From Candidatus Palauibacter rhopaloidicola (GTDB lineage Bacteria > Gemmatimonadota > Gemmatimonadetes > Palauibacterales > Palauibacteraceae), in NCBI GenBank assembly GCA_026914155.1, contig JAPPGH010000050.1:124001-188000 (forward strand): 64,000 nucleotides of DNA, given 5' to 3'. Each line of letters opens with the position of its first letter. Within the stretch, counting starts at the first letter, position 1. A program made the position numbers and the translations under genes. Below, one piece after another: positions 1 to 64,000 of this stretch. The notes under the pieces are model-generated. The model worked only from the letters and a program-made list of their open reading frames with translations. It did no database searches and was not told the DNA's origin.

Positions 1-585
1 GTCGAAGTCGTCCAGATCGAGCGTGCCCCCGGGCGTGACGTCGACGAAGCGGAGACTGCACCCCGTGCGGCCCGCGAGCAGTTGCCACGGCACGAGGTTC
101 GAGTGGTGCTCCATCTTCGTGAGCACGATCTCGTCGCCCGCGCCGATGAACGCGTCCCCCCAGCTTGACGCGACGAGGTTCACCGCCTCCGTCGTGCCGC
201 GCGTGAAGACGATCTCCGCCGGGTCCGTCGTGCCCGCGTGCGCCGCCACCGAACGCCGCGCACCCTCGTAGGCCTCCGTCGCCTCCGCGCTGAGCTGATG
301 CACGCCGCGGTGCACGTTCGCGTGCTCCCGGCGCAGGTAGCGCTCGACCCGGTTCAGGACGCGGAGCGGCTGCTGCGAGCTTGCCGCGTTGTCCAGGTAG
401 GCCAGGGGGTGGCCGTTGACTTCCCTCGACAGAATGGGGAACTGGGCCCGGACCGCGGCGAGATCCCAGCCGCCGTCGTCCGACGCCTCACCCGCATCGC
501 GGCGACCGCCCGACGCGGAAGGACCCCGGGACGCCGGCACGCTTGTCGCGCGCATCGTATCCGTCATCTCCGCCGTCTCCGCCAT
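1..585 (-). CDS. sufS: Cysteine desulfurase SufS, N-terminal 195 residues (runs off the left edge)
   Basis: PLP-dependent cysteine desulfurase that supplies sulfur to the SufBCD scaffold. The visible part starts at ATG 585, has the early family segment LAYLDNAASSQQP, then NVHRGVHQLS and MEHHSNLVPWQ, which are typical of group II desulfurases. The PLP lysine and the persulfide cysteine lie beyond the window. It starts 16 bases after the Rieske gene stop and is the last visible gene of the suf operon. The first ~40 residues are poorly conserved, so a downstream start is possible. Family assignment is secure from sequence and context. Confidence 0.93.
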   Translation of the reverse strand, partial: MAETAEMTDTMRATSVPASRGPSASGGRRDAGEASDDGGWDLAAVRAQFPILSREVNGHPLAYLDNAASSQQPLRVLNRVERYLRREHANVHRGVHQLSAEATEAYEGARRSVAAHAGTTDPAEIVFTRGTTEAVNLVASSWGDAFIGAGDEIVLTKMEHHSNLVPWQLLAGRTGCSLRFVDVTPGGTLDLDDFD

Positions 586-601
586 CGGCCCCGGATCCCG
601 C

Positions 602-913
602 TCAGCCGAGGTCGACCTGAATGTCGTCCCCGTCGATTCGCACGTCGAAGCGCCGGACCGGCATGACGGCTGGAAGCGCCCTCGGCGCGCCGGTCGCGAG
701 ATCGAAGCGCGCCCCGTGGAGGAGACAGGTGATCTCGCCCGCCTCGACCTCGCCGTCCGAGAGCGGGAACTCTTCGTGGGAGCAGCAGTCCTCGAGCGCG
801 TAGACCTCGCCTCCGCTCCGGATGAGCGCGATCGCAAGGTCCCCGGCCATCACCCCGCACGTCCCGTTCTCCGGTACATCGTCGACCCTGGCCACCGTGA
901 CGAATCGGCTCAT
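602..913 (-). CDS. Rieske-type [2Fe-2S] ferredoxin of the SUF operon
   Basis: A 103-residue single-domain Rieske protein. The cluster ligands are visible as Cys44-Ser-His46 and Cys63-Leu-Leu-His66 (CSHEEF and CLLHGARFD), which is the CxH...CxxH pattern. The start ATG overlaps the sufD stop (ATGA), so translation is probably coupled. Rieske or NifU-like genes are often placed between sufD and sufS in other phyla. The likely role is electron transfer for Fe-S assembly, but no partner is proven. There is no signal peptide, so it is cytoplasmic. Confidence 0.9.
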   Translation of the reverse strand: MSRFVTVARVDDVPENGTCGVMAGDLAIALIRSGGEVYALEDCCSHEEFPLSDGEVEAGEITCLLHGARFDLATGAPRALPAVMPVRRFDVRIDGDDIQVDLG

Positions 914-2241
914 AGCCCGATCTTCTCCTCGATCGCTGCGCGTACGCGCGCCCGCACCCCCTCCATTGGAAGGCGCCCCAGAACCTCGTCGAAGAACCCG
1001 AACACGAGCAGGCGCTCGGCCTGGCGCCGCGTGAGGCCGCGGCTCATCAGGTAGAAGAGTTGTCCGTCCTCCACCTGCCCGATCGTCGCCCCGTGCGAGC
1101 AGCGCACGTCGTCGGCCTCGATCTCGAGGTTCGGAAGCGCGGAGGCATGGGAGCCCTCGCTCAGGAGCAGGTTGCGGTTCGTCTGGTAGGCGTCCGTGAG
1201 CTGGGCGCCCTTGTCGACCCGGATCAGCCCGCGGAAGACGCTCGACCCCGAGTCCGTCAGGGCCCCCTTGAACAGCAGGTCGCTGTGCGCGTGCGGCGCC
1301 GCGTGATGCTGCAGCGTGTGGTGGTCGAAGTGCTGGTCGGAGTCGCCGAACCAGAGCGCGAGCATCTGGCTGTCGCTTCCGGGCCCGTCGAGACGGCTCG
1401 TAACGTCCGCCCGCGAAAGGTCGCCGCCCAGCGTGACGTTGAAGGTCACGATACGCGAGTCGCGGCCCGCGACGACGTGCTGGGTCGAGAACCGCTTCAC
1501 GCCCCGGCCGAAGCGCTGGAGCGCGACGTACTCGATACCCGCGCCCGCTTCCCCCGTGATCGTCGCTCCGTGCAGCGAGACAGTCTCGGCTTCGAGATCG
1601 TCGGAGAGGAACTCGTCGATCACCGACGCCCGCGCGCCCTGCTCACCGTACACGAACGAATGCGCGGAGGAGAGTGTGCCCGCCCGCTCGACGATGTGAA
1701 ACGCGTGGATCGGCGCCGGCATCTCCACCCCGCGCGGCACGTGGAGAAAGTAGCCGCCGCCCAGGAGGGCGAGGTGCAGCGCCCAGAGCTTCTCCTCGGC
1801 GGGGCCCGTCTGTGCCTCGAACAGCGCGCGCCTCAACACCTCCGGGTGCCGGTCGGCCGCGTCCCGGATCGAGCACAGGACCACGCCGCTCCGCGCCACC
1901 TCGGGTTCGAGTTCGAGATGCGCGACGCGCCCCTCCCGCAGCACGACGACGCCCGCCCGCTCGCCGGAGCGCCCGAGCACTTCGCGCACGTCCGCCGACA
2001 GCGCTTCCGCCGTCGCGGGCGCCGGGACCACCGGCGTCAGCGCCCCGAAACCGACCTTCGTGAGGTCCGTGTACCGCCATTCCTCGGACTTCTTCGTCGG
2101 CCAGGGAAGGGCGGTGAACCGTTCCCATGCGGCGGCCCGCGCCCCCGCGACCGCTTCCGGTTCCGTCAGCCCACCGGCAAGCGTATCGAAATCCGCCGCG
2201 GCCAGCGTCGACTCTGCCGGCCCGGCTGTCATTGTGCTCAT
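910..2241 (-). CDS. sufD: Fe-S cluster assembly protein SufD
   Basis: 443-residue scaffold subunit that pairs with SufB and SufC. The C-terminal core carries [20 protein letters not shown], the SufB/SufD family signature that contains the conserved histidine of the SufB-SufD interface. The frame is open further upstream, but ATG 2241 is chosen because it overlaps the sufB stop (ATGA) and because the upstream residues are an out-of-frame reading of sufB. A second ATG lies three codons on. Length and position in the operon fit SufD rather than a second SufB. Confidence 0.95.
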
Positions 2242-3653
2242 CCGACCGACCCTTCCATCTCCAGTTCGATCAGCCGGTTCAGTTCGATCGCGTATTCGAG
2301 CGGCAACTCCTTGGCCACCGGCTCGATGAAGCCGCGTACGATCATCGCCATCGCCTCCGCCTCGTCGAGGCCACGGCTCATCAGGTAGAAGAGCTGCTCG
2401 TCGCCGACCTTCGAGACCGTGGCCTCGTGCCCGATCGAGGCCGTGTTCTCGTCGATCTCGATGTAGGGGTAGGTGTCGGTCCGCGACTGTTCGTCGAGCA
2501 GCAGCGCGTCGCACTCGACGTTGGACTTCGCGCCCTCCGCGCCGTCATACACCTTGCACAATCCGCGGTACGAGGAGCGCCCGAGCCCCTTCGAGATCGA
2601 CTTCGAGGTGATCTGGGACGTCGTGTTCGGGGCGGCGTGGATCACCTTGCCGCCCGTGTCCTGGTGCTGGCCGTCCCCCGCGTACGCGATGGAGAGGATC
2701 TCGCCGTGCGCCCGCTCTCCGACCAGGAAGCACGACGGGTACTTCATCGTGAGTTTCGAGCCCAGGTTCCCGTCGAGCCACTCCATCTTCGCGTCCTCGT
2801 GCACGAGCGCCCGCTGCGTGACGAGGTTGTACATGTTGTTCGACCAGTTCTGGATCGTGGTGTACCGGAAGCGCGCGCCCTTCTTGACCACGATCTCGAT
2901 GACGCCGGAGTGGAACGAGTCCGTCGAGTAGACCGGCGCCGTGCAGCCCTCGATGTAGTGGGCTTCGGCCCCCTCTTCGCAGATGATGAGGGTGCGCTCG
3001 AACTGGCCCATGCGCTCCGCGTTGACCCGGAAGTAGGCCTGGAGCGGGATCTCCACCTTCACCCCCTTCGGGATGTAGACGAACGACCCGCCCGACCAGA
3101 CGGCCGAGTTGAGCGCCGCGAACTTGTTGTCGTGCGTGGGGACGACGGTCGAGAAATACTGCCGGAACAGCTCCGGGTGCTTCGCGAGGCCATCCTCGAT
3201 CGACTCGAAGATCACGCCCTGCTCCTCCCACTGTTCCTTCAGGGAGTGGTAGACCATCTCGGACTCGTACTGGGCCCCGACCCCGGCGAGCGCCTTACGC
3301 TCCGCCTCGGGGATCCCGAGCTTTTCGAACGTGTCCTTGATCTCCTGCGGGACATCGTCCCAGGACCGCTCCATCTGATCCTGCGGCTTGAGGTAGAAGT
3401 AGATCTCGTCGAGCGTGTCCTCGAGCCTGGAGAGATCCCCGCCCCACTTCGGCATCGGCTTGGAGTAGTAGACTTCGAGCGCCTTCAGCCGGAAGTCGAG
3501 CATCCATTCCGGCTCTTCCTTGTGAAGCGAGATCTGGCGCACGATGTCGCTGGAGAGCCCGGGGACGGCCTTGAAGACGGGCTTGTCCTCCGTGACGAAG
3601 CCGTACTTGTACTCGTCGAGCCCTAGCCCGGTGATGGTCTCGTTCTGAGGCAT
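2238..3653 (-). CDS. sufB: Fe-S cluster assembly scaffold SufB
   Basis: 471-residue SufB, the scaffold on which clusters form with SufC and SufD. Recognisable family segments are the N-terminal [31 protein letters not shown] in the middle, and [20 protein letters not shown] followed by [20 protein letters not shown] at the C-terminus. Cys in [20 protein letters not shown] lies in the conserved beta-helix core. The length is normal for the family. It begins 25 bases after the sufC stop and overlaps sufD by four bases, so it is in the middle of the operon. Confidence 0.97.
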
Positions 3654-3678
3654 GGTTCTTCCACCTTCCCTTACGGAA

Positions 3679-4452
3679 TCAGACGGTCGCCGCCGCCTGC
3701 TGAAGCCAGTCGTATCCCTCGGCTTCCAGCTTGTCGGCGAGCGAGGCGCCGCCGCTCTCCGCGATGCGGCCGGCCATCATCACGTGCACGATGTCCGGCT
3801 GGATGTAGTTGAGGATCCGCTTGTAGTGCGTGATGAGCAGCACCCCGAGCGCCTCGTCGGCCTCCGACAGGCGGTTCACTCCGCGGGCCACGACCTTGAG
3901 CGCGTCGATGTCGAGTCCGCTGTCCGTCTCGTCCAGAACCCCGAGTGCCGGCCGAAGCACGGCCATCTGCAGGATCTCGTTCCGCTTCTTCTCGCCGCCG
4001 GAGAAGCCGTCGTTCACATACCGGGTGGCGAAGCCCGGATCCATCTTCAGCATCTCCATCTTCTCCGTGAGCGTGCGCTGGAACCCGAACACGTCCATTT
4101 CTTCGCCCTCGCCCAGCCGCGAGTTGACAGCGGTGCGCAGAAAATTGGCGATCGAGACGCCCGGGATCTCCGCCGGATACTGGAAGGCGAGAAAGATCCC
4201 CGCGCGGCTCCGCTCATCGGGCTCCAGCTCGAGGACATCCTCCCCCTCGAACAGGATCTCGCCGGCCGTCACCTCGTACGCCGGGTGGCCCGCGATGACC
4301 TTGGCGAGTGTGCTCTTGCCCGAGCCGTTGGGACCCATCAGCGCGTGCACTTCGCCGCGCTGGAGGTCCAGGTCGACGCCGCGGAGGATCTCCCCCTCCA
4401 CGCCTTCGACTTTCGCCCGGAGTCCGCGTATCGACAGAAGCGGTTCTGACAT
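3679..4452 (-). CDS. sufC: Fe-S assembly ATPase SufC
   Basis: 257-residue ABC-type ATPase without membrane domains that drives rearrangement of the SufBCD complex. Walker A is GPNGSGKST (about residues 39-47), the ABC signature is [11 protein letters not shown], and Walker B runs into the SufC-specific [12 protein letters not shown]. It is the first gene of the minus-strand suf operon. A promoter and operator-like palindromes lie 76-151 bases upstream. The length equals the family norm. Confidence 0.97.
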
Positions 4453-4527
4453 TCGTGTCCTCTTGGTGCGAAAGGCCGGTCACCCAGGGGCGCCGGCCTG
4501 GAAATACAGCGTTCAATTCAAGATGAA

Positions 4528-4544
4528 CCGATAACGATTATCGG
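4528..4544. promoter_or_regulatory. Fur-like palindrome at the suf transcription start
   Basis: CCGATAACGATTATCGG is a perfect 7-3-7 inverted repeat. Its core GATAAC-G-ATTATC differs at one base from the 6-1-6 Fur pattern GATAAT-N-ATTATC. It covers the predicted suf start site, where a bound repressor would block transcription. Iron control of suf by Fur-family proteins is known in other bacteria. The assignment here is inference from the motif only. Confidence 0.55.
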
Positions 4545-4550
4545 CGGGAC

Positions 4551-4579
4551 AAAGTACGCGGCGCACGACCCCTTATCAA
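4551..4579 (-). promoter_or_regulatory. Probable sigma70-type promoter of the suf operon
   Basis: Read on the minus strand, TTGATA (4579-4574) and TACTTT (4556-4551) are separated by exactly 17 bases, giving a start near 4544, about 92 bases upstream of sufC. The -35 matches consensus at 5 of 6 positions and the -10 at 3 of 6. It is the best-spaced promoter in the divergent gap, and it is flanked by the two palindromic sites described separately. Confidence 0.55.
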
Positions 4580-4603
4580 CCCTCGTTGAGACCCGTTCTC
4601 AAC
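4576..4603. promoter_or_regulatory. Nested CAAC/GTTG inverted repeats at the suf -35 region
   Basis: TCAAC-N4-GTTGA (4576-4589) overlaps the proposed suf -35 box. It shares its right half with a second perfect repeat, GTTGAGA-N5-TCTCAAC (4585-4603). CAAC...GTTG half-sites recall the cyanobacterial SufR operator (CAAC-N6-GTTG), but the spacing differs. A SufR/Rrf2-type regulator could bind here, and so could a regulator of the divergent gene at 4707. No regulator gene is in the window. Confidence 0.4.
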
Positions 4604-4706
4604 CATGTGCCCCGACTGCGACGCGCTTGCGACTCGATGGTCTCCGTCCGCTTCGAGCATCGGCGGCCCGCTGCACTCACTGCGGCGCAACCGTAGGTTG
4701 GCGGCC

Positions 4707-5741
4707 ATGAAAGCGGCCTACTTCGAACGACACGGGGGGCCCGACGTCATCCGCGTCGGCGACCTGCGCGAACCGGCGGCGGGTCCGGGAGAGGCGGTGA
4801 TCCGCGTGCGCGCGGCGGGCCTCAACCACCTCGATCTGTGGACGCGGCGCGGCCTGCCGGGACTCACGCTGAAGATGCCGCACATCGGAGGGTCGGATGT
4901 GGCGGGCGAGATCGCGGCGACGGGGGACGGAGTGGAGGGCTGGGCGGCCGGCGACCGGGTCGCTGTCAACCCGGGCCTCTGGTGCGCCGGTGCCGACTGC
5001 GAGTGGTGCGCCCGCGGCGAGCACCCCCTCTGCACCTCCTACCGCATCCTCGGCGAGCACGTGCCGGGCGGTTTCGCGGAACAGGTCGCGGTTCCGGTGC
5101 GCAACCTGGTCCGGCTCCCCGACGGCTTCCCGTTCGCGACCGCGGCCGTCGCGCCCCTCGTATACCAGACGGCATGGCGCGGGCTCCTGTCGCGAGGGCG
5201 GCTGGCGCCGGGAGAGACGGTCCTCGTCACCGGGGCCTCGGGCGGCGTCTCCACCGCCGCGATTCAGATCGCGAAACACCACGGGGCGCGGGTATTCGCG
5301 GTCACGAGCGGACCCGACAACGTACGGCGCGTGGAGGCGCTCGGAGCGGACCTCGTCATCGATCGTCTCGAGGAGGATTTTTCGCGGCGCGTCTGGATGG
5401 AGACGGGGAAGCGCGGCGTCGACCTCGTCCTCGACAGCGTGGGCGCGGCGACGTGGGAGGGCTGCGTCCGCGCGTTGGCGCCTGCGGGCAGGATGGTCGT
5501 GTACGGCGCGACGACCGGGCCGCAGGGCAAGCTCAACATCGCGCGCCTGTTCTGGAGCCAGACATCGATCATGGGGACCACGATGGCGACGCGTGCCGAG
5601 TTCGAGGCCGTGATGGCACTCGTGCTGGACGGCACCCTCACGCCGGTCGTCGATGACGTGTGGCCGCTCGGCCGGGCGCGCGAGGCCCACGAGCGGCTGG
5701 AGGCGGGCGGAGTCTTCGGGAAGCTCGTCCTCGTGCCGTGA
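4707..5741 (+). CDS. MDR-superfamily zinc-binding dehydrogenase / quinone reductase
   Basis: 344-residue medium-chain dehydrogenase/reductase. ATG 4707 is chosen because MKAAYFERHG is the usual start of this family, although the frame is open further upstream. The four-cysteine structural zinc lobe is present (CAGADCEWCARGEHPLC). The catalytic-zinc ligands of true alcohol dehydrogenases are absent: the usual GHE is GSD. The nucleotide-binding fold follows as VTGASGGVSTAAIQIAKHHG. This points to an NAD(P)H-dependent quinone/enone reductase rather than an alcohol dehydrogenase. Its stop overlaps the GTG start of the next gene, so the two are probably co-translated. The substrate is unknown. Confidence 0.85.
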   Translation: MKAAYFERHGGPDVIRVGDLREPAAGPGEAVIRVRAAGLNHLDLWTRRGLPGLTLKMPHIGGSDVAGEIAATGDGVEGWAAGDRVAVNPGLWCAGADCEWCARGEHPLCTSYRILGEHVPGGFAEQVAVPVRNLVRLPDGFPFATAAVAPLVYQTAWRGLLSRGRLAPGETVLVTGASGGVSTAAIQIAKHHGARVFAVTSGPDNVRRVEALGADLVIDRLEEDFSRRVWMETGKRGVDLVLDSVGAATWEGCVRALAPAGRMVVYGATTGPQGKLNIARLFWSQTSIMGTTMATRAEFEAVMALVLDGTLTPVVDDVWPLGRAREAHERLEAGGVFGKLVLVP

Positions 5742-7459
5742 CCCCGGCTCCGGGGCGCGCGGAGCGGTTCCGGAGCCTCGCGGAAACCGCCTTCGACATC
5801 CTCGTCATCGGAGGCGGCATCTCCGGCGCGGCCGTCGCGCGCGACGCGGCCCGCCGCGGATTTCGCACCGCTCTCGTCGAAGCGGCGGACTTCGCGTCGG
5901 GCACGAGCAGCCGTTCTTCGCGCCTCGTCCACGGCGGCCTGCGCTACCTGGAGCACTTCGAGTTCGACCTCGTGTTCGAGGCGAGCCAGGAGCGCCGGAC
6001 CCTGCTTCGGATCGCGACCCACCTCGTCCGGCCGCTGGAGTTCCACTTTCCCATCTTCCGGGACGGCCGCGTCGGCCGGAGGAAGCTGGACGCGGGGATG
6101 TGGCTCTACGATGCGCTCTCGCTGTTCCGGAACATCGAACGCCACCAGATGCTCGACACCGAGGCCATGCTCGCCCGCGAACCGGGGCTGCGCGCCGAGG
6201 GGCTGCTGGGCGGCGCGCGCTATTTCGACGCCCAGGTCGACGATGCGCGGCTCGTCATCACCACCGTCGTGGCGGCCGCCGAGGCCGGCGCGACCGTGGT
6301 CAACCGGGCCGAGATCGTCCGCATCGACGCCTCCGACTGGCCGGGCCACCGGGCGCGGGTCAGAGACGCGGAGAGCGGAAGGGAAGTGGAAGTCGACGCC
6401 CTTGCGATCGTCAACGCCACCGGCGCGTGGGCGGAGCAGATGCTCGACCGCGTCAGCGCGGGCTCCCCGGGACCCGGCCCGGGCGACGGCGCGGCGTCCG
6501 CCGTGCGCATCCGTCCCTCGCGGGGGACGCACATCCACGTGGCGCGCGAACGGGTAGGGCACTCCGGCGCCCTGATCTTCGAGGCGCCCCAGGACGGTCG
6601 CGTGATGTTCATCCTCCCGTGGCGGGAGGACCTGACCCTCATCGGGACCACGGACGAGTTCTTTGACGGCCCGGCGCACGAGGTCGCGGCCACTCCCGGG
6701 GATATCGCCTACCTGCTCGAGGCCACCCGTAGCCTGCTCCCCGCGTCGAAGCTGGGACCGGAAGATGTGATCAGCGCCTGGGCCGGCCTGCGGCCGCTCG
6801 TGGCGCCGCCCGCGGACGGCGCCGACGAGGGTGCGGTCTCGAGGGAGTTCGAGGTCCACCAGCGCCCCCCGGGCGTCTTCACCCTGAGCGGAGGGAAGCT
6901 GACCTCTCACCGGCACATGGCCGAGGCGACGGTCGACCGCGTGCAGGCGTTCCTCGCGCCAGCGGGCGTGAAGGCGCTTCGGAAGGTCGACACGGACAAG
7001 GTCCCGCTCCCCGGCGCGCGGTTCCGCGATCTGGACGAGCTCCGCGGCCGGATCCGGGCGCGGGCCCGCGCGCACGGGCTCAAGCGTGCCTCCGCCGACC
7101 GCCTTACGCGGGCGTACGGGACGAGAGCGAACCGGGTTCTCGACCTGGTCGAGCGGAACCCGCGGCTCGGCGAACGGGTCGTCGCGGAGAGGCCGCACCT
7201 TCTGGCCGAAGCGGTGTATTCGGTGCGGAGCGAGATGGCCCTTCACGTCGAGGACATTCTCTTCCGGCGCATGCGGGTCGGCCTCGAGACGCGGTCCGGG
7301 ACGCCGGAGGGCGCGCGCCGCGTGGCCGAGGTCGTGGCCCCGGAGCTGAACTGGACGGAGGAACGGCGGATGGAGGAAGTGAAACGGGCTCTGGCCTTCA
7401 GGGCGGTGGACGACGGCGCGATCCGCGAACTGGCGGCCGGCGCGAAGGTGGTGCGCTGA
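5738..7459 (+). CDS. glpD: FAD-dependent glycerol-3-phosphate dehydrogenase GlpD
   Basis: 573-residue flavoprotein of the aerobic GlpA/GlpD family, which oxidises glycerol 3-phosphate to dihydroxyacetone phosphate and passes electrons to quinone. The FAD Rossmann motif GGGISGAAVARDAARRG is at about residues 24-40, followed by the family signature SSRSSRLVHGGLRYLE. GTTDEFFDGP and the C-terminal helical domain (SVRSEMALHVEDILFRR) are also present. GTG 5738 is chosen because it overlaps the previous stop (GTGA). The protein is somewhat longer than E. coli GlpD, partly from an N-terminal tail. Confidence 0.93.
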   Translation: MTPAPGRAERFRSLAETAFDILVIGGGISGAAVARDAARRGFRTALVEAADFASGTSSRSSRLVHGGLRYLEHFEFDLVFEASQERRTLLRIATHLVRPLEFHFPIFRDGRVGRRKLDAGMWLYDALSLFRNIERHQMLDTEAMLAREPGLRAEGLLGGARYFDAQVDDARLVITTVVAAAEAGATVVNRAEIVRIDASDWPGHRARVRDAESGREVEVDALAIVNATGAWAEQMLDRVSAGSPGPGPGDGAASAVRIRPSRGTHIHVARERVGHSGALIFEAPQDGRVMFILPWREDLTLIGTTDEFFDGPAHEVAATPGDIAYLLEATRSLLPASKLGPEDVISAWAGLRPLVAPPADGADEGAVSREFEVHQRPPGVFTLSGGKLTSHRHMAEATVDRVQAFLAPAGVKALRKVDTDKVPLPGARFRDLDELRGRIRARARAHGLKRASADRLTRAYGTRANRVLDLVERNPRLGERVVAERPHLLAEAVYSVRSEMALHVEDILFRRMRVGLETRSGTPEGARRVAEVVAPELNWTEERRMEEVKRALAFRAVDDGAIRELAAGAKVVR

Positions 7460-7470
7460 ACCGGCGGCCC

Positions 7471-8253
7471 TTGCGGCCCGGCCGCGCTCTGTCCGCATCC
7501 GCGCTTGCATGGCTCGCGGCGGCGTGCGCCCCGGTCGACGACCCCCCGGATTCGCCCGGGACGCCGCCCGATTCCGTGCCGTCCGACGGCGCTGCCGCGT
7601 CCGTCCCGCCCGCCCGGCTCGCGGGCGAGGGTCCGACCCGCGAATACCGGGTCCTGCTGGTCAATCCGCTCGACATCGACGCGTACGTCTTCGCCGCGGC
7701 CGGAGCCGGGAGCGTAGTGCTCGATACCGTGCCGCGCCGGGATTCCGTCCGGGTGAACATCCGGCTGCGCGCCGACCTCGTCCGCCTCGAGGCCCGTGGT
7801 GCGGAAGGCACGGTCCTGGCGGAAATCGACCTCGCGCTGGCCCGGGACGGCCTCAACCGCTGGGTCATCGAGGCCGACGCTTCCGTCCGGCGTGTCACCA
7901 TTGGCCCAAAGAGTTCGTTAAACGGCAGGAAGGCCTTATACTATGGGAGCGATCTGTGTCCGGATCCGGCGTTCGGTGCGGCGTTAGGGGCAGGGACGAT
8001 GGAGGAGGGGGGACGCCATGAAGAAGCTGAGGATCGTGCTGGCGCTCGTCGCGAGTATCGCGATGATCGTCGTCGGGCAGCGTCAGGTCGGCCAGAAGGA
8101 TGTGCGGGCGCAGAAGGCGGACATCCAGGGAGTCGATTCCGAAAACGAGGCCTTGTTCATCTAGCACGGGCTGCTAGCAGGACGACCGGCGGCCTCGCCG
8201 GTCCTTTCGCCCGAAGCACCGTCGAGCATTCTCGCGACGGTGACGGAGCATGA
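7471..8253 (+). CDS. Putative lipoprotein; the 3' third of the frame is doubtful
   Basis: Begins at TTG 7471, 11 bases after glpD. The N-terminus has a lipoprotein-type signal (LAWLAAACAPVDD) and a Pro/Ser/Asp-rich tether, then a compact beta-rich domain (EYRVLLVNPLDIDAYVFAAA) to about base 7910. No known family is recognised. Beyond that the frame stays open to 8253 but turns into Arg/Gly-rich low-quality sequence and overlaps, in another frame, a convincing 48-residue gene with its own -10 box, ribosome site and hairpin. Either the true stop was lost by a frameshift near 7910-7920, where adjacent frames stop, or the long tail is a recent extension. Confidence 0.5.
   Translation: MRPGRALSASALAWLAAACAPVDDPPDSPGTPPDSVPSDGAAASVPPARLAGEGPTREYRVLLVNPLDIDAYVFAAAGAGSVVLDTVPRRDSVRVNIRLRADLVRLEARGAEGTVLAEIDLALARDGLNRWVIEADASVRRVTIGPKSSLNGRKALYYGSDLCPDPAFGAALGAGTMEEGGRHEEAEDRAGARREYRDDRRRAASGRPEGCAGAEGGHPGSRFRKRGLVHLARAASRTTGGLAGPFARSTVEHSRDGDGA
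7937..7942 (+). promoter_or_regulatory. Possible -10 box of the small-peptide gene
   Basis: TATACT matches the sigma70 -10 consensus at 5 of 6 positions in an otherwise very GC-rich stretch. It would give a leader of about 70 bases before the ATG at 8018. No good -35 is present at 16-18 bases (TTCGTT at 7914), so the promoter is weak or uses an activator. Confidence 0.35.
8018..8164 (+). CDS. 48-residue secreted or membrane peptide, unknown function
   Basis: Small ORF starting MKKLRIVLALVASIAMIVVG: two lysines and an arginine, then an uninterrupted hydrophobic helix, as in a signal peptide or single membrane anchor, followed by about 28 hydrophilic residues ending ENEALFI. A strong Shine-Dalgarno (GGAGGAGGGGGG) lies just upstream, a TATACT box precedes it and a perfect hairpin follows the stop. 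Third positions are mostly G or C, as in neighbouring genes. No family is recognised. It could be a signalling or toxin-like peptide or a small membrane protein. It conflicts with the long reading frame starting at 7471. Confidence 0.6.
   Translation: MKKLRIVLALVASIAMIVVGQRQVGQKDVRAQKADIQGVDSENEALFI
8184..8207 (+). terminator. Hairpin terminator after the small-peptide gene
   Basis: GACCGGCG-GCCT-CGCCGGTC is a perfect 8-bp stem with a four-base loop followed by CTTT, 19 bases after the peptide stop. A second, weaker hairpin (CTAGCA-N5-TGCTAG) overlaps the stop codon itself. The T-run is short, so termination may be partial. Confidence 0.5.
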
Positions 8254-9527
8254 CAGGTGCGGGGCGCCGGATGAGTCCAGTCAAGTGTATTGTCGCCCGG
8301 CGGATCGGCTTGCGCCGTCGTGTGCTCCGGGTCGCCGGGGTGCTGTGTGCCGTGGGGCTGGCTGCATGCTCCGGAGAGAGCTTCGGCCCGTTGACCGGGT
8401 TCTCGAATTGCTCGCTTCCGATCGCGAACTTCACGGACGCCGGCGCCGAGCGCTCGAGTATTCCGGCGCTCACGAATCCCGACGTCGCCACGCGGCTCAT
8501 CGCCCCCCACGTCGGTTACGTCAATCGCAGCGATATGGTGATCGGGCTCGAGTTCAACGGCCAGCCCCTTGCCATACCCTTGAAGCTCCTCTGGTACCAC
8601 GAAGTTCTGAACCTGCAGGCCGAGTCCGACCCGGCCGACCCGAGTGCAACGGGAGAACGGCTCACGATCACCTATTCGCCGCTCACGGGGTCGGTCAGCG
8701 TCTTCGATCCTGAGCCGAGCGGCACGCCCGACTTCGCGGTATCCAAGTACGTCCTCGACAACAACCTCGTGATGGATGACGGCTCCGGGACGCTCTATCC
8801 CCAGTTGACGCGCTCCGCCACGTGCGGCCCGCGGGACGGGAGCAGCCTGACGCGCGTGCCGTACGAGTTGATGCTGTACGGAGCCTGGCTCCAGATCTTC
8901 CTGGACACCTGGATCGCGACCCGCGCGACGGGGCACGACTTCCTCTACACGCTCTACCCGTACGGGAACTATCGGGACCCGGACAACGCCTCGCTCTTCT
9001 ATCCGACCTCCGCTCCGATCGATCCACGCCGACCGCCGAAGGGGCGCGTGATCGGCGTCCCGGCGGGAACCGGCGGCATCGCGTTCGCCATCGCGGACCT
9101 GAGAGAAGTCGCGGCGCGGGACCAGGAGGGTCAGGGCACGTCCGTCTGGGCCGCGAGCGCCATGGCGCGCGGCGAGCCCGTCGTCGCGTTCTGGAACTCC
9201 AGCGCTCAGAGCGCGAGGATCTACCGGGCTCGAGCCAACGGGCGGCCGCTCACGTTCGAGGTCGTCGATGGTCGCCGGCAGGATGTGCAGACGGGGAGCG
9301 TGTGGAATTTCGCGGGCGAGGCCGTGGATGGACCGTTGGAGGGCGAAACGCTCGAAGCGCATCCCGAGGCGTACCACGCCTTCTGGTTCGCCTGGGCGGC
9401 GTTCCAGCCGGACACGGAGGTATGGGCCCCGCCGATTCCCCTCACCGGCTCCGGCTACGTCGTGCCGGCGGACGACGCGACGCTGGTGCCTCAGGATCCG
9501 GATCTGACGAGACGGCGTCCCCACTGA
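8250..9527 (+). CDS. DUF3179 domain lipoprotein
   Basis: 425 residues with a lipoprotein signal (GLAACSGESF), so it is predicted to be membrane-anchored and exported. DUF3179 landmarks are visible: LLWYHEVLN, TYSPLTGS (usually YCPLTG), PPKGRVIGV and the C-terminal YHAFWFAWAAFQP. The function of DUF3179 is not established. Two starts are possible, ATG 8250 and ATG 8271; both leave the signal intact. ATG 8250 overlaps the stop of the upstream frame, which may be chance. It converges on the next minus-strand gene. Confidence 0.82.
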   Translation: MTGAGRRMSPVKCIVARRIGLRRRVLRVAGVLCAVGLAACSGESFGPLTGFSNCSLPIANFTDAGAERSSIPALTNPDVATRLIAPHVGYVNRSDMVIGLEFNGQPLAIPLKLLWYHEVLNLQAESDPADPSATGERLTITYSPLTGSVSVFDPEPSGTPDFAVSKYVLDNNLVMDDGSGTLYPQLTRSATCGPRDGSSLTRVPYELMLYGAWLQIFLDTWIATRATGHDFLYTLYPYGNYRDPDNASLFYPTSAPIDPRRPPKGRVIGVPAGTGGIAFAIADLREVAARDQEGQGTSVWAASAMARGEPVVAFWNSSAQSARIYRARANGRPLTFEVVDGRRQDVQTGSVWNFAGEAVDGPLEGETLEAHPEAYHAFWFAWAAFQPDTEVWAPPIPLTGSGYVVPADDATLVPQDPDLTRRRPH

Positions 9528-9578
9528 GTTGCGGCGCCCCCCGCGGTTCGAACGCAGCGGGACGGTCGCCACGGACTC

Positions 9579-10781
9579 CTAGGGCAACGCGGGCAGCGGA
9601 TACCTCTCGACCCAGGCGAAACCGAGTTCGTCGCTTCGGACCAGGTAGGCGGTTTCCGCTCCAAAGGCGACGAGCCGCCGGTCCTCGGGCAGTTCCACCT
9701 GCGCGACGCGCTGTCCGCCGCCGTCGAACACATCGTACAGGTGCGCTTCCCCCGCGGGTACATGACGCCGGACCCACGCCCGGCCCTCCGCATCGACCGC
9801 GACCGCCCCGGCCGGAATCACCGGCTTCGCATCGGGCCACTCGAAGTCGGAGGGGTCCGCATTGCTTGCGCCCGAAGGCGCACGGCTCATGGACATCCGC
9901 ATCCCGCTCCCGTCGTCCGTGGCCTCGACACGCAGACCGCCTCCGAGCCCCTCGAGCCACTCATCCTGATCCGCCCGCCGCACCCGCACCGGCTCATAGG
10001 AGATCTCGGGCCCCCGCGTGACCCCGCCCGCGCGATCCAGCCACTCCAGCCGGTATCCGTCCGCGCGCGCGACCGCCACCCGCCCGTCCCAGGCCACGTT
10101 CCACGCGTCCTGGTTGGAGAACGGCACGGGACGGATGTTCACGCTGCGATTGTTGGCATCCCCCGACTCGACCCGCGTCTGCGCCGCAAGCCGCACCCGT
10201 CCGACCTCGGAGATATCGCCCGTCGCCGGATCGAAGCGCGCCACGGCGGCCGAATCCGACGTGCCCGCCATCCCGTCGAGTCGCCGCTGAAAGTAGATCC
10301 CGCCTTCACGGTCGGTCCCCACCGGAATCATCATCGTCATCCCGGTATTCGGCGCCCCCTGGGCGATGGGCCACGTCTCGCCGAAGCTGAGATCCGCTTC
10401 GATGCGGGTGAGCCGCGCGTTACCGAGATCGACGAGGAGCGTCGCGCCAGCCGGGAGGGGGAAGAGGCCGTCCGGCGTCCGATACTCCTGCGGACCCTGG
10501 CCCGTGTTCGTCAGCGTGTCCGCGCGGCCCCCGGGCGTCCACGCGATGACGGCGGCGCCGAAGCCGTCCGCGATGAGTACGCGCCCGTCCTCGAGTTCGC
10601 GCACGCCCCGCATGGAGCCGAGACCGTCCGCGAAGGCCGCGGCCGCCGGCCCGAACGAAACCCGTGGCGCCTCCTGCGCCGCCGCCACGCGGACCGCCGC
10701 CGCCGACAGCCCCGCCGCAGCCAGCGCCGTCGCCACCAGCCCGACGCGGATCGCACCGGAGTTCCATGCAGCGTTCGTCAT
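9579..10781 (-). CDS. Secreted 6-bladed beta-propeller-like protein
   Basis: 400 residues with a clear signal peptide (cleavage near VAAAQEAP). The body has repeated beta-blade features of NHL/6-bladed propellers: GSMRGVRELEDGRVLIADGF, LLVDLGNARLTRIEADLSF and AVDAEGRAWVRRHVPAG. Such proteins are common as exported proteins in this kind of genome, but no substrate can be assigned. It lies downstream of the 78-residue membrane protein and the DUF5916 gene on the same strand, with gaps of 19 and 75 bases. Confidence 0.7.
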   Translation of the reverse strand: MTNAAWNSGAIRVGLVATALAAAGLSAAAVRVAAAQEAPRVSFGPAAAAFADGLGSMRGVRELEDGRVLIADGFGAAVIAWTPGGRADTLTNTGQGPQEYRTPDGLFPLPAGATLLVDLGNARLTRIEADLSFGETWPIAQGAPNTGMTMMIPVGTDREGGIYFQRRLDGMAGTSDSAAVARFDPATGDISEVGRVRLAAQTRVESGDANNRSVNIRPVPFSNQDAWNVAWDGRVAVARADGYRLEWLDRAGGVTRGPEISYEPVRVRRADQDEWLEGLGGGLRVEATDDGSGMRMSMSRAPSGASNADPSDFEWPDAKPVIPAGAVAVDAEGRAWVRRHVPAGEAHLYDVFDGGGQRVAQVELPEDRRLVAFGAETAYLVRSDELGFAWVERYPLPALP

Positions 10782-10800
10782 CGAAATCCCGCCAGTCCTC

Positions 10801-11037
10801 TTACCAGTTTTCTTCGGGCTCGTCCCACGTCTGGGCCCAGAATTCGTCCTCCTCCGTCCTCGCCAGCTCGAGATCGACCGGTTCGACGTCCTCCGCGTCC
10901 ACGCGGCCCACCGTCTCGATGCGCCGCACGATCTCGTCCGTCACACCGCTCCGGCTCGCGTGGCGCCGCCGCCGCCGCACACGCCAGCCGGCCACCGCCA
11001 CCAGCACCGCAAGCGCCACGAAGATGTAACCCGTCAC
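10801..11037 (-). CDS. Small single-pass membrane protein, unknown
   Basis: 78 residues. One N-terminal transmembrane helix (YIFVALAVLVAVAGW) is followed by an Arg-rich membrane-proximal stretch (RVRRRRRHASRS) and an acidic tail rich in Glu, Asp and Trp. The topology is probably N-out with a cytoplasmic tail, by the positive-inside rule. No family is recognised. It lies between the propeller gene and the DUF5916 gene on the same strand. Confidence 0.6.
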   Translation of the reverse strand: MTGYIFVALAVLVAVAGWRVRRRRRHASRSGVTDEIVRRIETVGRVDAEDVEPVDLELARTEEDEFWAQTWDEPEENW

Positions 11038-11112
11038 CGCTTCTCACCGCGCTAGACACTCTGGACCGCCCGCGGACCGCGGCGGGAACGGCGTCGCTCC
11101 CGCCACACCGAA

Positions 11113-13827
11113 CTAGAGTCCGAGCCAGTGCTCGAACTTCACGAGGAAGATATTGGTGGAGGGAATCCGCGCGAGGTCCGTCAGATCGTCGCCGAGGCGG
11201 AAGGAACCGTCGTTGCGGAACGCCTGCTGGTCGCGGCTCCAGACGAGAAAGACGGTCGATCCGGGCCGGTACTGCCAGCGCAGGACCAGGTTGGAGCGGA
11301 AGGACTTCACGTTGAAGTCGGGGTCCGCGAAACCGAAATCCGCCCTCCCGTCCCGGTTGGCGTCGACCTGGTAGAGCCCGAAGCCGTTCGCCTCCAACCG
11401 CCGGATCTCGTTCTCGCCGTATGTGCGGAAGCGGTCGGAGAAATCGGACGCCCGCGGATCATCGACTTCCATGAAACGGTCGTAGCTCCCCGCGCTCACG
11501 AAGGGCTGGGCGTAGAGTTGAAGCGAAAGGTCCGGGCTGAACGTGTAGTTCAGGCGCGTCGTGATCGAGACCGTCTGCTGGCTCAGGCGCGCGAACACGT
11601 AGTGCGTCCCGTCGGCGGCGTCGGGCCGCGAGACGAACTGCCACGCACGGTCGTTCCACTGCAGGCTCGGGCCGATGTTGAGCTGGAGACGGCTCGACGG
11701 CTGGAGCATGACGTTCGGCGACAGGCCGAAGCGGCGGGTCGCAGTGCGGTACTCTCCTCCGGCGTTGAAGACGGCCCCGAGCCGCACGGGCTTGCGGGAA
11801 TCCGTGAACATCCCGCCCCAGCTGCTCCACTGGCTCGGCTGGTAGAGGGTGGGGCCTCCGCGCAGCGCCGTCGTGGCGAGTCCCGCCCACTCCTGGTTGA
11901 ACCCGGCGAAGCCGCGCCAGAAGTTCTTGAACTGGAAGTTCCCGTTCACGTTGCCGCCCGTGAACTGCCGTTCGCCGCGGAAGTTCCAGCCGGACCACGT
12001 CGCGGCGTTCACTCCCCAGTTCCGGAACGGCCCCTGCGGTCGGAACTGCTCGTAGTTCACCCATACCGCGCCGACCCGGTAATCCGAGTTCTGCTGGAAT
12101 CCGAGATCGTTCGCCTCGAAGCCGGGCGACCGGTTCTCGCCGAACAGTCCGTAGCGCCAGTTTCCGCCTCCGACCTTCGAGAAACTGACCGTCGAGGTGC
12201 TGCCCGAGAGGCGCGTGCGGGTGGGGTCCAGTCCGTGCCGGGAGTCCGGGCTCTGGAAGTAGTGGACGGAGGAACGCTGAATGCGCTCGATCGCCTCCGG
12301 ACTCCCGCTCACCGTGCTCCCGATCACATGGCCGCTGAGCTCGTAGTTGCCGTTCGCGAACCGATGCCGGAAGTCGATCCCTCCCGTGTATGCCTGGTCC
12401 GCCAGGAAGGAGAGCGCCCCGCCGGCGTCCAGGCGCCGGTTCGTGGCCGTGGCGATGAGGCCGACCGCGCTCTCCCCGTCGCGGAAGTCCCGGATGATCC
12501 GTCCCACCGCGTAGTTCGTCACCGGTTCGACCACCTGCTCGCCCAGCGTCCCCCCCGGGGTGGAGAACTGCGCCATCTCGCTCGAGGTGAGCGCGTCGAG
12601 GAAGCCGATCGACCACCCGTTGGCCGTCTTTCCGGACAGCTTCGCCGCGCCGAGAATGCTCGTCGCCGCCGGCACGTCGCGGTAGTCGGCCGGGCTCGTC
12701 ACGGATCCCTGCGGCGCGCGCCCGACGCGGCGGCTGTAGAAGAGCGACTCGTTGTTCTGATCGTCGCCCGGGCCGAAGGCAAAACCGAAGATGTCCGAGC
12801 CTTCCTGGAAGAACGGCCGCTTCTCGGGGAAGAACGTCTCGAACGCCGTGAGGTTCACGACGGACGGATCCGCTTCCACCTGTCCGAAGTCGGGGTTGAC
12901 GGTGACGTCGAGCGTGAGGTTCTCCGTGATGCCGTACTTCAGATCGCCTCCCACCGTCTGGCGCAGGGCCGTAGCCGTGTAAAAGGGATCGGCGGCGGTG
13001 CCCGGCGCCCGCGTCGCCGAGGAGAGGACATAGGGCCGCACCTCCAGATTGCGGCGCGGCCGGAGACCCTGCAGGTCGCGCAGCGTGCCGAACGCGGAGA
13101 CGACCCGCGAGCCGTCCTCGGGCAGGGGCGACCACACGCTCACCTCCTCCAGTCGGGCGATCTCGCGCCGGAAATTGATGCCCCACGTGCTTCCGGCGCC
13201 GTCCTCGGAAGCTCCGGCGAACCGGAGTTGCGAGAGGGGGATCCGCAGTTCGGCGGTCCAGCCGGTCTCGTCCGTGCGCGTCGCGCTCTCCCACACCGCG
13301 TCCCAGTCGTCGTCCGCCTGCGTGTCGGAGAACAGCAGCCCGTCGCTCTGCACGCCCGCCACGCTGACGGAGAAACAGAACGCGGTACGGTGATCGAAAT
13401 AGCTGTCGAAGGCGACGTGAAAGGCGTCCGTCGTCACCTGCTCATCGCGGCGGGCGAGCCGGCGGATAATCCCGCCGGGATCGCGGTCGTACAGCCGCGC
13501 GCCGACGTAGATGGCGTCGTCCGTATAGAGGACCCGGACCTCGGTGCGCTCGCTGGCGGGCTGGCCCGGGTCGGGCCGGAACTGGACGAAGTCGCGCGCG
13601 ACCGGCGCCCCGCCCCAGGCGGGTTCATCCAGCCGCCCGTCGACCTGCGGCGGCTCCGTGGCCCGGATGGCCTGGAGCACGGGCGCCGCGGCGCCCCGGG
13701 CGGATGTCTCGCTGCCGTTGGCGGAATCCTGTGCCGCAAGCGGCGCGGCCAGGCCCATGAGCAACCCGAACGCCGCCAGCCGGCGCACCGGGACGGCGGC
13801 ATCTATCAAGAACGAGGAAAACCCCAA
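11113..13827 (-). CDS. DUF5916 outer-membrane protein with CBM9-like N-terminal domain
   Basis: 904 residues with a signal peptide (cleavage near PLAAQDSA). Residues about 50-245 form a CBM9/DOMON-like domain (PPQVDGRLDEPAWGGAP, then VRVLYTDDAIYVGARLYDRD), and the rest is a DUF5916 beta-barrel with alternating aromatic strands. FFPEKRPFFQEGSDIFGF is a family hallmark. The C-terminus ends in an aromatic-rich strand (FEHWLGL), as expected for barrel insertion. Family members are predicted outer-membrane proteins, and some sit near secreted peptidases. The substrate is unknown. It is probably the first gene of the run that continues to 9579. Confidence 0.85.
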   Translation of the reverse strand: MGFSSFLIDAAVPVRRLAAFGLLMGLAAPLAAQDSANGSETSARGAAAPVLQAIRATEPPQVDGRLDEPAWGGAPVARDFVQFRPDPGQPASERTEVRVLYTDDAIYVGARLYDRDPGGIIRRLARRDEQVTTDAFHVAFDSYFDHRTAFCFSVSVAGVQSDGLLFSDTQADDDWDAVWESATRTDETGWTAELRIPLSQLRFAGASEDGAGSTWGINFRREIARLEEVSVWSPLPEDGSRVVSAFGTLRDLQGLRPRRNLEVRPYVLSSATRAPGTAADPFYTATALRQTVGGDLKYGITENLTLDVTVNPDFGQVEADPSVVNLTAFETFFPEKRPFFQEGSDIFGFAFGPGDDQNNESLFYSRRVGRAPQGSVTSPADYRDVPAATSILGAAKLSGKTANGWSIGFLDALTSSEMAQFSTPGGTLGEQVVEPVTNYAVGRIIRDFRDGESAVGLIATATNRRLDAGGALSFLADQAYTGGIDFRHRFANGNYELSGHVIGSTVSGSPEAIERIQRSSVHYFQSPDSRHGLDPTRTRLSGSTSTVSFSKVGGGNWRYGLFGENRSPGFEANDLGFQQNSDYRVGAVWVNYEQFRPQGPFRNWGVNAATWSGWNFRGERQFTGGNVNGNFQFKNFWRGFAGFNQEWAGLATTALRGGPTLYQPSQWSSWGGMFTDSRKPVRLGAVFNAGGEYRTATRRFGLSPNVMLQPSSRLQLNIGPSLQWNDRAWQFVSRPDAADGTHYVFARLSQQTVSITTRLNYTFSPDLSLQLYAQPFVSAGSYDRFMEVDDPRASDFSDRFRTYGENEIRRLEANGFGLYQVDANRDGRADFGFADPDFNVKSFRSNLVLRWQYRPGSTVFLVWSRDQQAFRNDGSFRLGDDLTDLARIPSTNIFLVKFEHWLGL

Positions 13828-13999
13828 CGTAAACCTTCCTTAAGTCAGCCCGAACCCTGGCGGCCCACGGCGAACCCTGCTGCCACGGGCTACTCACTTT
13901 GCGAAGTAGGACGCGTCGAGCCGCCGAAAGGTTGCGGTCCGTCGCGGCCGGTCGCGTCCTTGCCGGGAACGAGGCTGGTGGGAAAAAAGTTGCAGCGGG

Positions 14000-14965
14000 T
14001 CAGCCGCCCGCGTCGGCCTCCAGGCGGGCGACCTCCGACTCGGACGCGATGTAGCCGAACCCCGCCCAGCCGGAGCCCTCGAGAATGAGGCGGTACATCT
14101 CCGCCGCCTGCGCCTCGCGGCCGTTGTAGAGGTGCCAGGTCGCGACGCCGTAGGCCACCGCCACGCCCGCCGGATCTCCGCTCTCGGGATCCCACAGCTC
14201 GTCGGCATCGAGTTCGCCCCGGTACATGAGGAGGAGCCGGTGATAGCTGGTGTTCTCGATGACATCGAGATCCGCCGTCACCGGTTCGAGGACGGCCGCC
14301 GCCTCGGCGTCACGGCCCAGGCGGCGGAGCGCCATGTACCACCAGTGCGAGATGGCCACGAGCTGGTCGGGGTTCGTCGTCACGGCCATGTAGGCCTCGT
14401 AGGACGGCAGCGCGCCCTCGAAGTCGCCCTGCAGGTAACGGGCCAGGGCGAGGTGGTAGTGGATGTTCGACTGCAGCGTGCTCGTCGGGATGCCGCGGGC
14501 GTTGGGCTGGCCGTCCGGCTCGACCTCGTCCGGCACGTCCCGCACGAGGCCGGCCGCGTGAGACAGGTCCTCGATCGCGCGGTCGAACTCGCGCACGCTG
14601 ATCCACCGGTGCCCTCGATGACGGTACATCCGCGCGTCATCCGGGTGCTTCTCGACCCCCTCCGAGAAGATCTCGATCGCGTCGCGAAATGCCCCCGTGT
14701 ACCCGACGCGCCGCCCGAGCCAGATGATCGCGTCCGCATCGTCCGGATTCGCCTCGTAGTCCACGCGCGCGACTTCGATGTCTTGCGCCTGCTCCGCCGA
14801 AGCGGGGGAGGGATACAGGGGTTCGCCGAGGAGGGAGATCGCCTCCGCCCCCTCCGGCAGTCCATCTCCGGTGGCGGACGTTTCAGCCTCGTCCGCCGCC
14901 TCCCCGCAGGCCGCGAGTCCGAGCGCGAGCACGAGGGCGCGGAATTCCATTCGATAGCGTGTCAT
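14000..14965 (-). CDS. TPR-repeat lipoprotein
   Basis: 321 residues with a lipobox signal (ALGLAACGEA). At least three TPR-like helical pairs are visible: DADAIIWLGRRVGYTGAFRD, ARMYRHRGHRWISVREFDRA and SNIHYHLALARYLQGDFEGA. TPR proteins are interaction scaffolds, and no partner is evident. It is transcribed towards the DUF5916 gene but separated from it by 172 bases in which I see no gene. The divergent neighbour is the DUF4342 gene. Confidence 0.75.
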   Translation of the reverse strand: MTRYRMEFRALVLALGLAACGEAADEAETSATGDGLPEGAEAISLLGEPLYPSPASAEQAQDIEVARVDYEANPDDADAIIWLGRRVGYTGAFRDAIEIFSEGVEKHPDDARMYRHRGHRWISVREFDRAIEDLSHAAGLVRDVPDEVEPDGQPNARGIPTSTLQSNIHYHLALARYLQGDFEGALPSYEAYMAVTTNPDQLVAISHWWYMALRRLGRDAEAAAVLEPVTADLDVIENTSYHRLLLMYRGELDADELWDPESGDPAGVAVAYGVATWHLYNGREAQAAEMYRLILEGSGWAGFGYIASESEVARLEADAGG

Positions 14966-15047
14966 CGTCTTCCTCGGGAGAGGGTTCCCGCGCGGCTCGC
15001 AAAACCCGGCCCGGACTGCGAGCGTACAGCGGACTGCCAGGATCCGG

Positions 15048-15080
15048 CATCGAGCCGGACTCCAACATCAAGCCGGACTC
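15048..15080. repeat. Two 15-bp direct repeats upstream of the DUF4342 gene
   Basis: CATCGAGCCGGACTC (15048-15062) recurs 18 bases on as CATCAAGCCGGACTC (15066-15080), with one mismatch. They lie 27-59 bases upstream of the start at 15107, in the divergent gap. They could be a regulator site or a short slippage duplication. No function is assigned. Confidence 0.45.
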
Positions 15081-15106
15081 GCGGGCGCGCCGCAAGGGAG
15101 GTGGAC

Positions 15107-15406
15107 ATGACCGAGGAACACACCGAGGAACACCGAGTGCCGGGCGAGAACCTCGTGCGGAAGATCAAGGAGATCATCCGGGAGGGGAACGTCCGCCGCA
15201 TCACGATCCGGAACGAAGACGGCAAGGAACTCATCGAAGTGCCGCTCTCCATCGGCGTCGTGGGAACGTTAATGCTTCCCGCCTGGGCGGCGATCGGCGC
15301 CATCGCCGCGCTCGTCACGAACTGCTCGATCGTCGTGGAACGCGAGGAACCCGAAGGAGAAACGAACTCCGCCCCGGTGCCCGCCGATGACGAGGATGGC
15401 CGATAG
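15107..15406 (+). CDS. DUF4342 domain protein
   Basis: 99 residues. It matches the DUF4342 pattern: a basic N-terminal helix (LVRKIKEIIREGNVRRITIR), the strand KELIEVPLSIGVVG and a hydrophobic segment (LPAWAAIGAIAALVTNCSI), then an acidic tail. Family members are small proteins of unknown function with a single hydrophobic region. Start ATG 15107 is chosen over the longer open frame because of the ribosome site AAGGGAGGTG just upstream. Confidence 0.85.
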   Translation: MTEEHTEEHRVPGENLVRKIKEIIREGNVRRITIRNEDGKELIEVPLSIGVVGTLMLPAWAAIGAIAALVTNCSIVVEREEPEGETNSAPVPADDEDGR

Positions 15407-15503
15407 AGCGGAGCATCGGTCTCGGCAACGCCGAACCGGACGGCTATCTTGAAAGAAGCCGCGTCCTCGCAGGGACGCCTGATCCGAAACTGACGGAGGT
15501 TTC

Positions 15504-15947
15504 ATGAAGAAGCGCTTGCTCAGATTGTGCGTGCCGCTGGTCGTCGCGACCCTTGTCGCGGGCTGCGGCGGCGGCGACACCACGGACCCGGAGCCGCCGC
15601 CGGCCGCGGGGCCGCCGGACCTCTCCGGCACGTATAGTCTTGTATCCCTGAACCAGGGCGGGTTTACGATCGGTCCGCCGCTCGCCACGGGAACCTTCAC
15701 GCTCTCGCAGACCTCGTCCTCCGGCGACAGCGCGTCGGGTACGATGACCTATGAAGTCGCAGTGCCCAGCCAGGGGATCATGCTTCAGGACCAGGGCACG
15801 TTCACCATCCGTACCGACGGCACCTGGCAGCAGAGCGGTACCGAAGTGCAGGCTCTGGGTACGTACACGCTGGCGGGCAACGTCCTCACCGTGATCGTAA
15901 CGGAGCCGCTCGCAGCAGCCTCGACTACGATTTGGCAGCGGCAGTAG
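15504..15947 (+). CDS. Small secreted lipoprotein, beta-rich
   Basis: 147 residues with a strong lipoprotein signal (VATLVAGCGGGD) and the ribosome site GGAGG before ATG. The mature part begins LSGTYSLVSLNQGG and alternates short strands (GTFTIRTDGTWQQSG, GTYTLAGNVLTVIV), as in lipocalin-like or META-like folds. The exact family is not recognised. Its 3' end overlaps the first codons of the TonB receptor gene by 16 bases, which suggests co-transcription if the long receptor start is used. Confidence 0.7.
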   Translation: MKKRLLRLCVPLVVATLVAGCGGGDTTDPEPPPAAGPPDLSGTYSLVSLNQGGFTIGPPLATGTFTLSQTSSSGDSASGTMTYEVAVPSQGIMLQDQGTFTIRTDGTWQQSGTEVQALGTYTLAGNVLTVIVTEPLAAASTTIWQRQ

Positions 15948-18154
15948 CGGCCGGGATCCGACGAAGTCTCACGGCAGGCGCCGCGCTCGTCTTCTTCTAC
16001 ATGCGCGCGGTGCTCGCCTCCTTCTACGCGCGGGCGGCGCTCGCCTCCTTCTACGCGAGCGCACCGCTCGCCGCCCAGGCCCAGGACGCCATCGTACGCG
16101 GCCGCGTCCTCGACGCGGAGACGGGCGCGCCGCTCGCCGGGGCCACCGTGCTTATCCGCGACACCCCGCTGAGCGCGACGACGCGGACCGATGGCGGCTT
16201 CGGGATCGCCTCCCCCGCCAACGGGACCTTCACCCTCATCGTCGTGGCGGACGGCTTTCGCGTCGCCGAACGCGAACTTCAGACCGGTCGGTCGGGCGAA
16301 CTCAACATCCTGCTCGAGCGCCGGCTGTTCGACGTTCCCGAGTTGACCGTGACGGCGAGCCGCTCCGCCCTCCGATCCGGCGAGGCCCCGGTGAGCGTCG
16401 CCGTGATGAGCGGCGACGAACTCGGCAACCGCGACGCCGTGACCCTCGACGAGGCGCTCCCCTTCGCGCAGGGCGTGATCTTCAATTCCGGCCAGATGGA
16501 CATCCGCGGCGCCACCGGCCTGGCGCGGGGCGTCGGCAGCCGCGTGCTCATGCTCCTCGATGGCCACCGGGTGCTCTCCGGCGTGGGGGCGTCCATCGAT
16601 TTCAGCGGTCTGCCCGTGCTGGACGTGGACCAGATCGAGATCGTGAAGGGCCCTCATTCCACCTTGTGGGGGACGAACGCGCTGGGCGGCGTCGTGAACG
16701 TGATCACGAAACGCCCGCCGCCGGAGCCCGAGACCATCGTCCGCGGCTACGTGGGACTCTTCGACACGCCGGCCCGCCATTCGTTCACGGACGAGCGCCT
16801 GAGCAGGGAAGGGCTCGCCCTCCAACATTCGCGCCGCATCGGCGATGTCGGTACCACCCTCTACCTGGCCCGGGAGGAATCGGACGGGTTCCGGCAGAAC
16901 GGCGCGCTGGAGCGCTGGCGCATGCGGCTCAAGACCGTCTTCCCGGCGGAATCCGCTAATCCGTGGGAGATCTTCGTCAACTGGACGCGAAAGGAAGAGG
17001 AGGAGTTCTTCACCTGGCTATCGCCCGACCGGCCGCTGGAGGTCGACCCGGCCGAACTCGGCGACTGGATTCGCTCGGACGACCTCGTCTTCGGCATGAC
17101 GGCCAATCCGATCGTCACGCCGAAACACCGCGTGCAGGTGCGCCCGCACATCTACCACGCGCGGAACCAGAACCATTTCCACGACAACGAGGACTTCCAC
17201 CGCTCGACGCGCCTCGGCACCGATGTCCAGTGGTCTCTCTTCCCCAACCGCTCGCACGCGCTGACGATCGGGGCGGAAGGCGCTTTCACCGGCGTGACCT
17301 CGAATTTCCTGGAGCCATCGCCCAACGTGACGGACCTCGCGCTGTTCGCTCAGGATGAGATCACGTTCTCGGACCGGGTTCGCGGCTCGGTGGGCCTGCG
17401 ACTCGACTACCACAACGCCTCGGCGGCGAAGGAGGACCGCTTCCTCAATCCGAAACTCGGGATCGTCTACGAGGCGAGCGACCGGTTGAGCCTGCGAGGG
17501 TCCCTCAGCCGCGGATACCGGGCGCCGAGCGTGTCCGAGCAATTCACTTCGACGACCCAGTTCGGCTTTCGAGTCATCCCCAATCTCGAACTGCGGGGAG
17601 AATCCGCCTGGGCCCGCGAGGTCGGGGCGACCGTGCACGTGAGCGATCGCGTCTGGCTGGACGCCGGACTCTTCTGGAGCGACTACACGGACCTCATCGA
17701 ACCGTCGCCGGCGCCCAACAACGTGTTCGTGTTCCAGTTCCGCAACGTCGCCGAAGCCATGGTGCGGGGCGTCGACGCGGGCCTGCGGATCGGCGTGATC
17801 CCGACCCGTCTCGACCTCAACGCGAACTACACCTTCCTCGATACGAGGGACGATCGGACCGGGCGCGCGCTCCCCTACCGCTCGCGCCACAACTTCACGG
17901 CCACGGCCACCGGCTGGAGGGGCGCCGTCGCCATCGACTTCCGCCACCGGAGCCGGGTGGAGCAGGTGCTCGCCTTCCCGCTCGACGAGCGCAGCGCCAT
18001 CAACCTCGTCGACCTTCGCGTGCGCGGCCGGATCCTGGGGACCCGCGTGCAGGCGAAGATCGAGAACCTGTTCCAGACGACTTACGTTGACGTGCAGGAA
18101 CGGAGTCCGGGACCCACCCGAAGCTTCCGCCTCACCGTAACTCCCCGTTTCTAG
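15932..18154 (+). CDS. TonB-dependent outer-membrane receptor
   Basis: 740 residues. After an unusual repeat-built signal segment there is a carboxypeptidase-regulatory-like domain (GRVLDAETGAPLAGATVLIR), the plug (VLMLLDGHRVLSG; VDQIEIVKGPHSTLWGTNAL) and a 22-strand-type barrel ending FRLTVTPRF. The plug signature and terminal Phe support outer-membrane insertion. The ligand is unknown. The gene directly precedes the quinohemoprotein dehydrogenase by 7 bases, so uptake and periplasmic oxidation may be linked. The start is uncertain; an internal ATG lies at 16000. Confidence 0.88.
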   Translation: MAAAVAAGIRRSLTAGAALVFFYMRAVLASFYARAALASFYASAPLAAQAQDAIVRGRVLDAETGAPLAGATVLIRDTPLSATTRTDGGFGIASPANGTFTLIVVADGFRVAERELQTGRSGELNILLERRLFDVPELTVTASRSALRSGEAPVSVAVMSGDELGNRDAVTLDEALPFAQGVIFNSGQMDIRGATGLARGVGSRVLMLLDGHRVLSGVGASIDFSGLPVLDVDQIEIVKGPHSTLWGTNALGGVVNVITKRPPPEPETIVRGYVGLFDTPARHSFTDERLSREGLALQHSRRIGDVGTTLYLAREESDGFRQNGALERWRMRLKTVFPAESANPWEIFVNWTRKEEEEFFTWLSPDRPLEVDPAELGDWIRSDDLVFGMTANPIVTPKHRVQVRPHIYHARNQNHFHDNEDFHRSTRLGTDVQWSLFPNRSHALTIGAEGAFTGVTSNFLEPSPNVTDLALFAQDEITFSDRVRGSVGLRLDYHNASAAKEDRFLNPKLGIVYEASDRLSLRGSLSRGYRAPSVSEQFTSTTQFGFRVIPNLELRGESAWAREVGATVHVSDRVWLDAGLFWSDYTDLIEPSPAPNNVFVFQFRNVAEAMVRGVDAGLRIGVIPTRLDLNANYTFLDTRDDRTGRALPYRSRHNFTATATGWRGAVAIDFRHRSRVEQVLAFPLDERSAINLVDLRVRGRILGTRVQAKIENLFQTTYVDVQERSPGPTRSFRLTVTPRF
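15983..16063 (+). repeat. Three 27-bp tandem repeats inside the TonB receptor signal peptide
   Basis: Units 15983-16009, 16010-16036 and 16037-16063 encode ALVFFYMRA, VLASFYARA and ALASFYASA. The hydrophobic core of the export signal is thus made of three 9-residue repeats, and the copy number could change by slippage without shifting frame. Confidence 0.8.
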
Positions 18155-18161
18155 GCGGCTT

Positions 18162-20327
18162 GTGGCCCGCGGAAATCCGGGCGCCCGCCCGCTGGCGGGC
18201 GCGCTTCTCGCCTCCTGCGTGCTGACGGCCTGCGAACCGTCTCCGCCGCGCGACGCGGCCGGCGCGGTCACCCGGGACCGTCTGCTGGCGACGGATACGG
18301 TCCCGTCCGAGTGGCTGACCTCCGGCCGGGATTTTGGGGAAACCCGGTACTCGCCGCTCGGGCGCATCCACGTCATGAACGCGGCCGCCGTGGGTCTCGC
18401 CTGGGAGTACCCGTGGCGGTCGCACGTCGGCTCCGTGCACTGGGGGCTCGAGGCCACTCCCGTAGTCGTCGACGGCGTGATGTACTCGCCCGGCCCCTGG
18501 GGAAGCATCGCGGCGCTCGACGCGGCGACGGGGGAACCGGTGTGGCGCTACGACCCGCAGGTCGACCCGAGCACCACGCGCAAGGGCTGCTGCGGCCCCG
18601 TCAACCGCGGACTCGAGGTGTGGGAGGGGCGCGTCTACATCGGCACCTTCGACGGCTGGCTGGTGGCGCTCGACGCGGCGACGGGCGAGGAGGTCTGGCG
18701 CGTCGACACCTTCGTCGACCGGTCCCTCTCCTACACGAGCACCGGCTCGCCGCAGATCGCCGGCGACGTCGTCGTCCTCGGCAACGCCGGCGGCGACTTC
18801 GGCGTGCGCGGTTACATCACGGCGTACGACCTCGAGACCGGCGAGGAGGCGTGGCGCTTCTTCACCGTTCCCGGCGATCCGGCGGCCGGCTTCGAGCACC
18901 CTGAGATGGAGGCGGCCGCCGCCACGTGGGACCCGGACTCGGCCTGGGAGGGCGGACTCGGGGGCACCGTATGGGGGGAGATGGCGTACGACCCCGTCCT
19001 CGATCTCCTCTACGTGGGGACGGGGAACGCCTACCCGTACCCGATCTGGCACCGGAGCCCGTCGGGGGGCGACAACCTCTACCTCGTCTCCATCCTCGCG
19101 ATCGACCCGAAGACGGGTCGCCTCGCCTGGCACTACCAGACGGTGCCGGGCGAGATCTGGGACTACACCGCGACGCAGAACCTCATCCTGAGCACGGTCG
19201 CGATCGACGGGCGCCCGCGCGACGTCCTGATGCAGGCCCCCAAGAACGGTTTCTTCTACGTGCTCGACCGCGCCACGGGCGAACTGCTGGGGGCGGAGAA
19301 CTTCGTGACCGTCAACTGGGCACAGGGGATCGATCTCGAGACGGGGCGGCCGATCCCGAACCCCGCCGCGGACTATCGTGACGAACCGCGCGTCGTCTTC
19401 CCCTCCTCCGCGGGCGGGCACAACTGGCAGCCGATGTCCTTCAACCCCGAGACGGGCATCGCGTACATCCCCGCCCGCGAACAGGCCATGCTGTGGCGTT
19501 CGCTGGACGAGTTCGACCATCGCCCGGAGGTGGCGTATGAAGGCTTCGCCGCCTCCTGGCCTCCGTTTCCGGAGGAGTTCGCGCACCTCGCCGAGGGTCT
19601 CCCCGACATCGGCCCGAACGAGTTTCTCCTCGCGTGGGACCCCGTCGCGGGGCGCGAGTTGTGGCGGGTCCCGCGCGGCAGCATGTGGAACGGGGGCACG
19701 CTCGTGACGGGCGGAAACCTCGTCATCCAGGGGACGGCGGCGGGCACGCTCGACTTCCACCAGGCGGACACCGGCGCGCGCATCCACAGCATCCATCTCG
19801 GCACAGGCGTCATGGCGGGGCCCATGACGTACGAGGTGGGCGGCGTGCAGTACATCGCGGTCATGGCGGGCTACGGCGGGCCGAGGGGCGCCGCCTATCC
19901 GCTCGGCTCGGCGGCGTACGACTACGACAGCGCGGGGCGGCTGCTCGTCTTCAGGCTCGACGGCCGGGAAGTGCCGCTACCCCCCGCGCAGATCGTGCCG
20001 ACCACGCCGGAACCGCCGGATCTCGCGCTCGACGCGGCCAGGGTGCGGCGCGGTGCGGAACTCTTCGGTGTCCACTGCGGCATCTGTCACCGGGCCTCGG
20101 ACGAACACCTCTCCGCCTATCCCGACCTGCGCCGCATGGATGGCGGCGCGTGGGAGAGCTTCGACGCCGTGGTGCTCGGCGGCGCGCTCGCCGCGAACGG
20201 CATGGCCGGCTTCGGCGACCTTCTCTCGCTGGAGGACGCGACCGCGATCCGGCACTACCTCACGAGCGAGCAGCGGCGCCTGTGGGAGGCGGAGTCGGCC
20301 GCCGGTCCCGCCCCCGACGGCCGCTGA
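18162..20327 (+). CDS. Quinohemoprotein (PQQ) alcohol dehydrogenase, type II, with C-terminal cytochrome c
   Basis: 721 residues from GTG 18162. It has a lipobox-like export signal (VLTACEPS), eight-bladed PQQ propeller landmarks (TRYSPL, AATGEPVWRYDP), the vicinal disulfide pair in KGCCGPVNRG, the catalytic Asp in IWDYTATQN, KNGFFYVLDRATGELL and GGHNWQPMSFNP. The residue two after the catalytic Asp is Thr, not Asp, so a calcium type rather than a lanthanide XoxF type is expected. A C-terminal heme c domain has CGICH at about residue 642, with a likely Met ligand in NGMAGFGD. It oxidises alcohols in the periplasm and passes electrons to the heme. No PQQ synthesis genes are in the window. Confidence 0.9.
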   Translation: MARGNPGARPLAGALLASCVLTACEPSPPRDAAGAVTRDRLLATDTVPSEWLTSGRDFGETRYSPLGRIHVMNAAAVGLAWEYPWRSHVGSVHWGLEATPVVVDGVMYSPGPWGSIAALDAATGEPVWRYDPQVDPSTTRKGCCGPVNRGLEVWEGRVYIGTFDGWLVALDAATGEEVWRVDTFVDRSLSYTSTGSPQIAGDVVVLGNAGGDFGVRGYITAYDLETGEEAWRFFTVPGDPAAGFEHPEMEAAAATWDPDSAWEGGLGGTVWGEMAYDPVLDLLYVGTGNAYPYPIWHRSPSGGDNLYLVSILAIDPKTGRLAWHYQTVPGEIWDYTATQNLILSTVAIDGRPRDVLMQAPKNGFFYVLDRATGELLGAENFVTVNWAQGIDLETGRPIPNPAADYRDEPRVVFPSSAGGHNWQPMSFNPETGIAYIPAREQAMLWRSLDEFDHRPEVAYEGFAASWPPFPEEFAHLAEGLPDIGPNEFLLAWDPVAGRELWRVPRGSMWNGGTLVTGGNLVIQGTAAGTLDFHQADTGARIHSIHLGTGVMAGPMTYEVGGVQYIAVMAGYGGPRGAAYPLGSAAYDYDSAGRLLVFRLDGREVPLPPAQIVPTTPEPPDLALDAARVRRGAELFGVHCGICHRASDEHLSAYPDLRRMDGGAWESFDAVVLGGALAANGMAGFGDLLSLEDATAIRHYLTSEQRRLWEAESAAGPAPDGR

Positions 20328-20339
20328 ACCTGCGGCCCT

Positions 20340-20768
20340 TCAGTTCCCGCCTTCAGTCCCGGGGAGGTCGGCGGGCCCCTCCGCCTTCATCACGTCGAGT
20401 TCGACCGTCCGCTTCAGGTCCCGGTTGATGAAGATCGGAAACGTGTATCCGCCGAACTTCTGAAATGTCAGGTTGTTAATGCCGACGACATGGTTGAAGG
20501 TGGCCGCCTTCCCGGGCGGAGCCTGCACGGAAAACCCGCCCGTCACCTTGAACAGTTCTTCGCCGTCCTCGTCCATGCAGCGGATTTCGAGTTCGTGCTG
20601 CCGGTCGGTTTCGGAAGGCTCGGCCCGGATCCTGAGCACGAGTTGCATGGACGGGTGGGTCACCGGCATGGCGCCGGCGTAGAGCGTGTCGAAGAGTCCC
20701 ATGAGATTGAGCTTGCCGTCGCTCGAGGTGTTGGCGGCGTCGGCCAGCGTGGCCAGCACGATTTCCAT
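20340..20768 (-). CDS. DUF6941 family protein
   Basis: 142 residues starting MEIVLATLADAANTSSDGKL, the conserved opening of the DUF6941 family, followed by NLMGLFDTLYA. The body is beta-rich (PSMQLVLRIRAEPSETDRQH) and ends with an acidic tail. The function is unknown. The frame is open upstream into the zinc-ribbon gene, but ATG 20768 is chosen from the family start. It converges on the dehydrogenase gene with a 12-base gap. Confidence 0.75.
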   Translation of the reverse strand: MEIVLATLADAANTSSDGKLNLMGLFDTLYAGAMPVTHPSMQLVLRIRAEPSETDRQHELEIRCMDEDGEELFKVTGGFSVQAPPGKAATFNHVVGINNLTFQKFGGYTFPIFINRDLKRTVELDVMKAEGPADLPGTEGGN

Positions 20769-20857
20769 TCGTCGGTTCTCCAGTAGGAAGAAACAGCCTG
20801 CGATTGGAGCGGGCCCGGAGTGTAGCGGATGGGGCGCCTCTGCGAATCCGGAAGGTG

Positions 20858-21517
20858 TCAGCCGAAGATACCGCCGACAATTTCGAGGATCGCCTCGAAC
20901 ACGCTGGCGGCGGCATCGCCGACGGCGTCGATCGCGGCCGGCGCCGCTTCCGCCGCGGCGTGGCCTGCGACGTGCGCCCCCACGAAGACGAGATCCGGCG
21001 CCCAGAAGAGCGTCTCGAACAGGACATCGGCGCCGGTGTCCGCGGTGCGCGCGACCGCCCCGTCGCGTCCCCGCCGCGCGACGAGCCGATCCCTCTCCAT
21101 CTCCCAGATCGCCTCGAGTTCGTGGTGGTCGAACCACACGCCCTTGCACCGCTTGCACACATCGAGCGTGAGCGAGGATTGGCGGACCTGCAGCATGCGG
21201 GTATCGCAGGCGGGACAGTTCAGGCGGGTCTTCGCCCCGCACGCGGCGCATTTCGGCGCGTCTCGGTCCACGAACGCGCGGCACGCGTGACACTGGGCCC
21301 GGTGCCGCTCCTCCCGCGCTGGGATCTGCGCCCACAGCGACTCGGGACGTTCGGAACGGAGGCGCTGCACCTCCCCCAACTCGAACCACATGCCGCCGCA
21401 GCGGGCGCAATGGTCGAGCGTCAGCGGATCGGCGGCGTCTGCGGCCCCGGCCCCGAGCGATGTCTTCTCCATCCTGGTCCCGAGACACACGGGGCACGGC
21501 CAGCGCGTCTCGCTCAC
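20858..21517 (-). CDS. Zinc-ribbon (zf-TFIIB-like) protein with duplicated ribbons
   Basis: 219 residues. The first ribbon is CPVCLGTRME...CARCGGMWFE (residues about 8-46), a middle CHACRAFV...CAACGAKT pair follows, then a second full ribbon CPACDTRMLQ...CKRCKGVWFDHHEL. This CPxC...CxxCxGxWF pattern is the zf-TFIIB domain. The C-terminal 80 residues are Ala/Val-rich and amphipathic, possibly membrane-associated. Bacterial members have no fixed function, and DNA or protein binding is possible. It is followed by the DUF6941 gene on the same strand. Confidence 0.75.
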   Translation of the reverse strand: MSETRWPCPVCLGTRMEKTSLGAGAADAADPLTLDHCARCGGMWFELGEVQRLRSERPESLWAQIPAREERHRAQCHACRAFVDRDAPKCAACGAKTRLNCPACDTRMLQVRQSSLTLDVCKRCKGVWFDHHELEAIWEMERDRLVARRGRDGAVARTADTGADVLFETLFWAPDLVFVGAHVAGHAAAEAAPAAIDAVGDAAASVFEAILEIVGGIFG

Positions 21518-21533
21518 GGCTGCGGCTCTCCCG

Positions 21534-21986
21534 TCACGGATCGAGCAGCCCGCGCGCCGATTCCTTCTCCGACAGGTGCCGCACGTCGTGGAAGTTGTAC
21601 ACGAGGAGACCGGAGTCCGTGATCTCGATTTCGGCCATCTCCCGCGCCATCAGTTCATTCAGGAGTTCCTCGGCCGTCGTCGTCGGCACCGCGAGTTCCC
21701 CGGCGACCTCGACCGCCGTCAGCCGCCCGCCGTGGCGCCCCGCCATCTTCAGGATCTCGGCCTCGAGCGTGTCGCGGCGGAGTGCCTCCCGCCGGTGTTC
21801 GATGCGGCGTCCGACCCCGAAGTGGCGCGCCAGGAGCAGGCCGCCGCCGGCGGCGGGCAGTCCGGCCGCGATGAAGAGCGCGACGAGCGTCCTCAGGGCG
21901 AGCGGATCCGCGCCCGAGCGAAGGAACCCCCAGCCCATGAGCAGCGCCAGCGCCAGGAGAGCGACACCTCCCAGGAGCCTGCCCAT
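21534..21986 (-). CDS. Membrane protein with C-terminal winged-helix-like domain
   Basis: 150 residues. Two N-terminal membrane helices (LLGGVALLALALLMGWGFL and LRTLVALFIAAGLPAAGGGL) are followed by a basic linker and a helix-turn-helix-like domain (EAEILKMAGRHGGRLTAVEV, then ELLNELMAREMAEIEI). The last part resembles winged-helix domains of the kind found in small membrane-bound regulators. No specific family is recognised. It lies between the symporter and zinc-ribbon genes, all on the minus strand and closely spaced. Confidence 0.6.
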   Translation of the reverse strand: MGRLLGGVALLALALLMGWGFLRSGADPLALRTLVALFIAAGLPAAGGGLLLARHFGVGRRIEHRREALRRDTLEAEILKMAGRHGGRLTAVEVAGELAVPTTTAEELLNELMAREMAEIEITDSGLLVYNFHDVRHLSEKESARGLLDP

Positions 21987-22007
21987 CGCGTCAGCTCCCG
22001 GCCACGC

Positions 22008-23501
22008 TCACGCGGGATCGCCCTCGTACACGAACCGCTCCACAGCGCCGTGGATCCGCGATACGGTCACGTCGCTCGGCGGCGGCGTGACGCGGCTCAC
22101 GAACCAGGTCACCAGGAAGTTCACCACGAGACCCCACACGCCGCCGTGCAGACCCAGGGGATGCGGGAAGATGATGAGCGTGACGCACAGCGTCGCGAGC
22201 CCCCACCCGATCCCCACGATGACCCCGGTCTTCGTCGTCAGGTGTCGGCCCGGGAAGCAGACCCCGAGGACGGCCGGCATCAGCTGCAGCGCGCCAGACC
22301 CGGACAGGGCGACGAGCTTAACGAGGAAATCGAAGGTGCTCACGGAGAGGAAGTACCCGACCGCGAGGAGGGCCACGACGATGAGCCGGCCGATGAGGAT
22401 GTAGTGATTCTGACTCGCGCCGGTGCGGATGTAGCGCTGGTACACATCGCGCGTCAGCACCGTCATGTTCGCATGCAGCATCGAGTCGAGCGTGGACATC
22501 GCCGCCGCCGTCGCGCCCGCCAGAATCGCACCCGTGAGCCAGGCCGGGGCATACGCAAAGAGCATTTCCGGGAAGATCCGGTCCGGAATCGCGATGTCCG
22601 GCATCACCACCGCGCCGCCCAGGCCGACGAGCGCCGCCGGGATGTAGAGCGTCATCAGGTAGATGGGGGTCGTCGCGCCCAGCAACTTGATCGTGCGGGC
22701 GGAGACCGCGGTGTAGTAGCGGATGAAGAGGTGCGGCTGGAAGACGATCCCGAACGAAAGCACGACGATCATCCCGAACCACATCCCCGGCGTGAAGAAC
22801 CCCTCCGGCCCGGGAAGCGTCAGCAAATCGGGGCGCTCCGCCGCGACCTGCCGCCACAGCTCGAGCGGTCCTCCGAACAGCTCGAAGGCGAGCACGAGCG
22901 CGCCCGCCCACACGGCGACGTACATCCACACGCCCTGAATCACGTCCGTCCAGTAGACGGCGCGCAGGCCGCCCGCGATGAGGTAGCCCGCCGCGACGAT
23001 GAGAAGGATCAGCGTGCCGAGTTCGAACGAGATCCGGTCTCCGGACGCCACGGACAGGATGTAACCCAGCCCCACGGCCTGGACCTGGATGTAGAGGATC
23101 GTGAACAGGACGGAGACGATCGCCGCCACCACCCGGACGGCATCCGACTCGTAGAAGTCCGCCAGCAGATCGGCCGGCGTGATGTAGCCGAACGTCTTCC
23201 CCAGTGCCCAGATCCGGCTCCCGAGCACGTAGGTGATCGCGCCGACGAGCACCGTCCACGCGCCCGCCGCCCAGAACCCGATCCCGTGCGTGTAGAAGAA
23301 GCCGCCCGAACCGAGGAAGGCGAACGCCGAATGGTAGGTGGCGACGACGGTGAGGTAGAGGACGATGAACCCGGCCTTGCGTCCGTAGAGGAGGAAATCC
23401 TCCAGGTCCACCGACATGCGCCGGTTCGCGACCGCTCCCAGCACGATGGTGGCCACGAGATAGACGAAGATGAGACCGGTTGCGACGACCCAGGCCTCCA
23501 T
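22008..23501 (-). CDS. Sodium:solute symporter (SSS family)
   Basis: 497 residues with about 13 hydrophobic helices. Family features include LEDFLLYGRKAGFIVLYLTV near the N-terminus, an aromatic/glycine-rich first core helix region, and GAILAGATAAAMSTLDSMLH, the SSS signature around the sodium site. The substrate is probably an organic acid or amino acid but cannot be told from sequence. The start ATG 23501 shares a TGATG overlap with the DUF3311 gene; pairing of SSS transporters with DUF3311 partners is common. Confidence 0.92.
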   Translation of the reverse strand: MEAWVVATGLIFVYLVATIVLGAVANRRMSVDLEDFLLYGRKAGFIVLYLTVVATYHSAFAFLGSGGFFYTHGIGFWAAGAWTVLVGAITYVLGSRIWALGKTFGYITPADLLADFYESDAVRVVAAIVSVLFTILYIQVQAVGLGYILSVASGDRISFELGTLILLIVAAGYLIAGGLRAVYWTDVIQGVWMYVAVWAGALVLAFELFGGPLELWRQVAAERPDLLTLPGPEGFFTPGMWFGMIVVLSFGIVFQPHLFIRYYTAVSARTIKLLGATTPIYLMTLYIPAALVGLGGAVVMPDIAIPDRIFPEMLFAYAPAWLTGAILAGATAAAMSTLDSMLHANMTVLTRDVYQRYIRTGASQNHYILIGRLIVVALLAVGYFLSVSTFDFLVKLVALSGSGALQLMPAVLGVCFPGRHLTTKTGVIVGIGWGLATLCVTLIIFPHPLGLHGGVWGLVVNFLVTWFVSRVTPPPSDVTVSRIHGAVERFVYEGDPA

Positions 23502-23725
23502 CAGAGACCGCGCCTCTGTACCTGGATCAGCACGCCGATGAGGAGGACGTAGACGACGAGCAAGTACACGTAGAGGAAGGGCAGGCCGCCGATCCACGGC
23601 TCGACCCGGTTGCCGATCCAGTACACGAACGGCCACTGCGTGAACGCGAACAGGACCAGGAAGAGGATGACGAGCCGGCGGCCCGTCGGCGTACGCGGCA
23701 GGAAGTGCGACCGGAAACGTGTCAT
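23501..23725 (-). CDS. DUF3311 small membrane subunit of the SSS transporter
   Basis: 74 residues with two transmembrane helices (LVILFLVLFAFTQWPFVYWI and YVYLLVVYVLLIGVLIQVQ). Size, topology and the TGATG overlap with the symporter gene match DUF3311 proteins, which are typically encoded beside sodium:solute symporters. The exact role is not known; it may assist assembly. Confidence 0.8.
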   Translation of the reverse strand: MTRFRSHFLPRTPTGRRLVILFLVLFAFTQWPFVYWIGNRVEPWIGGLPFLYVYLLVVYVLLIGVLIQVQRRGL

Positions 23726-23804
23726 GACGTCAAGCTAGCCGTCCCCGGGCGCCAGCGGCCAGCAGTCCCCGCGCCTGACGCCCGTCACGGGCCTGGGCCC
23801 AGGG

Positions 23805-24977
23805 TCAGCGGTCGGCGTCAGCGCCCGGTGTCAGCGCCCGGTGTTGTTCGCCGACGATCGTCACGTCGAAGCGGTCGAGTACGAGGTCGATCGGATTGGC
23901 GATCGTGAGCCGGCCGTCGCCGGCGAAGAGCAGCGCGACCGGCTTGCGGTCGTCCGGGCCCGCGTTCCCGTCGCGGTCCAGATCGCGCGCCACGATCAGG
24001 GAGCCGGAATCGCCGCCCTTGCTGAAGTTGCAGCACACCATGATCTGACCGACAAAGCGGGCCACCTGCGACCCGGCCGACCCGTAGGTCACGTTGATCG
24101 ACGTGTTGACCGCCTCCACCTCCCCGACCGTGAGGCGCGTCGTCCGCCCGTACTTCTGGACCTGCAGCCCCGGCTTCGCCGCCATCGTCGCGCTGCGCGG
24201 CGACCCATAGCCCCCCACCGGCGTCTCCGGCAGCACGTCGTCCGTGCGCGCGATCGCCGCATCGATCCGGTTCGACGCGAACGGCGACAGGACCACCGGT
24301 TCGAACGCCGTCAGCGTGCCGATCGCGTCCCCGGGATCCGAGCCGCCATCGACGGGTCCCGGCTGCAGGAGCACATCGCCCACCTGTCCCTCGCCGCCCG
24401 GCACGAACACGTGCCAGTTGCTGAGGGCGTACCGGCGCTCGCCATCCGTCACGACGGCGCCGATCGTGCCTGCCGTGGAGCGGGTGTGCCCCGTGGACAC
24501 GCCCATGGGCACCGGCCGGTCGAAGCGCCCCGTGGGCACCGGCCCTTCGTCCGCCGAACCCGGCGCGACGGGCTCCGGCGGCAGAACGCGGAACGGGCCG
24601 GCCGGCTCGACGGTGACCGGGAAGAGCCCGAGCGCCTCCGGGAGGTCCTGGAGGCCGCGGGGCCCCGGGAGGGCGGCGGGGTCGACGAAGACCTTGATCG
24701 TCGGCGTCCCCGCGCCCGTGAACCCGATCCCCACGCCGACCACGCCCGGCAGTGCGAAGAGCATCGATTCGTTGTCGCTCTGCACCTGCATGGCGGCGGC
24801 AAGCAACTCCTGGGGGGAGGCGCCCGGGGGCCGCAGCGGGGGACGCGTGGGAAGCTGCGGCGGAGGCAGCGTGGGGGGCCGCGTCGGCCAGGACGTCAGC
24901 GTCCAGTGGATGCCGACCCCGAGGCATGTCACGGCCGCGATGGCGATCGCGAGAACGAGGTTCCGCCGCGGCGTCAT
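23805..24977 (-). CDS. Exported trypsin-like serine protease with GVGIG-type N-terminal domain
   Basis: 390 residues. An N-terminal hydrophobic segment (LAIAIAAVTCLGVGIHWTL) and a Pro-rich linker (residues about 32-52) precede a small domain (ALPGVVGVGIGFTGAGTPTI, about 73-130), then a chymotrypsin-fold domain. The catalytic triad is visible: His in LSNWHVF, Asp in NRIDAAIA, Ser in KGGDSGSL. Two adjacent Cys (VCCNFS) lie just before the Ser loop. It is probably anchored in or secreted across the inner membrane. The next gene upstream encodes a free-standing copy of the small N-terminal domain. The substrate is unknown. Confidence 0.82.
   Translation of the reverse strand: MTPRRNLVLAIAIAAVTCLGVGIHWTLTSWPTRPPTLPPPQLPTRPPLRPPGASPQELLAAAMQVQSDNESMLFALPGVVGVGIGFTGAGTPTIKVFVDPAALPGPRGLQDLPEALGLFPVTVEPAGPFRVLPPEPVAPGSADEGPVPTGRFDRPVPMGVSTGHTRSTAGTIGAVVTDGERRYALSNWHVFVPGGEGQVGDVLLQPGPVDGGSDPGDAIGTLTAFEPVVLSPFASNRIDAAIARTDDVLPETPVGGYGSPRSATMAAKPGLQVQKYGRTTRLTVGEVEAVNTSINVTYGSAGSQVARFVGQIMVCCNFSKGGDSGSLIVARDLDRDGNAGPDDRKPVALLFAGDGRLTIANPIDLVLDRFDVTIVGEQHRALTPGADADR
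23817..23842. repeat. 13-bp tandem duplication at the protease 3' end
   Basis: GTCAGCGCCCGGT occurs twice in a row (23817-23829 and 23830-23842) at the C-terminal codons of the protease. As 13 is not a multiple of 3, the duplication shifts the last residues and the stop used. It is likely a replication-slippage event. Confidence 0.7.
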
Positions 24978-24996
24978 CGCCTGTCCTCTTCGCCCG

Positions 24997-25242
24997 TCAT
25001 GCGCTGCCCGCCGATGAGTCCGCCTGTCCGTTCCCCTGCGCCCGGAACGGGCCCCCGCCGACCACCCGCACGGGGTGCCCGTCGTAACGGTCGGGGATCG
25101 ACTTCCGGGACGAGGACCCGGAGAGGTAGACCTTCAAACATGGATCCCCGTTGTCGGCCCCGATGCCCACGGCGGACACGTCCTTGCGCGAAAGCAGCTT
25201 CTCGGCGAGTCGCTGCTGCGCATCTTCGATCGAGCGTTTCAT
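24997..25242 (-). CDS. Stand-alone GVGIG-domain protein paired with the protease
   Basis: 81 residues. SRKDVSAVGIGADNGDPCLK, VYL, then DGHPVRVVGGGPF align with the N-terminal domain of the adjacent protease (PGVVGVGIGFTGAGTPTIKV...PVTVEPAGPF). It lacks a signal peptide and any catalytic residues. The gene ends 19 bases before the protease start and is probably co-transcribed. It could be an intramolecular-chaperone or inhibitor-like partner; this is inference. A single Cys is present. Confidence 0.7.
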   Translation of the reverse strand: MKRSIEDAQQRLAEKLLSRKDVSAVGIGADNGDPCLKVYLSGSSSRKSIPDRYDGHPVRVVGGGPFRAQGNGQADSSAGSA

Positions 25243-25322
25243 GCGCCTCCTTACGGGAGTCCCGCTCCCCGGGTGTCGCCGCGGCGGTAAAGCGTCGCGG
25301 CGCCGGCGAAAGGATCGCCGCT

Positions 25323-26645
25323 TTACGGAGTCCCCGCGAGCGGCCTGTGCCGGTAGACCACGCCGCCCCGCATCACGAGCACGACATGCTCGAGGGCGCC
25401 GATATCGGCTATCGGATCGCCCGCCACCGCGATCACGTCGGCCTCGAACCCCGCCGCGAGGGTGCCCACCGTCTCGTCGAGCTCGAGCGAAGCCGCCGCC
25501 AGACTCGTGGCCGAGACGATGGCATCCATCGGATCCTGGCCGCCTTCACGCACTCTGTACACCAGTTCCGTCCAGTTGCGCCCGTGGGCTCCCGCAACGG
25601 CATCGGTCCCGAACACGATGTCGAGCCCCTCGACATCGAGGGCCTCGCGGAAGGCGGCGAGCGCGATCGGCACCGCCGCGCGCATCTGGCGGAATCCGTC
25701 TTCCGTGTAGTTCCCGATGCCGAGGTAGCGGTCCTGGTTCACGAAGTAGTTCTCGAAGATCAGGTGGGTGTGCGGATCGTAGTAGAGCTGGCGTTCGGCC
25801 AGGAGTTCGAGCGTCTCGCGGTCGAGGAGGGCGCCGTGCTCGATCTGCCGGCAGCCGGCGAGGGCCGAGCGCCGTGCGCTCTCGGGACCGTGAGCGTGGA
25901 CCACGGCGCGCAGACCGCGCTCGCGCGCCTGGCCGCAGGCGGCGTCGAGTTGCTCCTGGCTCAGCGTGGGGGTGCCGCCGACCCTGATGCTGGCGGACGC
26001 GAAGATCTTGATCACGTCCGCGCCCGCTGCCGCCAGCTCGTCCACGCGGGCCCGGATCTCCTCCGGTCCACCGCTCCCGAGCGTGATGGGCTGGATCGAC
26101 GTGAGGATCCGCGGTCCCGGCAGCGATCCGCGCGCGATCGCGTCACGGACCGGCACGTCCTCCGGCCCGCCCAGGCTCTGCACCGTCGTGACGCCGCTCG
26201 CGAGCATGTTCCAGGCGTTCTCGGCGGCGTAAAGTACGCGATCCCCCGCCGTCACCGTCGATTCCGCGCTGCTCAGCCGCCCCGTCGCCGCGTCGAAGTG
26301 CCAACCGAGATGGACGTGCGTGTCGATGAGTCCCGGAAGCACGGTCGCCCCCGGAAGTTCGTACACCACGGCGCCCTCCGTGGCCCCCGCCTCGGCGATG
26401 GCTTCGATCCGCCCGCCCCGCACCACGAGCTCCCGAGCCGTGAGCACGGCGCCGCGCCCGTCGAGGATCCGGTCCGCCCGGATCACGACGGCGGCGTCCG
26501 GCCCGGCGGGGTACGGCTCCGAACCGGCCGTGCCGGCTTCCGTCGCGCACCCGCCCAGGATCGGGATCGCGAGGATGGAAACGGCGGCCGTCCGGGTCAC
26601 CGGAACTCGGCGGCCCCGCATCGAGCCGGGGGCACGTGGCGGCAT
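25323..26645 (-). CDS. Exported amidohydrolase (imidazolonepropionase-like) lipoprotein
   Basis: 440 residues from ATG 26645, chosen for the ribosome site GAGAGGA and a good lipoprotein signal (ILAIPILGGCATEAG); a further in-frame ATG lies at 26693. Metal-site motifs of the amidohydrolase superfamily are clear: GLIDTHVHLGWHF, Lys in ADVIKIFASASI, His in AVVHAHGPESAR, IEHGALLD and the Asp in DIVFGTDAVAGAHG. The substrate is not predictable; relatives cleave dipeptides or cyclic amides. A similar enzyme is encoded at 61227. Confidence 0.86.
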   Translation of the reverse strand: MPPRAPGSMRGRRVPVTRTAAVSILAIPILGGCATEAGTAGSEPYPAGPDAAVVIRADRILDGRGAVLTARELVVRGGRIEAIAEAGATEGAVVYELPGATVLPGLIDTHVHLGWHFDAATGRLSSAESTVTAGDRVLYAAENAWNMLASGVTTVQSLGGPEDVPVRDAIARGSLPGPRILTSIQPITLGSGGPEEIRARVDELAAAGADVIKIFASASIRVGGTPTLSQEQLDAACGQARERGLRAVVHAHGPESARRSALAGCRQIEHGALLDRETLELLAERQLYYDPHTHLIFENYFVNQDRYLGIGNYTEDGFRQMRAAVPIALAAFREALDVEGLDIVFGTDAVAGAHGRNWTELVYRVREGGQDPMDAIVSATSLAAASLELDETVGTLAAGFEADVIAVAGDPIADIGALEHVVLVMRGGVVYRHRPLAGTP

Positions 26646-26779
26646 GACATCCTCTCGAGCGTGAACAGGATCGTGGACTCGGAATCTTTTCACAGACTAG
26701 TTGCTCGCGGCCGGCTCAGGTAGGATCTCCCGACACCCGAACTCCCCGCAGCCACGGGCTGCCCGACCCCGAGGAATCC

Positions 26780-27310
26780 ATGCTGAATGTGATGAACGAC
26801 GCCGGTCGCCGTTCGCGCCGGTCGCTTGCTCGTTCGACCGGCCTCGCCTTCGTCATCGCGTCAGCTCTGCCGGTCGCGCCCCTCGCCGGACAGGCTGACG
26901 CCCGGGCCGAAGTCTCCGCGGTCCTCGATGCGCTCCACGAGGCGGCTTCGGAGGCCGACTTCGACCGCTACTTCAGCCTCTACGCCGGCGAGGCCGTCTT
27001 CCTCGGCACCGACGCGACCGAGCGCTGGACGCGCGAAGAGTTCATGGACTACACGAGGGCCCGCTTCGACACGGGCACGGGCTGGACCTACCACATGCTC
27101 GAGCGCCACGTCGCGATCGCGCCCGGCGGGCGCACCGCATGGTTCGACGAGCGCCTCGAAAACGCCAACCTCGGCGAGACGCGCGGCAGCGGGGTGCTCG
27201 TGATGGAAGACGGGAGTTGGAAGATCGCCCAGTACAACCTCACGATCCCGATTCCCAACGAGATGGCCCGCGAGGTCGCCCGGCGGATACGGGCACTGAC
27301 GGGCGGCTGA
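26780..27310 (+). CDS. Exported SnoaL-like (NTF2 fold) protein
   Basis: 176 residues. A signal peptide (LAFVIASALPVAPLAGQAD) precedes an NTF2-like cone: VLDALHEAASEADFDRYFSL, YAGEAVFLGTDATERW, MLERHVAIAPGGRTAWFDER and SGVLVMEDGSWKIAQYNLTI. This matches SnoaL-like proteins of about 120-130 residues. It could be an enzyme or a ligand-binding protein. The signal and the conserved pocket Asp/His are noted, but no reaction is assigned. ATG 26780 and an internal ATG 26789 are both possible. Confidence 0.78.
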   Translation: MLNVMNDAGRRSRRSLARSTGLAFVIASALPVAPLAGQADARAEVSAVLDALHEAASEADFDRYFSLYAGEAVFLGTDATERWTREEFMDYTRARFDTGTGWTYHMLERHVAIAPGGRTAWFDERLENANLGETRGSGVLVMEDGSWKIAQYNLTIPIPNEMAREVARRIRALTGG

Positions 27311-27368
27311 GGCGCCCGGCCGAGGCATGGGTGAGGGGCCCTGCCCCCGGGTGGGAGGCTCCGGACGT

Positions 27369-30300
27369 CTAACGGCGAGCGGCCAGCGTGCCGCCGGCGT
27401 CGATCGTGACCTCGAGCGGGGTCGGCGCGTCGAGCGGCGTGACCGTCTCGGAGCCGTCGGGCCAGCGGACGTGGACGGCGGTCGGTTCCGCCGCGAGTCC
27501 CATCACCTGTACCGGATCGTCCTGCGACCAGTAGCCTCCGCCGGCCCGCACCTCTCGTAGCGGACCGAGCGCTCCCTCGCGGTACTCGAGGCGGATGGCG
27601 GCGCCGATGGCCGCCGGGTTGCCGGTGCCGCCGCGCAGCCGCACACGCAGCCCGGGCTTCGCGCCCGTGTTCCGGTACAGTTTCGTCCCGGCCGCGTTCT
27701 GGCTGATGAGCACGTCTACGCGCCCATCCCCGTCGTAGTCCGCGAAGGCCGCCCCGCGCTGCTCGCCGTACACCGCGATGCCCGACCTCTGTCCCGGGAC
27801 CGGTGCAAGCGTCCCCGTCCCGTCGCCCCGCAGCCACAGGCCGCGGCCCGCGTCGTTCCGATCCGCCTCGCCGCGCAGTGCGAACAGGTTCTGGCTCAGG
27901 AAGACATCCTCGTGCCCGTCCCCGTCCATGTCGGCCACCCCCGCGTGAAAGGCGGGCGCCAGTTGCGCTTCGCGCGGCAGGTCGAACGCCTCGAACGAGC
28001 CGCCGCGGTTGATGAACACGGTGTGCGCCAGCGTCGTCGCCTCGACGGTCGGCAGGAGGTCCGCGGGCTGCTCCAGGATCTCGTTAACGGCCAACTGCCC
28101 GTAGTGCTCGAACCCCTGGATGCGGCCGCGAAGGAAGGGGAGGCCGCCGGCCAGCGTGAGAAGTCCCCGCACCGGGACCATCGAGCGCGTGAACTCGTCG
28201 TAGCGCGCCTCGATCACATCGCGGAAGCCATCGTTGTCCAGGTCGGCGTGATAGGCCGTAGCCGGATGCTCGGGACTCGCGGTGAACTGCGAGTTGAGTC
28301 CCCGGTTGGAGGCGATGAGGTCGGGCAGCCCGTCTTCGTTCAGGTCTCCCGCCGTCACCCCGTTCCACCACCCGGTCCGCGACTCGAGTCCGAAGGCGGC
28401 CGTCGCGTCCTCAAATCGTCCATCGCGATTGACGAGGAGCCGCACGGCCCCCCACTCGATGGCGAGCAGGAGGTCCGGGTCCCCATCCGAGTCCACATCG
28501 CTGAAGACGGCGCCGGACACGAGGCCCACGTCGGTCAGGACCGCCGCGTTCGAGTCGTCGAGGACGTAGCGGCCACCCTCGTTGAGGAAGAGGCGAGAGG
28601 TGGCCGCAGCCGGATACTGGCCGGGGATCACGCGCCCTCCCGCGAAGAGGTCGACGTCGCCGTCCCCGTCGTAGTCGGCCGCCGCGAGCGGGCCTGTGCT
28701 CGACTCGGCGGCCGGCAGCGTCTGCCCCTCCTGGAGCGCCGTGCCGGCGGCCGGCAGCACCGTGGCCGAGGGGGCCGCCCGGTCGGTGCCGTCGTACGTC
28801 GCGGTACCGATGACCACCGTGGCGCCGGCCCGGCCGGGGACGATGACGAGGCCCGTCTGATCGCCCGGGGATGATGCCGGCCCGGTCGCTCCGCCGCCGC
28901 GCGCTCCCCGGTCCGGTACGAACCCGCCCTCGCCGTCGCCGCGGAAGACCGAGAGGCCGGCCCCGCCCCCGCCGCCGACCAGGGCGTCCGTGTCCCCGTC
29001 ACCGTCGATATCGCTCCACGCGACACCCGGGCCGCCCTGTCCCAGCCGCCATGTAATAAGCGGCTGCTGCGCGAAATCGTCGAACGCATTCTCCCGGTGA
29101 CGGTGCCCGAGCAGCCCGGACACATCGTCGAACAAGGGCGCGTCCGATGCCGTCGCCCCCGCCGAACCGGCGCCCGAAGCCGCAGCCGCGCCGCCGGCCG
29201 CCGGTTCCCGGATCTCGTAGATGCGGTTCGCGTGGACGCCCTCCACCCGGCTCACCGTCCCGTCCCGCCACACGACCTCGATCGTCATCTCTCCCCCGGC
29301 CGCGGCGAAGCTGGCCATCGCCTCCGAACCGGAGAGGTACAGGCCTCCCGCGACGATCTCCTTCGTTTGCGCCGGCAACCCGCTCCCCGACAGACGGACC
29401 TGCGCGCCGACGCCCTTCGTGTTACGCCCCCGACCGACGAGCCGCACGGCCACCCTGGGCGCCCGCCCCACGTTCCGATACACCCCCGCCGGCGCGAGCA
29501 GCCGGTTCGTCACGATGTCCAGGTCCCCGTCCCCGTCGAGATCCGCCGCCGCCATGCCGTGCGTAATGTCCTCGTCCCCCGCGAACCCCCACGGCTCGCC
29601 CACCTCCTCGAAGGTCAGGTCTCCGCGATTGCGGAAGGCGATGTTGGAGAGGCGCAGCGGCGGAAAACCGAGAATCCGCTGTCGCCAGTCCATCGAACCC
29701 ACCCTCTGCGCCGCGTCCTTGTCCATCGCGTCGTAGAAGTGCCCGGTCCCCACGAGCAGATCCTCGAACCCGTCGAGATCGACGTCCACGAAGGTGCTTC
29801 CCCACGACCAGCCGGATGCGTCGAGACCCGCGAACTGCGCGGTCTCCGCGAAGGTCCCGTCCCCCCGGCTCACGTACAGCGTGTTGCGCGGCTTCTGCGG
29901 CCGGTTCCCCAATCGTCCCGCGAACGGCCGGTCGGGCTCGCCCCCCACCATCTGCTTCATGCGCAGCCGCTGCTCCCGGCTCAGCATCTCCACCACGAAG
30001 AAATCCGTGAATCCGTCCCGATCCACGTCCGAAAAATCCACGCCCATGGAGGCGAAGCTCGTGTTCCGCATGGCGAGCGGCGCCAGCATCCGGAAGCGTC
30101 CGGCCCCGTCGTTGATCCAGATGTGATCGGGGCTGTGGAAGTCGTTGCAGACGTACAGGTCGGGATCCCCGTCCCCGTCCATGTCCTGGAAACGGGCCGC
30201 GAGCCCCCACTCCACCGGCTCGGCCTCCAGCGGCCGCCCTGCCTCGTCGAGGAACGCGCCCTCCGTCCAGGGCACCGGCGTGAACCGTCCCGTCCCGTCG

Positions 30301-31106
30301 TTGAGATAGAGTCGGTCGGGTTCCGCGAGTTCGAGTCGGGGGACCATCCCGTCCCGGACCTCGCCGAGCGTGAAGTGTTCCCGCCACTCGGGGAGGATCT
30401 CGAACCCGTCCTCCGTCTGACGGTAGATGTTGCTCGGCTGAAGAACTTCGGGCGGGAAGAGGTCCTGCACCGTCGCGACCTTGTTGTTCACCACGTACAG
30501 GTCGAGGTCCCCGTCCCCGTCGATGTCGGCGAGCGCCATCGACATGCTCCCGAGCGTCGACGAGAGCCCCGCCTCTTCCGTCCCGTCCGTGAAGTGGCCG
30601 GTGCCGTCGTTCACGTAGAGCGCGTTCGGTCCGCCGAGCGCGTTGACCAGGAGATCGAGGTCTCCGTCCCCGTCCACATCGGCGAACACGGCACCCGTCG
30701 AGAAGCGGTCCGCCGCCGCGACTCCCGCCTCCTCGGCGATGTCCTCGAAGCGCCAGCCGCCGAGGTTCCGGTAGAGCCGGTTCGGCCCGTCCATCCCCGC
30801 GAAATAGAGGTCGACCCGGCCGTCGCCGTCCACGTCCCCCGCCGCGACGCCGGACCCGTTCAGGTAGTGGCTGTTCTCGATGTACTGCGCTTCCACGACC
30901 ACGTTCTCGAACGAGATCCCGGTCTCCGCCGGGTCGAGTCGCTCGAACCCCGGCTGCTCCTCGCCCGACACCCGAAGCTCGGCCCAGCGGTACCCGTCCT
31001 CTTCGACCCAGTCCGGCGCTCCCGGCCCGCACCCGCCCAGCAACGCCGCCGCTGACAGCAGCGTGACGCGGACGAAGGGCCGGGCGTCCTGATGAATGTG
31101 GGGCAT
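27369..31106 (-). CDS. FG-GAP/VCBS and ASPIC/UnbV (CRTAC1-like) lipoprotein, duplicated architecture
   Basis: 1245 residues from ATG 31106, chosen because it gives a compact lipoprotein signal (LLSAAALLGGCGPG). Many calcium-binding FG-GAP loops are present (DVDGDGRVDLYFAG, DVDGDGDLDLLVNALGG, DLDGDGDLDIVTN), forming beta-propellers. Two ASPIC/UnbV domains follow, one near the middle (GAQVRLSGSGLPAQTKEIVA) and one at the C-terminus (RAGGGYWSQDDPVQVMGLA). The protein thus has two propeller-plus-ASPIC halves in one chain. It is surface- or periplasm-anchored with a role in adhesion or binding unproven. It is convergent with the SnoaL-like gene, and the DinB gene is divergent. Confidence 0.87.
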   Translation of the reverse strand: MPHIHQDARPFVRVTLLSAAALLGGCGPGAPDWVEEDGYRWAELRVSGEEQPGFERLDPAETGISFENVVVEAQYIENSHYLNGSGVAAGDVDGDGRVDLYFAGMDGPNRLYRNLGGWRFEDIAEEAGVAAADRFSTGAVFADVDGDGDLDLLVNALGGPNALYVNDGTGHFTDGTEEAGLSSTLGSMSMALADIDGDGDLDLYVVNNKVATVQDLFPPEVLQPSNIYRQTEDGFEILPEWREHFTLGEVRDGMVPRLELAEPDRLYLNDGTGRFTPVPWTEGAFLDEAGRPLEAEPVEWGLAARFQDMDGDGDPDLYVCNDFHSPDHIWINDGAGRFRMLAPLAMRNTSFASMGVDFSDVDRDGFTDFFVVEMLSREQRLRMKQMVGGEPDRPFAGRLGNRPQKPRNTLYVSRGDGTFAETAQFAGLDASGWSWGSTFVDVDLDGFEDLLVGTGHFYDAMDKDAAQRVGSMDWRQRILGFPPLRLSNIAFRNRGDLTFEEVGEPWGFAGDEDITHGMAAADLDGDGDLDIVTNRLLAPAGVYRNVGRAPRVAVRLVGRGRNTKGVGAQVRLSGSGLPAQTKEIVAGGLYLSGSEAMASFAAAGGEMTIEVVWRDGTVSRVEGVHANRIYEIREPAAGGAAAASGAGSAGATASDAPLFDDVSGLLGHRHRENAFDDFAQQPLITWRLGQGGPGVAWSDIDGDGDTDALVGGGGGAGLSVFRGDGEGGFVPDRGARGGGATGPASSPGDQTGLVIVPGRAGATVVIGTATYDGTDRAAPSATVLPAAGTALQEGQTLPAAESSTGPLAAADYDGDGDVDLFAGGRVIPGQYPAAATSRLFLNEGGRYVLDDSNAAVLTDVGLVSGAVFSDVDSDGDPDLLLAIEWGAVRLLVNRDGRFEDATAAFGLESRTGWWNGVTAGDLNEDGLPDLIASNRGLNSQFTASPEHPATAYHADLDNDGFRDVIEARYDEFTRSMVPVRGLLTLAGGLPFLRGRIQGFEHYGQLAVNEILEQPADLLPTVEATTLAHTVFINRGGSFEAFDLPREAQLAPAFHAGVADMDGDGHEDVFLSQNLFALRGEADRNDAGRGLWLRGDGTGTLAPVPGQRSGIAVYGEQRGAAFADYDGDGRVDVLISQNAAGTKLYRNTGAKPGLRVRLRGGTGNPAAIGAAIRLEYREGALGPLREVRAGGGYWSQDDPVQVMGLAAEPTAVHVRWPDGSETVTPLDAPTPLEVTIDAGGTLAARR

Positions 31107-31240
31107 GCGCCTCGCGAGGGTTCGGGATCGGCTCGCTCCGTACACGAGACACAACGAGCGAGCGGGCTGTATCATATCACCTGCGTATGTCGCGGGAATG
31201 CGTACCCACGTTCCCCCGAACCGGGGGAGGAGGAAGTCAC

Positions 31241-31828
31241 ATGAAGCCGAGGTTCATCGCCGCTCTCGCCGTCGCCGGGGTCCTCGCCCCCGCGAGTCTG
31301 TTCGCGCAGATCCCCATCGACAACCCTCCCGTCATCGGTGAACTGACGCTGGCCCCCGTCTACACGGATCCGACCACCATCCGGGACGAGCTGCTGGACC
31401 ACTTCCAGCGCTCGAGCTACAAGATCTCCGAACTCGCGCGCGTGATGCCCGCGGACAAGTTCTCGTGGGCGCCCGGCGAGGGCGTGATGCAGGTCGGCGA
31501 AGTCTACATGCACATCGCCCGCTACAACTTCATGTACCTCGACCAGAACCTGAGGATCGCGCCTCCGAACGGATTCGACTACTCGGACATCGAGTCGCTC
31601 CGCGACAAGGAAAAGGTCCGCGAGATCCACGAGATGTCCGTCCGCCACGTGATGGAGCAGGTGGGCGCGCTCACCGAGGCGGAGCTCGACGGCGAGACGG
31701 AGCTGTACGGCCGCACCGTGCAGGGCTGGGCCGTGCTCCTGCAACTCGTTTCGCACATGAACGAACACGTGGGCCAGTCGGTCTCCTACGCCCGCATGAA
31801 CGGCATCGTCCCCCCCTGGTCCAACTGA
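31241..31828 (+). CDS. Exported DinB-like four-helix protein
   Basis: 195 residues. ATG 31241 follows the ribosome site GGGGGAGGAGG, and the signal peptide is IAALAVAGVLAPASLFAQ. The DinB helical bundle has the three-histidine metal site: His in EVYMHIARYN and two in LVSHMNEHVGQSV. DinB-family proteins include thiol-dependent transferases and proteins of unknown function; a periplasmic member is less common. A second DinB gene without a signal is at 37428. Downstream is the DarT remnant. Confidence 0.8.
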   Translation: MKPRFIAALAVAGVLAPASLFAQIPIDNPPVIGELTLAPVYTDPTTIRDELLDHFQRSSYKISELARVMPADKFSWAPGEGVMQVGEVYMHIARYNFMYLDQNLRIAPPNGFDYSDIESLRDKEKVREIHEMSVRHVMEQVGALTEAELDGETELYGRTVQGWAVLLQLVSHMNEHVGQSVSYARMNGIVPPWSN

Positions 31829-31846
31829 CTAACGTCACAAGGCCTA

Positions 31847-32330
31847 ATGCCTCATCACCGGGTTCCGGCAAGGCCCAAGTTGTACCACATCGTTCATGTC
31901 GATCGTCTCGCTTCGATCGTAGGCGACGGGGCGCTTCTTTGTGACACGGCGATGATGAAGCGGCCGGACGTTGGGACAGCGATCGGGATGACAGAGATCA
32001 AGGCGAGACGTGCAAGCAGGAAACTGGCGAGTCATCCCGAGCTAAACGTGGGCGACGAGGGCGGATCGACGCTGGGCGTTCACCGCGTCCAACGCAGGCT
32101 CCTCCTACTTCGATGATTGGTCCGACCTGGAAGACCTTCACCGAATCGACTGGTCGGCTGTCCGAGCCGGGGATTGGCGTCGCAAGAAGGAAGGGAAGCA
32201 AGCCGAGTTTCTCATGGAATCGTCGTTTCCGTGGCAGCTCGTCACCCGTGTAGGCGTTCATTCGAAGGCGATCCAGCGTCAAGCAATCTCCGAACTGACG
32301 GGAGCTGAGCATGTGCCTCGTGTGGAATGA
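31847..32330 (+). pseudogene. darT: DarT DNA ADP-ribosyltransferase toxin, internally deleted and frameshifted
   Basis: The first ~70 codons from ATG 31847 read as DarT: LYHIVHVDRLASIVGDGALL, then GTAIGMTEIKARR and SHPELNVGD. The usual continuation (YVPFYFC...VMLY) is missing. At about 32056-32063 the DarT sequence resumes in another frame: DRRWAFTASNAGSSYFDDWS, EGKQAEFLMESSFPWQLV, ending at TGA 32328-32330 without the usual final W-Y-Y/F. About 50 residues appear to be lost, with a frame change. The QAEFL segment that holds the catalytic Glu remains, but no intact protein can be made. It lies 40 bases before darG, as in intact darTG operons. Confidence 0.83.
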
Positions 32331-32370
32331 GACCGGATTGGTACTATTGAAGCGGCGAGCGGAGGTGCAT

Positions 32371-33432
32371 GTGATCCGGTTCAAGACGGGCGACATGTTC
32401 GCGGAGGACGCCGAGGCTCTTGTCAACACCGTCAACTGCGTCGGTGTGATGGGGCGCGGGATTGCACTCCAGTTCAAGCGCGCCTTCCCCTCGAACTTCA
32501 AGGCCTACGCCGCTCATTGTAAGCGGGGAGAGATGAAGCCGGGGCGGGTCTTCGTCTTCGAGACGGGCTCCGGCGTCCCGCCGCGATACATCATCAACTT
32601 CCCCAGCAAGCGTCATTGGCGTGGGAAGAGCCGCATCGAGGATATCGAATCCGGGTTGCGGTCTCTCGTCAAGGAAATCCGCAAGCGTGACATCCGCTCC
32701 GTTGCCATCCCACCGCTCGGGAGCGGTCTGGGCGGACTCGACTGGTCACTGGTACGGACTCGCATCGTCGAGGCGTTCGAGGGTCTTGACGATATCGAAG
32801 TCGTCGTCTTCGAACCGGGAGGCGGGCCGCAGGACTCGAGAACGAACCGCTCAAGCGACGTACCTCGCATGACTCCGGGGCGGGCCGCGCTGGTCGGACT
32901 CCTTGATCGATACCTGAGAGGCCTGCTGGACCCGTTCGTCACGCTTCAGGAAGCCCACAAGCTGATGTACTTCCTTGAGGCTGCGGGAGAACCGTTACGG
33001 CTCCGGTTCGTCAAGGGGCCCTACGGGCCGTACGGTGAGAATCTTCGCCATGTATTACACGCCATCGAAGGCCACATGATCTCCGGTTACGCTGACGGCG
33101 GTGACCGGCCGGACAAGCGGTTGAAGCTGGTTCCGGGTGCCCTCGAAGACGCGGAGAACTTCCTGAGCAGCAGAACCGAGACGCAGGTTCGCTTCGATCG
33201 CGTGACGGATCTTGTTGCCGGCTTCGAGTCGCCATTCGGTCTGGAGTTGCTTTCCACGGTTCACTGGATCGTTACGCGCGAAGACGGCGGTAGCGTAGAT
33301 GACATAGTCGACAAGGCGTATGCTTGGAACGACCGAAAGAAGGCATTCTCTCGGCGTCAGATCGAGCTTGCCCACAACGTCCTCCGCGCTAAAGGCTGGC
33401 CAGATGAGTCCGCGAGTGATGTCCCAACGTGA
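32371..33432 (+). CDS. darG: DarG-type DNA ADP-ribosyl glycohydrolase antitoxin
   Basis: 353 residues from GTG 32371, chosen because VIRFKTGDMF is the family start and GGAGGT lies four bases upstream; an ATG at 32311 is in frame. The N-terminal macrodomain (about 1-155) has ALVNTVNCVGVMGRGIALQF and IPPLGSGLGGLDW. The C-terminal DarT-binding domain (about 165-345) contains EAHKLMYFLEAAGEPLRLRF and KGPYGPYGENLRHVLHAIEG. DarG removes the ADP-ribose that DarT adds to thymidines in DNA. The gene looks intact although the toxin gene is broken. Its stop overlaps the next start (GTGA). Confidence 0.92.
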   Translation: MIRFKTGDMFAEDAEALVNTVNCVGVMGRGIALQFKRAFPSNFKAYAAHCKRGEMKPGRVFVFETGSGVPPRYIINFPSKRHWRGKSRIEDIESGLRSLVKEIRKRDIRSVAIPPLGSGLGGLDWSLVRTRIVEAFEGLDDIEVVVFEPGGGPQDSRTNRSSDVPRMTPGRAALVGLLDRYLRGLLDPFVTLQEAHKLMYFLEAAGEPLRLRFVKGPYGPYGENLRHVLHAIEGHMISGYADGGDRPDKRLKLVPGALEDAENFLSSRTETQVRFDRVTDLVAGFESPFGLELLSTVHWIVTREDGGSVDDIVDKAYAWNDRKKAFSRRQIELAHNVLRAKGWPDESASDVPT

Positions 33433-34295
33433 CTGATCCGCGCCCCTTCAGAATCCAGGTCTTCGTCGCGGAAGGCCGACCGGATGGACTACGTCTGATC
33501 GAGAAATCGAACTGGATCGGGTTGGGCATCGTCTGCCCGCGGGGATCGTACGAGAGGGTCAAGAAACGGGAGGAGTTCGAGCGGAGCGGCGTCTACCTAC
33601 TCGTCGGACGCGGCGATGACGATAGACCACGGATCTATGTCGGCGAGGCCGAAACCGTTCGCTCTCGACTCGACGAGCACTACGTCAGTAAGGACTTCTG
33701 GCAGCAGGCTATCGTCTTCACCGCCACCGGTACACCGAGAAACAAGGCCGAGATAAAGTACCTTGAGGCACGGCTGCTTGAGCTGGCGCGGGAGCACAAG
33801 CGCTGCCGGTTGGAGAACAAGACCGGCTCGCAGCGATCCAAGCTGTCCGAAGCGGATCAGGCTGAGATGGAAGGTTACTTGGCCGAGCTACTCTCGCTGC
33901 TTCCCGTGCTCGGCATCTACGCGTTCGAACCGGCCGAGACTGCCTCGCCGGATCGGCGCCTATACTACCTGAAGGTGAAGGAGTGTGACGCGACCGGCTT
34001 TGAGACCAGCACCGGCTTCACGGTCTTGCAGGGCTCTCTTGCTCGAGCCCAACCGACTCGTGGCCTGCAGGACCATTTCCCGATCTACATCAAGAAGAGA
34101 CAACAGCTCATCGACGACGGCGTTCTCGTGAAGGACGCGGATAGCTACCGGTTCGTCGAGGATCATCAGTTCAATTCTCCCTCTCAAGCCTCCACCGTGT
34201 GTGCCGGTCGGTCGTCGAACGGGCTGGACGACTGGAAGGACGGGGACGGGCAGTCGATCAAGCAGAACCGAGCCAGAGCGACATCCGATGAGTGA
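33429..34295 (+). CDS. GIY-YIG nuclease with DUF4357 C-terminal domain
   Basis: 288 residues from GTG 33429, overlapping the darG stop. The GIY-YIG motif reads GVYLLVG ... RIYVGEA, followed by the Arg in VRSRLDEH, Glu in NKAEIKYLEARL and Asn in CRLENKTGS, so the catalytic set appears complete. The C-terminal part (FETSTGFTVLQGSLARAQPT, then SSNGLDDWKDGDGQSI) is DUF4357. Such proteins are often annotated as nucleases in defence or restriction neighbourhoods. Tight coupling to darG suggests a shared anti-phage or DNA-processing role, which is inference. Base composition looks less GC-rich than the neighbouring genes. Confidence 0.85.
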   Translation: MTDPRPFRIQVFVAEGRPDGLRLIEKSNWIGLGIVCPRGSYERVKKREEFERSGVYLLVGRGDDDRPRIYVGEAETVRSRLDEHYVSKDFWQQAIVFTATGTPRNKAEIKYLEARLLELAREHKRCRLENKTGSQRSKLSEADQAEMEGYLAELLSLLPVLGIYAFEPAETASPDRRLYYLKVKECDATGFETSTGFTVLQGSLARAQPTRGLQDHFPIYIKKRQQLIDDGVLVKDADSYRFVEDHQFNSPSQASTVCAGRSSNGLDDWKDGDGQSIKQNRARATSDE

Positions 34296-34304
34296 CCCAT
34301 TGGG

Positions 34305-34503
34305 ATGATCTCCGGCTACGGGGCTGGGGGCGACCGGCCGGGTACGTGGTTGGAACCGGTTCCGGGACCTGGAGGAAGCAGAGGAATCCCTCGCCAACAA
34401 GATCGAGACGCAGGACCATTTCGATCTCGTGACCGAGCTTGTGGCTGGCTTCGAGTTGCCCTTCGGGCTGGACCTGCAATCCACCGTCCACTGGGTATGT
34501 TGA
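34305..34503 (+). pseudogene. Fragment of a second DarG C-terminal domain, frameshifted
   Basis: Starting at 34305, MISGYGAGGDRP and LEPVPG align with darG MISGYADGGDRP and LKLVPG (33076 on). After a frame change near 34364 the match resumes as LEEAEESLANKIETQDHFDL, VTELVAGFELPFGLDLQSTV, HWVC, then stop 34501-34503. In darG this region reads TETQVRFDRVTDLVAGFESP. The DNA is clearly diverged from darG, so this is not a fresh copy but the relic of a second darG-like gene. It has no N-terminus, lies 9 bases after the nuclease gene and abuts the next host gene. Confidence 0.8.
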
Positions 34504-34937
34504 AGCGTGGGGCCGCGATGTCGGCGGTTGCGATCGGGGTGTGGGCGGCGGCCGAGGGGTGCGGCTTTGCGACGGATCCGGGCGAGAGGCCGCTGGAAGG
34601 GAGCTGGCTCGGCGCGGTAAGTCTGATCGACGGGGGAGGCGTGTCCTGGCAACTCTGGCTGCAGGAGGACGGGCAGGGCAACGTCTCGGGCCGGGTCAGC
34701 CGAACGGATTTCCGCCGCCTCCCGCACCCCGCCGAGCAGGTGTCCCCCGGCACGGTGAGCGGCGTGCACGAGCCATCGAGGGTCCTCTTGACGCTCGACT
34801 ACGGCGAGTCCTCGGAGCGCTACGACGGTCGTATCCGGTCCGACGATCGCATCACCGGCCTCATCGAACGCGGCACGACCGTTCTGAGCGTCGGCACGCT
34901 GGAATTCCGCCGGATCGACACAGGCGGCGGCGGATGA
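34497..34937 (+). CDS. Putative exported lipoprotein, unknown
   Basis: 146 residues from ATG 34497 (alternative ATG 34518). The N-terminus MLKRGAAMSAVAIGVW with a Cys at residue 22 resembles a lipoprotein signal, although the lipobox (AAEGC) is imperfect. The mature part is beta-rich (LEGSWLGAVSLIDGGGVSWQ, SERYDGRIRSDDRITGLIER). No family is recognised. The start lies inside the end of the DarG fragment, so the junction of the decayed patch may have altered the original 5' end. It overlaps the next ORF by four bases. Confidence 0.55.
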   Translation: MLKRGAAMSAVAIGVWAAAEGCGFATDPGERPLEGSWLGAVSLIDGGGVSWQLWLQEDGQGNVSGRVSRTDFRRLPHPAEQVSPGTVSGVHEPSRVLLTLDYGESSERYDGRIRSDDRITGLIERGTTVLSVGTLEFRRIDTGGGG

Positions 34938-35065
34938 CGGACGAAGAGCGGAGACCCCACATCATGGAGTTGATCGCCCGCGCCCCGTGGCGCGAGGCCG
35001 TGACCTGCCGGGACCGCCGCGACTTCGAGATCCGCCGCGGCGACACCGGCAAGCGCGACGACTGA
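34934..35065 (+). CDS. 43-residue ORF, possibly a truncated remnant
   Basis: MTDEERRPHIMELIARAPWR, EAVTCRDRRDFEIRRGD and a short basic-acidic tail. It starts with an ATGA overlap with the previous gene, which argues for translation. The ELIARAPWREAVT segment looks like the beginning of a longer soluble protein that stops early, but I cannot name a family with confidence. No other features. Confidence 0.35.
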   Translation: MTDEERRPHIMELIARAPWREAVTCRDRRDFEIRRGDTGKRDD

Positions 35066-35072
35066 CCCGCGG

Positions 35073-36581
35073 TTGGCACCACGATTGCCCCCAACGCGGA
35101 GCCAGGATCGGCGGCCGCGTCGCGTTCTCGTCACCGGGGCGAGCGGATACGTCGGTGGACGGCTCGTCCCGGCGCTCGAGGCGCGCGGAGAACGGGTCCG
35201 CTGTCTCGCTCGTAACCCCCGGTACCTCGCCAACCGGTTCTCGAGCCGGACGGAGATCCTGGCGGGCGACGTGTTGGATCTCGACTCGCTCGTTGAAGCG
35301 CTTCAGGGGGTGGACACCGCCTACTATCTCGTCCATTCGATGGGATCGAAGGCCGACTTCGAGGAACAGGACCGCCTCGGTGCCGGCAATTTCGCCCGGG
35401 CCGCGCGAGTGCGGAGCGTGCGCCGGGTGATCTATCTCGGCGGTCTCATCGGTGACGGCGAGCTGTCGCCCCACCTCGCGAGCCGGCGGGAAGTCGGCCG
35501 CATCCTCGCCGCCGAAGGGCCGCCCACGCTGGAGTTCCGCGCCTCCATCATCATCGGATCGGGGTCGCTCTCCTTCGAACTCCTGCGGAGCCTGGTCAAC
35601 AAGCTGCCGTGCATGGTTACGCCGCGCTGGGTCCGGACGCCGGCCCAGCCCATCGCGATCGACGACGTTATCGCCTACCTGATCCACGGGTTCGATCTCG
35701 ACCTGGAACGCAGCGCGGTGTTCGAGATCGGCGGGCCGAGTCCCGTTACCTACGGCGAACTGATGCACGAGTACGCGCGCCAGGTCGGCGTGCGGCGCGT
35801 GATGGTCCCGGTCCCCCTCCTCAGTCCGCGACTGTCGAGCCTGTGGCTCGGTCTCGTCACGCCGGTGTATGCGCGCGTGGGCCGGAAGCTCGTGACCAGC
35901 CTGCGGAACCAGACGGTCGTGCGCGATGCCGCGGCCCTGGAACGCTTCCCGGTCCGTCCTCTCGATGTGCGCGAGGCGATCGAGCGGGCGCTGAGTGAGG
36001 AAGACGGCGAGATGGCCCGGACTCGGTGGAGCGACGCCGTCTCGTCAGGCGGCGGGCAGCCGCTCTGGGGCGGGAAACGCATCGGTTCCCGGATCGTCGA
36101 CCGGCAGCAGGCGGTGGTGGAAGTCGGTGCCGAGCGCGCCTTCGCGCCGATCGAGCGCATCGGCGGTGCGACGGGCTGGTACTACGCCAACTGGCTGTGG
36201 GTGCTGCGCGGATCCGCGGATCTCCTCCTGGGCGGGGTCGGCATGCGGCGCGGGCGGCCGCATCCGACCGAGCTGCGCCCCGGCGACCCGCTCGACTTCT
36301 GGCGCGTAGAGGCCGTCCAACCCGGCCGCCTGCTCCGCCTGCGGGCCGAGATGAAGGTCCCGGGACGCGCCTGGCTCCAGTTCGAAGTCGAACCCCTAAA
36401 GGTAGGCAGCCGGATCACGCAGACCGCCATCTTCGACCCGCTGGGTCTCGGCGGCCTGCTGTACTGGTACCTCCTCTACCCCATCCACCGGCTGATCTTC
36501 CGCGGCATGCTCCACGGCATCGTGCGGCGCATCGATTCGGCGCCCGCGAGGGATCCGGAACCTCGAGCAAAGCGCGAGTAG
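35073..36581 (+). CDS. NAD(P)-binding SDR protein with C-terminal DUF2867 domain
   Basis: 502 residues from TTG 35073. The N-terminal atypical-SDR fold has RVLVTGASGYVGGRLVPALE with the nucleotide loop, then GDVLDLDSLVEALQGVDTAY and YLVHSMG. The C-terminal ~150 residues (from about GGATGWYYANWLWVLRGSAD) form a DUF2867 domain, and a hydrophobic stretch near the end (GLGGLLYWYLLYPIHRLIF) may bind membrane. This two-domain layout is common in proteins annotated as nucleoside-diphosphate-sugar epimerases; the substrate is unknown. It ends directly against the convergent PIN gene with no gap. Confidence 0.85.
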   Translation: MAPRLPPTRSQDRRPRRVLVTGASGYVGGRLVPALEARGERVRCLARNPRYLANRFSSRTEILAGDVLDLDSLVEALQGVDTAYYLVHSMGSKADFEEQDRLGAGNFARAARVRSVRRVIYLGGLIGDGELSPHLASRREVGRILAAEGPPTLEFRASIIIGSGSLSFELLRSLVNKLPCMVTPRWVRTPAQPIAIDDVIAYLIHGFDLDLERSAVFEIGGPSPVTYGELMHEYARQVGVRRVMVPVPLLSPRLSSLWLGLVTPVYARVGRKLVTSLRNQTVVRDAAALERFPVRPLDVREAIERALSEEDGEMARTRWSDAVSSGGGQPLWGGKRIGSRIVDRQQAVVEVGAERAFAPIERIGGATGWYYANWLWVLRGSADLLLGGVGMRRGRPHPTELRPGDPLDFWRVEAVQPGRLLRLRAEMKVPGRAWLQFEVEPLKVGSRITQTAIFDPLGLGGLLYWYLLYPIHRLIFRGMLHGIVRRIDSAPARDPEPRAKRE

Positions 36582-36968
36582 CTACCAGAGACGATCCAGA
36601 CCGTAGCGGTCGAATACTCCGTCGATCGAGATGATCGGAAGGCCGCGCGCGAGAGCCTGTGCTGCGAGCATTCGGTCGAAGGGGTCCCGATGGGGGCCGG
36701 GCAGGCGCCCGGCGCGTTCCCCGTCGCTGACGCTGATGGCAAGTTCGCTGAACCCCTGATCGGATATGCGGCCGGCCACATCCAGGGCCACTGCCTCGCC
36801 ACCCGGCAGTCGGCCGATCCGGTGCTTCGTCGCGATTTCCCACGCGGAAGCCGCGCTGACGGCGATGTCGTTCGTCTCGTCCGAAATAAGACGGCGAGCC
36901 TTTCGGGACAGCCGCCCGCTGTCCGCGATCCACCAGAGAAACGCATGCGTGTCCAGCAACACGCGCAC
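36582..36968 (-). CDS. PIN-domain toxin (VapC-like) of a Phd/PIN pair
   Basis: 128 residues. PIN-domain acidic residues are visible: Asp in RVLLDTHAFLWW, Glu in SAASAWEIATKHRIG and Asp in HRDPFDRMLAAQA, with ISIDGVFDRYG near the end. The LLDTHAFLWW start is typical of the VapC subgroup that pairs with Phd-type antitoxins. The expected activity is Mg-dependent RNase. It begins two bases after the antitoxin stop. Confidence 0.88.
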   Translation of the reverse strand: MRVLLDTHAFLWWIADSGRLSRKARRLISDETNDIAVSAASAWEIATKHRIGRLPGGEAVALDVAGRISDQGFSELAISVSDGERAGRLPGPHRDPFDRMLAAQALARGLPIISIDGVFDRYGLDRLW

Positions 36969-36970
36969 CG

Positions 36971-37207
36971 CTATCTGCCTTCCCAGGCGGCCAGTTCCTC
37001 CTCCGGCAGCGGGTCGAAGAAGCTGTCGGGGATCACGATCCGGTCCCTTAGAACATCCGGTTGGCGCTTGCCGGCCGGCTTGCAGGCCACCAGCCGTGCC
37101 ACCGGCTCGCCGCGGCGAGCGATGACGATGTCCTCTCCAGCTTCCACCTGTGCCAGAAGGCGAGACAACTGTGTCTTGGCTTCATGAACGTTCACGACGT
37201 GCGACAT
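36971..37207 (-). CDS. Phd/YefM-family antitoxin
   Basis: 78 residues: VNVHEAKTQLSRLLAQVEAG and EDIVIARRGEPVARLVA are the classic Phd/YefM N-terminal DNA-binding fold; the C-terminal tail (FFDPLPEEELAAW) would wrap the toxin. The ribosome site GGAGGGG precedes ATG 37207. It is the first gene of the pair, and operator-like 12-bp repeats sit directly upstream, fitting autoregulation. Confidence 0.9.
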   Translation of the reverse strand: MSHVVNVHEAKTQLSRLLAQVEAGEDIVIARRGEPVARLVACKPAGKRQPDVLRDRIVIPDSFFDPLPEEELAAWEGR

Positions 37208-37223
37208 CTCCCCTCCGGAACTC

Positions 37224-37277
37224 AGTATCTAGCTAAGTATCTAGCTAAGAATCTAGCCGAGTCGCGATGCGGATCAA
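37224..37277 (-). promoter_or_regulatory. Phd/PIN promoter with three 12-bp operator-like repeats
   Basis: On the plus strand the units AGTATCTAGCTA (37224-37235 and 37236-37247) and AGAATCTAGCCG (37248-37259) form a tandem array rich in CTAG/TAGCTA. On the minus strand TTGATC (37277-37272) and TAGATT (37255-37250) give a -35/-10 pair with a 16-base spacer, so the repeats cover the -10 and the start. This layout fits autorepression by the antitoxin. Confidence 0.6.
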
Positions 37278-37427
37278 GACGCCCGGCGTTCCGGAAGAAC
37301 CGGGCGAAGCGTCGGTACCGCGGCGGGCGCATGGTTCCCTCCACCAGGCGGACATTGCAGGTTACCGCGCCCGCTGGACCGTCACCGCCCGGAAGGCGGC
37401 GACCGCGCACCCACAACGGAGTGTCCC

Positions 37428-37934
37428 ATGATTGCTCAACAGACCCTCATGCAGTTCGACCACATCGTGACGGGCTGCCGCGCCACGCTGGAAGCCGTGC
37501 CGGACGACCGCCTCGACTGGCGCCCGCACGAGAAGTCGTGGACGCTCGGGGAGTTGGCGACGCACGTCGCGATGCTCCCCAACTGGACCGTGGCGACGCT
37601 GACCATGTCCGAGTTCGACGTGGCTCCGGACGGCGATGGCCCGCCGCAGAATCCCGAACTCAAGTCCTCGGCCGAACTCGTCGCGGCGCTCGAACAAAGC
37701 GCGGCCGCGGCGCGGGAGACGATCGAGGCCACCTCGGACGAGATCTTCGCCGGTTCGTGGACGCTCAAGGTGGCGGGCGAGGATCGCTTCTCGATGCCCA
37801 AGGCGGTCGTGATGCGGAGCTTCATCCTCGACCACCTGATCCACCACCGCGCGCAACTCGGCGTCTACCTGCGGCTCCTCGACGTGCCGGTGCCCCAGAT
37901 GTTCGGGCCGACGGCGGACTATCCGGATATGTGA
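37428..37934 (+). CDS. DinB family protein
   Basis: 168 residues without a signal peptide. The four-helix DinB bundle is recognisable with its metal histidines: His in GELATHVAMLPNW and two in ILDHLIHHRAQLGVYL. LDWRPHEKSWTLGELATH is the family's characteristic first motif. Members include bacillithiol or mycothiol transferases and many uncharacterised proteins. The ribosome site GGAG lies before ATG 37428. The 193 bases between the promoter of the TA pair and this gene hold no other clear gene. Confidence 0.87.
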   Translation: MIAQQTLMQFDHIVTGCRATLEAVPDDRLDWRPHEKSWTLGELATHVAMLPNWTVATLTMSEFDVAPDGDGPPQNPELKSSAELVAALEQSAAAARETIEATSDEIFAGSWTLKVAGEDRFSMPKAVVMRSFILDHLIHHRAQLGVYLRLLDVPVPQMFGPTADYPDM

Positions 37935-37955
37935 CGGAAAGGGACGGCGCCGCGG

Positions 37956-38312
37956 TCAGTCCAGGAGCTTCAGCCAGCTCCGCAGTTCGCTCGCCTTGTC
38001 CGCCTGGCGGCTGATCGATTCGCGGTTGACGTCGTTCAACTCGATGGGACCCCGAGCGGGAACGGCCCCCGCCTGCTCGGCCGCGGCATACGCCTCCTCG
38101 GCGTTCCTGAGGGCATCGACGAACGCCCCGGCCGCGCGGTGTACCAGGGCCGCGGCGTCCGTCTTCGACTCGCGAGCCGTTTCCAGCCGTTCCTCCGCCC
38201 TCTTCACCGCGAGTGTGGCGTTGGCCAGCGCCCGGTACGACGCGTCGTACGCCTCCTCCTTCGACATCGCCATCCGGTAGGCGTCGAGGGCTCTCTTCGC
38301 CGGATCCTTCAT
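37956..38312 (-). CDS. Coiled-coil protein, unknown
   Basis: 118 residues, almost entirely helical and rich in Ala, Glu, Lys and Arg (TLAVKRAEERLETARESKTD, AFVDALRNAEEAYAAAEQAG). No signal or membrane segment. The ribosome site AAGGGGA precedes ATG 38312. No family is recognised; size and composition resemble small cytoplasmic coiled-coil adaptors. The upstream region is a 13-bp tandem repeat. Confidence 0.65.
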   Translation of the reverse strand: MKDPAKRALDAYRMAMSKEEAYDASYRALANATLAVKRAEERLETARESKTDAAALVHRAAGAFVDALRNAEEAYAAAEQAGAVPARGPIELNDVNRESISRQADKASELRSWLKLLD

Positions 38313-38322
38313 CTATCGTCCC

Positions 38323-38374
38323 CTTATTGGTGTCGCTTATCGGTGTCGCTTATCGGTGCCGCTGATCGGTGCCG
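38323..38374. repeat. Four tandem 13-bp repeats upstream of the coiled-coil gene
   Basis: CTTATTGGTGTCG, CTTATCGGTGTCG, CTTATCGGTGCCG and CTGATCGGTGCCG run head to tail from 10 bases upstream of the start codon at 38312. The 13-bp period is not a codon multiple, so they are unlikely to be coding. They may be a regulator array or a slippage tract whose length sets the spacing of the promoter. Confidence 0.75.
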
Positions 38375-38430
38375 TTTGCCACTGGACCGCCGCCGCGAAG
38401 ATAGCGCGCGGGCTCGACCGTCGGACAAGT

Positions 38431-39558
38431 CTACGGAAACCGGCTTCGGTCGATGTCGGGGATGATCCGGAGCGCGTTCTCGAAGTAGACCTTCCGCAGG
38501 ACCTCGTCCGGCAGGTCGAGGCCGTACATGCGCCAGAAAGCGTGGTACCTGCGATAGTAGGGGAAGTACTCGTCGGCGGTCTCCAGCACCCGGAAGTAGG
38601 TGGGGTACTCGTCCGGCGCCCAGGAGTCCTTCCCCATCAGGATGCGGTCCTGGTACTCGGTGAAGAATTCGCGGGCGAAGCGGGGCTGCCGGCCCGGCTC
38701 GTAGATCACGGCGCCGAGTCCGACGTTCATGTTCGGGATCTCGTCCAGGAGCTGCCCGAGGCGGCCGAGGTCGTGGCCGAGCCACGCGAGGTGCGCGGCG
38801 ATGAACGTGGTCTCCGGGTGTCGGCGGAACATGTTCAGTTGCTCCTCCAGCACCAGCTCGAAGGAGGGGGGGCCGGTCTGTCGGCGGCGGGGCCGGAGGC
38901 GAAGCTCGAGCCAGCGCTCGTTGCTTTCGTCCATCGGCTCCCAGAACGACGCGGGGTCTCCCGAGTGGATGAGGACGGGGATGCCGAGTTCTCCCGCCTT
39001 GGCCCAGATCGGGTCGAGACGGGGGTCGTCCACCGGGACGCGCCGGTCGGCGGCATCGGTGAGCCACAGCCCGAGGTTCTTGAAGATCTTGAGCCCGCGG
39101 GCGCCGGCTTCGACATCGGCCTCCAGCCGCGCCGCGGCGAGCGCCCCGAATTCGGGGTTCCCGATGTCGCTGAAGTCGACGTTCGCGAACACGACGAAAC
39201 GGCCGGGATACGCGGCCTCGAAGGCCTCGATCTGGTGCGCGAGCCGGGGGCCGGTGCCGCCGCTCAGGTTGACGCCGACGGCGAGGTTGAGCACGTCCAT
39301 GTCGCGCACGAGCTGGTCGAGCTGCGCGCGCGGCATCGTCCCGTTGAGGTGCAGGTGGACATCCACGAAGGGGAAGGCCGCGCGCGAGACCGGGTTCTCG
39401 GGCACGACCAGCGTCGAGCGGGGGTCGTACGCCTCGACGGTCATCGGCGGCGCGGTGTCCGGGGGCACGGGCGGAGGACCGCGCCGCTCCTGAGCCGCGG
39501 CCGGCGTCGCCGCCGCCAGCATGATCGCGATCGTGATCCCCGTCCGCGCGTCCCTCAT
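38431..39558 (-). CDS. Exported metal-dependent amidohydrolase (amidohydro_2)
   Basis: 375 residues with a signal peptide (IAIMLAAATPAAAQE). TIM-barrel metal motifs: FPFVDVHLHLNGT, Lys in ARGLKIFKNLGLW (candidate for the bridging carbamate), His in IPVLIHSGDP, His in TFIAAHLAWLGHD and Asp in ILMGKDSWAPDEY. This is the decarboxylase/hydrolase-like amidohydro_2 group. The substrate is unknown. It is followed on the same strand by the coiled-coil gene. Confidence 0.83.
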   Translation of the reverse strand: MRDARTGITIAIMLAAATPAAAQERRGPPPVPPDTAPPMTVEAYDPRSTLVVPENPVSRAAFPFVDVHLHLNGTMPRAQLDQLVRDMDVLNLAVGVNLSGGTGPRLAHQIEAFEAAYPGRFVVFANVDFSDIGNPEFGALAAARLEADVEAGARGLKIFKNLGLWLTDAADRRVPVDDPRLDPIWAKAGELGIPVLIHSGDPASFWEPMDESNERWLELRLRPRRRQTGPPSFELVLEEQLNMFRRHPETTFIAAHLAWLGHDLGRLGQLLDEIPNMNVGLGAVIYEPGRQPRFAREFFTEYQDRILMGKDSWAPDEYPTYFRVLETADEYFPYYRRYHAFWRMYGLDLPDEVLRKVYFENALRIIPDIDRSRFP

Positions 39559-39603
39559 CCCGTCGTCTCCATCTTCAGGTCCGTACCAGCCTCCGAGCCG
39601 AAC

Positions 39604-40362
39604 CTATGCCCCAAAGTGCGCGGCCATGCGATCCGCCAGCGCCGCGATCATCTTCTCGCCGAGTTCGGCGCTCGCCCCGCGCGCGTCGCCGAGGATCCCG
39701 TTCGGCGTCACGCTCGCGAACCCCTCGCTGAGCACGCGCCGGATGAGTTCCGGTTCCTCTTCGGGCGTCGTAAGGCGTCCGCACTCGGCCAGTTCCTCGC
39801 GGACGATCCCGTCGTGCATGGCCATCATGATTGACGTCTCGGCGATGTCCGCGTGGCCGCCTACGCGGCCCCCGAGCCCCGCGTCCGCCTCCGCGACATC
39901 GCGCCAGACGCCGATGACCTCGGCCAGGTCCGCGTATACGTACACGGAACAGTCGGGCCCCGCCGCTTCGTTGAACGCGTCACGCGCCTCGGCGAGCGGA
40001 GCGAAGTTCCCTCCGTGGGATGGGACGAAGCAGACGCGCCGGAAGCCGTGGTGCGCGAGGCTGACGGCGTAGTCCCTGCACACGGCGAGGAAGGTCTCCT
40101 TTTCGAGGGAGACGGTGCCGGGGAACGCCATGTGGTGCGCGGACCAGCCGACCCGGATCGTGGGCGCCACGAGCGCCCCGCCGAGACGCCGGGCGATCTC
40201 GACCGCGAGCCGGTCCCCGTGCTCGGCGTCCACGAACAGCGGCAGGTGCGGCCCGTGCTGCTCCACCGCCCCGGCCGCGACGACGACCGTCGTGACCCCC
40301 GCCCCGATCGCCGCCCCGATCTCTGGCGACGTCATCCGCTCCATCCGTATTTCGGCAGTCAT
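39604..40362 (-). CDS. Creatininase-family amidohydrolase
   Basis: 252 residues from ATG 40362. The metal ligands of the creatininase family are all visible: Glu and His in GAVEQHGPHLPLFVDAEHGD, and His in FVPSHGGNF, with a later Glu in HADIAETSIMMA. Members hydrolyse cyclic amides (creatinine, or formamide steps in riboflavin/F420 and mycofactocin paths). No flanking gene reveals the substrate. ATG 40362 is chosen by family length; a longer frame runs upstream. Confidence 0.87.
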   Translation of the reverse strand: MTAEIRMERMTSPEIGAAIGAGVTTVVVAAGAVEQHGPHLPLFVDAEHGDRLAVEIARRLGGALVAPTIRVGWSAHHMAFPGTVSLEKETFLAVCRDYAVSLAHHGFRRVCFVPSHGGNFAPLAEARDAFNEAAGPDCSVYVYADLAEVIGVWRDVAEADAGLGGRVGGHADIAETSIMMAMHDGIVREELAECGRLTTPEEEPELIRRVLSEGFASVTPNGILGDARGASAELGEKMIAALADRMAAHFGA

Positions 40363-40501
40363 TCGGGTGACGCTCCGGCTCGCTGGCGCTGGAAAGGCGG
40401 CGGGGACACTGGACCCCGCAGCCTGTCGCAAGCCGAAGATCCCCCGACCCGGCCGGGGGCGCTACCCCGAGGAAGCGTTCCGCGCGGCGGCCCGCCGACT
40501 C

Positions 40502-41986
40502 CTAGTCGTTTCCCGAGAAGCCGAACACGGCGCTGAAGCGCCACCCTGCCTCTCTCAAGGAGGCCGAGCGACGAATCACCGCCTCAAGATCTGTCGGCGA
40601 GAGTGGTAAACCGGTATCGCCGGAGGCCTCGCTGAGGCGGGTGAGGTCCACAATGACCGTCTCGCTCGGTTCGTTCTCTCCCGTTCGGTTGAGCATCAGA
40701 AAGCGCTGCGGTGATCCGGCGGGGCGTTGCGGCCCCTCTATCGAGGCATGCATGAGCCCGGCTTGCAGGGCCGTCGCGTTGGGACCCGCCGGTCCCTCGG
40801 CGACCAGAGAGTCCAAGTGGACATGGATCCCCGCCGAAACGTGTCGACTCCACGGGGTATCCAGTTCCGGACCCGTCGCTTCCAGATTCCGCAGGCTGTC
40901 CAGCCATGTGGAGAGGATCTCGCCGACCGCGGCGCGATTCCCTCGGACTTCGCCAGCGGCAAGAGTCGGCGGCGCATCGCCGGACGTCAGTTCCGCGTCG
41001 TCCGTGCAGTACACCAGGCCCGCCGCGAGCATGCATACCGCAGCCAACAGGAAGGTCCCGCGCAACCAGCGCGGTAGAGGCCTCGGCTTGTCCCTGAAGA
41101 TCATTCGGATTCTCCTTTCCAGTGAGATGGCGCTCTGGCCGTCCGCGGCCGTGCTGACGAACGCGGGGCAACGCAGCGCGGAGGCCGTGGACATGAACTC
41201 GACGGTGCGCAGCAGGGCGCCGGCGTAGACACGCGGCTGAGCCGAGATGGAAGATGAGGCCAGCGCATCGGAGCAGTATTCCTGGGCCCTCCGCAACTCC
41301 CGTCGGGCCCGCCACGCCACGGGATTCCACCAGAAGACGGCGCAGGCCAGCCACTCGAGCCACCGGACCAGATGGTCTCGCCGACGAACGTGGGCGAGTT
41401 CGTGCGCGAGGATGCACCTGAGTTCCCCTGATTTCAGGCCGGAGGCGAGCTTGGCGGGGATCAGGACGCGCAGGCGGTTCCCGCCCCACCACACCATTGG
41501 GGATACGTGCGCCTGGGTCGTGTAGATCGGAGGCACGTTGCGGAGGCCGAGTTGCCCCGCAATCTCCCCGGCCACCCGCTGAACTCCCGCGGGGGCAACC
41601 TCGGATGCGCGCATCAGGTGGCGGCGGAGACGAAGAGTGCGGAAGAGGCTCCAGGAGACCACGGTCGCGGTGCCGAAGAGCCAGAGCAGAAGAAGCCCCG
41701 CCTTCCAATGGCCGGCGAGCCAGCCGGCAAGCGAAACAGCGAGAGACGACGGGGGTGGAGATGCCGAGGAGAGACCGGTCACGAGCGGCAAAGTCAGCTC
41801 GGTTCGCGGCGCGAACACCGGAATCGAGACGAGCGGAGGAGCGAGGAGCGCGGCGAGCAGCAGCAGCCATAGCGCGTGGGAAAGCGCGGGTCTGCCGAGT
41901 CGCCGCGTCACCGCCCAGGCCAGCGCCGCCAGGGCGACGGAGAGGGCCAGCTTGGTGGCTCCGATCTGGAGGATCAGATCCGTCAT
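40502..41986 (-). CDS. BlaR1/M56-like membrane sensor protease, copy 1
   Basis: 494 residues. N-terminal membrane helices are followed by the M56 zinc protease site HELAH (about 195-199) with FWWNPVAWRARRELRRAQEY downstream. A late membrane helix ends in LAAGLVYCTD, and the last ~160 residues form a periplasmic domain that is not a penicillin-binding domain. M56 proteases sense a signal outside and cleave BlaI-type repressors inside. It overlaps blaI by four bases. The paralog at 42395 has the same plan but a different sensor domain, so the two may respond to different signals. Confidence 0.85.
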   Translation of the reverse strand: MTDLILQIGATKLALSVALAALAWAVTRRLGRPALSHALWLLLLAALLAPPLVSIPVFAPRTELTLPLVTGLSSASPPPSSLAVSLAGWLAGHWKAGLLLLWLFGTATVVSWSLFRTLRLRRHLMRASEVAPAGVQRVAGEIAGQLGLRNVPPIYTTQAHVSPMVWWGGNRLRVLIPAKLASGLKSGELRCILAHELAHVRRRDHLVRWLEWLACAVFWWNPVAWRARRELRRAQEYCSDALASSSISAQPRVYAGALLRTVEFMSTASALRCPAFVSTAADGQSAISLERRIRMIFRDKPRPLPRWLRGTFLLAAVCMLAAGLVYCTDDAELTSGDAPPTLAAGEVRGNRAAVGEILSTWLDSLRNLEATGPELDTPWSRHVSAGIHVHLDSLVAEGPAGPNATALQAGLMHASIEGPQRPAGSPQRFLMLNRTGENEPSETVIVDLTRLSEASGDTGLPLSPTDLEAVIRRSASLREAGWRFSAVFGFSGND

Positions 41987-42351
41987 CCTTCCTCCAGGAT
42001 CTCGCGCAGGCGCTCGATCTCCTCGGGTTCGAGCTTCCGCTCTTCCATCAACTGGGTGATCATCGGGACCAGGGAGCCGCCCGTGATCCGGTCGGCCAGC
42101 GCCTCGAGCCGCGCGGACGCGTACGCCTCGCGGCTGATCCGGGCGGAGAAGAGTTGCGTGCCGAGGCTGGCGTCACGGTGGACGAAACCCTTGTCCTCGA
42201 GCCGCTGCAGCAGACGCTGGATGGTGCCGTGCGCGGACCTTGTCGTGTCCGGATAGAGCAGGTCGCGGAGCCGGCGGGCCGTGAGGCGCCCCTCCTTCCA
42301 GAGTCGTTCCATGACCGCGAGTTCAGCGTTGGCCAGGCGCGGCGTCGTCAT
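41983..42351 (-). CDS. BlaI/MecI/CopY-family repressor
   Basis: 122 residues. The winged-helix opening LANAELAVMERLWKEGRLTA and GTIQRLLQRLEDKGFVHRDA are typical of BlaI. The C-terminal half carries the dimerisation helices (SLVPMITQLMEERKLEPEEI). It lies between two M56 protease genes on one strand and overlaps the downstream one. The predicted operators are the two ACGAC-N5-GTCGT sites at 44002-44042, upstream of the whole operon. The ribosome site AAGAAAGGG lies upstream of the start. Confidence 0.9.
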   Translation of the reverse strand: MTTPRLANAELAVMERLWKEGRLTARRLRDLLYPDTTRSAHGTIQRLLQRLEDKGFVHRDASLGTQLFSARISREAYASARLEALADRITGGSLVPMITQLMEERKLEPEEIERLREILEEG

Positions 42352-42392
42352 GCGAAACCCTTTCTTGATCGTTCTCGGTGCCGGACGTCAAA

Positions 42393-42410
42393 CATCACGT
42401 TCCCGTGATG
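42393..42410. terminator. Perfect hairpin at the end of the upstream M56 gene
   Basis: CATCACG-TTCC-CGTGATG (7-bp arms, 4-base loop) spans the stop codon of the M56 gene. There is no T-run, so it may act as an attenuator, an mRNA stabiliser or a protein site that sets blaI expression within the operon. It does not match the ACGAC/GTCGT operator. Confidence 0.4.
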
Positions 42411-43945
42411 GTCTGCGCTGTTTCGCACGTCATTGTCATCGAGGCGATAGCGGACTCGTGTGAGAGCACCGCGCCTTCGGCACCCGTACACTCCACTTGC
42501 GTCCCCTTGAGTGATGACAGGTTCAGGTTCTGGCCCACCCGGAGGTGCTGGCCGAGTTGGGCTTCGAGGGCCTCTTCGGAGAGTGGGCCTTCCGAAAGCG
42601 CGGACCGAAAACGGGCAAGGTCAAACACGACTGTCTTGAAGTCTCCAGCCCCGTCGTCCGGAGTCACGGCCAGGAACAGGTCGGGCGTGCCGCCGCGTAC
42701 CCTCTCGACCCGACCGTCGTCGCCGCGTAGCCGCACCGACCCACCCGACAGGGCCGCCTCGCCGGCGGCACGCAGGGTCCTGGCGAGGTCGGCCGGGAGG
42801 GCGTGCTCCGTGGCGATCGCCTCGATCAGCTTGCGCATCACATGCGGCCGTAGGGGTGTGACGGCTGCCGGATTGTCTCCCTGTTCATCGAGGTGCAGGA
42901 CCGCCTCCTCGTTCGCCGGGACGAAGGTCGGGTCGACGGAGGTGAGGTTCGACTGGTCGGTGCAGTAGACGAGGCCGCCGGCCAGCAGGCAGACGGCGCC
43001 GCAGCGCAGCGCGACGCGGAGCCAGCGCGGCGCGGGGGTCGAGGTTCGGTTCGTCATGATCACGCGGAATCTCCTTTCCAGCCGCGACGGTCGGCCGCAG
43101 CGATCGATCGTACTCGCGAAGGTCAGGGGCCCCGGGACCGGGGTCTTGGAAATGAAGTCGATCACCCGGAGCAGCGCCCCGGCGTAAGTGCGGGGTTCGG
43201 CCTCGGTCGCGGCGACGGCGAGCGCGTCGCAGCACAACTCCTCGGACGCCCGCAGCCGCCGCCGGGCCCACCACGCCACGGGGTTCCACCAGAAGGCTGC
43301 GCACGCGAGCCACTCGAGCCAGCGCACGACGTGGTCGCGGCGCCGGACATGGGCGAGTTCGTGCGCCAGGACGCAGCGCAGTTCGGACTCCTCGATCTCG
43401 GCGAGCAGTTTCGCGGGGATGAGGACGCGCACCTTCCCGCCGGCCCACCACACCATGGGCGACAGTTGCGCGCGCGTCGCGTAAACGGCGGGAGCCGCGG
43501 AGAGACCGAGCCTGCGGGCGATCTCCCGCGCGAGCCGCCGGACCCCGGGCGGCGCGGGTTCCGAAGCGCTCAGGAGCGAGCCATGGAAACGGAGCGTGCG
43601 CACGAGCGTCCAGCCGAGTACGGAAGCGGTGCCCAGGAGCCAGAGCCAAACGAGGGTGTCTCCGCCATGGCTCTGCAGCCACTCGAGCAGCGTGGCCCCG
43701 ACCGATGGCGCCGACTCCGCCTCCGGAAAACTGATCGCGGCCACGGGGCCCACCGGATCGACGCCCCCCGACCAGACCGGAATCGAGACGAACGGCGGCA
43801 CGAGCAGGACGGCGAGCGGCAGAAGCCACAGCCCGTGCGCCAGCGACGGCTTCCCGCAGCGCCGCGCCGCGACCCACGCCAGTCCGGCAAGACCGATCGA
43901 GATCGCCAGCTTGCTGGCCCCGATCTGGAGAATCATGTCCGTCAT
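42395..43945 (-). CDS. BlaR1/M56-like membrane sensor protease, copy 2
   Basis: 516 residues, the first gene of the M56-BlaI-M56 operon. It has the same architecture as copy 1: helices, HELAH in CVLAHELAHVRRRDHVVRWL, a late helix ending LLAGGLVYCTDQ and a C-terminal soluble domain (from about residue 340). The two copies share the MTDxILQIGAxKLA start and core, but their sensor domains differ strongly; both keep a segment like KTVVFDLARFRSALSEGPLS. No beta-lactam-binding motif is seen. The BlaI operators lie 57-97 bases upstream. Confidence 0.86.
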   Translation of the reverse strand: MTDMILQIGASKLAISIGLAGLAWVAARRCGKPSLAHGLWLLPLAVLLVPPFVSIPVWSGGVDPVGPVAAISFPEAESAPSVGATLLEWLQSHGGDTLVWLWLLGTASVLGWTLVRTLRFHGSLLSASEPAPPGVRRLAREIARRLGLSAAPAVYATRAQLSPMVWWAGGKVRVLIPAKLLAEIEESELRCVLAHELAHVRRRDHVVRWLEWLACAAFWWNPVAWWARRRLRASEELCCDALAVAATEAEPRTYAGALLRVIDFISKTPVPGPLTFASTIDRCGRPSRLERRFRVIMTNRTSTPAPRWLRVALRCGAVCLLAGGLVYCTDQSNLTSVDPTFVPANEEAVLHLDEQGDNPAAVTPLRPHVMRKLIEAIATEHALPADLARTLRAAGEAALSGGSVRLRGDDGRVERVRGGTPDLFLAVTPDDGAGDFKTVVFDLARFRSALSEGPLSEEALEAQLGQHLRVGQNLNLSSLKGTQVECTGAEGAVLSHESAIASMTMTCETAQTITGT

Positions 43946-44001
43946 GCGTGTCTATCCGCCTTTCGCTCCCCGGCTCTCGCTCCGGATTCGTCAACGCCAT
44001 G

Positions 44002-44049
44002 TTCACGACGACATGTCGTAAGTTTACGACGCGATGTCGTAACCGTCAA
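44002..44049 (-). promoter_or_regulatory. M56-BlaI-M56 operon promoter with two tandem BlaI-type operators
   Basis: Two inverted repeats, TTCACGAC-N5-GTCGTAA (44002-44021) and TTACGAC-N5-GTCGTAA (44024-44042), are centred 21 bp apart, i.e. two helical turns. On the minus strand TTGACG (44049-44044) and TAAACT (44026-44021) give a -35/-10 pair with exactly 17 bases between. The second operator fills the spacer and the first covers the start near 44014. This is the classic layout for BlaI repression. The rest of the 315-base gap up to the gene at 44261 holds no clear gene. Confidence 0.75.
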
Positions 44050-44260
44050 GCGGAGACACGGAGCGGGAGGCGGAGACAGGGCGGATGCAAGGCAGAGGCG
44101 CGGTCGGGAAGCCGGATTCGTGCCCCCCCCGTTTCAGATTCCGGTGGGTTCATCTATTGTATTTGGGCTGTTGTTTGGGTCGGGTGGGGTGGCCGGTGCC
44201 GGTTTCCTTGCCCGGACCGCTCCCTCCCCGCAGAACTCCTCCCGAAACGAGGTAAGCGAG

Positions 44261-47200
44261 ATGCGTACGCGCTCAGGGCTCCCGGTGTCTCTTTCTCTCC
44301 TCGCGGTGCTCGCCCTCACCGCAGCCCCCCTTCCCGCGCTGGCCCAGGACGCCGATCTGCAGGCGGCGGTCCAGGCGCTCGAATGGCGCGAAATCGGACC
44401 CACGATCATGGGCGGCCGGATCGCCGACCTCGCCGTCGACGAGGCCGATCCGTCCACCTTCTACGTCGGCGTCGCGACGGGCGGCGTGTGGAAGACGATC
44501 AATGGCGGAAGCACGTTCGAGTCGGTCTTCGACGACCAGACGATGCTCTCCGTCGGGGATATCACGCTCGCGCCGTCGAACCCGAATGTGGTCTGGGTCG
44601 GCTCGGGCGAGCCGCAGAACCGCCAGTCCTCCCCGTGGGGGATGGGCGTGTTCCGCTCGACGGATGCCGGCCGGACCTGGACCCATCTCGGACTCGAGGC
44701 GACGCACCACATCTCGCGCATCCAGGTCCATCCGCGGAATCCGGACGTGGCCTACGTGGCGGCGATGGGCCGCCTTTGGGGCGCGAACCCGGAGCGCGGC
44801 GTGTACCGGACGATGGACGGCGGCGAGACGTGGGAACTCGTCCTCCATGTCGACGAGCACACGGGCGCGATCGACCTCGCCATGGATCCCGGCGATCCGA
44901 TGACGCTGTTCGCGGCCATGTACCAGCGGCAGCGGACGCTGTGGGGCTTCAACGGCGGCGGACCCGGGGGCGGCATCTACCGGACGATGGACGGCGGCGA
45001 CAACTGGACGAAGCTCGCCGGCGGCCTGCCGGAGGGTGACGTGGGCCGCGTCGGGCTCGACATCTACCGGCGCGACGGGAACCTCGTCTGGGCGATCGTC
45101 GAAGCCGACGCGCGCGCCCCGGGACAGGGCTTCGGTGCCCAGGAAGACGCCGACCGCAAGACGGGGACCTACAAGTCGACCGACCGCGGCGAGACGTGGG
45201 TGCAGACGAGCACGACGAACAACCGTCCCATGTACTACAGCCAGATCCGCATCGATCCGAACGATCCCGAGCGGCTCTATCTGGGCGGTTCGAGTCTGTA
45301 CCGCACCTCGGACGGGGGGTACAACTTCACGCCGGACGCGGCCTCCGAGGTCCACTCCGACCACCACGCGCTGTGGATCAACCCGGCGAACTCCGACCAC
45401 CTGATCCTCGGCGGCGACGGCGGCGTCTCGATCAGCTGGGACCGCTCCGACAACTGGCGGCAGCTGACGAACCTGCCCCTCGCGCAGTTCTACGAGATCG
45501 GCGTCGACAACCGCGATCCCTATCACGTGTGCGGCGGCCTCCAGGACAACGGTTCCTGGTGCGGCCCCTCGGACACCTGGTCCAACCAGGGGATCCGGAC
45601 CCGCGACTGGTACAACGTGGGGAGCGGCGACGGCTACTTCACCGTCCTCCATCCCAACGGCGAGGAGATGATCGCCGAGTCCCAGAACGGGAACCCCATG
45701 CGCGTGAACCTCAAGACGGGCGAGCGGCTGCGGATGCGTCCGCTGGGGCGCCCGGAGGGGGATGACGAGGATCTGCCCGAGTTCCGCTGGAACTGGGACA
45801 CGCCGGTCGAGGTGTCGCCGAGCGACCCGAACACGGTCTACTACGGGTCGAACGTCGTGTTCAAGACGCCCGACTACGGCCAGACGTGGGAGCAGATCTC
45901 GCCCGACCTGACGAAGGGTATCGACCGGACGACGCTGGAGATCATGGGCGTCCTCGGCTCGGAGCCGATGATGTCGGCCAACGACGGGACCTCGAGCTTC
46001 GGCAACATGATCTCCATCGAGGAGTCGCCGCTCGATCCGATGGTCGTGTACGCGGGCACGGACGACGGGAACCTGCAGGTCACGCGGGACGGCGGCGGGA
46101 CGTGGACGAACGTGGCGCCCAACATGCCGGGCGTGCCGGACCAGTTGTACATGACGCGGATCGTCGCGTCGCACGCCGATGCGGGGACCGTGTGGGTCGC
46201 GGGGGACAACCACCGCAACGACGACATGGCCCCCTACCTGTACGTCTCGAACGACTTCGGCGAGTCGTGGCGGGCGGTGAGGGACGGGATCCCGGACGGA
46301 TGGTCGCTGAACGCGCTGGCGCAGCACCACCGCGCCGCGAACCTCCTCTTCGCCGGTAACGAGATCGGCACCTACTTCTCGATCGACGCGGGCAACTCGT
46401 GGCACCCGCTGCTGCGGAACATGCCACCGGCGCCGGTGGACGACATCAAGATCCAGGAGCGTGAGAACGACCTCGTGATCGGCACGCACGGGCGCGGCAT
46501 CTGGATCATGGAGGACATCACGCCGCTCGAGGAGCTGAGCCAGGCCGTGCTCGCCTCCGAGGCGCACCTCTTCTCGACCCAGTCGGCCGTCGCCTACAAC
46601 CCCTACACGCCGCAGGGCTGGACGCCGGGCGTGTGGGAGGCGGAGAACCCGCCGCAGGGTGCCCGCATCCGCTACTGGCTGGGCAGCGACCTGCCGGAGG
46701 CCCCGACGGCCGACGAGGAAGGCGGCGAAAGCGGCGAGCGGATCGTCACCGGCGGTTCGTCCGCCAACGGCGATGATCCGGCGCCCATGTCCGCGATGGC
46801 GGGCAAGGCGGCGATCACGATCCTCGACTCCGACGGGTCCGTGATCCGGGAACTCGAGGGCGGTGGCGACCGCGGCCTGAACGAGGTCATCTGGGATCTG
46901 CGCTACGAGCCGCCGCCGGCGCCGCCGGGCGGGGGCGGGTTCTTCTTCCGGGCCGGCAGCGTAGCGCCGAAGGTCCTCCCGGGGTCTTACACGGCCCGGC
47001 TGGACGCGGCGGGACAGACGCTCGAGACGGCGGTCACGGTGCGGCTCGACCCGCGCGTGAACATCAGCCAGGGCGACCTCATGGCGCGGCAGGAGGCACT
47101 CATGAGCGCCTACGCGCTCGCGAAGCCGACGAACGAGGGGCTGCAGGCCGCGGCCCGGCTGCGCGGCCACCTGTCCGACGTCGAGGCGCAGCTCGAGGGC

Positions 47201-47512
47201 CACGACGTGGCCGAGTCGCTGACGGCGGAAGTCGAGGCCATCGGCGAGGAGCTGGACGAGATCGGTGACGAGCTCGACACGGCCCGAGGGGGCGCCGGCG
47301 TCTCCGGCGGTCTGTCGGGCTACCACACGGCGCCGACGGCGGACATGCTCTACCAGCTCGAGCGCGGCTGGGGCGCGCTGCCCGGCGCCATCGACCGGCT
47401 GAACGTCCTCATCGAGGACCGCATGCCGGCGCTCTTCTCGGCCGTACAGGCGGCCGGGGTCGGCCCCGACCTCGGCGATCCGGTACGGGGCCCGACGCCG
47501 CCGATGCGCTGA
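44261..47512 (+). CDS. Secreted VPS10/sortilin-like BNR-repeat protein
   Basis: 1083 residues from ATG 44261; the open frame upstream is an antisense reading of the M56 gene. A signal peptide (ALTAAPLPALAQDAD) is followed by many sialidase-type BNR repeats with Asp boxes (STDAGRTW, TMDGGETWE, SNDFGESWR) forming propellers (about 40-760), then a C-terminal beta/coiled segment. Such proteins are usually annotated as glycosyl hydrolases or VPS10 proteins, but no catalytic residues can be named. It is followed by the M14 peptidase gene and is divergent from the M56-BlaI operon, whose operators lie 219 bases upstream of it. Confidence 0.85.
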   Translation: MRTRSGLPVSLSLLAVLALTAAPLPALAQDADLQAAVQALEWREIGPTIMGGRIADLAVDEADPSTFYVGVATGGVWKTINGGSTFESVFDDQTMLSVGDITLAPSNPNVVWVGSGEPQNRQSSPWGMGVFRSTDAGRTWTHLGLEATHHISRIQVHPRNPDVAYVAAMGRLWGANPERGVYRTMDGGETWELVLHVDEHTGAIDLAMDPGDPMTLFAAMYQRQRTLWGFNGGGPGGGIYRTMDGGDNWTKLAGGLPEGDVGRVGLDIYRRDGNLVWAIVEADARAPGQGFGAQEDADRKTGTYKSTDRGETWVQTSTTNNRPMYYSQIRIDPNDPERLYLGGSSLYRTSDGGYNFTPDAASEVHSDHHALWINPANSDHLILGGDGGVSISWDRSDNWRQLTNLPLAQFYEIGVDNRDPYHVCGGLQDNGSWCGPSDTWSNQGIRTRDWYNVGSGDGYFTVLHPNGEEMIAESQNGNPMRVNLKTGERLRMRPLGRPEGDDEDLPEFRWNWDTPVEVSPSDPNTVYYGSNVVFKTPDYGQTWEQISPDLTKGIDRTTLEIMGVLGSEPMMSANDGTSSFGNMISIEESPLDPMVVYAGTDDGNLQVTRDGGGTWTNVAPNMPGVPDQLYMTRIVASHADAGTVWVAGDNHRNDDMAPYLYVSNDFGESWRAVRDGIPDGWSLNALAQHHRAANLLFAGNEIGTYFSIDAGNSWHPLLRNMPPAPVDDIKIQERENDLVIGTHGRGIWIMEDITPLEELSQAVLASEAHLFSTQSAVAYNPYTPQGWTPGVWEAENPPQGARIRYWLGSDLPEAPTADEEGGESGERIVTGGSSANGDDPAPMSAMAGKAAITILDSDGSVIRELEGGGDRGLNEVIWDLRYEPPPAPPGGGGFFFRAGSVAPKVLPGSYTARLDAAGQTLETAVTVRLDPRVNISQGDLMARQEALMSAYALAKPTNEGLQAAARLRGHLSDVEAQLEGHDVAESLTAEVEAIGEELDEIGDELDTARGGAGVSGGLSGYHTAPTADMLYQLERGWGALPGAIDRLNVLIEDRMPALFSAVQAAGVGPDLGDPVRGPTPPMR

Positions 47513-47703
47513 CGAAGCTCACGGACCGTAAGAGTCGGGCGTTGACCCGGCTCCAGTCCGAGCCGCCCGCCGCGAGCCCGGAAGATCGGGCGCGCCGGCG
47601 GGCGGCGGCGCTTCGAGGCCGACGTGCTTTGTCTTCCCGGGCACACCGTCGCCATAATGGGTGCCGAACCTCCGCACACGATCTGCGCAAGGAGAGTCCG
47701 CAC

Positions 47704-50514
47704 ATGTCGTTCTTCGCCCCCCACCGGGCGGCCCGGGCTTCGGCCCGCGGCCTTCTGCCCGCCGCCGCGATCATCCTCGGCCTCCATGCCGCATGGCCGG
47801 TCCTCGCGCAGGAGCTGACGACCCCGGAGGCCTTCTTCGGGCATGAGATCGGTGCCGACTACGAGTTGCCTGACTACGGCGACCTCTCCCGCTACTGGGA
47901 GACGCTGGCGGCCGAGTCCCCGCGCATGACGCTGCAGTCGATCGGGACGACGGCCGAGGGCCGCGACCAGTTCATGGCGATCGTCACCTCGCCCGAGAAC
48001 CACGCGAACCTCGACGAATACCGGGAGATCTCCGCCCGCCTCGCGCTCGCCAGGGGCGTGACCGAGGAGGAAGCGCGAGCACTCGCCCGGCGTGGAAAGG
48101 CCATCGTGTGGATCGACGGCGGCCTCCACGCCACGGAGGTGCTGGGCGCGCAGCAGCTCATGGAGACGCTGTGGCAGTTCGTGAACGGGACCGACGACGA
48201 GACGACGCGGATCCTCGACGACGTCATCATCCTCTTCGTCCACGCGAACCCCGACGGGATGGACCTCGTCTCGAACTGGTACACGCGGAACGAGGAGAAG
48301 ACGGAGCGCTCCACGCGCGGGATTCCCGTCCTCTACCAGAAGTATGTGGGACACGACAACAACCGGGACTTCTACACGTCCTTCCAGCCGGAATCCGAGA
48401 ACATGAACCGGCAGATGTACCGGACGTGGTATCCGCAGATCGTCTACAACCACCACCAGACGGGACCCACCGGGACCGTGCTCTTCGCGCCCCCGTTCCG
48501 CGATCCGTTCAACTACAACATCGACCCGATGGTCATCACGGGGATCGATCTCGTCGGGTCCGCCATGCACTCGCGTTTCACGGAGGAGGGGAAGCCCGGT
48601 GCGACGCGGCGGCGCGGGGCCAACTATTCGACGTGGTGGAACGGCGGCCTGCGCACGACACCTTACTTCAAGAACATGATCGGACTCCTCACGGAAACGA
48701 TCGGGAACCCGACCCCGATGGAGATCCCGCTGATTCTCGAGCGGGTGCTGCCCAACGACAATCTGCCCGCCCCGATCGAACCGCAGCCGTGGCACTTCCG
48801 GCAGTCGGTCGACTATTCGGTCACCGCGAACAAGGCGGTGCTCGACGTCGCCTCCCGCTACCGCGAGACGTTCCTCTACCGCATCTGGCGCATGGGGATG
48901 AACTCGATCGAGCGCGGCAGCAAGGACAGCTGGACGATCCATCCCCGGCGCGTGGAGTGGCTGCGCGAGGAGATGCGGGCCGGGGCGGCGGAGACCGACT
49001 TCGCCCGCAACGTGGGCGGTTTCGGCGGCAGCCGCGGCACGCGCGCGGAATACGACCGGCTGTTCGAACCCGATCTGCGCGATCCCCGCGGGTACATCCT
49101 CCCCTCGGACCAGGCCGACTTCCCGACCGCGACGAAGTTCGTCAACGCGCTGCTCGAGGGCGGCGTGATCGTGGAGCGGGCGACATCCGACTTCACCGTC
49201 GAGGGGAAGGAGTATCCCTCGGGCTCCTACGTGGTGCGGGCCGCGCAGGCCTTCCGGCCGCACGTCCTCGACATGTTCGAGCCGCAGGACCACCCGGACG
49301 ACTTCCTCTTCCCCGGGGCAGCCCCGACGCCGCCGTACGACAATGCGGGGTGGACGCTCGCGGTCCAGATGGGGGTGGAGTTCGACCGCATCCTGGAGGG
49401 CTTCGACGGCCCGTTCGAGGAGATCGCGGAGTGGAACGCAAGTCCCATGCCGGGGACGGTCGCGGACGCCGACGGGGCGGACGGTTTCGTGTTCGGCCAC
49501 GAGACGAACGACGCGTTCACCGCCATCAACCGGCTGCAGGCTTCGGGACACGACGTGTACTGGCTCACCTCGCCGCTGCGGGAGGGGGGGCGCATGCACC
49601 CGGCCGGCACGTTCTACGTGAAGAGCCGCCGCGGAACGACGGACGCGGTCGCGTCGCTGGCCGCCGAACTGGGGATCGACTTCCGGGGTCTGGCGAACGA
49701 TCCGGACGTGGACGCCCTGCGCCTTCGGGCGCCCCGCGTCGCGCTCTGGGACACGTACGGGGGTTCCATGCCGTCCGGCTGGATCCGCTGGATCCTCGAG
49801 CAGTTCGAGTACGCGGACTTCGAACTCGTCTTCCCGCAGCGCCTCGACGCGGGGGCTCTGAGCGACGACTACGACGTCATCATCTTCCCGCAGGGCGCCA
49901 TCGGTTCGCGGTTCCAGTTCGGAGGGGGCGGCGCGCCGGCTCCGGAGACGATTCCCGAGGAGTACCGTGACCGGCTCGGCCGGGTCACCTCCGATGCGAC
50001 GCTGCCGGCGCTGGTCGACTTCCTCGAGGACGGCGGCTCGATCGTCACCATCGGCGGTTCGACGGCCCTCGGGAACGAGCTTGGGCTCCCGCTGGAGGAC
50101 CACTTGGTCAAGGACGGAGAGCCGCTGGGCCGGGAGGAGTACTACGTGCCCGGGTCGATTCTGGAGGTCACGGTGGACAACTCGCGGCTCGTCGCCACGG
50201 GAGTTCCGTCGACGCTCGCGGTGTCGTTCAACAACAGTCCCGTGTTCGGCGCCTCGGCGCTGGCGGCGAGGAACGACGGGGCAAGCGGGGTGACGCCGCT
50301 CGCCTGGTTCGACACCGACACGCCCCTCATCAGCGGCTGGGCGTGGGGTCAGGAGCACCTCCAGGGCGGCGTGACGATGGCGGAAGCGAAGGTGGGCAAC
50401 GGGCACCTGTACCTGTTCGGCCCGCTGATCACGCGGCGTGCGCAGCCGCACGGCACCTTCAAGTTCCTCTTGAACGCGATCGCCCTCTCCACGGTGGAGC
50501 CCGAACGGCCGTAA
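47704..50514 (+). CDS. Large secreted M14-family zinc carboxypeptidase
   Basis: 936 residues from ATG 47704 (ribosome site AAGGAGAG). A signal peptide (IILGLHAAWPVLAQE) precedes an M14 domain (about 35-400). Zinc ligands fit HxxE in GGLHATEVLG, a later His in YNHHQTGPTG, and the catalytic Glu in GLLTETIGNPTPME. Roughly 500 extra residues follow, including GATase1-like alpha/beta features (DDYDVIIFPQGAIG). This matches the large M14 peptidases of marine and soil bacteria. It is preceded by the VPS10-like gene (191 bases, no gene seen between). Confidence 0.88.
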   Translation: MSFFAPHRAARASARGLLPAAAIILGLHAAWPVLAQELTTPEAFFGHEIGADYELPDYGDLSRYWETLAAESPRMTLQSIGTTAEGRDQFMAIVTSPENHANLDEYREISARLALARGVTEEEARALARRGKAIVWIDGGLHATEVLGAQQLMETLWQFVNGTDDETTRILDDVIILFVHANPDGMDLVSNWYTRNEEKTERSTRGIPVLYQKYVGHDNNRDFYTSFQPESENMNRQMYRTWYPQIVYNHHQTGPTGTVLFAPPFRDPFNYNIDPMVITGIDLVGSAMHSRFTEEGKPGATRRRGANYSTWWNGGLRTTPYFKNMIGLLTETIGNPTPMEIPLILERVLPNDNLPAPIEPQPWHFRQSVDYSVTANKAVLDVASRYRETFLYRIWRMGMNSIERGSKDSWTIHPRRVEWLREEMRAGAAETDFARNVGGFGGSRGTRAEYDRLFEPDLRDPRGYILPSDQADFPTATKFVNALLEGGVIVERATSDFTVEGKEYPSGSYVVRAAQAFRPHVLDMFEPQDHPDDFLFPGAAPTPPYDNAGWTLAVQMGVEFDRILEGFDGPFEEIAEWNASPMPGTVADADGADGFVFGHETNDAFTAINRLQASGHDVYWLTSPLREGGRMHPAGTFYVKSRRGTTDAVASLAAELGIDFRGLANDPDVDALRLRAPRVALWDTYGGSMPSGWIRWILEQFEYADFELVFPQRLDAGALSDDYDVIIFPQGAIGSRFQFGGGGAPAPETIPEEYRDRLGRVTSDATLPALVDFLEDGGSIVTIGGSTALGNELGLPLEDHLVKDGEPLGREEYYVPGSILEVTVDNSRLVATGVPSTLAVSFNNSPVFGASALAARNDGASGVTPLAWFDTDTPLISGWAWGQEHLQGGVTMAEAKVGNGHLYLFGPLITRRAQPHGTFKFLLNAIALSTVEPERP

Positions 50515-50646
50515 GGGACTGGATCCCCCGTGTTGACAGCGAGTTGACGCAGGCACGGAGAATACGGCTTGCTCGCTCGCCGCGGCCCTGCGGCGTACGT
50601 TGGAGGTGTCGACCCGGGAGGCATCGTTGCCAAGAAGGAGCGCCGC

Positions 50647-50934
50647 ATGAGCGGCGAGATGATCGCGATCATCGCAGCCGCCATCGCGCTGGCCAGCGTG
50701 ATGGTTCCGGGCATGCGCGGCGTGCGGCGCGACATGCAGCAACTGGAAGTCCGGCTCACCAAGCGGATGTCGGAGCATGAGACCCGACTCACCGAGCGGA
50801 TGTCGGCTCTGGAGACCAAGCTCACGGAGCGGATGACGCGCTTGGAGACGACGCTCACCGAACGCGTGGCACGCCTCGAGGGGTTGTTCGAGGGCTCGAT
50901 GCACTCCCGGAAGCCGCGCAAGACGCGGCACTAG
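50647..50934 (+). CDS. Membrane-anchored hendecad coiled-coil protein
   Basis: 95 residues. An N-terminal hydrophobic helix (MIAIIAAAIALASVMVPG) is followed by four 11-residue repeats of the type LTERMSALETK (LTKRMSEHETR, LTERMSALETK, LTERMTRLETT, LTERVARLEGL). The corresponding 33-bp units are visible in the DNA. This is a right-handed hendecad coiled coil, probably exposed or cytoplasmic next to the membrane. Unknown function. Its stop lies nine bases before the CTG codon proposed as the start of the next gene. Confidence 0.7.
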   Translation: MSGEMIAIIAAAIALASVMVPGMRGVRRDMQQLEVRLTKRMSEHETRLTERMSALETKLTERMTRLETTLTERVARLEGLFEGSMHSRKPRKTRH

Positions 50935-50943
50935 CTCGCCACC

Positions 50944-51816
50944 CTGCCTTCAATCTCCGTCGTCCTGAGCACGTACAACGCGCCGGACGAACTGGAACGC
51001 ACGCTCCGGGGCTACTCGGTACAGACATGCGAGGAGTTCGAGGTGGTCGTGGCGGACGACGGCTCGGGGGCGGAGACGCGCGATCGAATCGAACACCTGC
51101 GGTCGTCCACCGGTCTCGCGATCTCCCACGTCTGGCAGGAGGACGACGGGTTCAGAAAGTGTCGAATCCTTAACCGCGCGATCGTCGAGGCCCGCGGCGA
51201 CTACCTCATCCTCAGCGACGGCGACTGTATCCCGCGGCACGACTTCGTGGATACCCACGCGCGGCTCGCAAGGCCGGGGCGCTTCGTTTCGGGCGGGAGA
51301 GTTCGCCTTTCGAGCGCAGCCGGGACACGGATCGAGAGAGGCGATGTTCTGGACGGTTCGCTGTTCGAGTGGCCGTGGCTCCATGAGGCGGGAGCGCTGA
51401 GCCGGAGACGGGATCGGAGCAAACTCGGCCGCTCGGCGCACCGCGCCGCGTGGCTCGATCGCCTGACCACTACGCGAGCGACGTGGAACGGGCACAACGC
51501 GTCGGCCTGGAAGACCGACCTCCTGCGCGTGAACGGCTTCGACGAACGCATGACGTACCCGGTCGAGGACCGGGAACTCGGCGAGCGGCTCCGCAACGCC
51601 GGGATTCGCCCCATCCAGGCCCGACATCGGGCGGTGTGCGCGCACGTGGAACACGACCGGCCCTGGCTCGATCCCGAAGCGCAGGCGATGAACGAACGAC
51701 TGCGCGCCGAAACCCGCGGCGTGCCGCGGCCGCTCCGCATCTTCCGGGGTTCGTGCGGGCGCGACTGGACGGAGCACGGGATCCGGAAGGGCCCGCGACC
51801 CGCGGCTCACATGTAG
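50944..51816 (+). CDS. GT2-family glycosyltransferase without a canonical start codon
   Basis: 290 residues if read from CTG 50944; the first GTG is at 51043, which would remove the first strand and helix of the fold. The upstream part encodes SISVVLSTYNAPDELERTLR, matching VIVSTYERPDALDAVLRSL of the neighbour at 51807, and an in-frame TAG stands at 50932. The active site has VVADDGSGAE, ILSDGDCIPRHD and YPVEDRELGERL. The sugar transferred is unknown. Start use is uncertain: a CTG start, coupling to the upstream stop, or a sequence error. Confidence 0.75.
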   Translation: MPSISVVLSTYNAPDELERTLRGYSVQTCEEFEVVVADDGSGAETRDRIEHLRSSTGLAISHVWQEDDGFRKCRILNRAIVEARGDYLILSDGDCIPRHDFVDTHARLARPGRFVSGGRVRLSSAAGTRIERGDVLDGSLFEWPWLHEAGALSRRRDRSKLGRSAHRAAWLDRLTTTRATWNGHNASAWKTDLLRVNGFDERMTYPVEDRELGERLRNAGIRPIQARHRAVCAHVEHDRPWLDPEAQAMNERLRAETRGVPRPLRIFRGSCGRDWTEHGIRKGPRPAAHM

Positions 51817-52631
51817 TGATCGATGCCGTGTTCGGCGCGGACCGCGTTGGAGCGGAGCCGGCGTTCGAAGCGTTCGCGACTGGCGGGGTCGGGTGGGCGC
51901 GACTTGTGCCAGAGGTGCAGAACCGGGACGGCATAGCGGCCCTCCTTGCGTCGCACCCCGTTCCGGATGAGACGGACGACGAGATCGTTGTCCTCGAACC
52001 CCCACCCCTGGAAGCCCTCGTCGAACCCGTTCACCGCCAGGAGGTCCGAGCGCCACAGGGCGAGATTGCATCCCTTTACGCCACGCCACCGCCGGGGCGA
52101 CATCCGGCGCAGAGGTCCCAGCGGCACGCGCAGCAGCGGCGTGAACCGGTCGACGCGTCCCCGGAGCCATTCGCTGAGCCAGCGGACGGCGCTCCAGCGC
52201 TCGATTGCCGTCGCCTTCCGCGCGATCGCGAACCGCGAGAGTCCGGGGTCGAGCCGCACTCGGCTGCCGTGGACGAAGTGCCCCGGCTCGGCGAGCCGGG
52301 CGTGCCTCTCCACATAGTCGGGCCGCACGAGGCAGTCGCCGTCGAGAAAGACGAGATACGGCTGTCCGGTCGCGGCGGCGGCCCTGTTGCGGATCGCGGC
52401 CAGCCGATACCCCCGATCCTCCTGCCGGACGAACCGCAACTCGAGGTTGGATTCCTCCACGTGCCGCGCAACGAGTTCGCGCGTGTCCGGGCCGGAACCG
52501 TCGTCCGCCACGACGGCCTCGAAGGCGCGGTACGTCTGTTTGGCGAGACTCCGCAGGACCGCGTCGAGGGCGTCGGGCCGCTCGTAGGTCGAGACGATGA
52601 CCGCGATGCCGGGGCCGCCGCGCGCCTTCAC
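51807..52631 (-). CDS. GT2-family glycosyltransferase
   Basis: 274 residues from GTG 52631, overlapping the sulfotransferase stop (GTGA). GT-A fold motifs: IAVIVSTYERPDALDAVLRS, AVVADDGSGPDT, LVFLDGDCLVRPDYVERH and GFEDNDLVVRL with the catalytic Asp region. It is a close relative of the convergent gene at 50944, with which it overlaps by ten bases. The context of a sulfotransferase and a fusion enzyme suggests assembly of a sulfated surface glycan. Confidence 0.87.
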   Translation of the reverse strand: MKARGGPGIAVIVSTYERPDALDAVLRSLAKQTYRAFEAVVADDGSGPDTRELVARHVEESNLELRFVRQEDRGYRLAAIRNRAAAATGQPYLVFLDGDCLVRPDYVERHARLAEPGHFVHGSRVRLDPGLSRFAIARKATAIERWSAVRWLSEWLRGRVDRFTPLLRVPLGPLRRMSPRRWRGVKGCNLALWRSDLLAVNGFDEGFQGWGFEDNDLVVRLIRNGVRRKEGRYAVPVLHLWHKSRPPDPASRERFERRLRSNAVRAEHGIDHYM

Positions 52632-53572
52632 GTCACGTATCCCGCGCGTTCCATGACGGGGCCGAACGCGGCCTCGATGCGGGCCGCGTCCGCGGGGTCC
52701 ATCTCATCCTTCCAACCCTCCGCCCGTCCCCGGCGAATGAACCGCCCCTCGCCACGGGCGCGCCCTGCGTAGGCCTCCGTCCCGTGGCGTCCCTCGAGGT
52801 CGCGCATGGCCTCGAACGACCCGCGCGCCACCGCCCGAAAAAGCCCCTCGGACGTTCCCGCGGGAACGTCCCCCGCGGGAATCGCTCCGATGAAATGCGC
52901 CACGCGGCGCAACGCGGCTTCGCGGTCGGAGACCAGATCCTCGTAGCGGACGACGCAGACCCGCTCGCCGTCCTCCGCGCGTTGGAGAGCGGTCGCGACC
53001 TGCCGGTCCCATCGCCTCAGGTGCCGGTGCCAGGCATCGAACGGAGAACCGTCCGACAGGTAGCCGTCGACGAACCGTGAGAGCGTCATGGCCCGGTCGT
53101 CGAACATCGTCGCGAACATGTGCCAGAAGGAGACCAGGACCGCCCGGGGATCGCGCACGAGATAGAGGGTTCCGGGATAGCGGTGGGGATGGCGGGGATA
53201 CTCGTTCCGGAACACCCTCGGGTCCGGGAGGTGGTCCCAGGCGGCGATCGCGTGGTCGCGGCCGTGTACGAACGGCACGTAGTCGCCGACGTTGTAGAGG
53301 TTCACCTCTCCCTCGCGATCGTCGGACAGAAGCACCGCCAGCATGTAGGCGAGCCAGGTGTTCCCGGATTTCGGGTGTCCCACGAGGAACACATCGGTAG
53401 GCCGCAGCGACCGGAGAAACCGAGGCTCCCGCGCCCGGTTCCGCAGCCCGTCGCGCAGCCGGTAGTAGCCGACCCGGCGCTTGCCGCGACCGAACCAGCG
53501 CTTGAAGGCCGGGACCGCGCGCCGCCGGAGCCGGGGCGGGTCGAGCCTCGGCGGCCGGTTTACCGGGACCAC
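52628..53572 (-). CDS. Sulfotransferase domain protein
   Basis: 314 residues from GTG 53572, which overlaps the end of the fusion gene by 13 bases; a longer open frame upstream is antisense noise. The PAPS 5'-phosphosulfate loop is VGHPKSGNTWLAYML and the 3'-phosphate site is in YLVRDPRAVLVSFWHMF, with RYEDLVSDREAALRRVAHFI following. It transfers sulfate from PAPS to a glycan or other acceptor, here most likely products of the linked glycosyltransferases. No signal peptide, so cytoplasmic. Confidence 0.88.
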   Translation of the reverse strand: MVPVNRPPRLDPPRLRRRAVPAFKRWFGRGKRRVGYYRLRDGLRNRAREPRFLRSLRPTDVFLVGHPKSGNTWLAYMLAVLLSDDREGEVNLYNVGDYVPFVHGRDHAIAAWDHLPDPRVFRNEYPRHPHRYPGTLYLVRDPRAVLVSFWHMFATMFDDRAMTLSRFVDGYLSDGSPFDAWHRHLRRWDRQVATALQRAEDGERVCVVRYEDLVSDREAALRRVAHFIGAIPAGDVPAGTSEGLFRAVARGSFEAMRDLEGRHGTEAYAGRARGEGRFIRRGRAEGWKDEMDPADAARIEAAFGPVMERAGYVT

Positions 53573-55239
53573 GGGACCGTCCGCCCGATGAGGTCCGAGA
53601 CTTCGTCCGCGTCGAACGCGTACTCCCGTTCGAGGTGGTCGCGTACCCACCCCGGCATGCGGACGGGAGCCGCCGCGTTCACGGGCTTCCTCAACGACTC
53701 GGCGGCCGCGACCACAACCCTCGCCTCGAGGAACCCAAGGAGATCGCGCATCAGGTCTTCGGGCCGCTCCCGGATCTCGTCCAGAAAGCCGAAGAAGAAA
53801 TGCTCGCGCGGAAAGTGCCCGAACCACGCGCGCAGGCAGGTCGCGTAGTCGCTGCGCCGCCGGACCGGGTCGCTGTCAAAGTAGGCGATGAGTTGCTCGC
53901 GGCTCACGGACTCCAACGGCTTGTCCCGCCAGCGCGGAAACCCGTTCCGCGCCTGCGACCAGGCGCGCTCGATCGGGTCGCGCATCATGAAGATGAGTCT
54001 TGCGTCGGGCATCCAATCCGCAACGCGGCGGATGACCTCGGGCTCGAGAATCGCGTAGGCAGGCGTGATCTCGCCCCGGATCCGGCCGCCACTCCGGCCG
54101 CCACTCCGGCCGCCTCCCCTGGCGTCCCCCCGGCCGCCTCCCCTGGCGCGGACGAAGCGGGCGAGGTAGCGGAGCCGATCGATTCGATCCCGCGCGGATC
54201 CGCTCGGGGCCGGCGCTTCGAGCTTGCGGTCGAAGAAGTGGATCTCCTTGCGGTCCATCCGAATCTGCGGATGGATCGAGAGCTGCGCCGCCACCCAACT
54301 CGTACCCGCGCGCGTGGCGCCGATCCCCAGGAAACGAGGCATCCAGCGCGACAGGGTGTGCCTGTGCGCCGGACGCCTGTCAGCCGGACGCTCTTCGGCC
54401 GGACGCTCTTCGGCCGGACCATCGAGGAAGATCGCCGGCAGGCGATGGACCGCGCCCATGTCGGCGTCGCCGGCTCCCCCGCCGCGCAGCCGCTGGAACG
54501 TCGCCCATTCCCGTCGCTTGCGGGGCGAGGGGAACTCCGTCGTCGACCAGTGATCGAACTCCTCCTCGTCCAGGAACTTCAACTCATGGAAACACACGGG
54601 CGCGAAGTGGTGCGTGCGAAGCCAGCGGGGTCGGGTGAGCTGCTCCCAGTGTTCTCGCTTGTGGAACCTGGCGGCGTAACCGCAGGGGGCGATCCGCACC
54701 TCCCGGTTCACCTCTCCGCGAGGGGCCAGAAAGGACCCCTCGGACGTCCGATACACCGTCTGTCCGGCGAGCGACCAGGCGGCGGGCCGCCCGCCGTCGA
54801 GGCCGCCGATCAGCCCCGCGAAGGCATTCCGTTGCTCGCCCGCGAGTACCATGTCCGCATCCCATTTGCAGGCATAGCGCCGGGTGCAGCGCGACAGAGC
54901 CCAGTTCGTGAAGTAGACGAGAGAATGCAGCGAGTCGGCGGGGGTCTCGTCGTGCTCCGGTCCGAACCGCCCCAGCGCAAAGGGATAGGAATGAAGGCGG
55001 ATCTTCGCTCCCCCGTCGCCGGATCGCCGCAGGCGCCGCACGATCTTGGCCGTGTCGTCCCGGCTGTCGTTGTCGATGACGTGGATCTCGTCGAACACCG
55101 GGAGGATCGAGCGCAGGCAGTACTCGATCTTTGACGCCTCATCCTTCGCCCGCACAAAGGCACTCGTCCCCGGTGCACCATTCCGGAGCGGGAGAGAGAA
55201 CGCGTACGCCTCGTTCCCTTCCCGGTTTCGAAACTCCAT
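53560..55239 (-). CDS. Fused glycosyltransferase-sulfotransferase
   Basis: 559 residues. Residues about 25-270 form a GT2-like domain (TSAFVRAKDEASKIEYCLRS, IHVIDNDSRDDT, CKWDADMVLAG with a DxD). A low-complexity linker (about 272-295, with repeated PAEER units) leads to a sulfotransferase domain (about 297-559) with the PAPS loop GIGATRAGTSWVAAQLS, MMRDPIERAWSQARNG and the helix LMRDLLGFLEARVVV. A Gly/Arg-rich insert lies at about 363-386. The chain can in principle add a sugar and then sulfate it. It is the first gene of the minus-strand trio. Confidence 0.85.
   Translation of the reverse strand: MEFRNREGNEAYAFSLPLRNGAPGTSAFVRAKDEASKIEYCLRSILPVFDEIHVIDNDSRDDTAKIVRRLRRSGDGGAKIRLHSYPFALGRFGPEHDETPADSLHSLVYFTNWALSRCTRRYACKWDADMVLAGEQRNAFAGLIGGLDGGRPAAWSLAGQTVYRTSEGSFLAPRGEVNREVRIAPCGYAARFHKREHWEQLTRPRWLRTHHFAPVCFHELKFLDEEEFDHWSTTEFPSPRKRREWATFQRLRGGGAGDADMGAVHRLPAIFLDGPAEERPAEERPADRRPAHRHTLSRWMPRFLGIGATRAGTSWVAAQLSIHPQIRMDRKEIHFFDRKLEAPAPSGSARDRIDRLRYLARFVRARGGGRGDARGGGRSGGRSGGRIRGEITPAYAILEPEVIRRVADWMPDARLIFMMRDPIERAWSQARNGFPRWRDKPLESVSREQLIAYFDSDPVRRRSDYATCLRAWFGHFPREHFFFGFLDEIRERPEDLMRDLLGFLEARVVVAAAESLRKPVNAAAPVRMPGWVRDHLEREYAFDADEVSDLIGRTVPWSR
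54081..54149. repeat. Short GC-rich tandem repeats in the fusion gene (Gly/Arg insert)
   Basis: CCGGCCGCCACT is repeated, followed by two copies of a ~24-bp unit beginning CCGGCCGCCTCCCCTGGCG. On the coding strand this yields the GGGR/SGGR-rich insert inside the sulfotransferase domain. In-frame length change is likely. Confidence 0.6.
54366..54420. repeat. 15-bp tandem repeats coding for the fusion linker
   Basis: Imperfect 15-bp units of the type CGGCCGGACGCTCTT recur three to four times and encode the PAEER/PADRR linker between the glycosyltransferase and sulfotransferase domains. The period is in frame, so linker length can vary. Confidence 0.65.
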
Positions 55240-55324
55240 CCGGCTGAGATATGCTCACTCCGAGCAGAATGCGAGTCGAATGCGACGGAAGAGACCACCA
55301 ATGCAGAGTTCCGGAGGTATACCC

Positions 55325-56239
55325 ATGCGACGAGTCCCCATGCGGCCGGTGGCGGTCCTCACGATGTGGCTGGCAGCGCTGGCGAGTTCGGTACAAGCCG
55401 GCGCCGCGCAGGCGAATCCGGGCATCCTCGTGAGCGGCGACTGGCTCGTGGAGCACCGGGACGACCCTGATGTCGTCGTGCTGCACGTCGGCATGGGTCG
55501 CATGGCGCCCCTGGAGGAATACGTGCGGGGGGCGCGCTTTCTCGAGTACCACGACATCGCCGTCGAGCGGAACGATCTCATCACCGAACTCGCGCCCGTC
55601 GAGGACCTCGTCGAGGTCTTCCAGGCCGCGGGCGTCTCCAATGACAGCCACGTGGTCGTGGTGGGGGACCCCGGCCTCCACGCGGCCCGCGTCTTCATGA
55701 CGCTGGATTACCTGGGTCACGGCGACCGCACCTCGGTGCTCGATGGAGGGCTGGCGGCGTGGAAGGCGGCGGGAGGCGAAGTCGCCGCCGAGCCGGCGAC
55801 GCCCACCCGCGGCGACTTCGAGGCGGACGTCCGGGAAGACATGATCGTGACGGCGGAGTGGATCCACGACCGTCTCGACGACCCGGATGTGACGCTCATC
55901 GACGCACGGCCGGAGGCCGAGTACACCGGGGAACGTCCGGGGCGCGACTTCCTCCGCGGCGGGCACATCCCCGGCGCCTACAACCTCTACTGGCAGGACC
56001 TCACGGGTGACGACATTCCCACGCTGATCGACCTCGCCGAGGTGGAGGCGCGCTTCAACGAGGCGGGGGCGAAGAAGGACGGCGTCGTCGTCAGCTACTG
56101 CCTCATCGGCATGCGGGCGAGCTACACCTACATGATTTCGAGATATCTCGGCTACGACACGAAGTTCTACGATGCCTCGTGGAACGACTGGGGCCGGCGG
56201 GAGGACCTCCCGCTCGTCACCGGCCGTGAACGCCGGTAG
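55325..56239 (+). CDS. Exported two-domain rhodanese (sulfurtransferase)
   Basis: 304 residues from ATG 55325 (GGAGG seven bases upstream). A signal peptide (TMWLAALASSVQAGAAQA) precedes two rhodanese domains. The first (about 30-150) lacks an active Cys; the loop position reads GDPG. The second has the catalytic loop CLIGMR in VVVSYCLIGMRASYTYM. The substrate-like motif GYDTKFYDASWNDWGRR is typical of thiosulfate/3-mercaptopyruvate sulfurtransferases. Periplasmic location implies sulfur handling outside the cytoplasm. The start of the fusion gene is divergent 85 bases upstream. Confidence 0.88.
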   Translation: MRRVPMRPVAVLTMWLAALASSVQAGAAQANPGILVSGDWLVEHRDDPDVVVLHVGMGRMAPLEEYVRGARFLEYHDIAVERNDLITELAPVEDLVEVFQAAGVSNDSHVVVVGDPGLHAARVFMTLDYLGHGDRTSVLDGGLAAWKAAGGEVAAEPATPTRGDFEADVREDMIVTAEWIHDRLDDPDVTLIDARPEAEYTGERPGRDFLRGGHIPGAYNLYWQDLTGDDIPTLIDLAEVEARFNEAGAKKDGVVVSYCLIGMRASYTYMISRYLGYDTKFYDASWNDWGRREDLPLVTGRERR

Positions 56240-56313
56240 CTTGAGAAGTTCGATGTTACGCCGGGTTCGCGTGCGGCGGACCCCGTTGGTTTGAAGCTGT
56301 TGGAGGTTGAGAG

Positions 56314-57852
56314 ATGAAGACCCTCTCCGGAGTACTTGGTGCACTCGTCGTCGCTGCAGTGGCGGTCCTCGTTCTCGTCGGCACGGACCGCAGCGAGGCG
56401 GCCGCGACGGAGGCCCCGCCGTCCGCTGCCGTCCCGTCTTCGTCGGTCGCCGTGTCGCTCGTCTCGCCGGCCCCGCACTCGACCGAAGCCGGTCCGGAGT
56501 CGCCGGTCGAACTCGTGCTCGCGCAGCCGCTCGATCCCGGCGACTTCGATCCGGCGGCGCTGTCCGTGTTCGGTCGCTGGAGCGGCGTGATGACCGGCTC
56601 CGTGCAGCTCTCGGACGATGGCCGGCGCATCCGCTTCGAGCCCGGCGAGTCCTTCCACGCCGGCGAGTCCGTCACGGCTTCGCTGCGCGCCGGGGAGAAG
56701 CTCGCGGCCGGCGGTGCGATGGAAACGGGATTCGCGTGGAACTTCTGGATCCGGCCGCAGGCGGGCTCGCTCGACATGATCGACCGGGGCTCGCGGATCG
56801 TGCTCGACGACGGCGAAAAGCACGTCCAGCCCTACGGCGCCTACGCCGGCGACTTCAACGGCGACGGCTATCCCGACATCGCGATCCCCAATGAGGTCTC
56901 GGCCGACGTCCGCGTGATGTTCAACGACGGCACGGGGGACTACAACGAGTTCCGCGTCCTCGACATCCCGGGCGGGAGCTGGCCCAGCCCCAACGAAGGG
57001 GCCGACTTCAACGGCGACGGCCTCACGGACTTCGTGGTCGGGAACGCGGGGAACGATCTCGTGTCCGTCTTCCTCGCCGACGGGGACGGCTGGTTCGAGT
57101 TGGGGAGCAACATCGAGTCCGGACAGAACGTCCGCGGCGTGTGCATCGGCGACTTCGACCAGGACGGGTGGCCGGACGTGGCCGCGGTGAACATGTCGGT
57201 CGGACCGGAGGAATCGCGCGGCAACGTGGCCATGCTGCTCAACAACGCGGACGGGACGGGCGACCTGCGGCGCGCCTCCGAGATCGCCTCGCCGGGGCAG
57301 GGCGAGAAGACGTGCGCGACGGCGGACGTGAACAACGACGGCCTGCCCGACCTGCTCGTCGGAGCCTACTTCACCGACGAGGTCCTCACCTACCTGGGCG
57401 ACGGGCGCGGCAACCTCGAGCTGGGCACGCGCGTGCGCGCCGGCGGCAAGCCGTGGATGATCGTGGCGGGCGATGTGAACGGCGACGGGAACGTCGACGT
57501 GATGTCCGCGAACCGTGAAGGGAACAACGTGGGCGTCCTCATCGGCGATGGCGCGGGCGGCTTCGCGGATCCCGTCGAGTACGAGACGGGCGAGTCGCCG
57601 CTGGCGGTCGACGTGGGCGACATCGACGGCGACGGCGACCTCGACGTGGTGACGAGCGATTTCGAGGGCAACAGCTTCACCGTGCACGAGAACGCGGGCG
57701 ACGGAACGCTCGTGAACCCCCGGTCGTACGCGGCGAGCACCAACGGCTCGTGCGTCGTCATTCACGATCGCGACCTGGATGGGGATCTCGATCTCACCGG
57801 CGTGGACGAGACGGACGACAAGATCTTTCTCCTGGAGAACCCCGGCGGATGA
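56314..57852 (+). CDS. Exported FG-GAP/VCBS-repeat protein with Ig-like N-terminal domain
   Basis: 512 residues. A hydrophobic N-terminal segment (VLGALVVAAVAVLVLVGTD) is followed by an SbsA-type Ig-like domain (about 50-150, VSLVSPAPHSTEAGPESPVE) and FG-GAP repeats with calcium loops (DFNGDGYPDIAIP, DFNGDGLTDFVVG, DINGDG-type DIDGDGDLDVVTS) that build a propeller. Probably surface or periplasmic; a binding or adhesion role is inferred. It precedes MsrB on the same strand by 25 bases. Confidence 0.8.
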   Translation: MKTLSGVLGALVVAAVAVLVLVGTDRSEAAATEAPPSAAVPSSSVAVSLVSPAPHSTEAGPESPVELVLAQPLDPGDFDPAALSVFGRWSGVMTGSVQLSDDGRRIRFEPGESFHAGESVTASLRAGEKLAAGGAMETGFAWNFWIRPQAGSLDMIDRGSRIVLDDGEKHVQPYGAYAGDFNGDGYPDIAIPNEVSADVRVMFNDGTGDYNEFRVLDIPGGSWPSPNEGADFNGDGLTDFVVGNAGNDLVSVFLADGDGWFELGSNIESGQNVRGVCIGDFDQDGWPDVAAVNMSVGPEESRGNVAMLLNNADGTGDLRRASEIASPGQGEKTCATADVNNDGLPDLLVGAYFTDEVLTYLGDGRGNLELGTRVRAGGKPWMIVAGDVNGDGNVDVMSANREGNNVGVLIGDGAGGFADPVEYETGESPLAVDVGDIDGDGDLDVVTSDFEGNSFTVHENAGDGTLVNPRSYAASTNGSCVVIHDRDLDGDLDLTGVDETDDKIFLLENPGG

Positions 57853-57877
57853 CCCGGTAGACGGGGAAGATGGGAAG

Positions 57878-58285
57878 ATGGGGAAGGTAGACAGGAAGGC
57901 GAAGCAGGAGTGGCGGGAGAAGCTCCCGGAGCAGGCCTACAAGGTGCTGTTCGAGGAAGCGACCGAACGCGCGGGGACGAGTCCGCTGAACGATGAGAAA
58001 CGTCCCGGCACGTTCGCGTGCGCGGCGTGCGGCGAGGCGCTGTTCACCACCGACATGAAGTACGACAGCGGCACGGGGTGGCCGAGCTTCTTCGAGACGC
58101 TTCCCGACGTCCTCGAGACGAAACGCGACTTCAAGCTCATCCTGCCGCGGACCGAATACCACTGCGCCCGCTGCGGCGGACACCAAGGTCACGTCTTCAA
58201 CGACGGGCCCGAGCCCACGGGCAAGCGCTTCTGCAACAACGGCGTCGCGCTCCGGTTCATCCCGGACGACGACTCGGACGACTGA
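57878..58285 (+). CDS. msrB: Peptide-methionine (R)-S-oxide reductase MsrB
   Basis: 135 residues from ATG 57878. The zinc site is CAACGEALF and CARCGGHQGH, the substrate loop is SGTGWPSFFE and the catalytic Cys is in RFCNNGVALRF. It reduces methionine-R-sulfoxide in proteins; with no signal peptide it acts in the cytoplasm. The fold is complete and of normal length. The two residues after the catalytic Cys are Asn-Asn where Ile-Asn is common. The multicopper oxidase follows directly. Confidence 0.95.
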   Translation: MGKVDRKAKQEWREKLPEQAYKVLFEEATERAGTSPLNDEKRPGTFACAACGEALFTTDMKYDSGTGWPSFFETLPDVLETKRDFKLILPRTEYHCARCGGHQGHVFNDGPEPTGKRFCNNGVALRFIPDDDSDD

Positions 58286-58317
58286 TCCGGCACCCGGCGC
58301 GGGCGCTGACGGCGGGG

Positions 58318-60561
58318 ATGTTCGGCCTGCTCGCCGCGGCGCCCCCCGCGGCGGGCCAGCTTCCGGGCTCCAGCGGCGCCTGCGAAGCGCGGGCCGCCGA
58401 AACGCGCGCCGCCGGAGCGGCGGGCGCGCTCACGGACACGCCGACGGGCCGGGTGGCGGCCGACCTCCATTGCATCAGCCTCTTTTCCACGGCGCGGGGA
58501 GGCGACGCGCAGGGGTTCGTCGAACTCGGGAGAGTGCCGTCGCCGTTCGGCGTGACGGTGACGCCGACCGGCCACCATGTCCGCGCGTTGACCGCGCACA
58601 TCGAGGGCCTCCCGCCCCCCTCCACCCTCGGGCCGTACACGGTCTACATGGCGTGGGCGACGCCGCTCGAGCTGGCTCCCGTGGTGCCGCTGGGCCCGGT
58701 CGGAAACGGCGAGCATACGCTGGGGCGCGTCGCGTTCAACAAGTTCCTCGTGATGGTCAGCGCGGAGGCGTCGGCCGCTGTGGAGGAGCGCGAGGGGCCG
58801 CTCGTGCTGCGCGGGCGCTCGCCGTCCGCGCTCATGGAGGCGCACGACCTCCTGGCCCTCGCGCCGTCGGCGACGCGGCGGGCGGCCGACCGGGCCCCGA
58901 GTCGCTGGGACGCGCCGCCGGCGTACCCCGGCATCGCCATGCTGCCCGGCGTGATGGACCTCGAACCGCGCGCCCGCCCCGCGAGCCTCCGAAGCGCGGC
59001 CGACCTGCCCCCGTGGGAGACGCTCCCCGAGGCCGCCGGACGCCAGGTCGTCGACCTCCCCGACGGCGGCACGCTCGACCTCGAGGCGACCATCGTCCGG
59101 CGGGAAATCGAAGGTCGCCGACTCGCCATGCTCGCCTTCAACGGCCAGCACCCCGGACCCCTCATCCGCGTCCCGGAGAAGTCCACCATCTTCGTGAACT
59201 TCACGAACCGGACCCCGTATCCGACGGCGGTGCACTGGCACGGCATCCGGCTCGACAACGCGTTCGACGGCGTCCCCGGCCTCACGCAGGACCCCGTCGC
59301 CCCCGGCGAGTCGTTCCGGTACCGGATCTACTTCCGCGACGCGGGCATCTACTGGTACCACCCGCACCACCGCGAGGACGTCCAGCAGGAACTCGGTCTG
59401 TACGGAAACCTCCTCGTCGACCCCGCCGACCCGGACTACTACGGGCCCGCGAACCGCGAGGAAGTCCTCATCCTCGACGACATCCTCCTCGACGACGACG
59501 GACTCGTGGACTTCGGCGCGGAATCGGCGAACTACGTGCTCATGGGCCGGTTCGGGAACCGGGCCCTCGTCAACGGCGAGCCGGGCTACGAACTGGAGGT
59601 CGACCGCGGCGAGGTCGTCCGCTTCCACCTCACGAACGCCTCCAACACGCGCACCTTCAATCTCTCGTTCGTGGACACGGAACGCGGCGGGCTGCCCGAT
59701 CCCGACCAGCGCGCGGCGGATCCCGGCGCGGCGGACCCGAATCGTCTTCCGCTCAAGGTCGTCGCCTCGGATGTGGGCCGCTTCGAGCGCGAGGAGTGGA
59801 CCGGAAGCGTGGTCCTGGCGCCTGCGGAGCGCTACGTGATCGACGTCCGCTTCGACCGGCCCGGCACGCACGCGCTCGTCAACCACGTACAGGGGATCAA
59901 CCACCGGCTGGGCGTCTTCCGGGCCGAACTCCGGACGCTGGGCAACGTGACGGTCGCGCCACGGGCTGCGGCCGACGACCACGGGGCCGCGTTCGGGACG
60001 CTGCGCGAGCACGCGGACGTCATCGCGGACATCGACCGCTACCGGCCCCGCTTCGACGACGAGCCCGACCACGAACTCGTGATGACGCTCGAGACCGAGG
60101 ATCTCCCGCTCCCCATCGAACGCTCGATGGCCTACGACTGGGTCTACTTCAACCCGGTGGAATGGACCGGGACGATGCCGCGCATGAACTGGGCCACGAC
60201 CGGCCGCGAGATCCGCTGGGTCCTGCGGGAGACGGCCACCGGACGGGAGAACGAAGAGATCGAATGGAACTTCGCCGTCGGGGATGTGGTGAAGATCCGC
60301 GTCGTCAACGACCGCGGCGCCTTCCACGCCATGCAGCACCCGCTCCACATCCACGGCCAGCGCTTCCTCGTCCTGTCGCAGAACGGCGTGCCGAACCCGA
60401 ACCTGGTGTGGAAGGACACGGTCCTGTTGCCCGCCGCATCCACGACGGACATCCTGCTGGAACTGTCGAACCCCGGCCGCTGGATGATCCACTGCCACAT
60501 AGCGGAACACCTCGAAGCCGGGATGAAGATGACGATGAACGTCGCCGACGCCCCGCCGTGA
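58318..60561 (+). CDS. Multicopper oxidase with N-terminal extension
   Basis: 747 residues from ATG 58318. Copper-site motifs are complete: HWHG (about 306), HPHH (about 348), HPLHIHG (about 674) and HCHIAEHLEAGMKM (about 725) giving the T1 Cys/His/Met. About 200 residues before the first cupredoxin motif (LHCISLFSTARGGDAQGFVE and on) are an extra domain not found in short laccases. The short signal-like start (MFGLLAAAPPAAGQ) may be extended upstream. Likely substrates are phenols, metals or Cu(I). MsrB upstream may protect against copper oxidative damage, which is inference. Confidence 0.9.
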   Translation: MFGLLAAAPPAAGQLPGSSGACEARAAETRAAGAAGALTDTPTGRVAADLHCISLFSTARGGDAQGFVELGRVPSPFGVTVTPTGHHVRALTAHIEGLPPPSTLGPYTVYMAWATPLELAPVVPLGPVGNGEHTLGRVAFNKFLVMVSAEASAAVEEREGPLVLRGRSPSALMEAHDLLALAPSATRRAADRAPSRWDAPPAYPGIAMLPGVMDLEPRARPASLRSAADLPPWETLPEAAGRQVVDLPDGGTLDLEATIVRREIEGRRLAMLAFNGQHPGPLIRVPEKSTIFVNFTNRTPYPTAVHWHGIRLDNAFDGVPGLTQDPVAPGESFRYRIYFRDAGIYWYHPHHREDVQQELGLYGNLLVDPADPDYYGPANREEVLILDDILLDDDGLVDFGAESANYVLMGRFGNRALVNGEPGYELEVDRGEVVRFHLTNASNTRTFNLSFVDTERGGLPDPDQRAADPGAADPNRLPLKVVASDVGRFEREEWTGSVVLAPAERYVIDVRFDRPGTHALVNHVQGINHRLGVFRAELRTLGNVTVAPRAAADDHGAAFGTLREHADVIADIDRYRPRFDDEPDHELVMTLETEDLPLPIERSMAYDWVYFNPVEWTGTMPRMNWATTGREIRWVLRETATGRENEEIEWNFAVGDVVKIRVVNDRGAFHAMQHPLHIHGQRFLVLSQNGVPNPNLVWKDTVLLPAASTTDILLELSNPGRWMIHCHIAEHLEAGMKMTMNVADAPP

Positions 60562-60591
60562 TCGGACGCCGAGCCAGCGATCGGTCAGGGG

Positions 60592-60620
60592 TTGACCTGT
60601 AGGTTATACTGCGGTATTAC
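60592..60620 (+). promoter_or_regulatory. Promoter of the MazEF-like pair with possible leaderless start
   Basis: TTGACC (60592-60597) and TATTAC (60615-60620) are separated by 17 bases, placing the start near 60627, exactly at the antitoxin ATG. A second -10-like TATACT (60605-60610) lies in the spacer. The region GTAGGTTATAC-N4-GTATTACTAC is an imperfect inverted repeat and may be the antitoxin's operator. No Shine-Dalgarno precedes the ATG. Confidence 0.5.
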
Positions 60621-60626
60621 TACGGT

Positions 60627-60860
60627 ATGAAGACAGCGATCTCCGTGCCCGACGAACTGTTCGCCTCCGCCGATTCGCTCGCGAAGCGGATGAGAGTCTC
60701 GCGAAGCGAACTCTACGCGACCGCAGTGGCCGAATACGTGGCGAAACACCGCAGCGAGGACATCACTGCGAGGCTGAACGCCGTCTACGCCGATCTTTCT
60801 GGCGAAATGGATCATGCTCTCCGTCGGGCGCAGGCTCGATCCGTCGCCGAAGAATGGTAG
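60627..60860 (+). CDS. Ribbon-helix-helix antitoxin (MazE/CopG-like)
   Basis: 77 residues. The start MKTAISVPDELFASADSLAK and RVSRSELYATAVAEYVAKHR form the ribbon-helix-helix fold of small antitoxins; the C-terminal tail (DHALRRAQARSVAEEW) would bind the toxin. It overlaps the toxin gene by seven bases. It is expected to repress its own promoter at 60592. Confidence 0.85.
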   Translation: MKTAISVPDELFASADSLAKRMRVSRSELYATAVAEYVAKHRSEDITARLNAVYADLSGEMDHALRRAQARSVAEEW

Positions 60861-61198
60861 CTGCGCGACGAGAGATAAGGTGGGCGGATCTGGACGAACC
60901 GAGAGCATCAGAGCCGGGATTTCGTCGTCCGATTCTCGTCGTTCAGGCAGATTCCTTCAATCGAAGCAGGCTGCGGACCGTGATCGGCGTAGCCCTGACG
61001 TCGAATACGCGCTATCTGGACGCCCCGGGCAACGTTCTCCTCCCGGCAGCGGCAACAGGCCTGCCAAGGGACTCCGTGGCGAACGTGACCCAACTCGTGA
61101 CCATCGACGAAGATTATCTCGGGGGTCGGTGCGGCCAGATATCACGCAAGCTAATGAGTCGGGTCGAAGCCGGGCTGCGGCTCATCCTGGATCTGTAG
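60854..61198 (+). CDS. MazF/PemK-family mRNA interferase toxin
   Basis: 114 residues: REIRWADLDEPRASEPGFRR, PILVVQADSFNRSRLRTVIG and SVANVTQLVTIDEDYL carry the SH3-like MazF core and the QLxTID segment. Acts as a sequence-specific RNase that arrests growth. Start ATG 60854 overlaps the antitoxin stop, so translation is coupled. The gene looks intact. Confidence 0.9.
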   Translation: MVAARREIRWADLDEPRASEPGFRRPILVVQADSFNRSRLRTVIGVALTSNTRYLDAPGNVLLPAAATGLPRDSVANVTQLVTIDEDYLGGRCGQISRKLMSRVEAGLRLILDL

Positions 61199-61226
61199 AC
61201 GCCCAGCAGTGAGAAAGGAAGTTCTC

Positions 61227-62666
61227 ATGATGACCGCCCGCCGCCGTTCCCTTCCGGCCCTCGTCGCGGCGCTCGCCGTCGGGGGAATGTCGTCCACGGA
61301 AGCGCAGTCCCAGGAAGCGATGGAGGACTTCATCGCGGTGCAGGCGCCCACCGTCGCGCTTACGAACGTGAAGGTCATCGACGGGACCGGCGGCCCGGCT
61401 CGCGAGGGGCAGACCATCGTCATCCGGGACGGCCGCATCGCCGACATCGGCCCCGCCGGCGAGGTCGCGGACCGGATCCGGAACGCCCAGGTGCTCGACC
61501 TCTCCGGGCATACCGTCATCCCCGGCCTCATCGGGCTGCACAACCACAGCTACTACACCGGCGGGAACGGACGCGCGGCGCAGCTCTCCTTCTCAGGGTC
61601 GCGGCTGTACCTCGCGTCGGGCGTGACGACGATCCGGACGACGGGGGCGCGCGCGCCATACGAGGAGATCAACCTCAAGCGGGCCATCGACGAGGGGCGC
61701 ACCATCGGCCCGAACATGTTCACGACCGGTCCCTACCTCACGGGGCAGGAGGGGTCGCAGTCGATGGCCCAGCTCGAGGGGCCGGAGCAGGCGCGGCGTC
61801 TCGTCCGCTACTGGGCGGAGGAGGGGGTGCCCTGGTTCAAGGCGTACACCTGGATCAGCCGCGAGGAACTCGGCGCGGCGATCGACGAGGCGCACCGGCA
61901 CGGCGTGAAGGTGACGGCCCACCTCTGCTCCGTCGGATACCAGGAGGCGGTGGCGCTCGGGATCGACAACCTGGAGCACGGCCTCCTCGCGAACAGCGAG
62001 TACTTCCCCGGGAAGGAACCGGACGACTGCCCGTCGGGGTTCCGGAACGGCTATGCCGACCTCGATGTGGACTCCGAGGAGGTGCAGGAGACGTTCCGCA
62101 TGATGATCGAGAACGACGTCGCGATGACCTCCACGCTCGCGGTGTACGAGATATCCGTGCCGGGACGGGGCCCGATCGACGAGCGGATCTACGACATCCT
62201 CTCCCCGGAAATCGCGGCGGAAGTGCGGGAGATCGCGGACCTGCGGCGGAACGCGACCCTCGATTCCGGGATCGGCATCCACCCCGACGTCTACCGGAAG
62301 GCGCTCGAGTACGAGTACGCCTTCGTACAGGCCGGGGGCACGCTCGCGGCCGGGGTCGACCCGACCGGGTACGGCGCGGCGCCTCCGGGCTACGGCGACC
62401 AGAAGAACTACGAACTGCTGCTCGAGGCCGGCTTCACGCCCGCCGAGGTCATCCGGATCATGAGCGCGAACGGCGCCAGGGTGCTGGGGATCGACGACGA
62501 GACGGGAACGATCGAGGTCGGCAAGGTCGCGGATCTCGTCGTGCTCGAGGGAGACCCCGAGGCGGACGGCCACATCCGCGAGACCCGCATCGTGTTCAAG
62601 GGCGGCGTGGGCTGGGATGCTCCGAAGCTGATCGAGTCGGTCCGCGGCATCGTCGGCATCCGCTGA
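61227..62666 (+). CDS. Exported amidohydrolase
   Basis: 479 residues from ATG 61227, with the site AAGGAAG before it; GTG 61209 is also in frame. The signal peptide is SLPALVAALAVGGMSSTEA. Metal motifs: GLIGLHNHSYYTGGN, Lys in VPWFKAYTWIS, His in KVTAHLCSVGYQEA and IDNLEHGLLAN, and Asp in TLAAGVDPTGYG. It belongs to the same broad group as 25323-26645 but is not a recent duplicate. Substrate unknown. The MazEF-like pair lies directly upstream. Confidence 0.86.
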   Translation: MMTARRRSLPALVAALAVGGMSSTEAQSQEAMEDFIAVQAPTVALTNVKVIDGTGGPAREGQTIVIRDGRIADIGPAGEVADRIRNAQVLDLSGHTVIPGLIGLHNHSYYTGGNGRAAQLSFSGSRLYLASGVTTIRTTGARAPYEEINLKRAIDEGRTIGPNMFTTGPYLTGQEGSQSMAQLEGPEQARRLVRYWAEEGVPWFKAYTWISREELGAAIDEAHRHGVKVTAHLCSVGYQEAVALGIDNLEHGLLANSEYFPGKEPDDCPSGFRNGYADLDVDSEEVQETFRMMIENDVAMTSTLAVYEISVPGRGPIDERIYDILSPEIAAEVREIADLRRNATLDSGIGIHPDVYRKALEYEYAFVQAGGTLAAGVDPTGYGAAPPGYGDQKNYELLLEAGFTPAEVIRIMSANGARVLGIDDETGTIEVGKVADLVVLEGDPEADGHIRETRIVFKGGVGWDAPKLIESVRGIVGIR

Positions 62667-62679
62667 CCGGCCCGCCCCG

Positions 62680-63918
62680 GTGAACTCGCGACGGGCGGCC
62701 TCGCGAGGAGAGGTGTGGGTCCGGCTCTCGGGCCTGACGGTCATCGCTCTCCTGGCCGGTGTCCTCGGCGGCCCGCGGCACGTCGCCGCGCAGGTGACCC
62801 CTGCGGATTCCGCGGCCGTGCTGGTCGCGACTGCGGGCGACTTCGAGGAGCGCGGCGAACTCGAGGTCGCCCGGGCCCTGTATGAGGAGGTTGTCCGCCG
62901 CTACCCAGGCACCCCGGGCGCGGCGCTGGCCCAGGCTCGGCTGGAAGGGCTGGGGGCGCCGGAAGGGGCGGTGCCGGCGGGGATGGCGGTGCCCGACGGC
63001 GGAGCGCGAGACCAGCGCGGCGATACGGAGTTCCGGGTCTGGTCCACGCTCTACGGTCTGTGGCTGGGGGGCGTCGCCGTACCCATGCTGGCCGATGCGA
63101 CCAGTTCGGAGTCCCACGGCGTCGGTCTGCTGCTCGGCGGGCCGGTGGGTTACCTCGCTGGCCGCGTGTTCTCGCCGTCCCTCTCGGTGGGACGATCGCG
63201 CACGATCAGCTGGGCCGGCACGTGGGGCACCTGGCAGGGCGTGGGCTGGGCGCACGCCCTGGATCTGGGCGCCGATCCGGGCTGCGAGTACTGCGAGCCG
63301 GGCGAGCAGGAGGCCGTGGCCGCTGCGCTTGCCGGCGGAGTAGCCGGCATCGTCACGGCCGCGCTCCTTGCGCGCGAGACTTCGGAGGGCACGGCCGCGG
63401 CGACGTACCTGGGGAGCCTGTGGGGGACGTGGTTCGGCCTCGGGGGCGCGGTCGCGCTGGATCTGGATGACGATGCGATGTGGGCGAGCACGCTGCTCGT
63501 GGGCAACGCGGGCCTGATCGCCGGAGCGCTCGCCGGGAGCCGGTTCGACCTGTCCTCCCGTCGCGCGCACATGATTAGCCTCGGGGGCCTGATCGGTGGT
63601 TTCGGCGGAGTCGGCATTTCGCTCATCACGAAACCGGACAGCGACAGCGGCGCCTTCGCGATTCCGCTTGCGACGAGTCTCGCGGGTCTGGGCCTGGGGG
63701 TCCTGCTGACGCCGGAGGGCGACGGCGCGCCGGAGGGAGAGTCGAGCGCGGCCCGCGCGGCGTCCGGTTCGGTGTCGCCGGCCCTCCTGAACTGGTCGGA
63801 CGGAGGACGACTCGAGGTCGGCCTGCCGCTGCCGTTCGCCACGACCGTCCTCGACCCGAGACGAAACGGCCAGCGGCACACCGCCTGGAACGTCCCGCTC
63901 CTCCGCCTGCGCTTCTGA
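62680..63918 (+). CDS. Membrane protein with N-terminal TPR-like segment, unknown
   Basis: 412 residues from GTG 62680. A signal or anchor (LTVIALLAGVLGGPRHVAAQ) precedes a helical hairpin (DFEERGELEVARALYEEVVR) and a Gly/Ala-rich part with several hydrophobic helices (LGGPVGYLAGRVFSPSLSVG, LIGGFGGVGISLITK), ending in a short strand-rich tail (WNVPLLRLRF). The C-terminal half could be outer- or inner-membrane. No family is recognised. It begins 13 bases after the amidohydrolase stop, so it is probably in the same operon. Confidence 0.6.
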   Translation: MNSRRAASRGEVWVRLSGLTVIALLAGVLGGPRHVAAQVTPADSAAVLVATAGDFEERGELEVARALYEEVVRRYPGTPGAALAQARLEGLGAPEGAVPAGMAVPDGGARDQRGDTEFRVWSTLYGLWLGGVAVPMLADATSSESHGVGLLLGGPVGYLAGRVFSPSLSVGRSRTISWAGTWGTWQGVGWAHALDLGADPGCEYCEPGEQEAVAAALAGGVAGIVTAALLARETSEGTAAATYLGSLWGTWFGLGGAVALDLDDDAMWASTLLVGNAGLIAGALAGSRFDLSSRRAHMISLGGLIGGFGGVGISLITKPDSDSGAFAIPLATSLAGLGLGVLLTPEGDGAPEGESSAARAASGSVSPALLNWSDGGRLEVGLPLPFATTVLDPRRNGQRHTAWNVPLLRLRF

Positions 63919-63923
63919 ACCGT

Positions 63924-64000
63924 ATGCCGGACCGTCCGCTGAAAGGCCGGGTGGCCGTCGTCGCCGGCGCGACGCGCGGCGCCGGGCGCGGCATCGCCCG
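63924..64000 (+). CDS. SDR-family oxidoreductase, first 25 codons (runs off the right edge)
   Basis: ATG 63924 begins MPDRPLKGRVAVVAGATRGA, GRGIAR. The GATRGAGRGIA segment is the TGxxxGxG-type NAD(P)-binding loop of short-chain dehydrogenases. Only the N-terminus is in the window, so the substrate and catalytic YxxxK are not visible. Confidence 0.8.
   Translation, partial: MPDRPLKGRVAVVAGATRGAGRGIA

Follow-up and report, generated by a model that had tools for sequence, protein, structure and literature searches.

The window, that is, the whole 64,000-nucleotide stretch of DNA analysed from Candidatus Palauibacter rhopaloidicola, carries on its minus strand an operon in which two BlaR1-like M56 proteases flank a single BlaI-family repressor. 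We give an even chance to the reading that this operon is an autoregulated BlaI/M56 derepression switch with two protease inputs, in which M56-A would be the standing partner and M56-B a second, dispensable input. The locus is an unusual form of the BlaI/BlaR-type switch, whose families and principle are already known. Its points of interest are the M56-BlaI-M56 order, the series of natural forms (A+B1, A+B2, A only and a stump), and the fixed repressor set against a fast sensor domain. In the literature covered by our search, no account of a BlaI operon with two M56 genes was found.

The three genes lie behind one sigma70-like promoter (Table 1). Open reading frames, gene order and strand agreed with the first-pass annotation, which had proposed two M56 proteases around one BlaI in one operon. 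The Pfam matches (Peptidase_M56, 88 bits for M56-A and 97 bits for M56-B; Penicillinase_R, 83 bits over BlaI residues 7-121) were far above the cut-off, and the repressor belongs to the BlaI/MecI/CopY family. The start of M56-B overlaps the stop of blaI by 4 nt (ATGA), and no terminator-like site was found between the genes of the operon. Because the first-pass annotation ended at 44049, where the predicted -35 box begins, the promoter and operator were taken as part of the feature.

Table 1. Coordinates of the operon, its predicted control sites and the flanking genes in the window
Feature	Position	Strand	Description
Sigma70-like promoter of the operon	44021..44049	-	TTGACG-17-TAAACT; aligned in 10 orthologous loci
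Operator dyad O1	44024..44042	-	TTACGAC-ATCGC-GTCGTAA; between -35 and -10, overlaps -10
Operator dyad O2	44003..44021	-	TTACGAC-ATGTC-GTCGTGA; 21 bp (two helical turns) downstream of O1
M56-A	42395..43945	-	BlaR1-like membrane metalloprotease, 516 aa; HEXXH 195-199, E236, D240, R292, four TM regions, orphan C-terminal domain about 339-516
BlaI-family repressor (blaI)	41983..42351	-	122 aa; Penicillinase_R
M56-B	40502..41986	-	Second BlaR1-like metalloprotease, 494 aa; zinc motif intact; C-terminal domain differs from M56-A
Creatininase-family amidohydrolase	39604..40362	-	Conserved ATG 40362, longer ORF from TTG 40431; probable downstream operon member
Amidohydro_2 protein	38431..39558	-	Signal-peptide-like N-terminus (by reading); probable last operon member
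Sortilin/BNR-repeat protein, divergent	44261..47512	+	Bounds the module; start about 220 bp from the operator

Both proteases have the HEXXH motif, distal Glu and membrane topology of the M56 peptidase family, with four hydrophobic/TM regions each, and the motif residues are invariant. The zinc site held in both copies when checked: HELAH, the distal Glu (E236), D240 and R292 (M56-A numbering) are kept, and a profile built from relatives aligns these residues with S. aureus BlaR1, including Asp246 and Arg294. Every one of the 27 aligned M56 proteins has the equivalent of R292. In the domain-swapped BlaR1 dimer, Arg294 of one chain contacts Asp246 of the other (PMC9834060). A fold search with the M56-A model gave no matches beyond BlaR1 and other zinc peptidases (against 8exr chain A, TM-score 0.76 by target length), and good superposition was limited to the membrane/protease part. 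The two protease cores are indeed alike, with 45% identity between M56-A and M56-B across an alignment of 484 positions, most of it in the core. Core pN/pS in relatives was 0.36 and 0.45 for the two M56-B types and 0.40 on average for M56-A; both cores are constrained, and the M56-B cores are, by this sequence measure, under purifying selection. Since the zinc motif, the Arg and the four hydrophobic regions are kept in both, neither protease looks dead; a dead second protease was rejected on the intact motifs of M56-B and the constraint on its core.

The BlaI of the locus aligns with solved BlaI and MecI. Its Q100-L101 is aligned to N101-F102 of S. aureus BlaI, the BlaI cleavage site in that species. 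The whole genome gave eight BlaI and twelve M56 matches, and the C6 and C45 loci are probably assembly duplicates. The remaining BlaI proteins share only 24-32% identity with the one studied here, and each adjoins its own M56. A second close blaI elsewhere serving M56-B, the possibility raised by the first-pass annotation, was rejected, the best other BlaI being 32% identical. Judged by these identities, a single cognate repressor is present for both proteases. Uniqueness of the two-M56 arrangement was also rejected: further one-BlaI/two-M56 loci, in the order BlaI-M56-M56, occur in the same genome, and another genome of the class has a one-BlaI/two-M56 locus as well.

We compared the locus across 17 genomes of the genus. 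The operator-M56A-BlaI unit was found in 10 of them, at one syntenic site with the order divergent BNR gene, operators, M56-A, BlaI, then creatininase and amidohydrolase; the loci of G022 and G031 are cut by contig ends. The predicted promoter is the sole sigma70-like match in the region (1 found against 0.2 expected). O1 and O2 are tandem direct copies of an imperfect 19-bp palindrome, TTACGAC-N5-GTCGTAA, and cover the spacer between the promoter boxes and the stretch just downstream. Elsewhere in the 4.1-Mb genome, this palindrome had no match with up to two mismatches. When the upstream stretch was shuffled, 7 of 500 shuffles held at least two such dyads, and the real stretch has three by this loose criterion. 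As the dyads by themselves are only moderately significant in this test, the case rests on conservation. The tandem dyads are traceable by alignment at the same promoter position in all ten M56-A loci (degenerate in G024), and nine of the ten match the strict pattern. The promoter boxes of G030 read TTGACT-17-TATAAT, and the BlaI-M56C pairs of the genus have promoters with an identical tandem-dyad layout. The inverted-repeat operator of the BlaI/MecI/CopY family is thus represented here by predicted dyads at the regulated promoter, conserved in ten species. TACAnnTGTA is the operator core cited for CopY, BlaI and MecI (PMC7253601); this exact core is absent from the dyads, which have TACGAC...GTCGTA in its place.

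M56-B was present in four of the ten M56-A loci. It comes as two types, B1 (G000, G023) and B2 (G022, G032), whose cores are 55% identical, and its outer domain varies from lineage to lineage. In the other six loci, the first M56-B codons remain after the blaI stop and are followed by the sequence that lies downstream of M56-B; at least two junction types were seen among these scars. M56-B starts with MTDL directly after blaI, and the M56C pairs have the same start. A recent insertion of M56-B is less likely, given the first codons kept in relatives that have no M56-B and the MTDL start shared with the M56C outgroup. Because M56-B has been lost from six sibling loci that keep M56-A, BlaI and the operator, it appears to be an accessory input and not an equal partner; in these loci M56-A seemingly suffices, and M56-B would be additive. 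Loss went further in G020, G025 and G026, where everything from the promoter through all but the last blaI codons is gone and a blaI 3' stump stands before the creatininase gene. The join in G025 differs from that in G020 and G026, and its contig ends carry foreign sequence. In G029 the BNR and creatininase genes are 134 bp apart, and the module has left no trace. Among the 17 genomes there was no case of this blaI kept without M56-A, nor of M56-B without blaI. The source genome groups with sponge- and coral-associated Gemmatimonadota, and the M56-A locus was also found in Candidatus Palauibacter poriticola, Gemmatimonadales and Gemmatimonadetes records.

In the protease-core tree, the ten M56-A sequences form a clade (100/100), and M56-A and M56-B together form a clade (99/96). 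B1 and B2, two old types, are joined at moderate support only (92/72). The A/B split in this tree predates the diversification of the sampled species that carry the locus. Of the other BlaI-M56 pairs examined in Gemmatimonadota and Planctomycetota, almost every one consists of blaI followed by a single M56. Because this order predominates, M56-B is placed in the ancestral position, and the upstream M56-A is the derived addition that is now the permanent partner. Tandem BlaI-M56-BlaI-M56 arrays were found at L080 and L145, and it is plausible that such arrays represent an intermediate on the way to M56-BlaI-M56.

The C-terminal domains have diverged, as the first-pass annotation stated, and its view that neither resembles a penicillin-binding domain also stands. 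Pfam found no transpeptidase or beta-lactamase-type domain in M56-A or M56-B, and the NCBIfam BlaR1 model, with a cut-off of 400, scored 65 and 59 bits, so a penicillin-binding sensor was rejected. The M56-A domain is predicted to be compact (alpha-alpha-beta-beta-alpha-alpha-beta-alpha-beta-beta), with pLDDT 82-91 over much of its length, and has two invariant cysteines and many invariant positions across ten species. The M56-B domain is predicted at low confidence (pLDDT <55), an observation that counts against the two-input reading. The predicted strand-strand-helix order is similar in the two domains, and comparison of their very shallow profiles gave E 0.029 with a probability of 1.7%. 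The claim of divergence can be refined in that, by their predicted strand-strand-helix order, the two domains may have a fold core in common. By sequence, the M56-A domain matched no solved structure (best E 0.68), and the fold search with the M56-A model returned nothing for this domain, its matches being explained by the BlaR1-like part. Among 20 relatives, profiles of either domain matched only these M56 genes.

The gene order, catalytic residues, operator architecture and conservation, and the A-only form kept in relatives can be read directly from the DNA; repression, topology and proteolysis would follow BlaR1/BlaI by homology. In the proposed switch, BlaI dimers would bind O1 and O2 over the only recognisable promoter of the operon and repress M56-A, blaI, M56-B and probably the creatininase-amidohydrolase pair too. 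M56-A and M56-B would be four-TM membrane zinc proteases, with the active site on the cytoplasmic side and the C-terminal domain in the periplasm. Once a signal acted on the C-terminal domain of either one, that protease would become active and cut BlaI or trigger its inactivation, and the operon would open, the genes of the switch included. M56-B would widen or tune the signal range. We infer that A and B would respond to different signals and that both would act on this BlaI; independent action of two proteases on one repressor would presumably give OR logic. If so, one repressor could take in two external signals in a simple way, with no need for a branched two-component system.

An alternative is that M56-A and M56-B form an obligate or mixed heterodimer whose output depends on both domains, by AND or modulatory logic. 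The two are co-produced from one operon and both carry the invariant R292, the equivalent of the Arg294 that in domain-swapped BlaR1 reaches from one chain into the active site of the other (PMC9834060). We nevertheless regard a heterodimer as improbable. Six orthologous loci without M56-B keep M56-A, BlaI and the operators and so have no need of an obligate A-B pair; these A-only loci suggest that M56-B is not required and thereby weigh against the obligate form, and facultative pairing is compatible with them. The same losses can be turned against two inputs. M56-B might be a redundant duplicate on its way out, the remnant of an old duplication with no signal of its own, and its repeated loss, with at least two junction types and first-codon scars after blaI in six siblings, is also expected of a redundant copy and counts against the two-input reading. 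Most of the module is also gone in G020, G025 and G026. However, both B lineages are open and constrained in the core, B has persisted since the A/B split, before the locus-bearing species diversified, and the B1 C-terminal domain is 95% identical in G000 and G023; we hold redundancy to be unlikely.

There is likewise only a small likelihood, in our estimate, that the C-termini are not ligand sensors at all, the proteases responding through the membrane part or the first outer loop, or to a metal, and that the C-termini evolve fast because they are little constrained. Consistent with this, the domains have no relatives outside these genes, pN/pS in A is 0.62 in the C-terminus against 0.40 in the core, and PetP/PetR is a BlaR1/BlaI-type switch that responds to copper (PMC7896320). 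The compact prediction for the A domain, its two invariant cysteines and its many invariant positions nevertheless exceed what a loose tail would have.

Evolutionary rates differ along the operon. BlaI in relatives is 93-100% identical to that of the window, and mean identity and pN/pS were 94.5% and 0.10 for BlaI, 82.6% and 0.40 for the M56-A core, and 58.2% and 0.62 for the M56-A C-terminus. Between G022 and G023, identity is 98-100% along about 6 kb that run through the M56-A core, and drops abruptly inside its C-terminal region. Beyond the drop, the blaI part is 92-94% identical, the M56-B genes are of different types, and similarity resumes at creatininase. This pattern implies recombination at the locus. 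A doubtful but possible reading is that the module has an exchangeable sensor slot: repressor, promoter and core would be near-fixed, the periplasmic domains would evolve fast, and the second sensor would be B1, B2 or absent, with deletion and recombination between close species. If true, a variable external partner would be indicated, such as molecules of the host or of competitors in sponges and corals.

The neighbours of the module are the BNR protein, an M14 peptidase, the creatininase and the amidohydrolase; no beta-lactamase or resistant PBP was found among them in the operon or divergon. The creatininase and amidohydrolase genes lie on the same strand behind the module in the orthologous loci with available flanks, and persist in three relatives that lost the promoter and most of blaI. 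As the pair is kept where the module is gone, it must also be transcribed without the switch and needs another promoter as well. That the pair is a shared-operon output of the switch is, in our assessment, about equally likely to be right or wrong. The BNR gene is unlikely as a direct target, with its distance of about 220 bp and a separate conserved AT-rich stretch in its 5' region.

Uncultured phyla commonly carry BlaI/M56 pairs. The locus occurs naturally as A+B1, A+B2, A only and none, with a near-invariant repressor and operator, and offers a comparison set for M56 C-terminal sensing, suited also to the question of whether two proteases can share one repressor. Like BlaR1/BlaI of Staphylococcus aureus and Bacillus licheniformis, the locus combines an M56 metalloprotease with a BlaI-family repressor, and shares the zinc motif, the Arg294/Asp246 equivalents, the membrane/protease fold and dyad operators at the regulator's own promoter. 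It differs in lacking a penicillin-binding sensor, in an operon that holds neither beta-lactamase nor PBP2a, in having two M56 proteases per BlaI, and in its GC-richer 19-bp dyads. The mecR1-mecI-mecR2 operon of MRSA encodes a sensor protease, a repressor and then a second protein acting on the repressor (PMC3406092). The order here is similar, whereas MecR2 is an XylR-related anti-repressor and the third gene here encodes a second M56 protease. In cyanobacterial PetP/PetR, a BlaR1-type protease and a BlaI-type repressor respond to copper (PMC7896320), so the same protein types serve a non-beta-lactam signal, but with a single protease and photosynthesis genes as targets. The single BlaI-M56 pairs of Gemmatimonadota and Planctomycetota belong to the same families, and the M56C pairs of the genus resemble this locus in their tandem dyad operator and in the MTDL start that follows blaI. 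These pairs have blaI first and one M56, whereas the M56 upstream of blaI is a derived feature of the locus described here.

Single BlaI repressor genes followed by two genes for M56 metalloproteases, in the order BlaI-M56-M56, were also found at further loci of the window's genome, on contigs C60, C6 and C45. In the C6 and C45 loci, TonB_C and Plug-like regions are present in the first of the two M56 proteins. These two loci are almost identical to each other and lie on separate contigs, which is consistent with either the reported contamination of 6% or a duplicated assembly. Another genome of the class, G046, has BlaI-M56-M56 with an extra M56-like stretch upstream.

Coordinates of the BlaI/M56 loci and of other features
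Locus	Feature	Position
L017 (window's genome, C60)	BlaI	8839-9186
L017	M56	7769-8806
L017	M56	4483-5427
L018/L019 (window's genome, C6/C45)	BlaI, M56, M56	
L164 (G046)	M56	3591-4460
L164	M56	5328-6200
L164	BlaI	6230-6565
L164	M56 pieces	8319-8868
Window	sortilin/BNR protein	44261-47512
Window	78-aa protein, minus strand	36971-37207
L201 (G020)	region of the broken M56C	1-1060
L067/L068 (G026)	broken M56C	ends

The sortilin/BNR protein next to the window's operon is one member of a large family of paralogues, with 18 matches within the genome. The 78-aa protein reads, from its sequence, like a Phd/YefM-type antitoxin.

In G025, where the M56-A/BlaI/M56-B module has been lost, short, similar, inverted sequences occur at the contig ends L198 and L199, a sign that the locus may hold a mobile element. 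M56C, the single M56 behind its own blaI, is broken directly before its HEXXH codons in G020 and G026. The break in G020 adjoins a 352-aa ORF that, by eye, resembles a tyrosine recombinase, which suggests an integrated element inside M56C. An M56C pair on a contig labelled Gammaproteobacteria (L093) groups with those of the window's genus, and this contig is therefore probably mis-binned. Two other loci, L172 and L173, each have one M56 in the order M56-BlaI, the reverse of the usual BlaI-M56.
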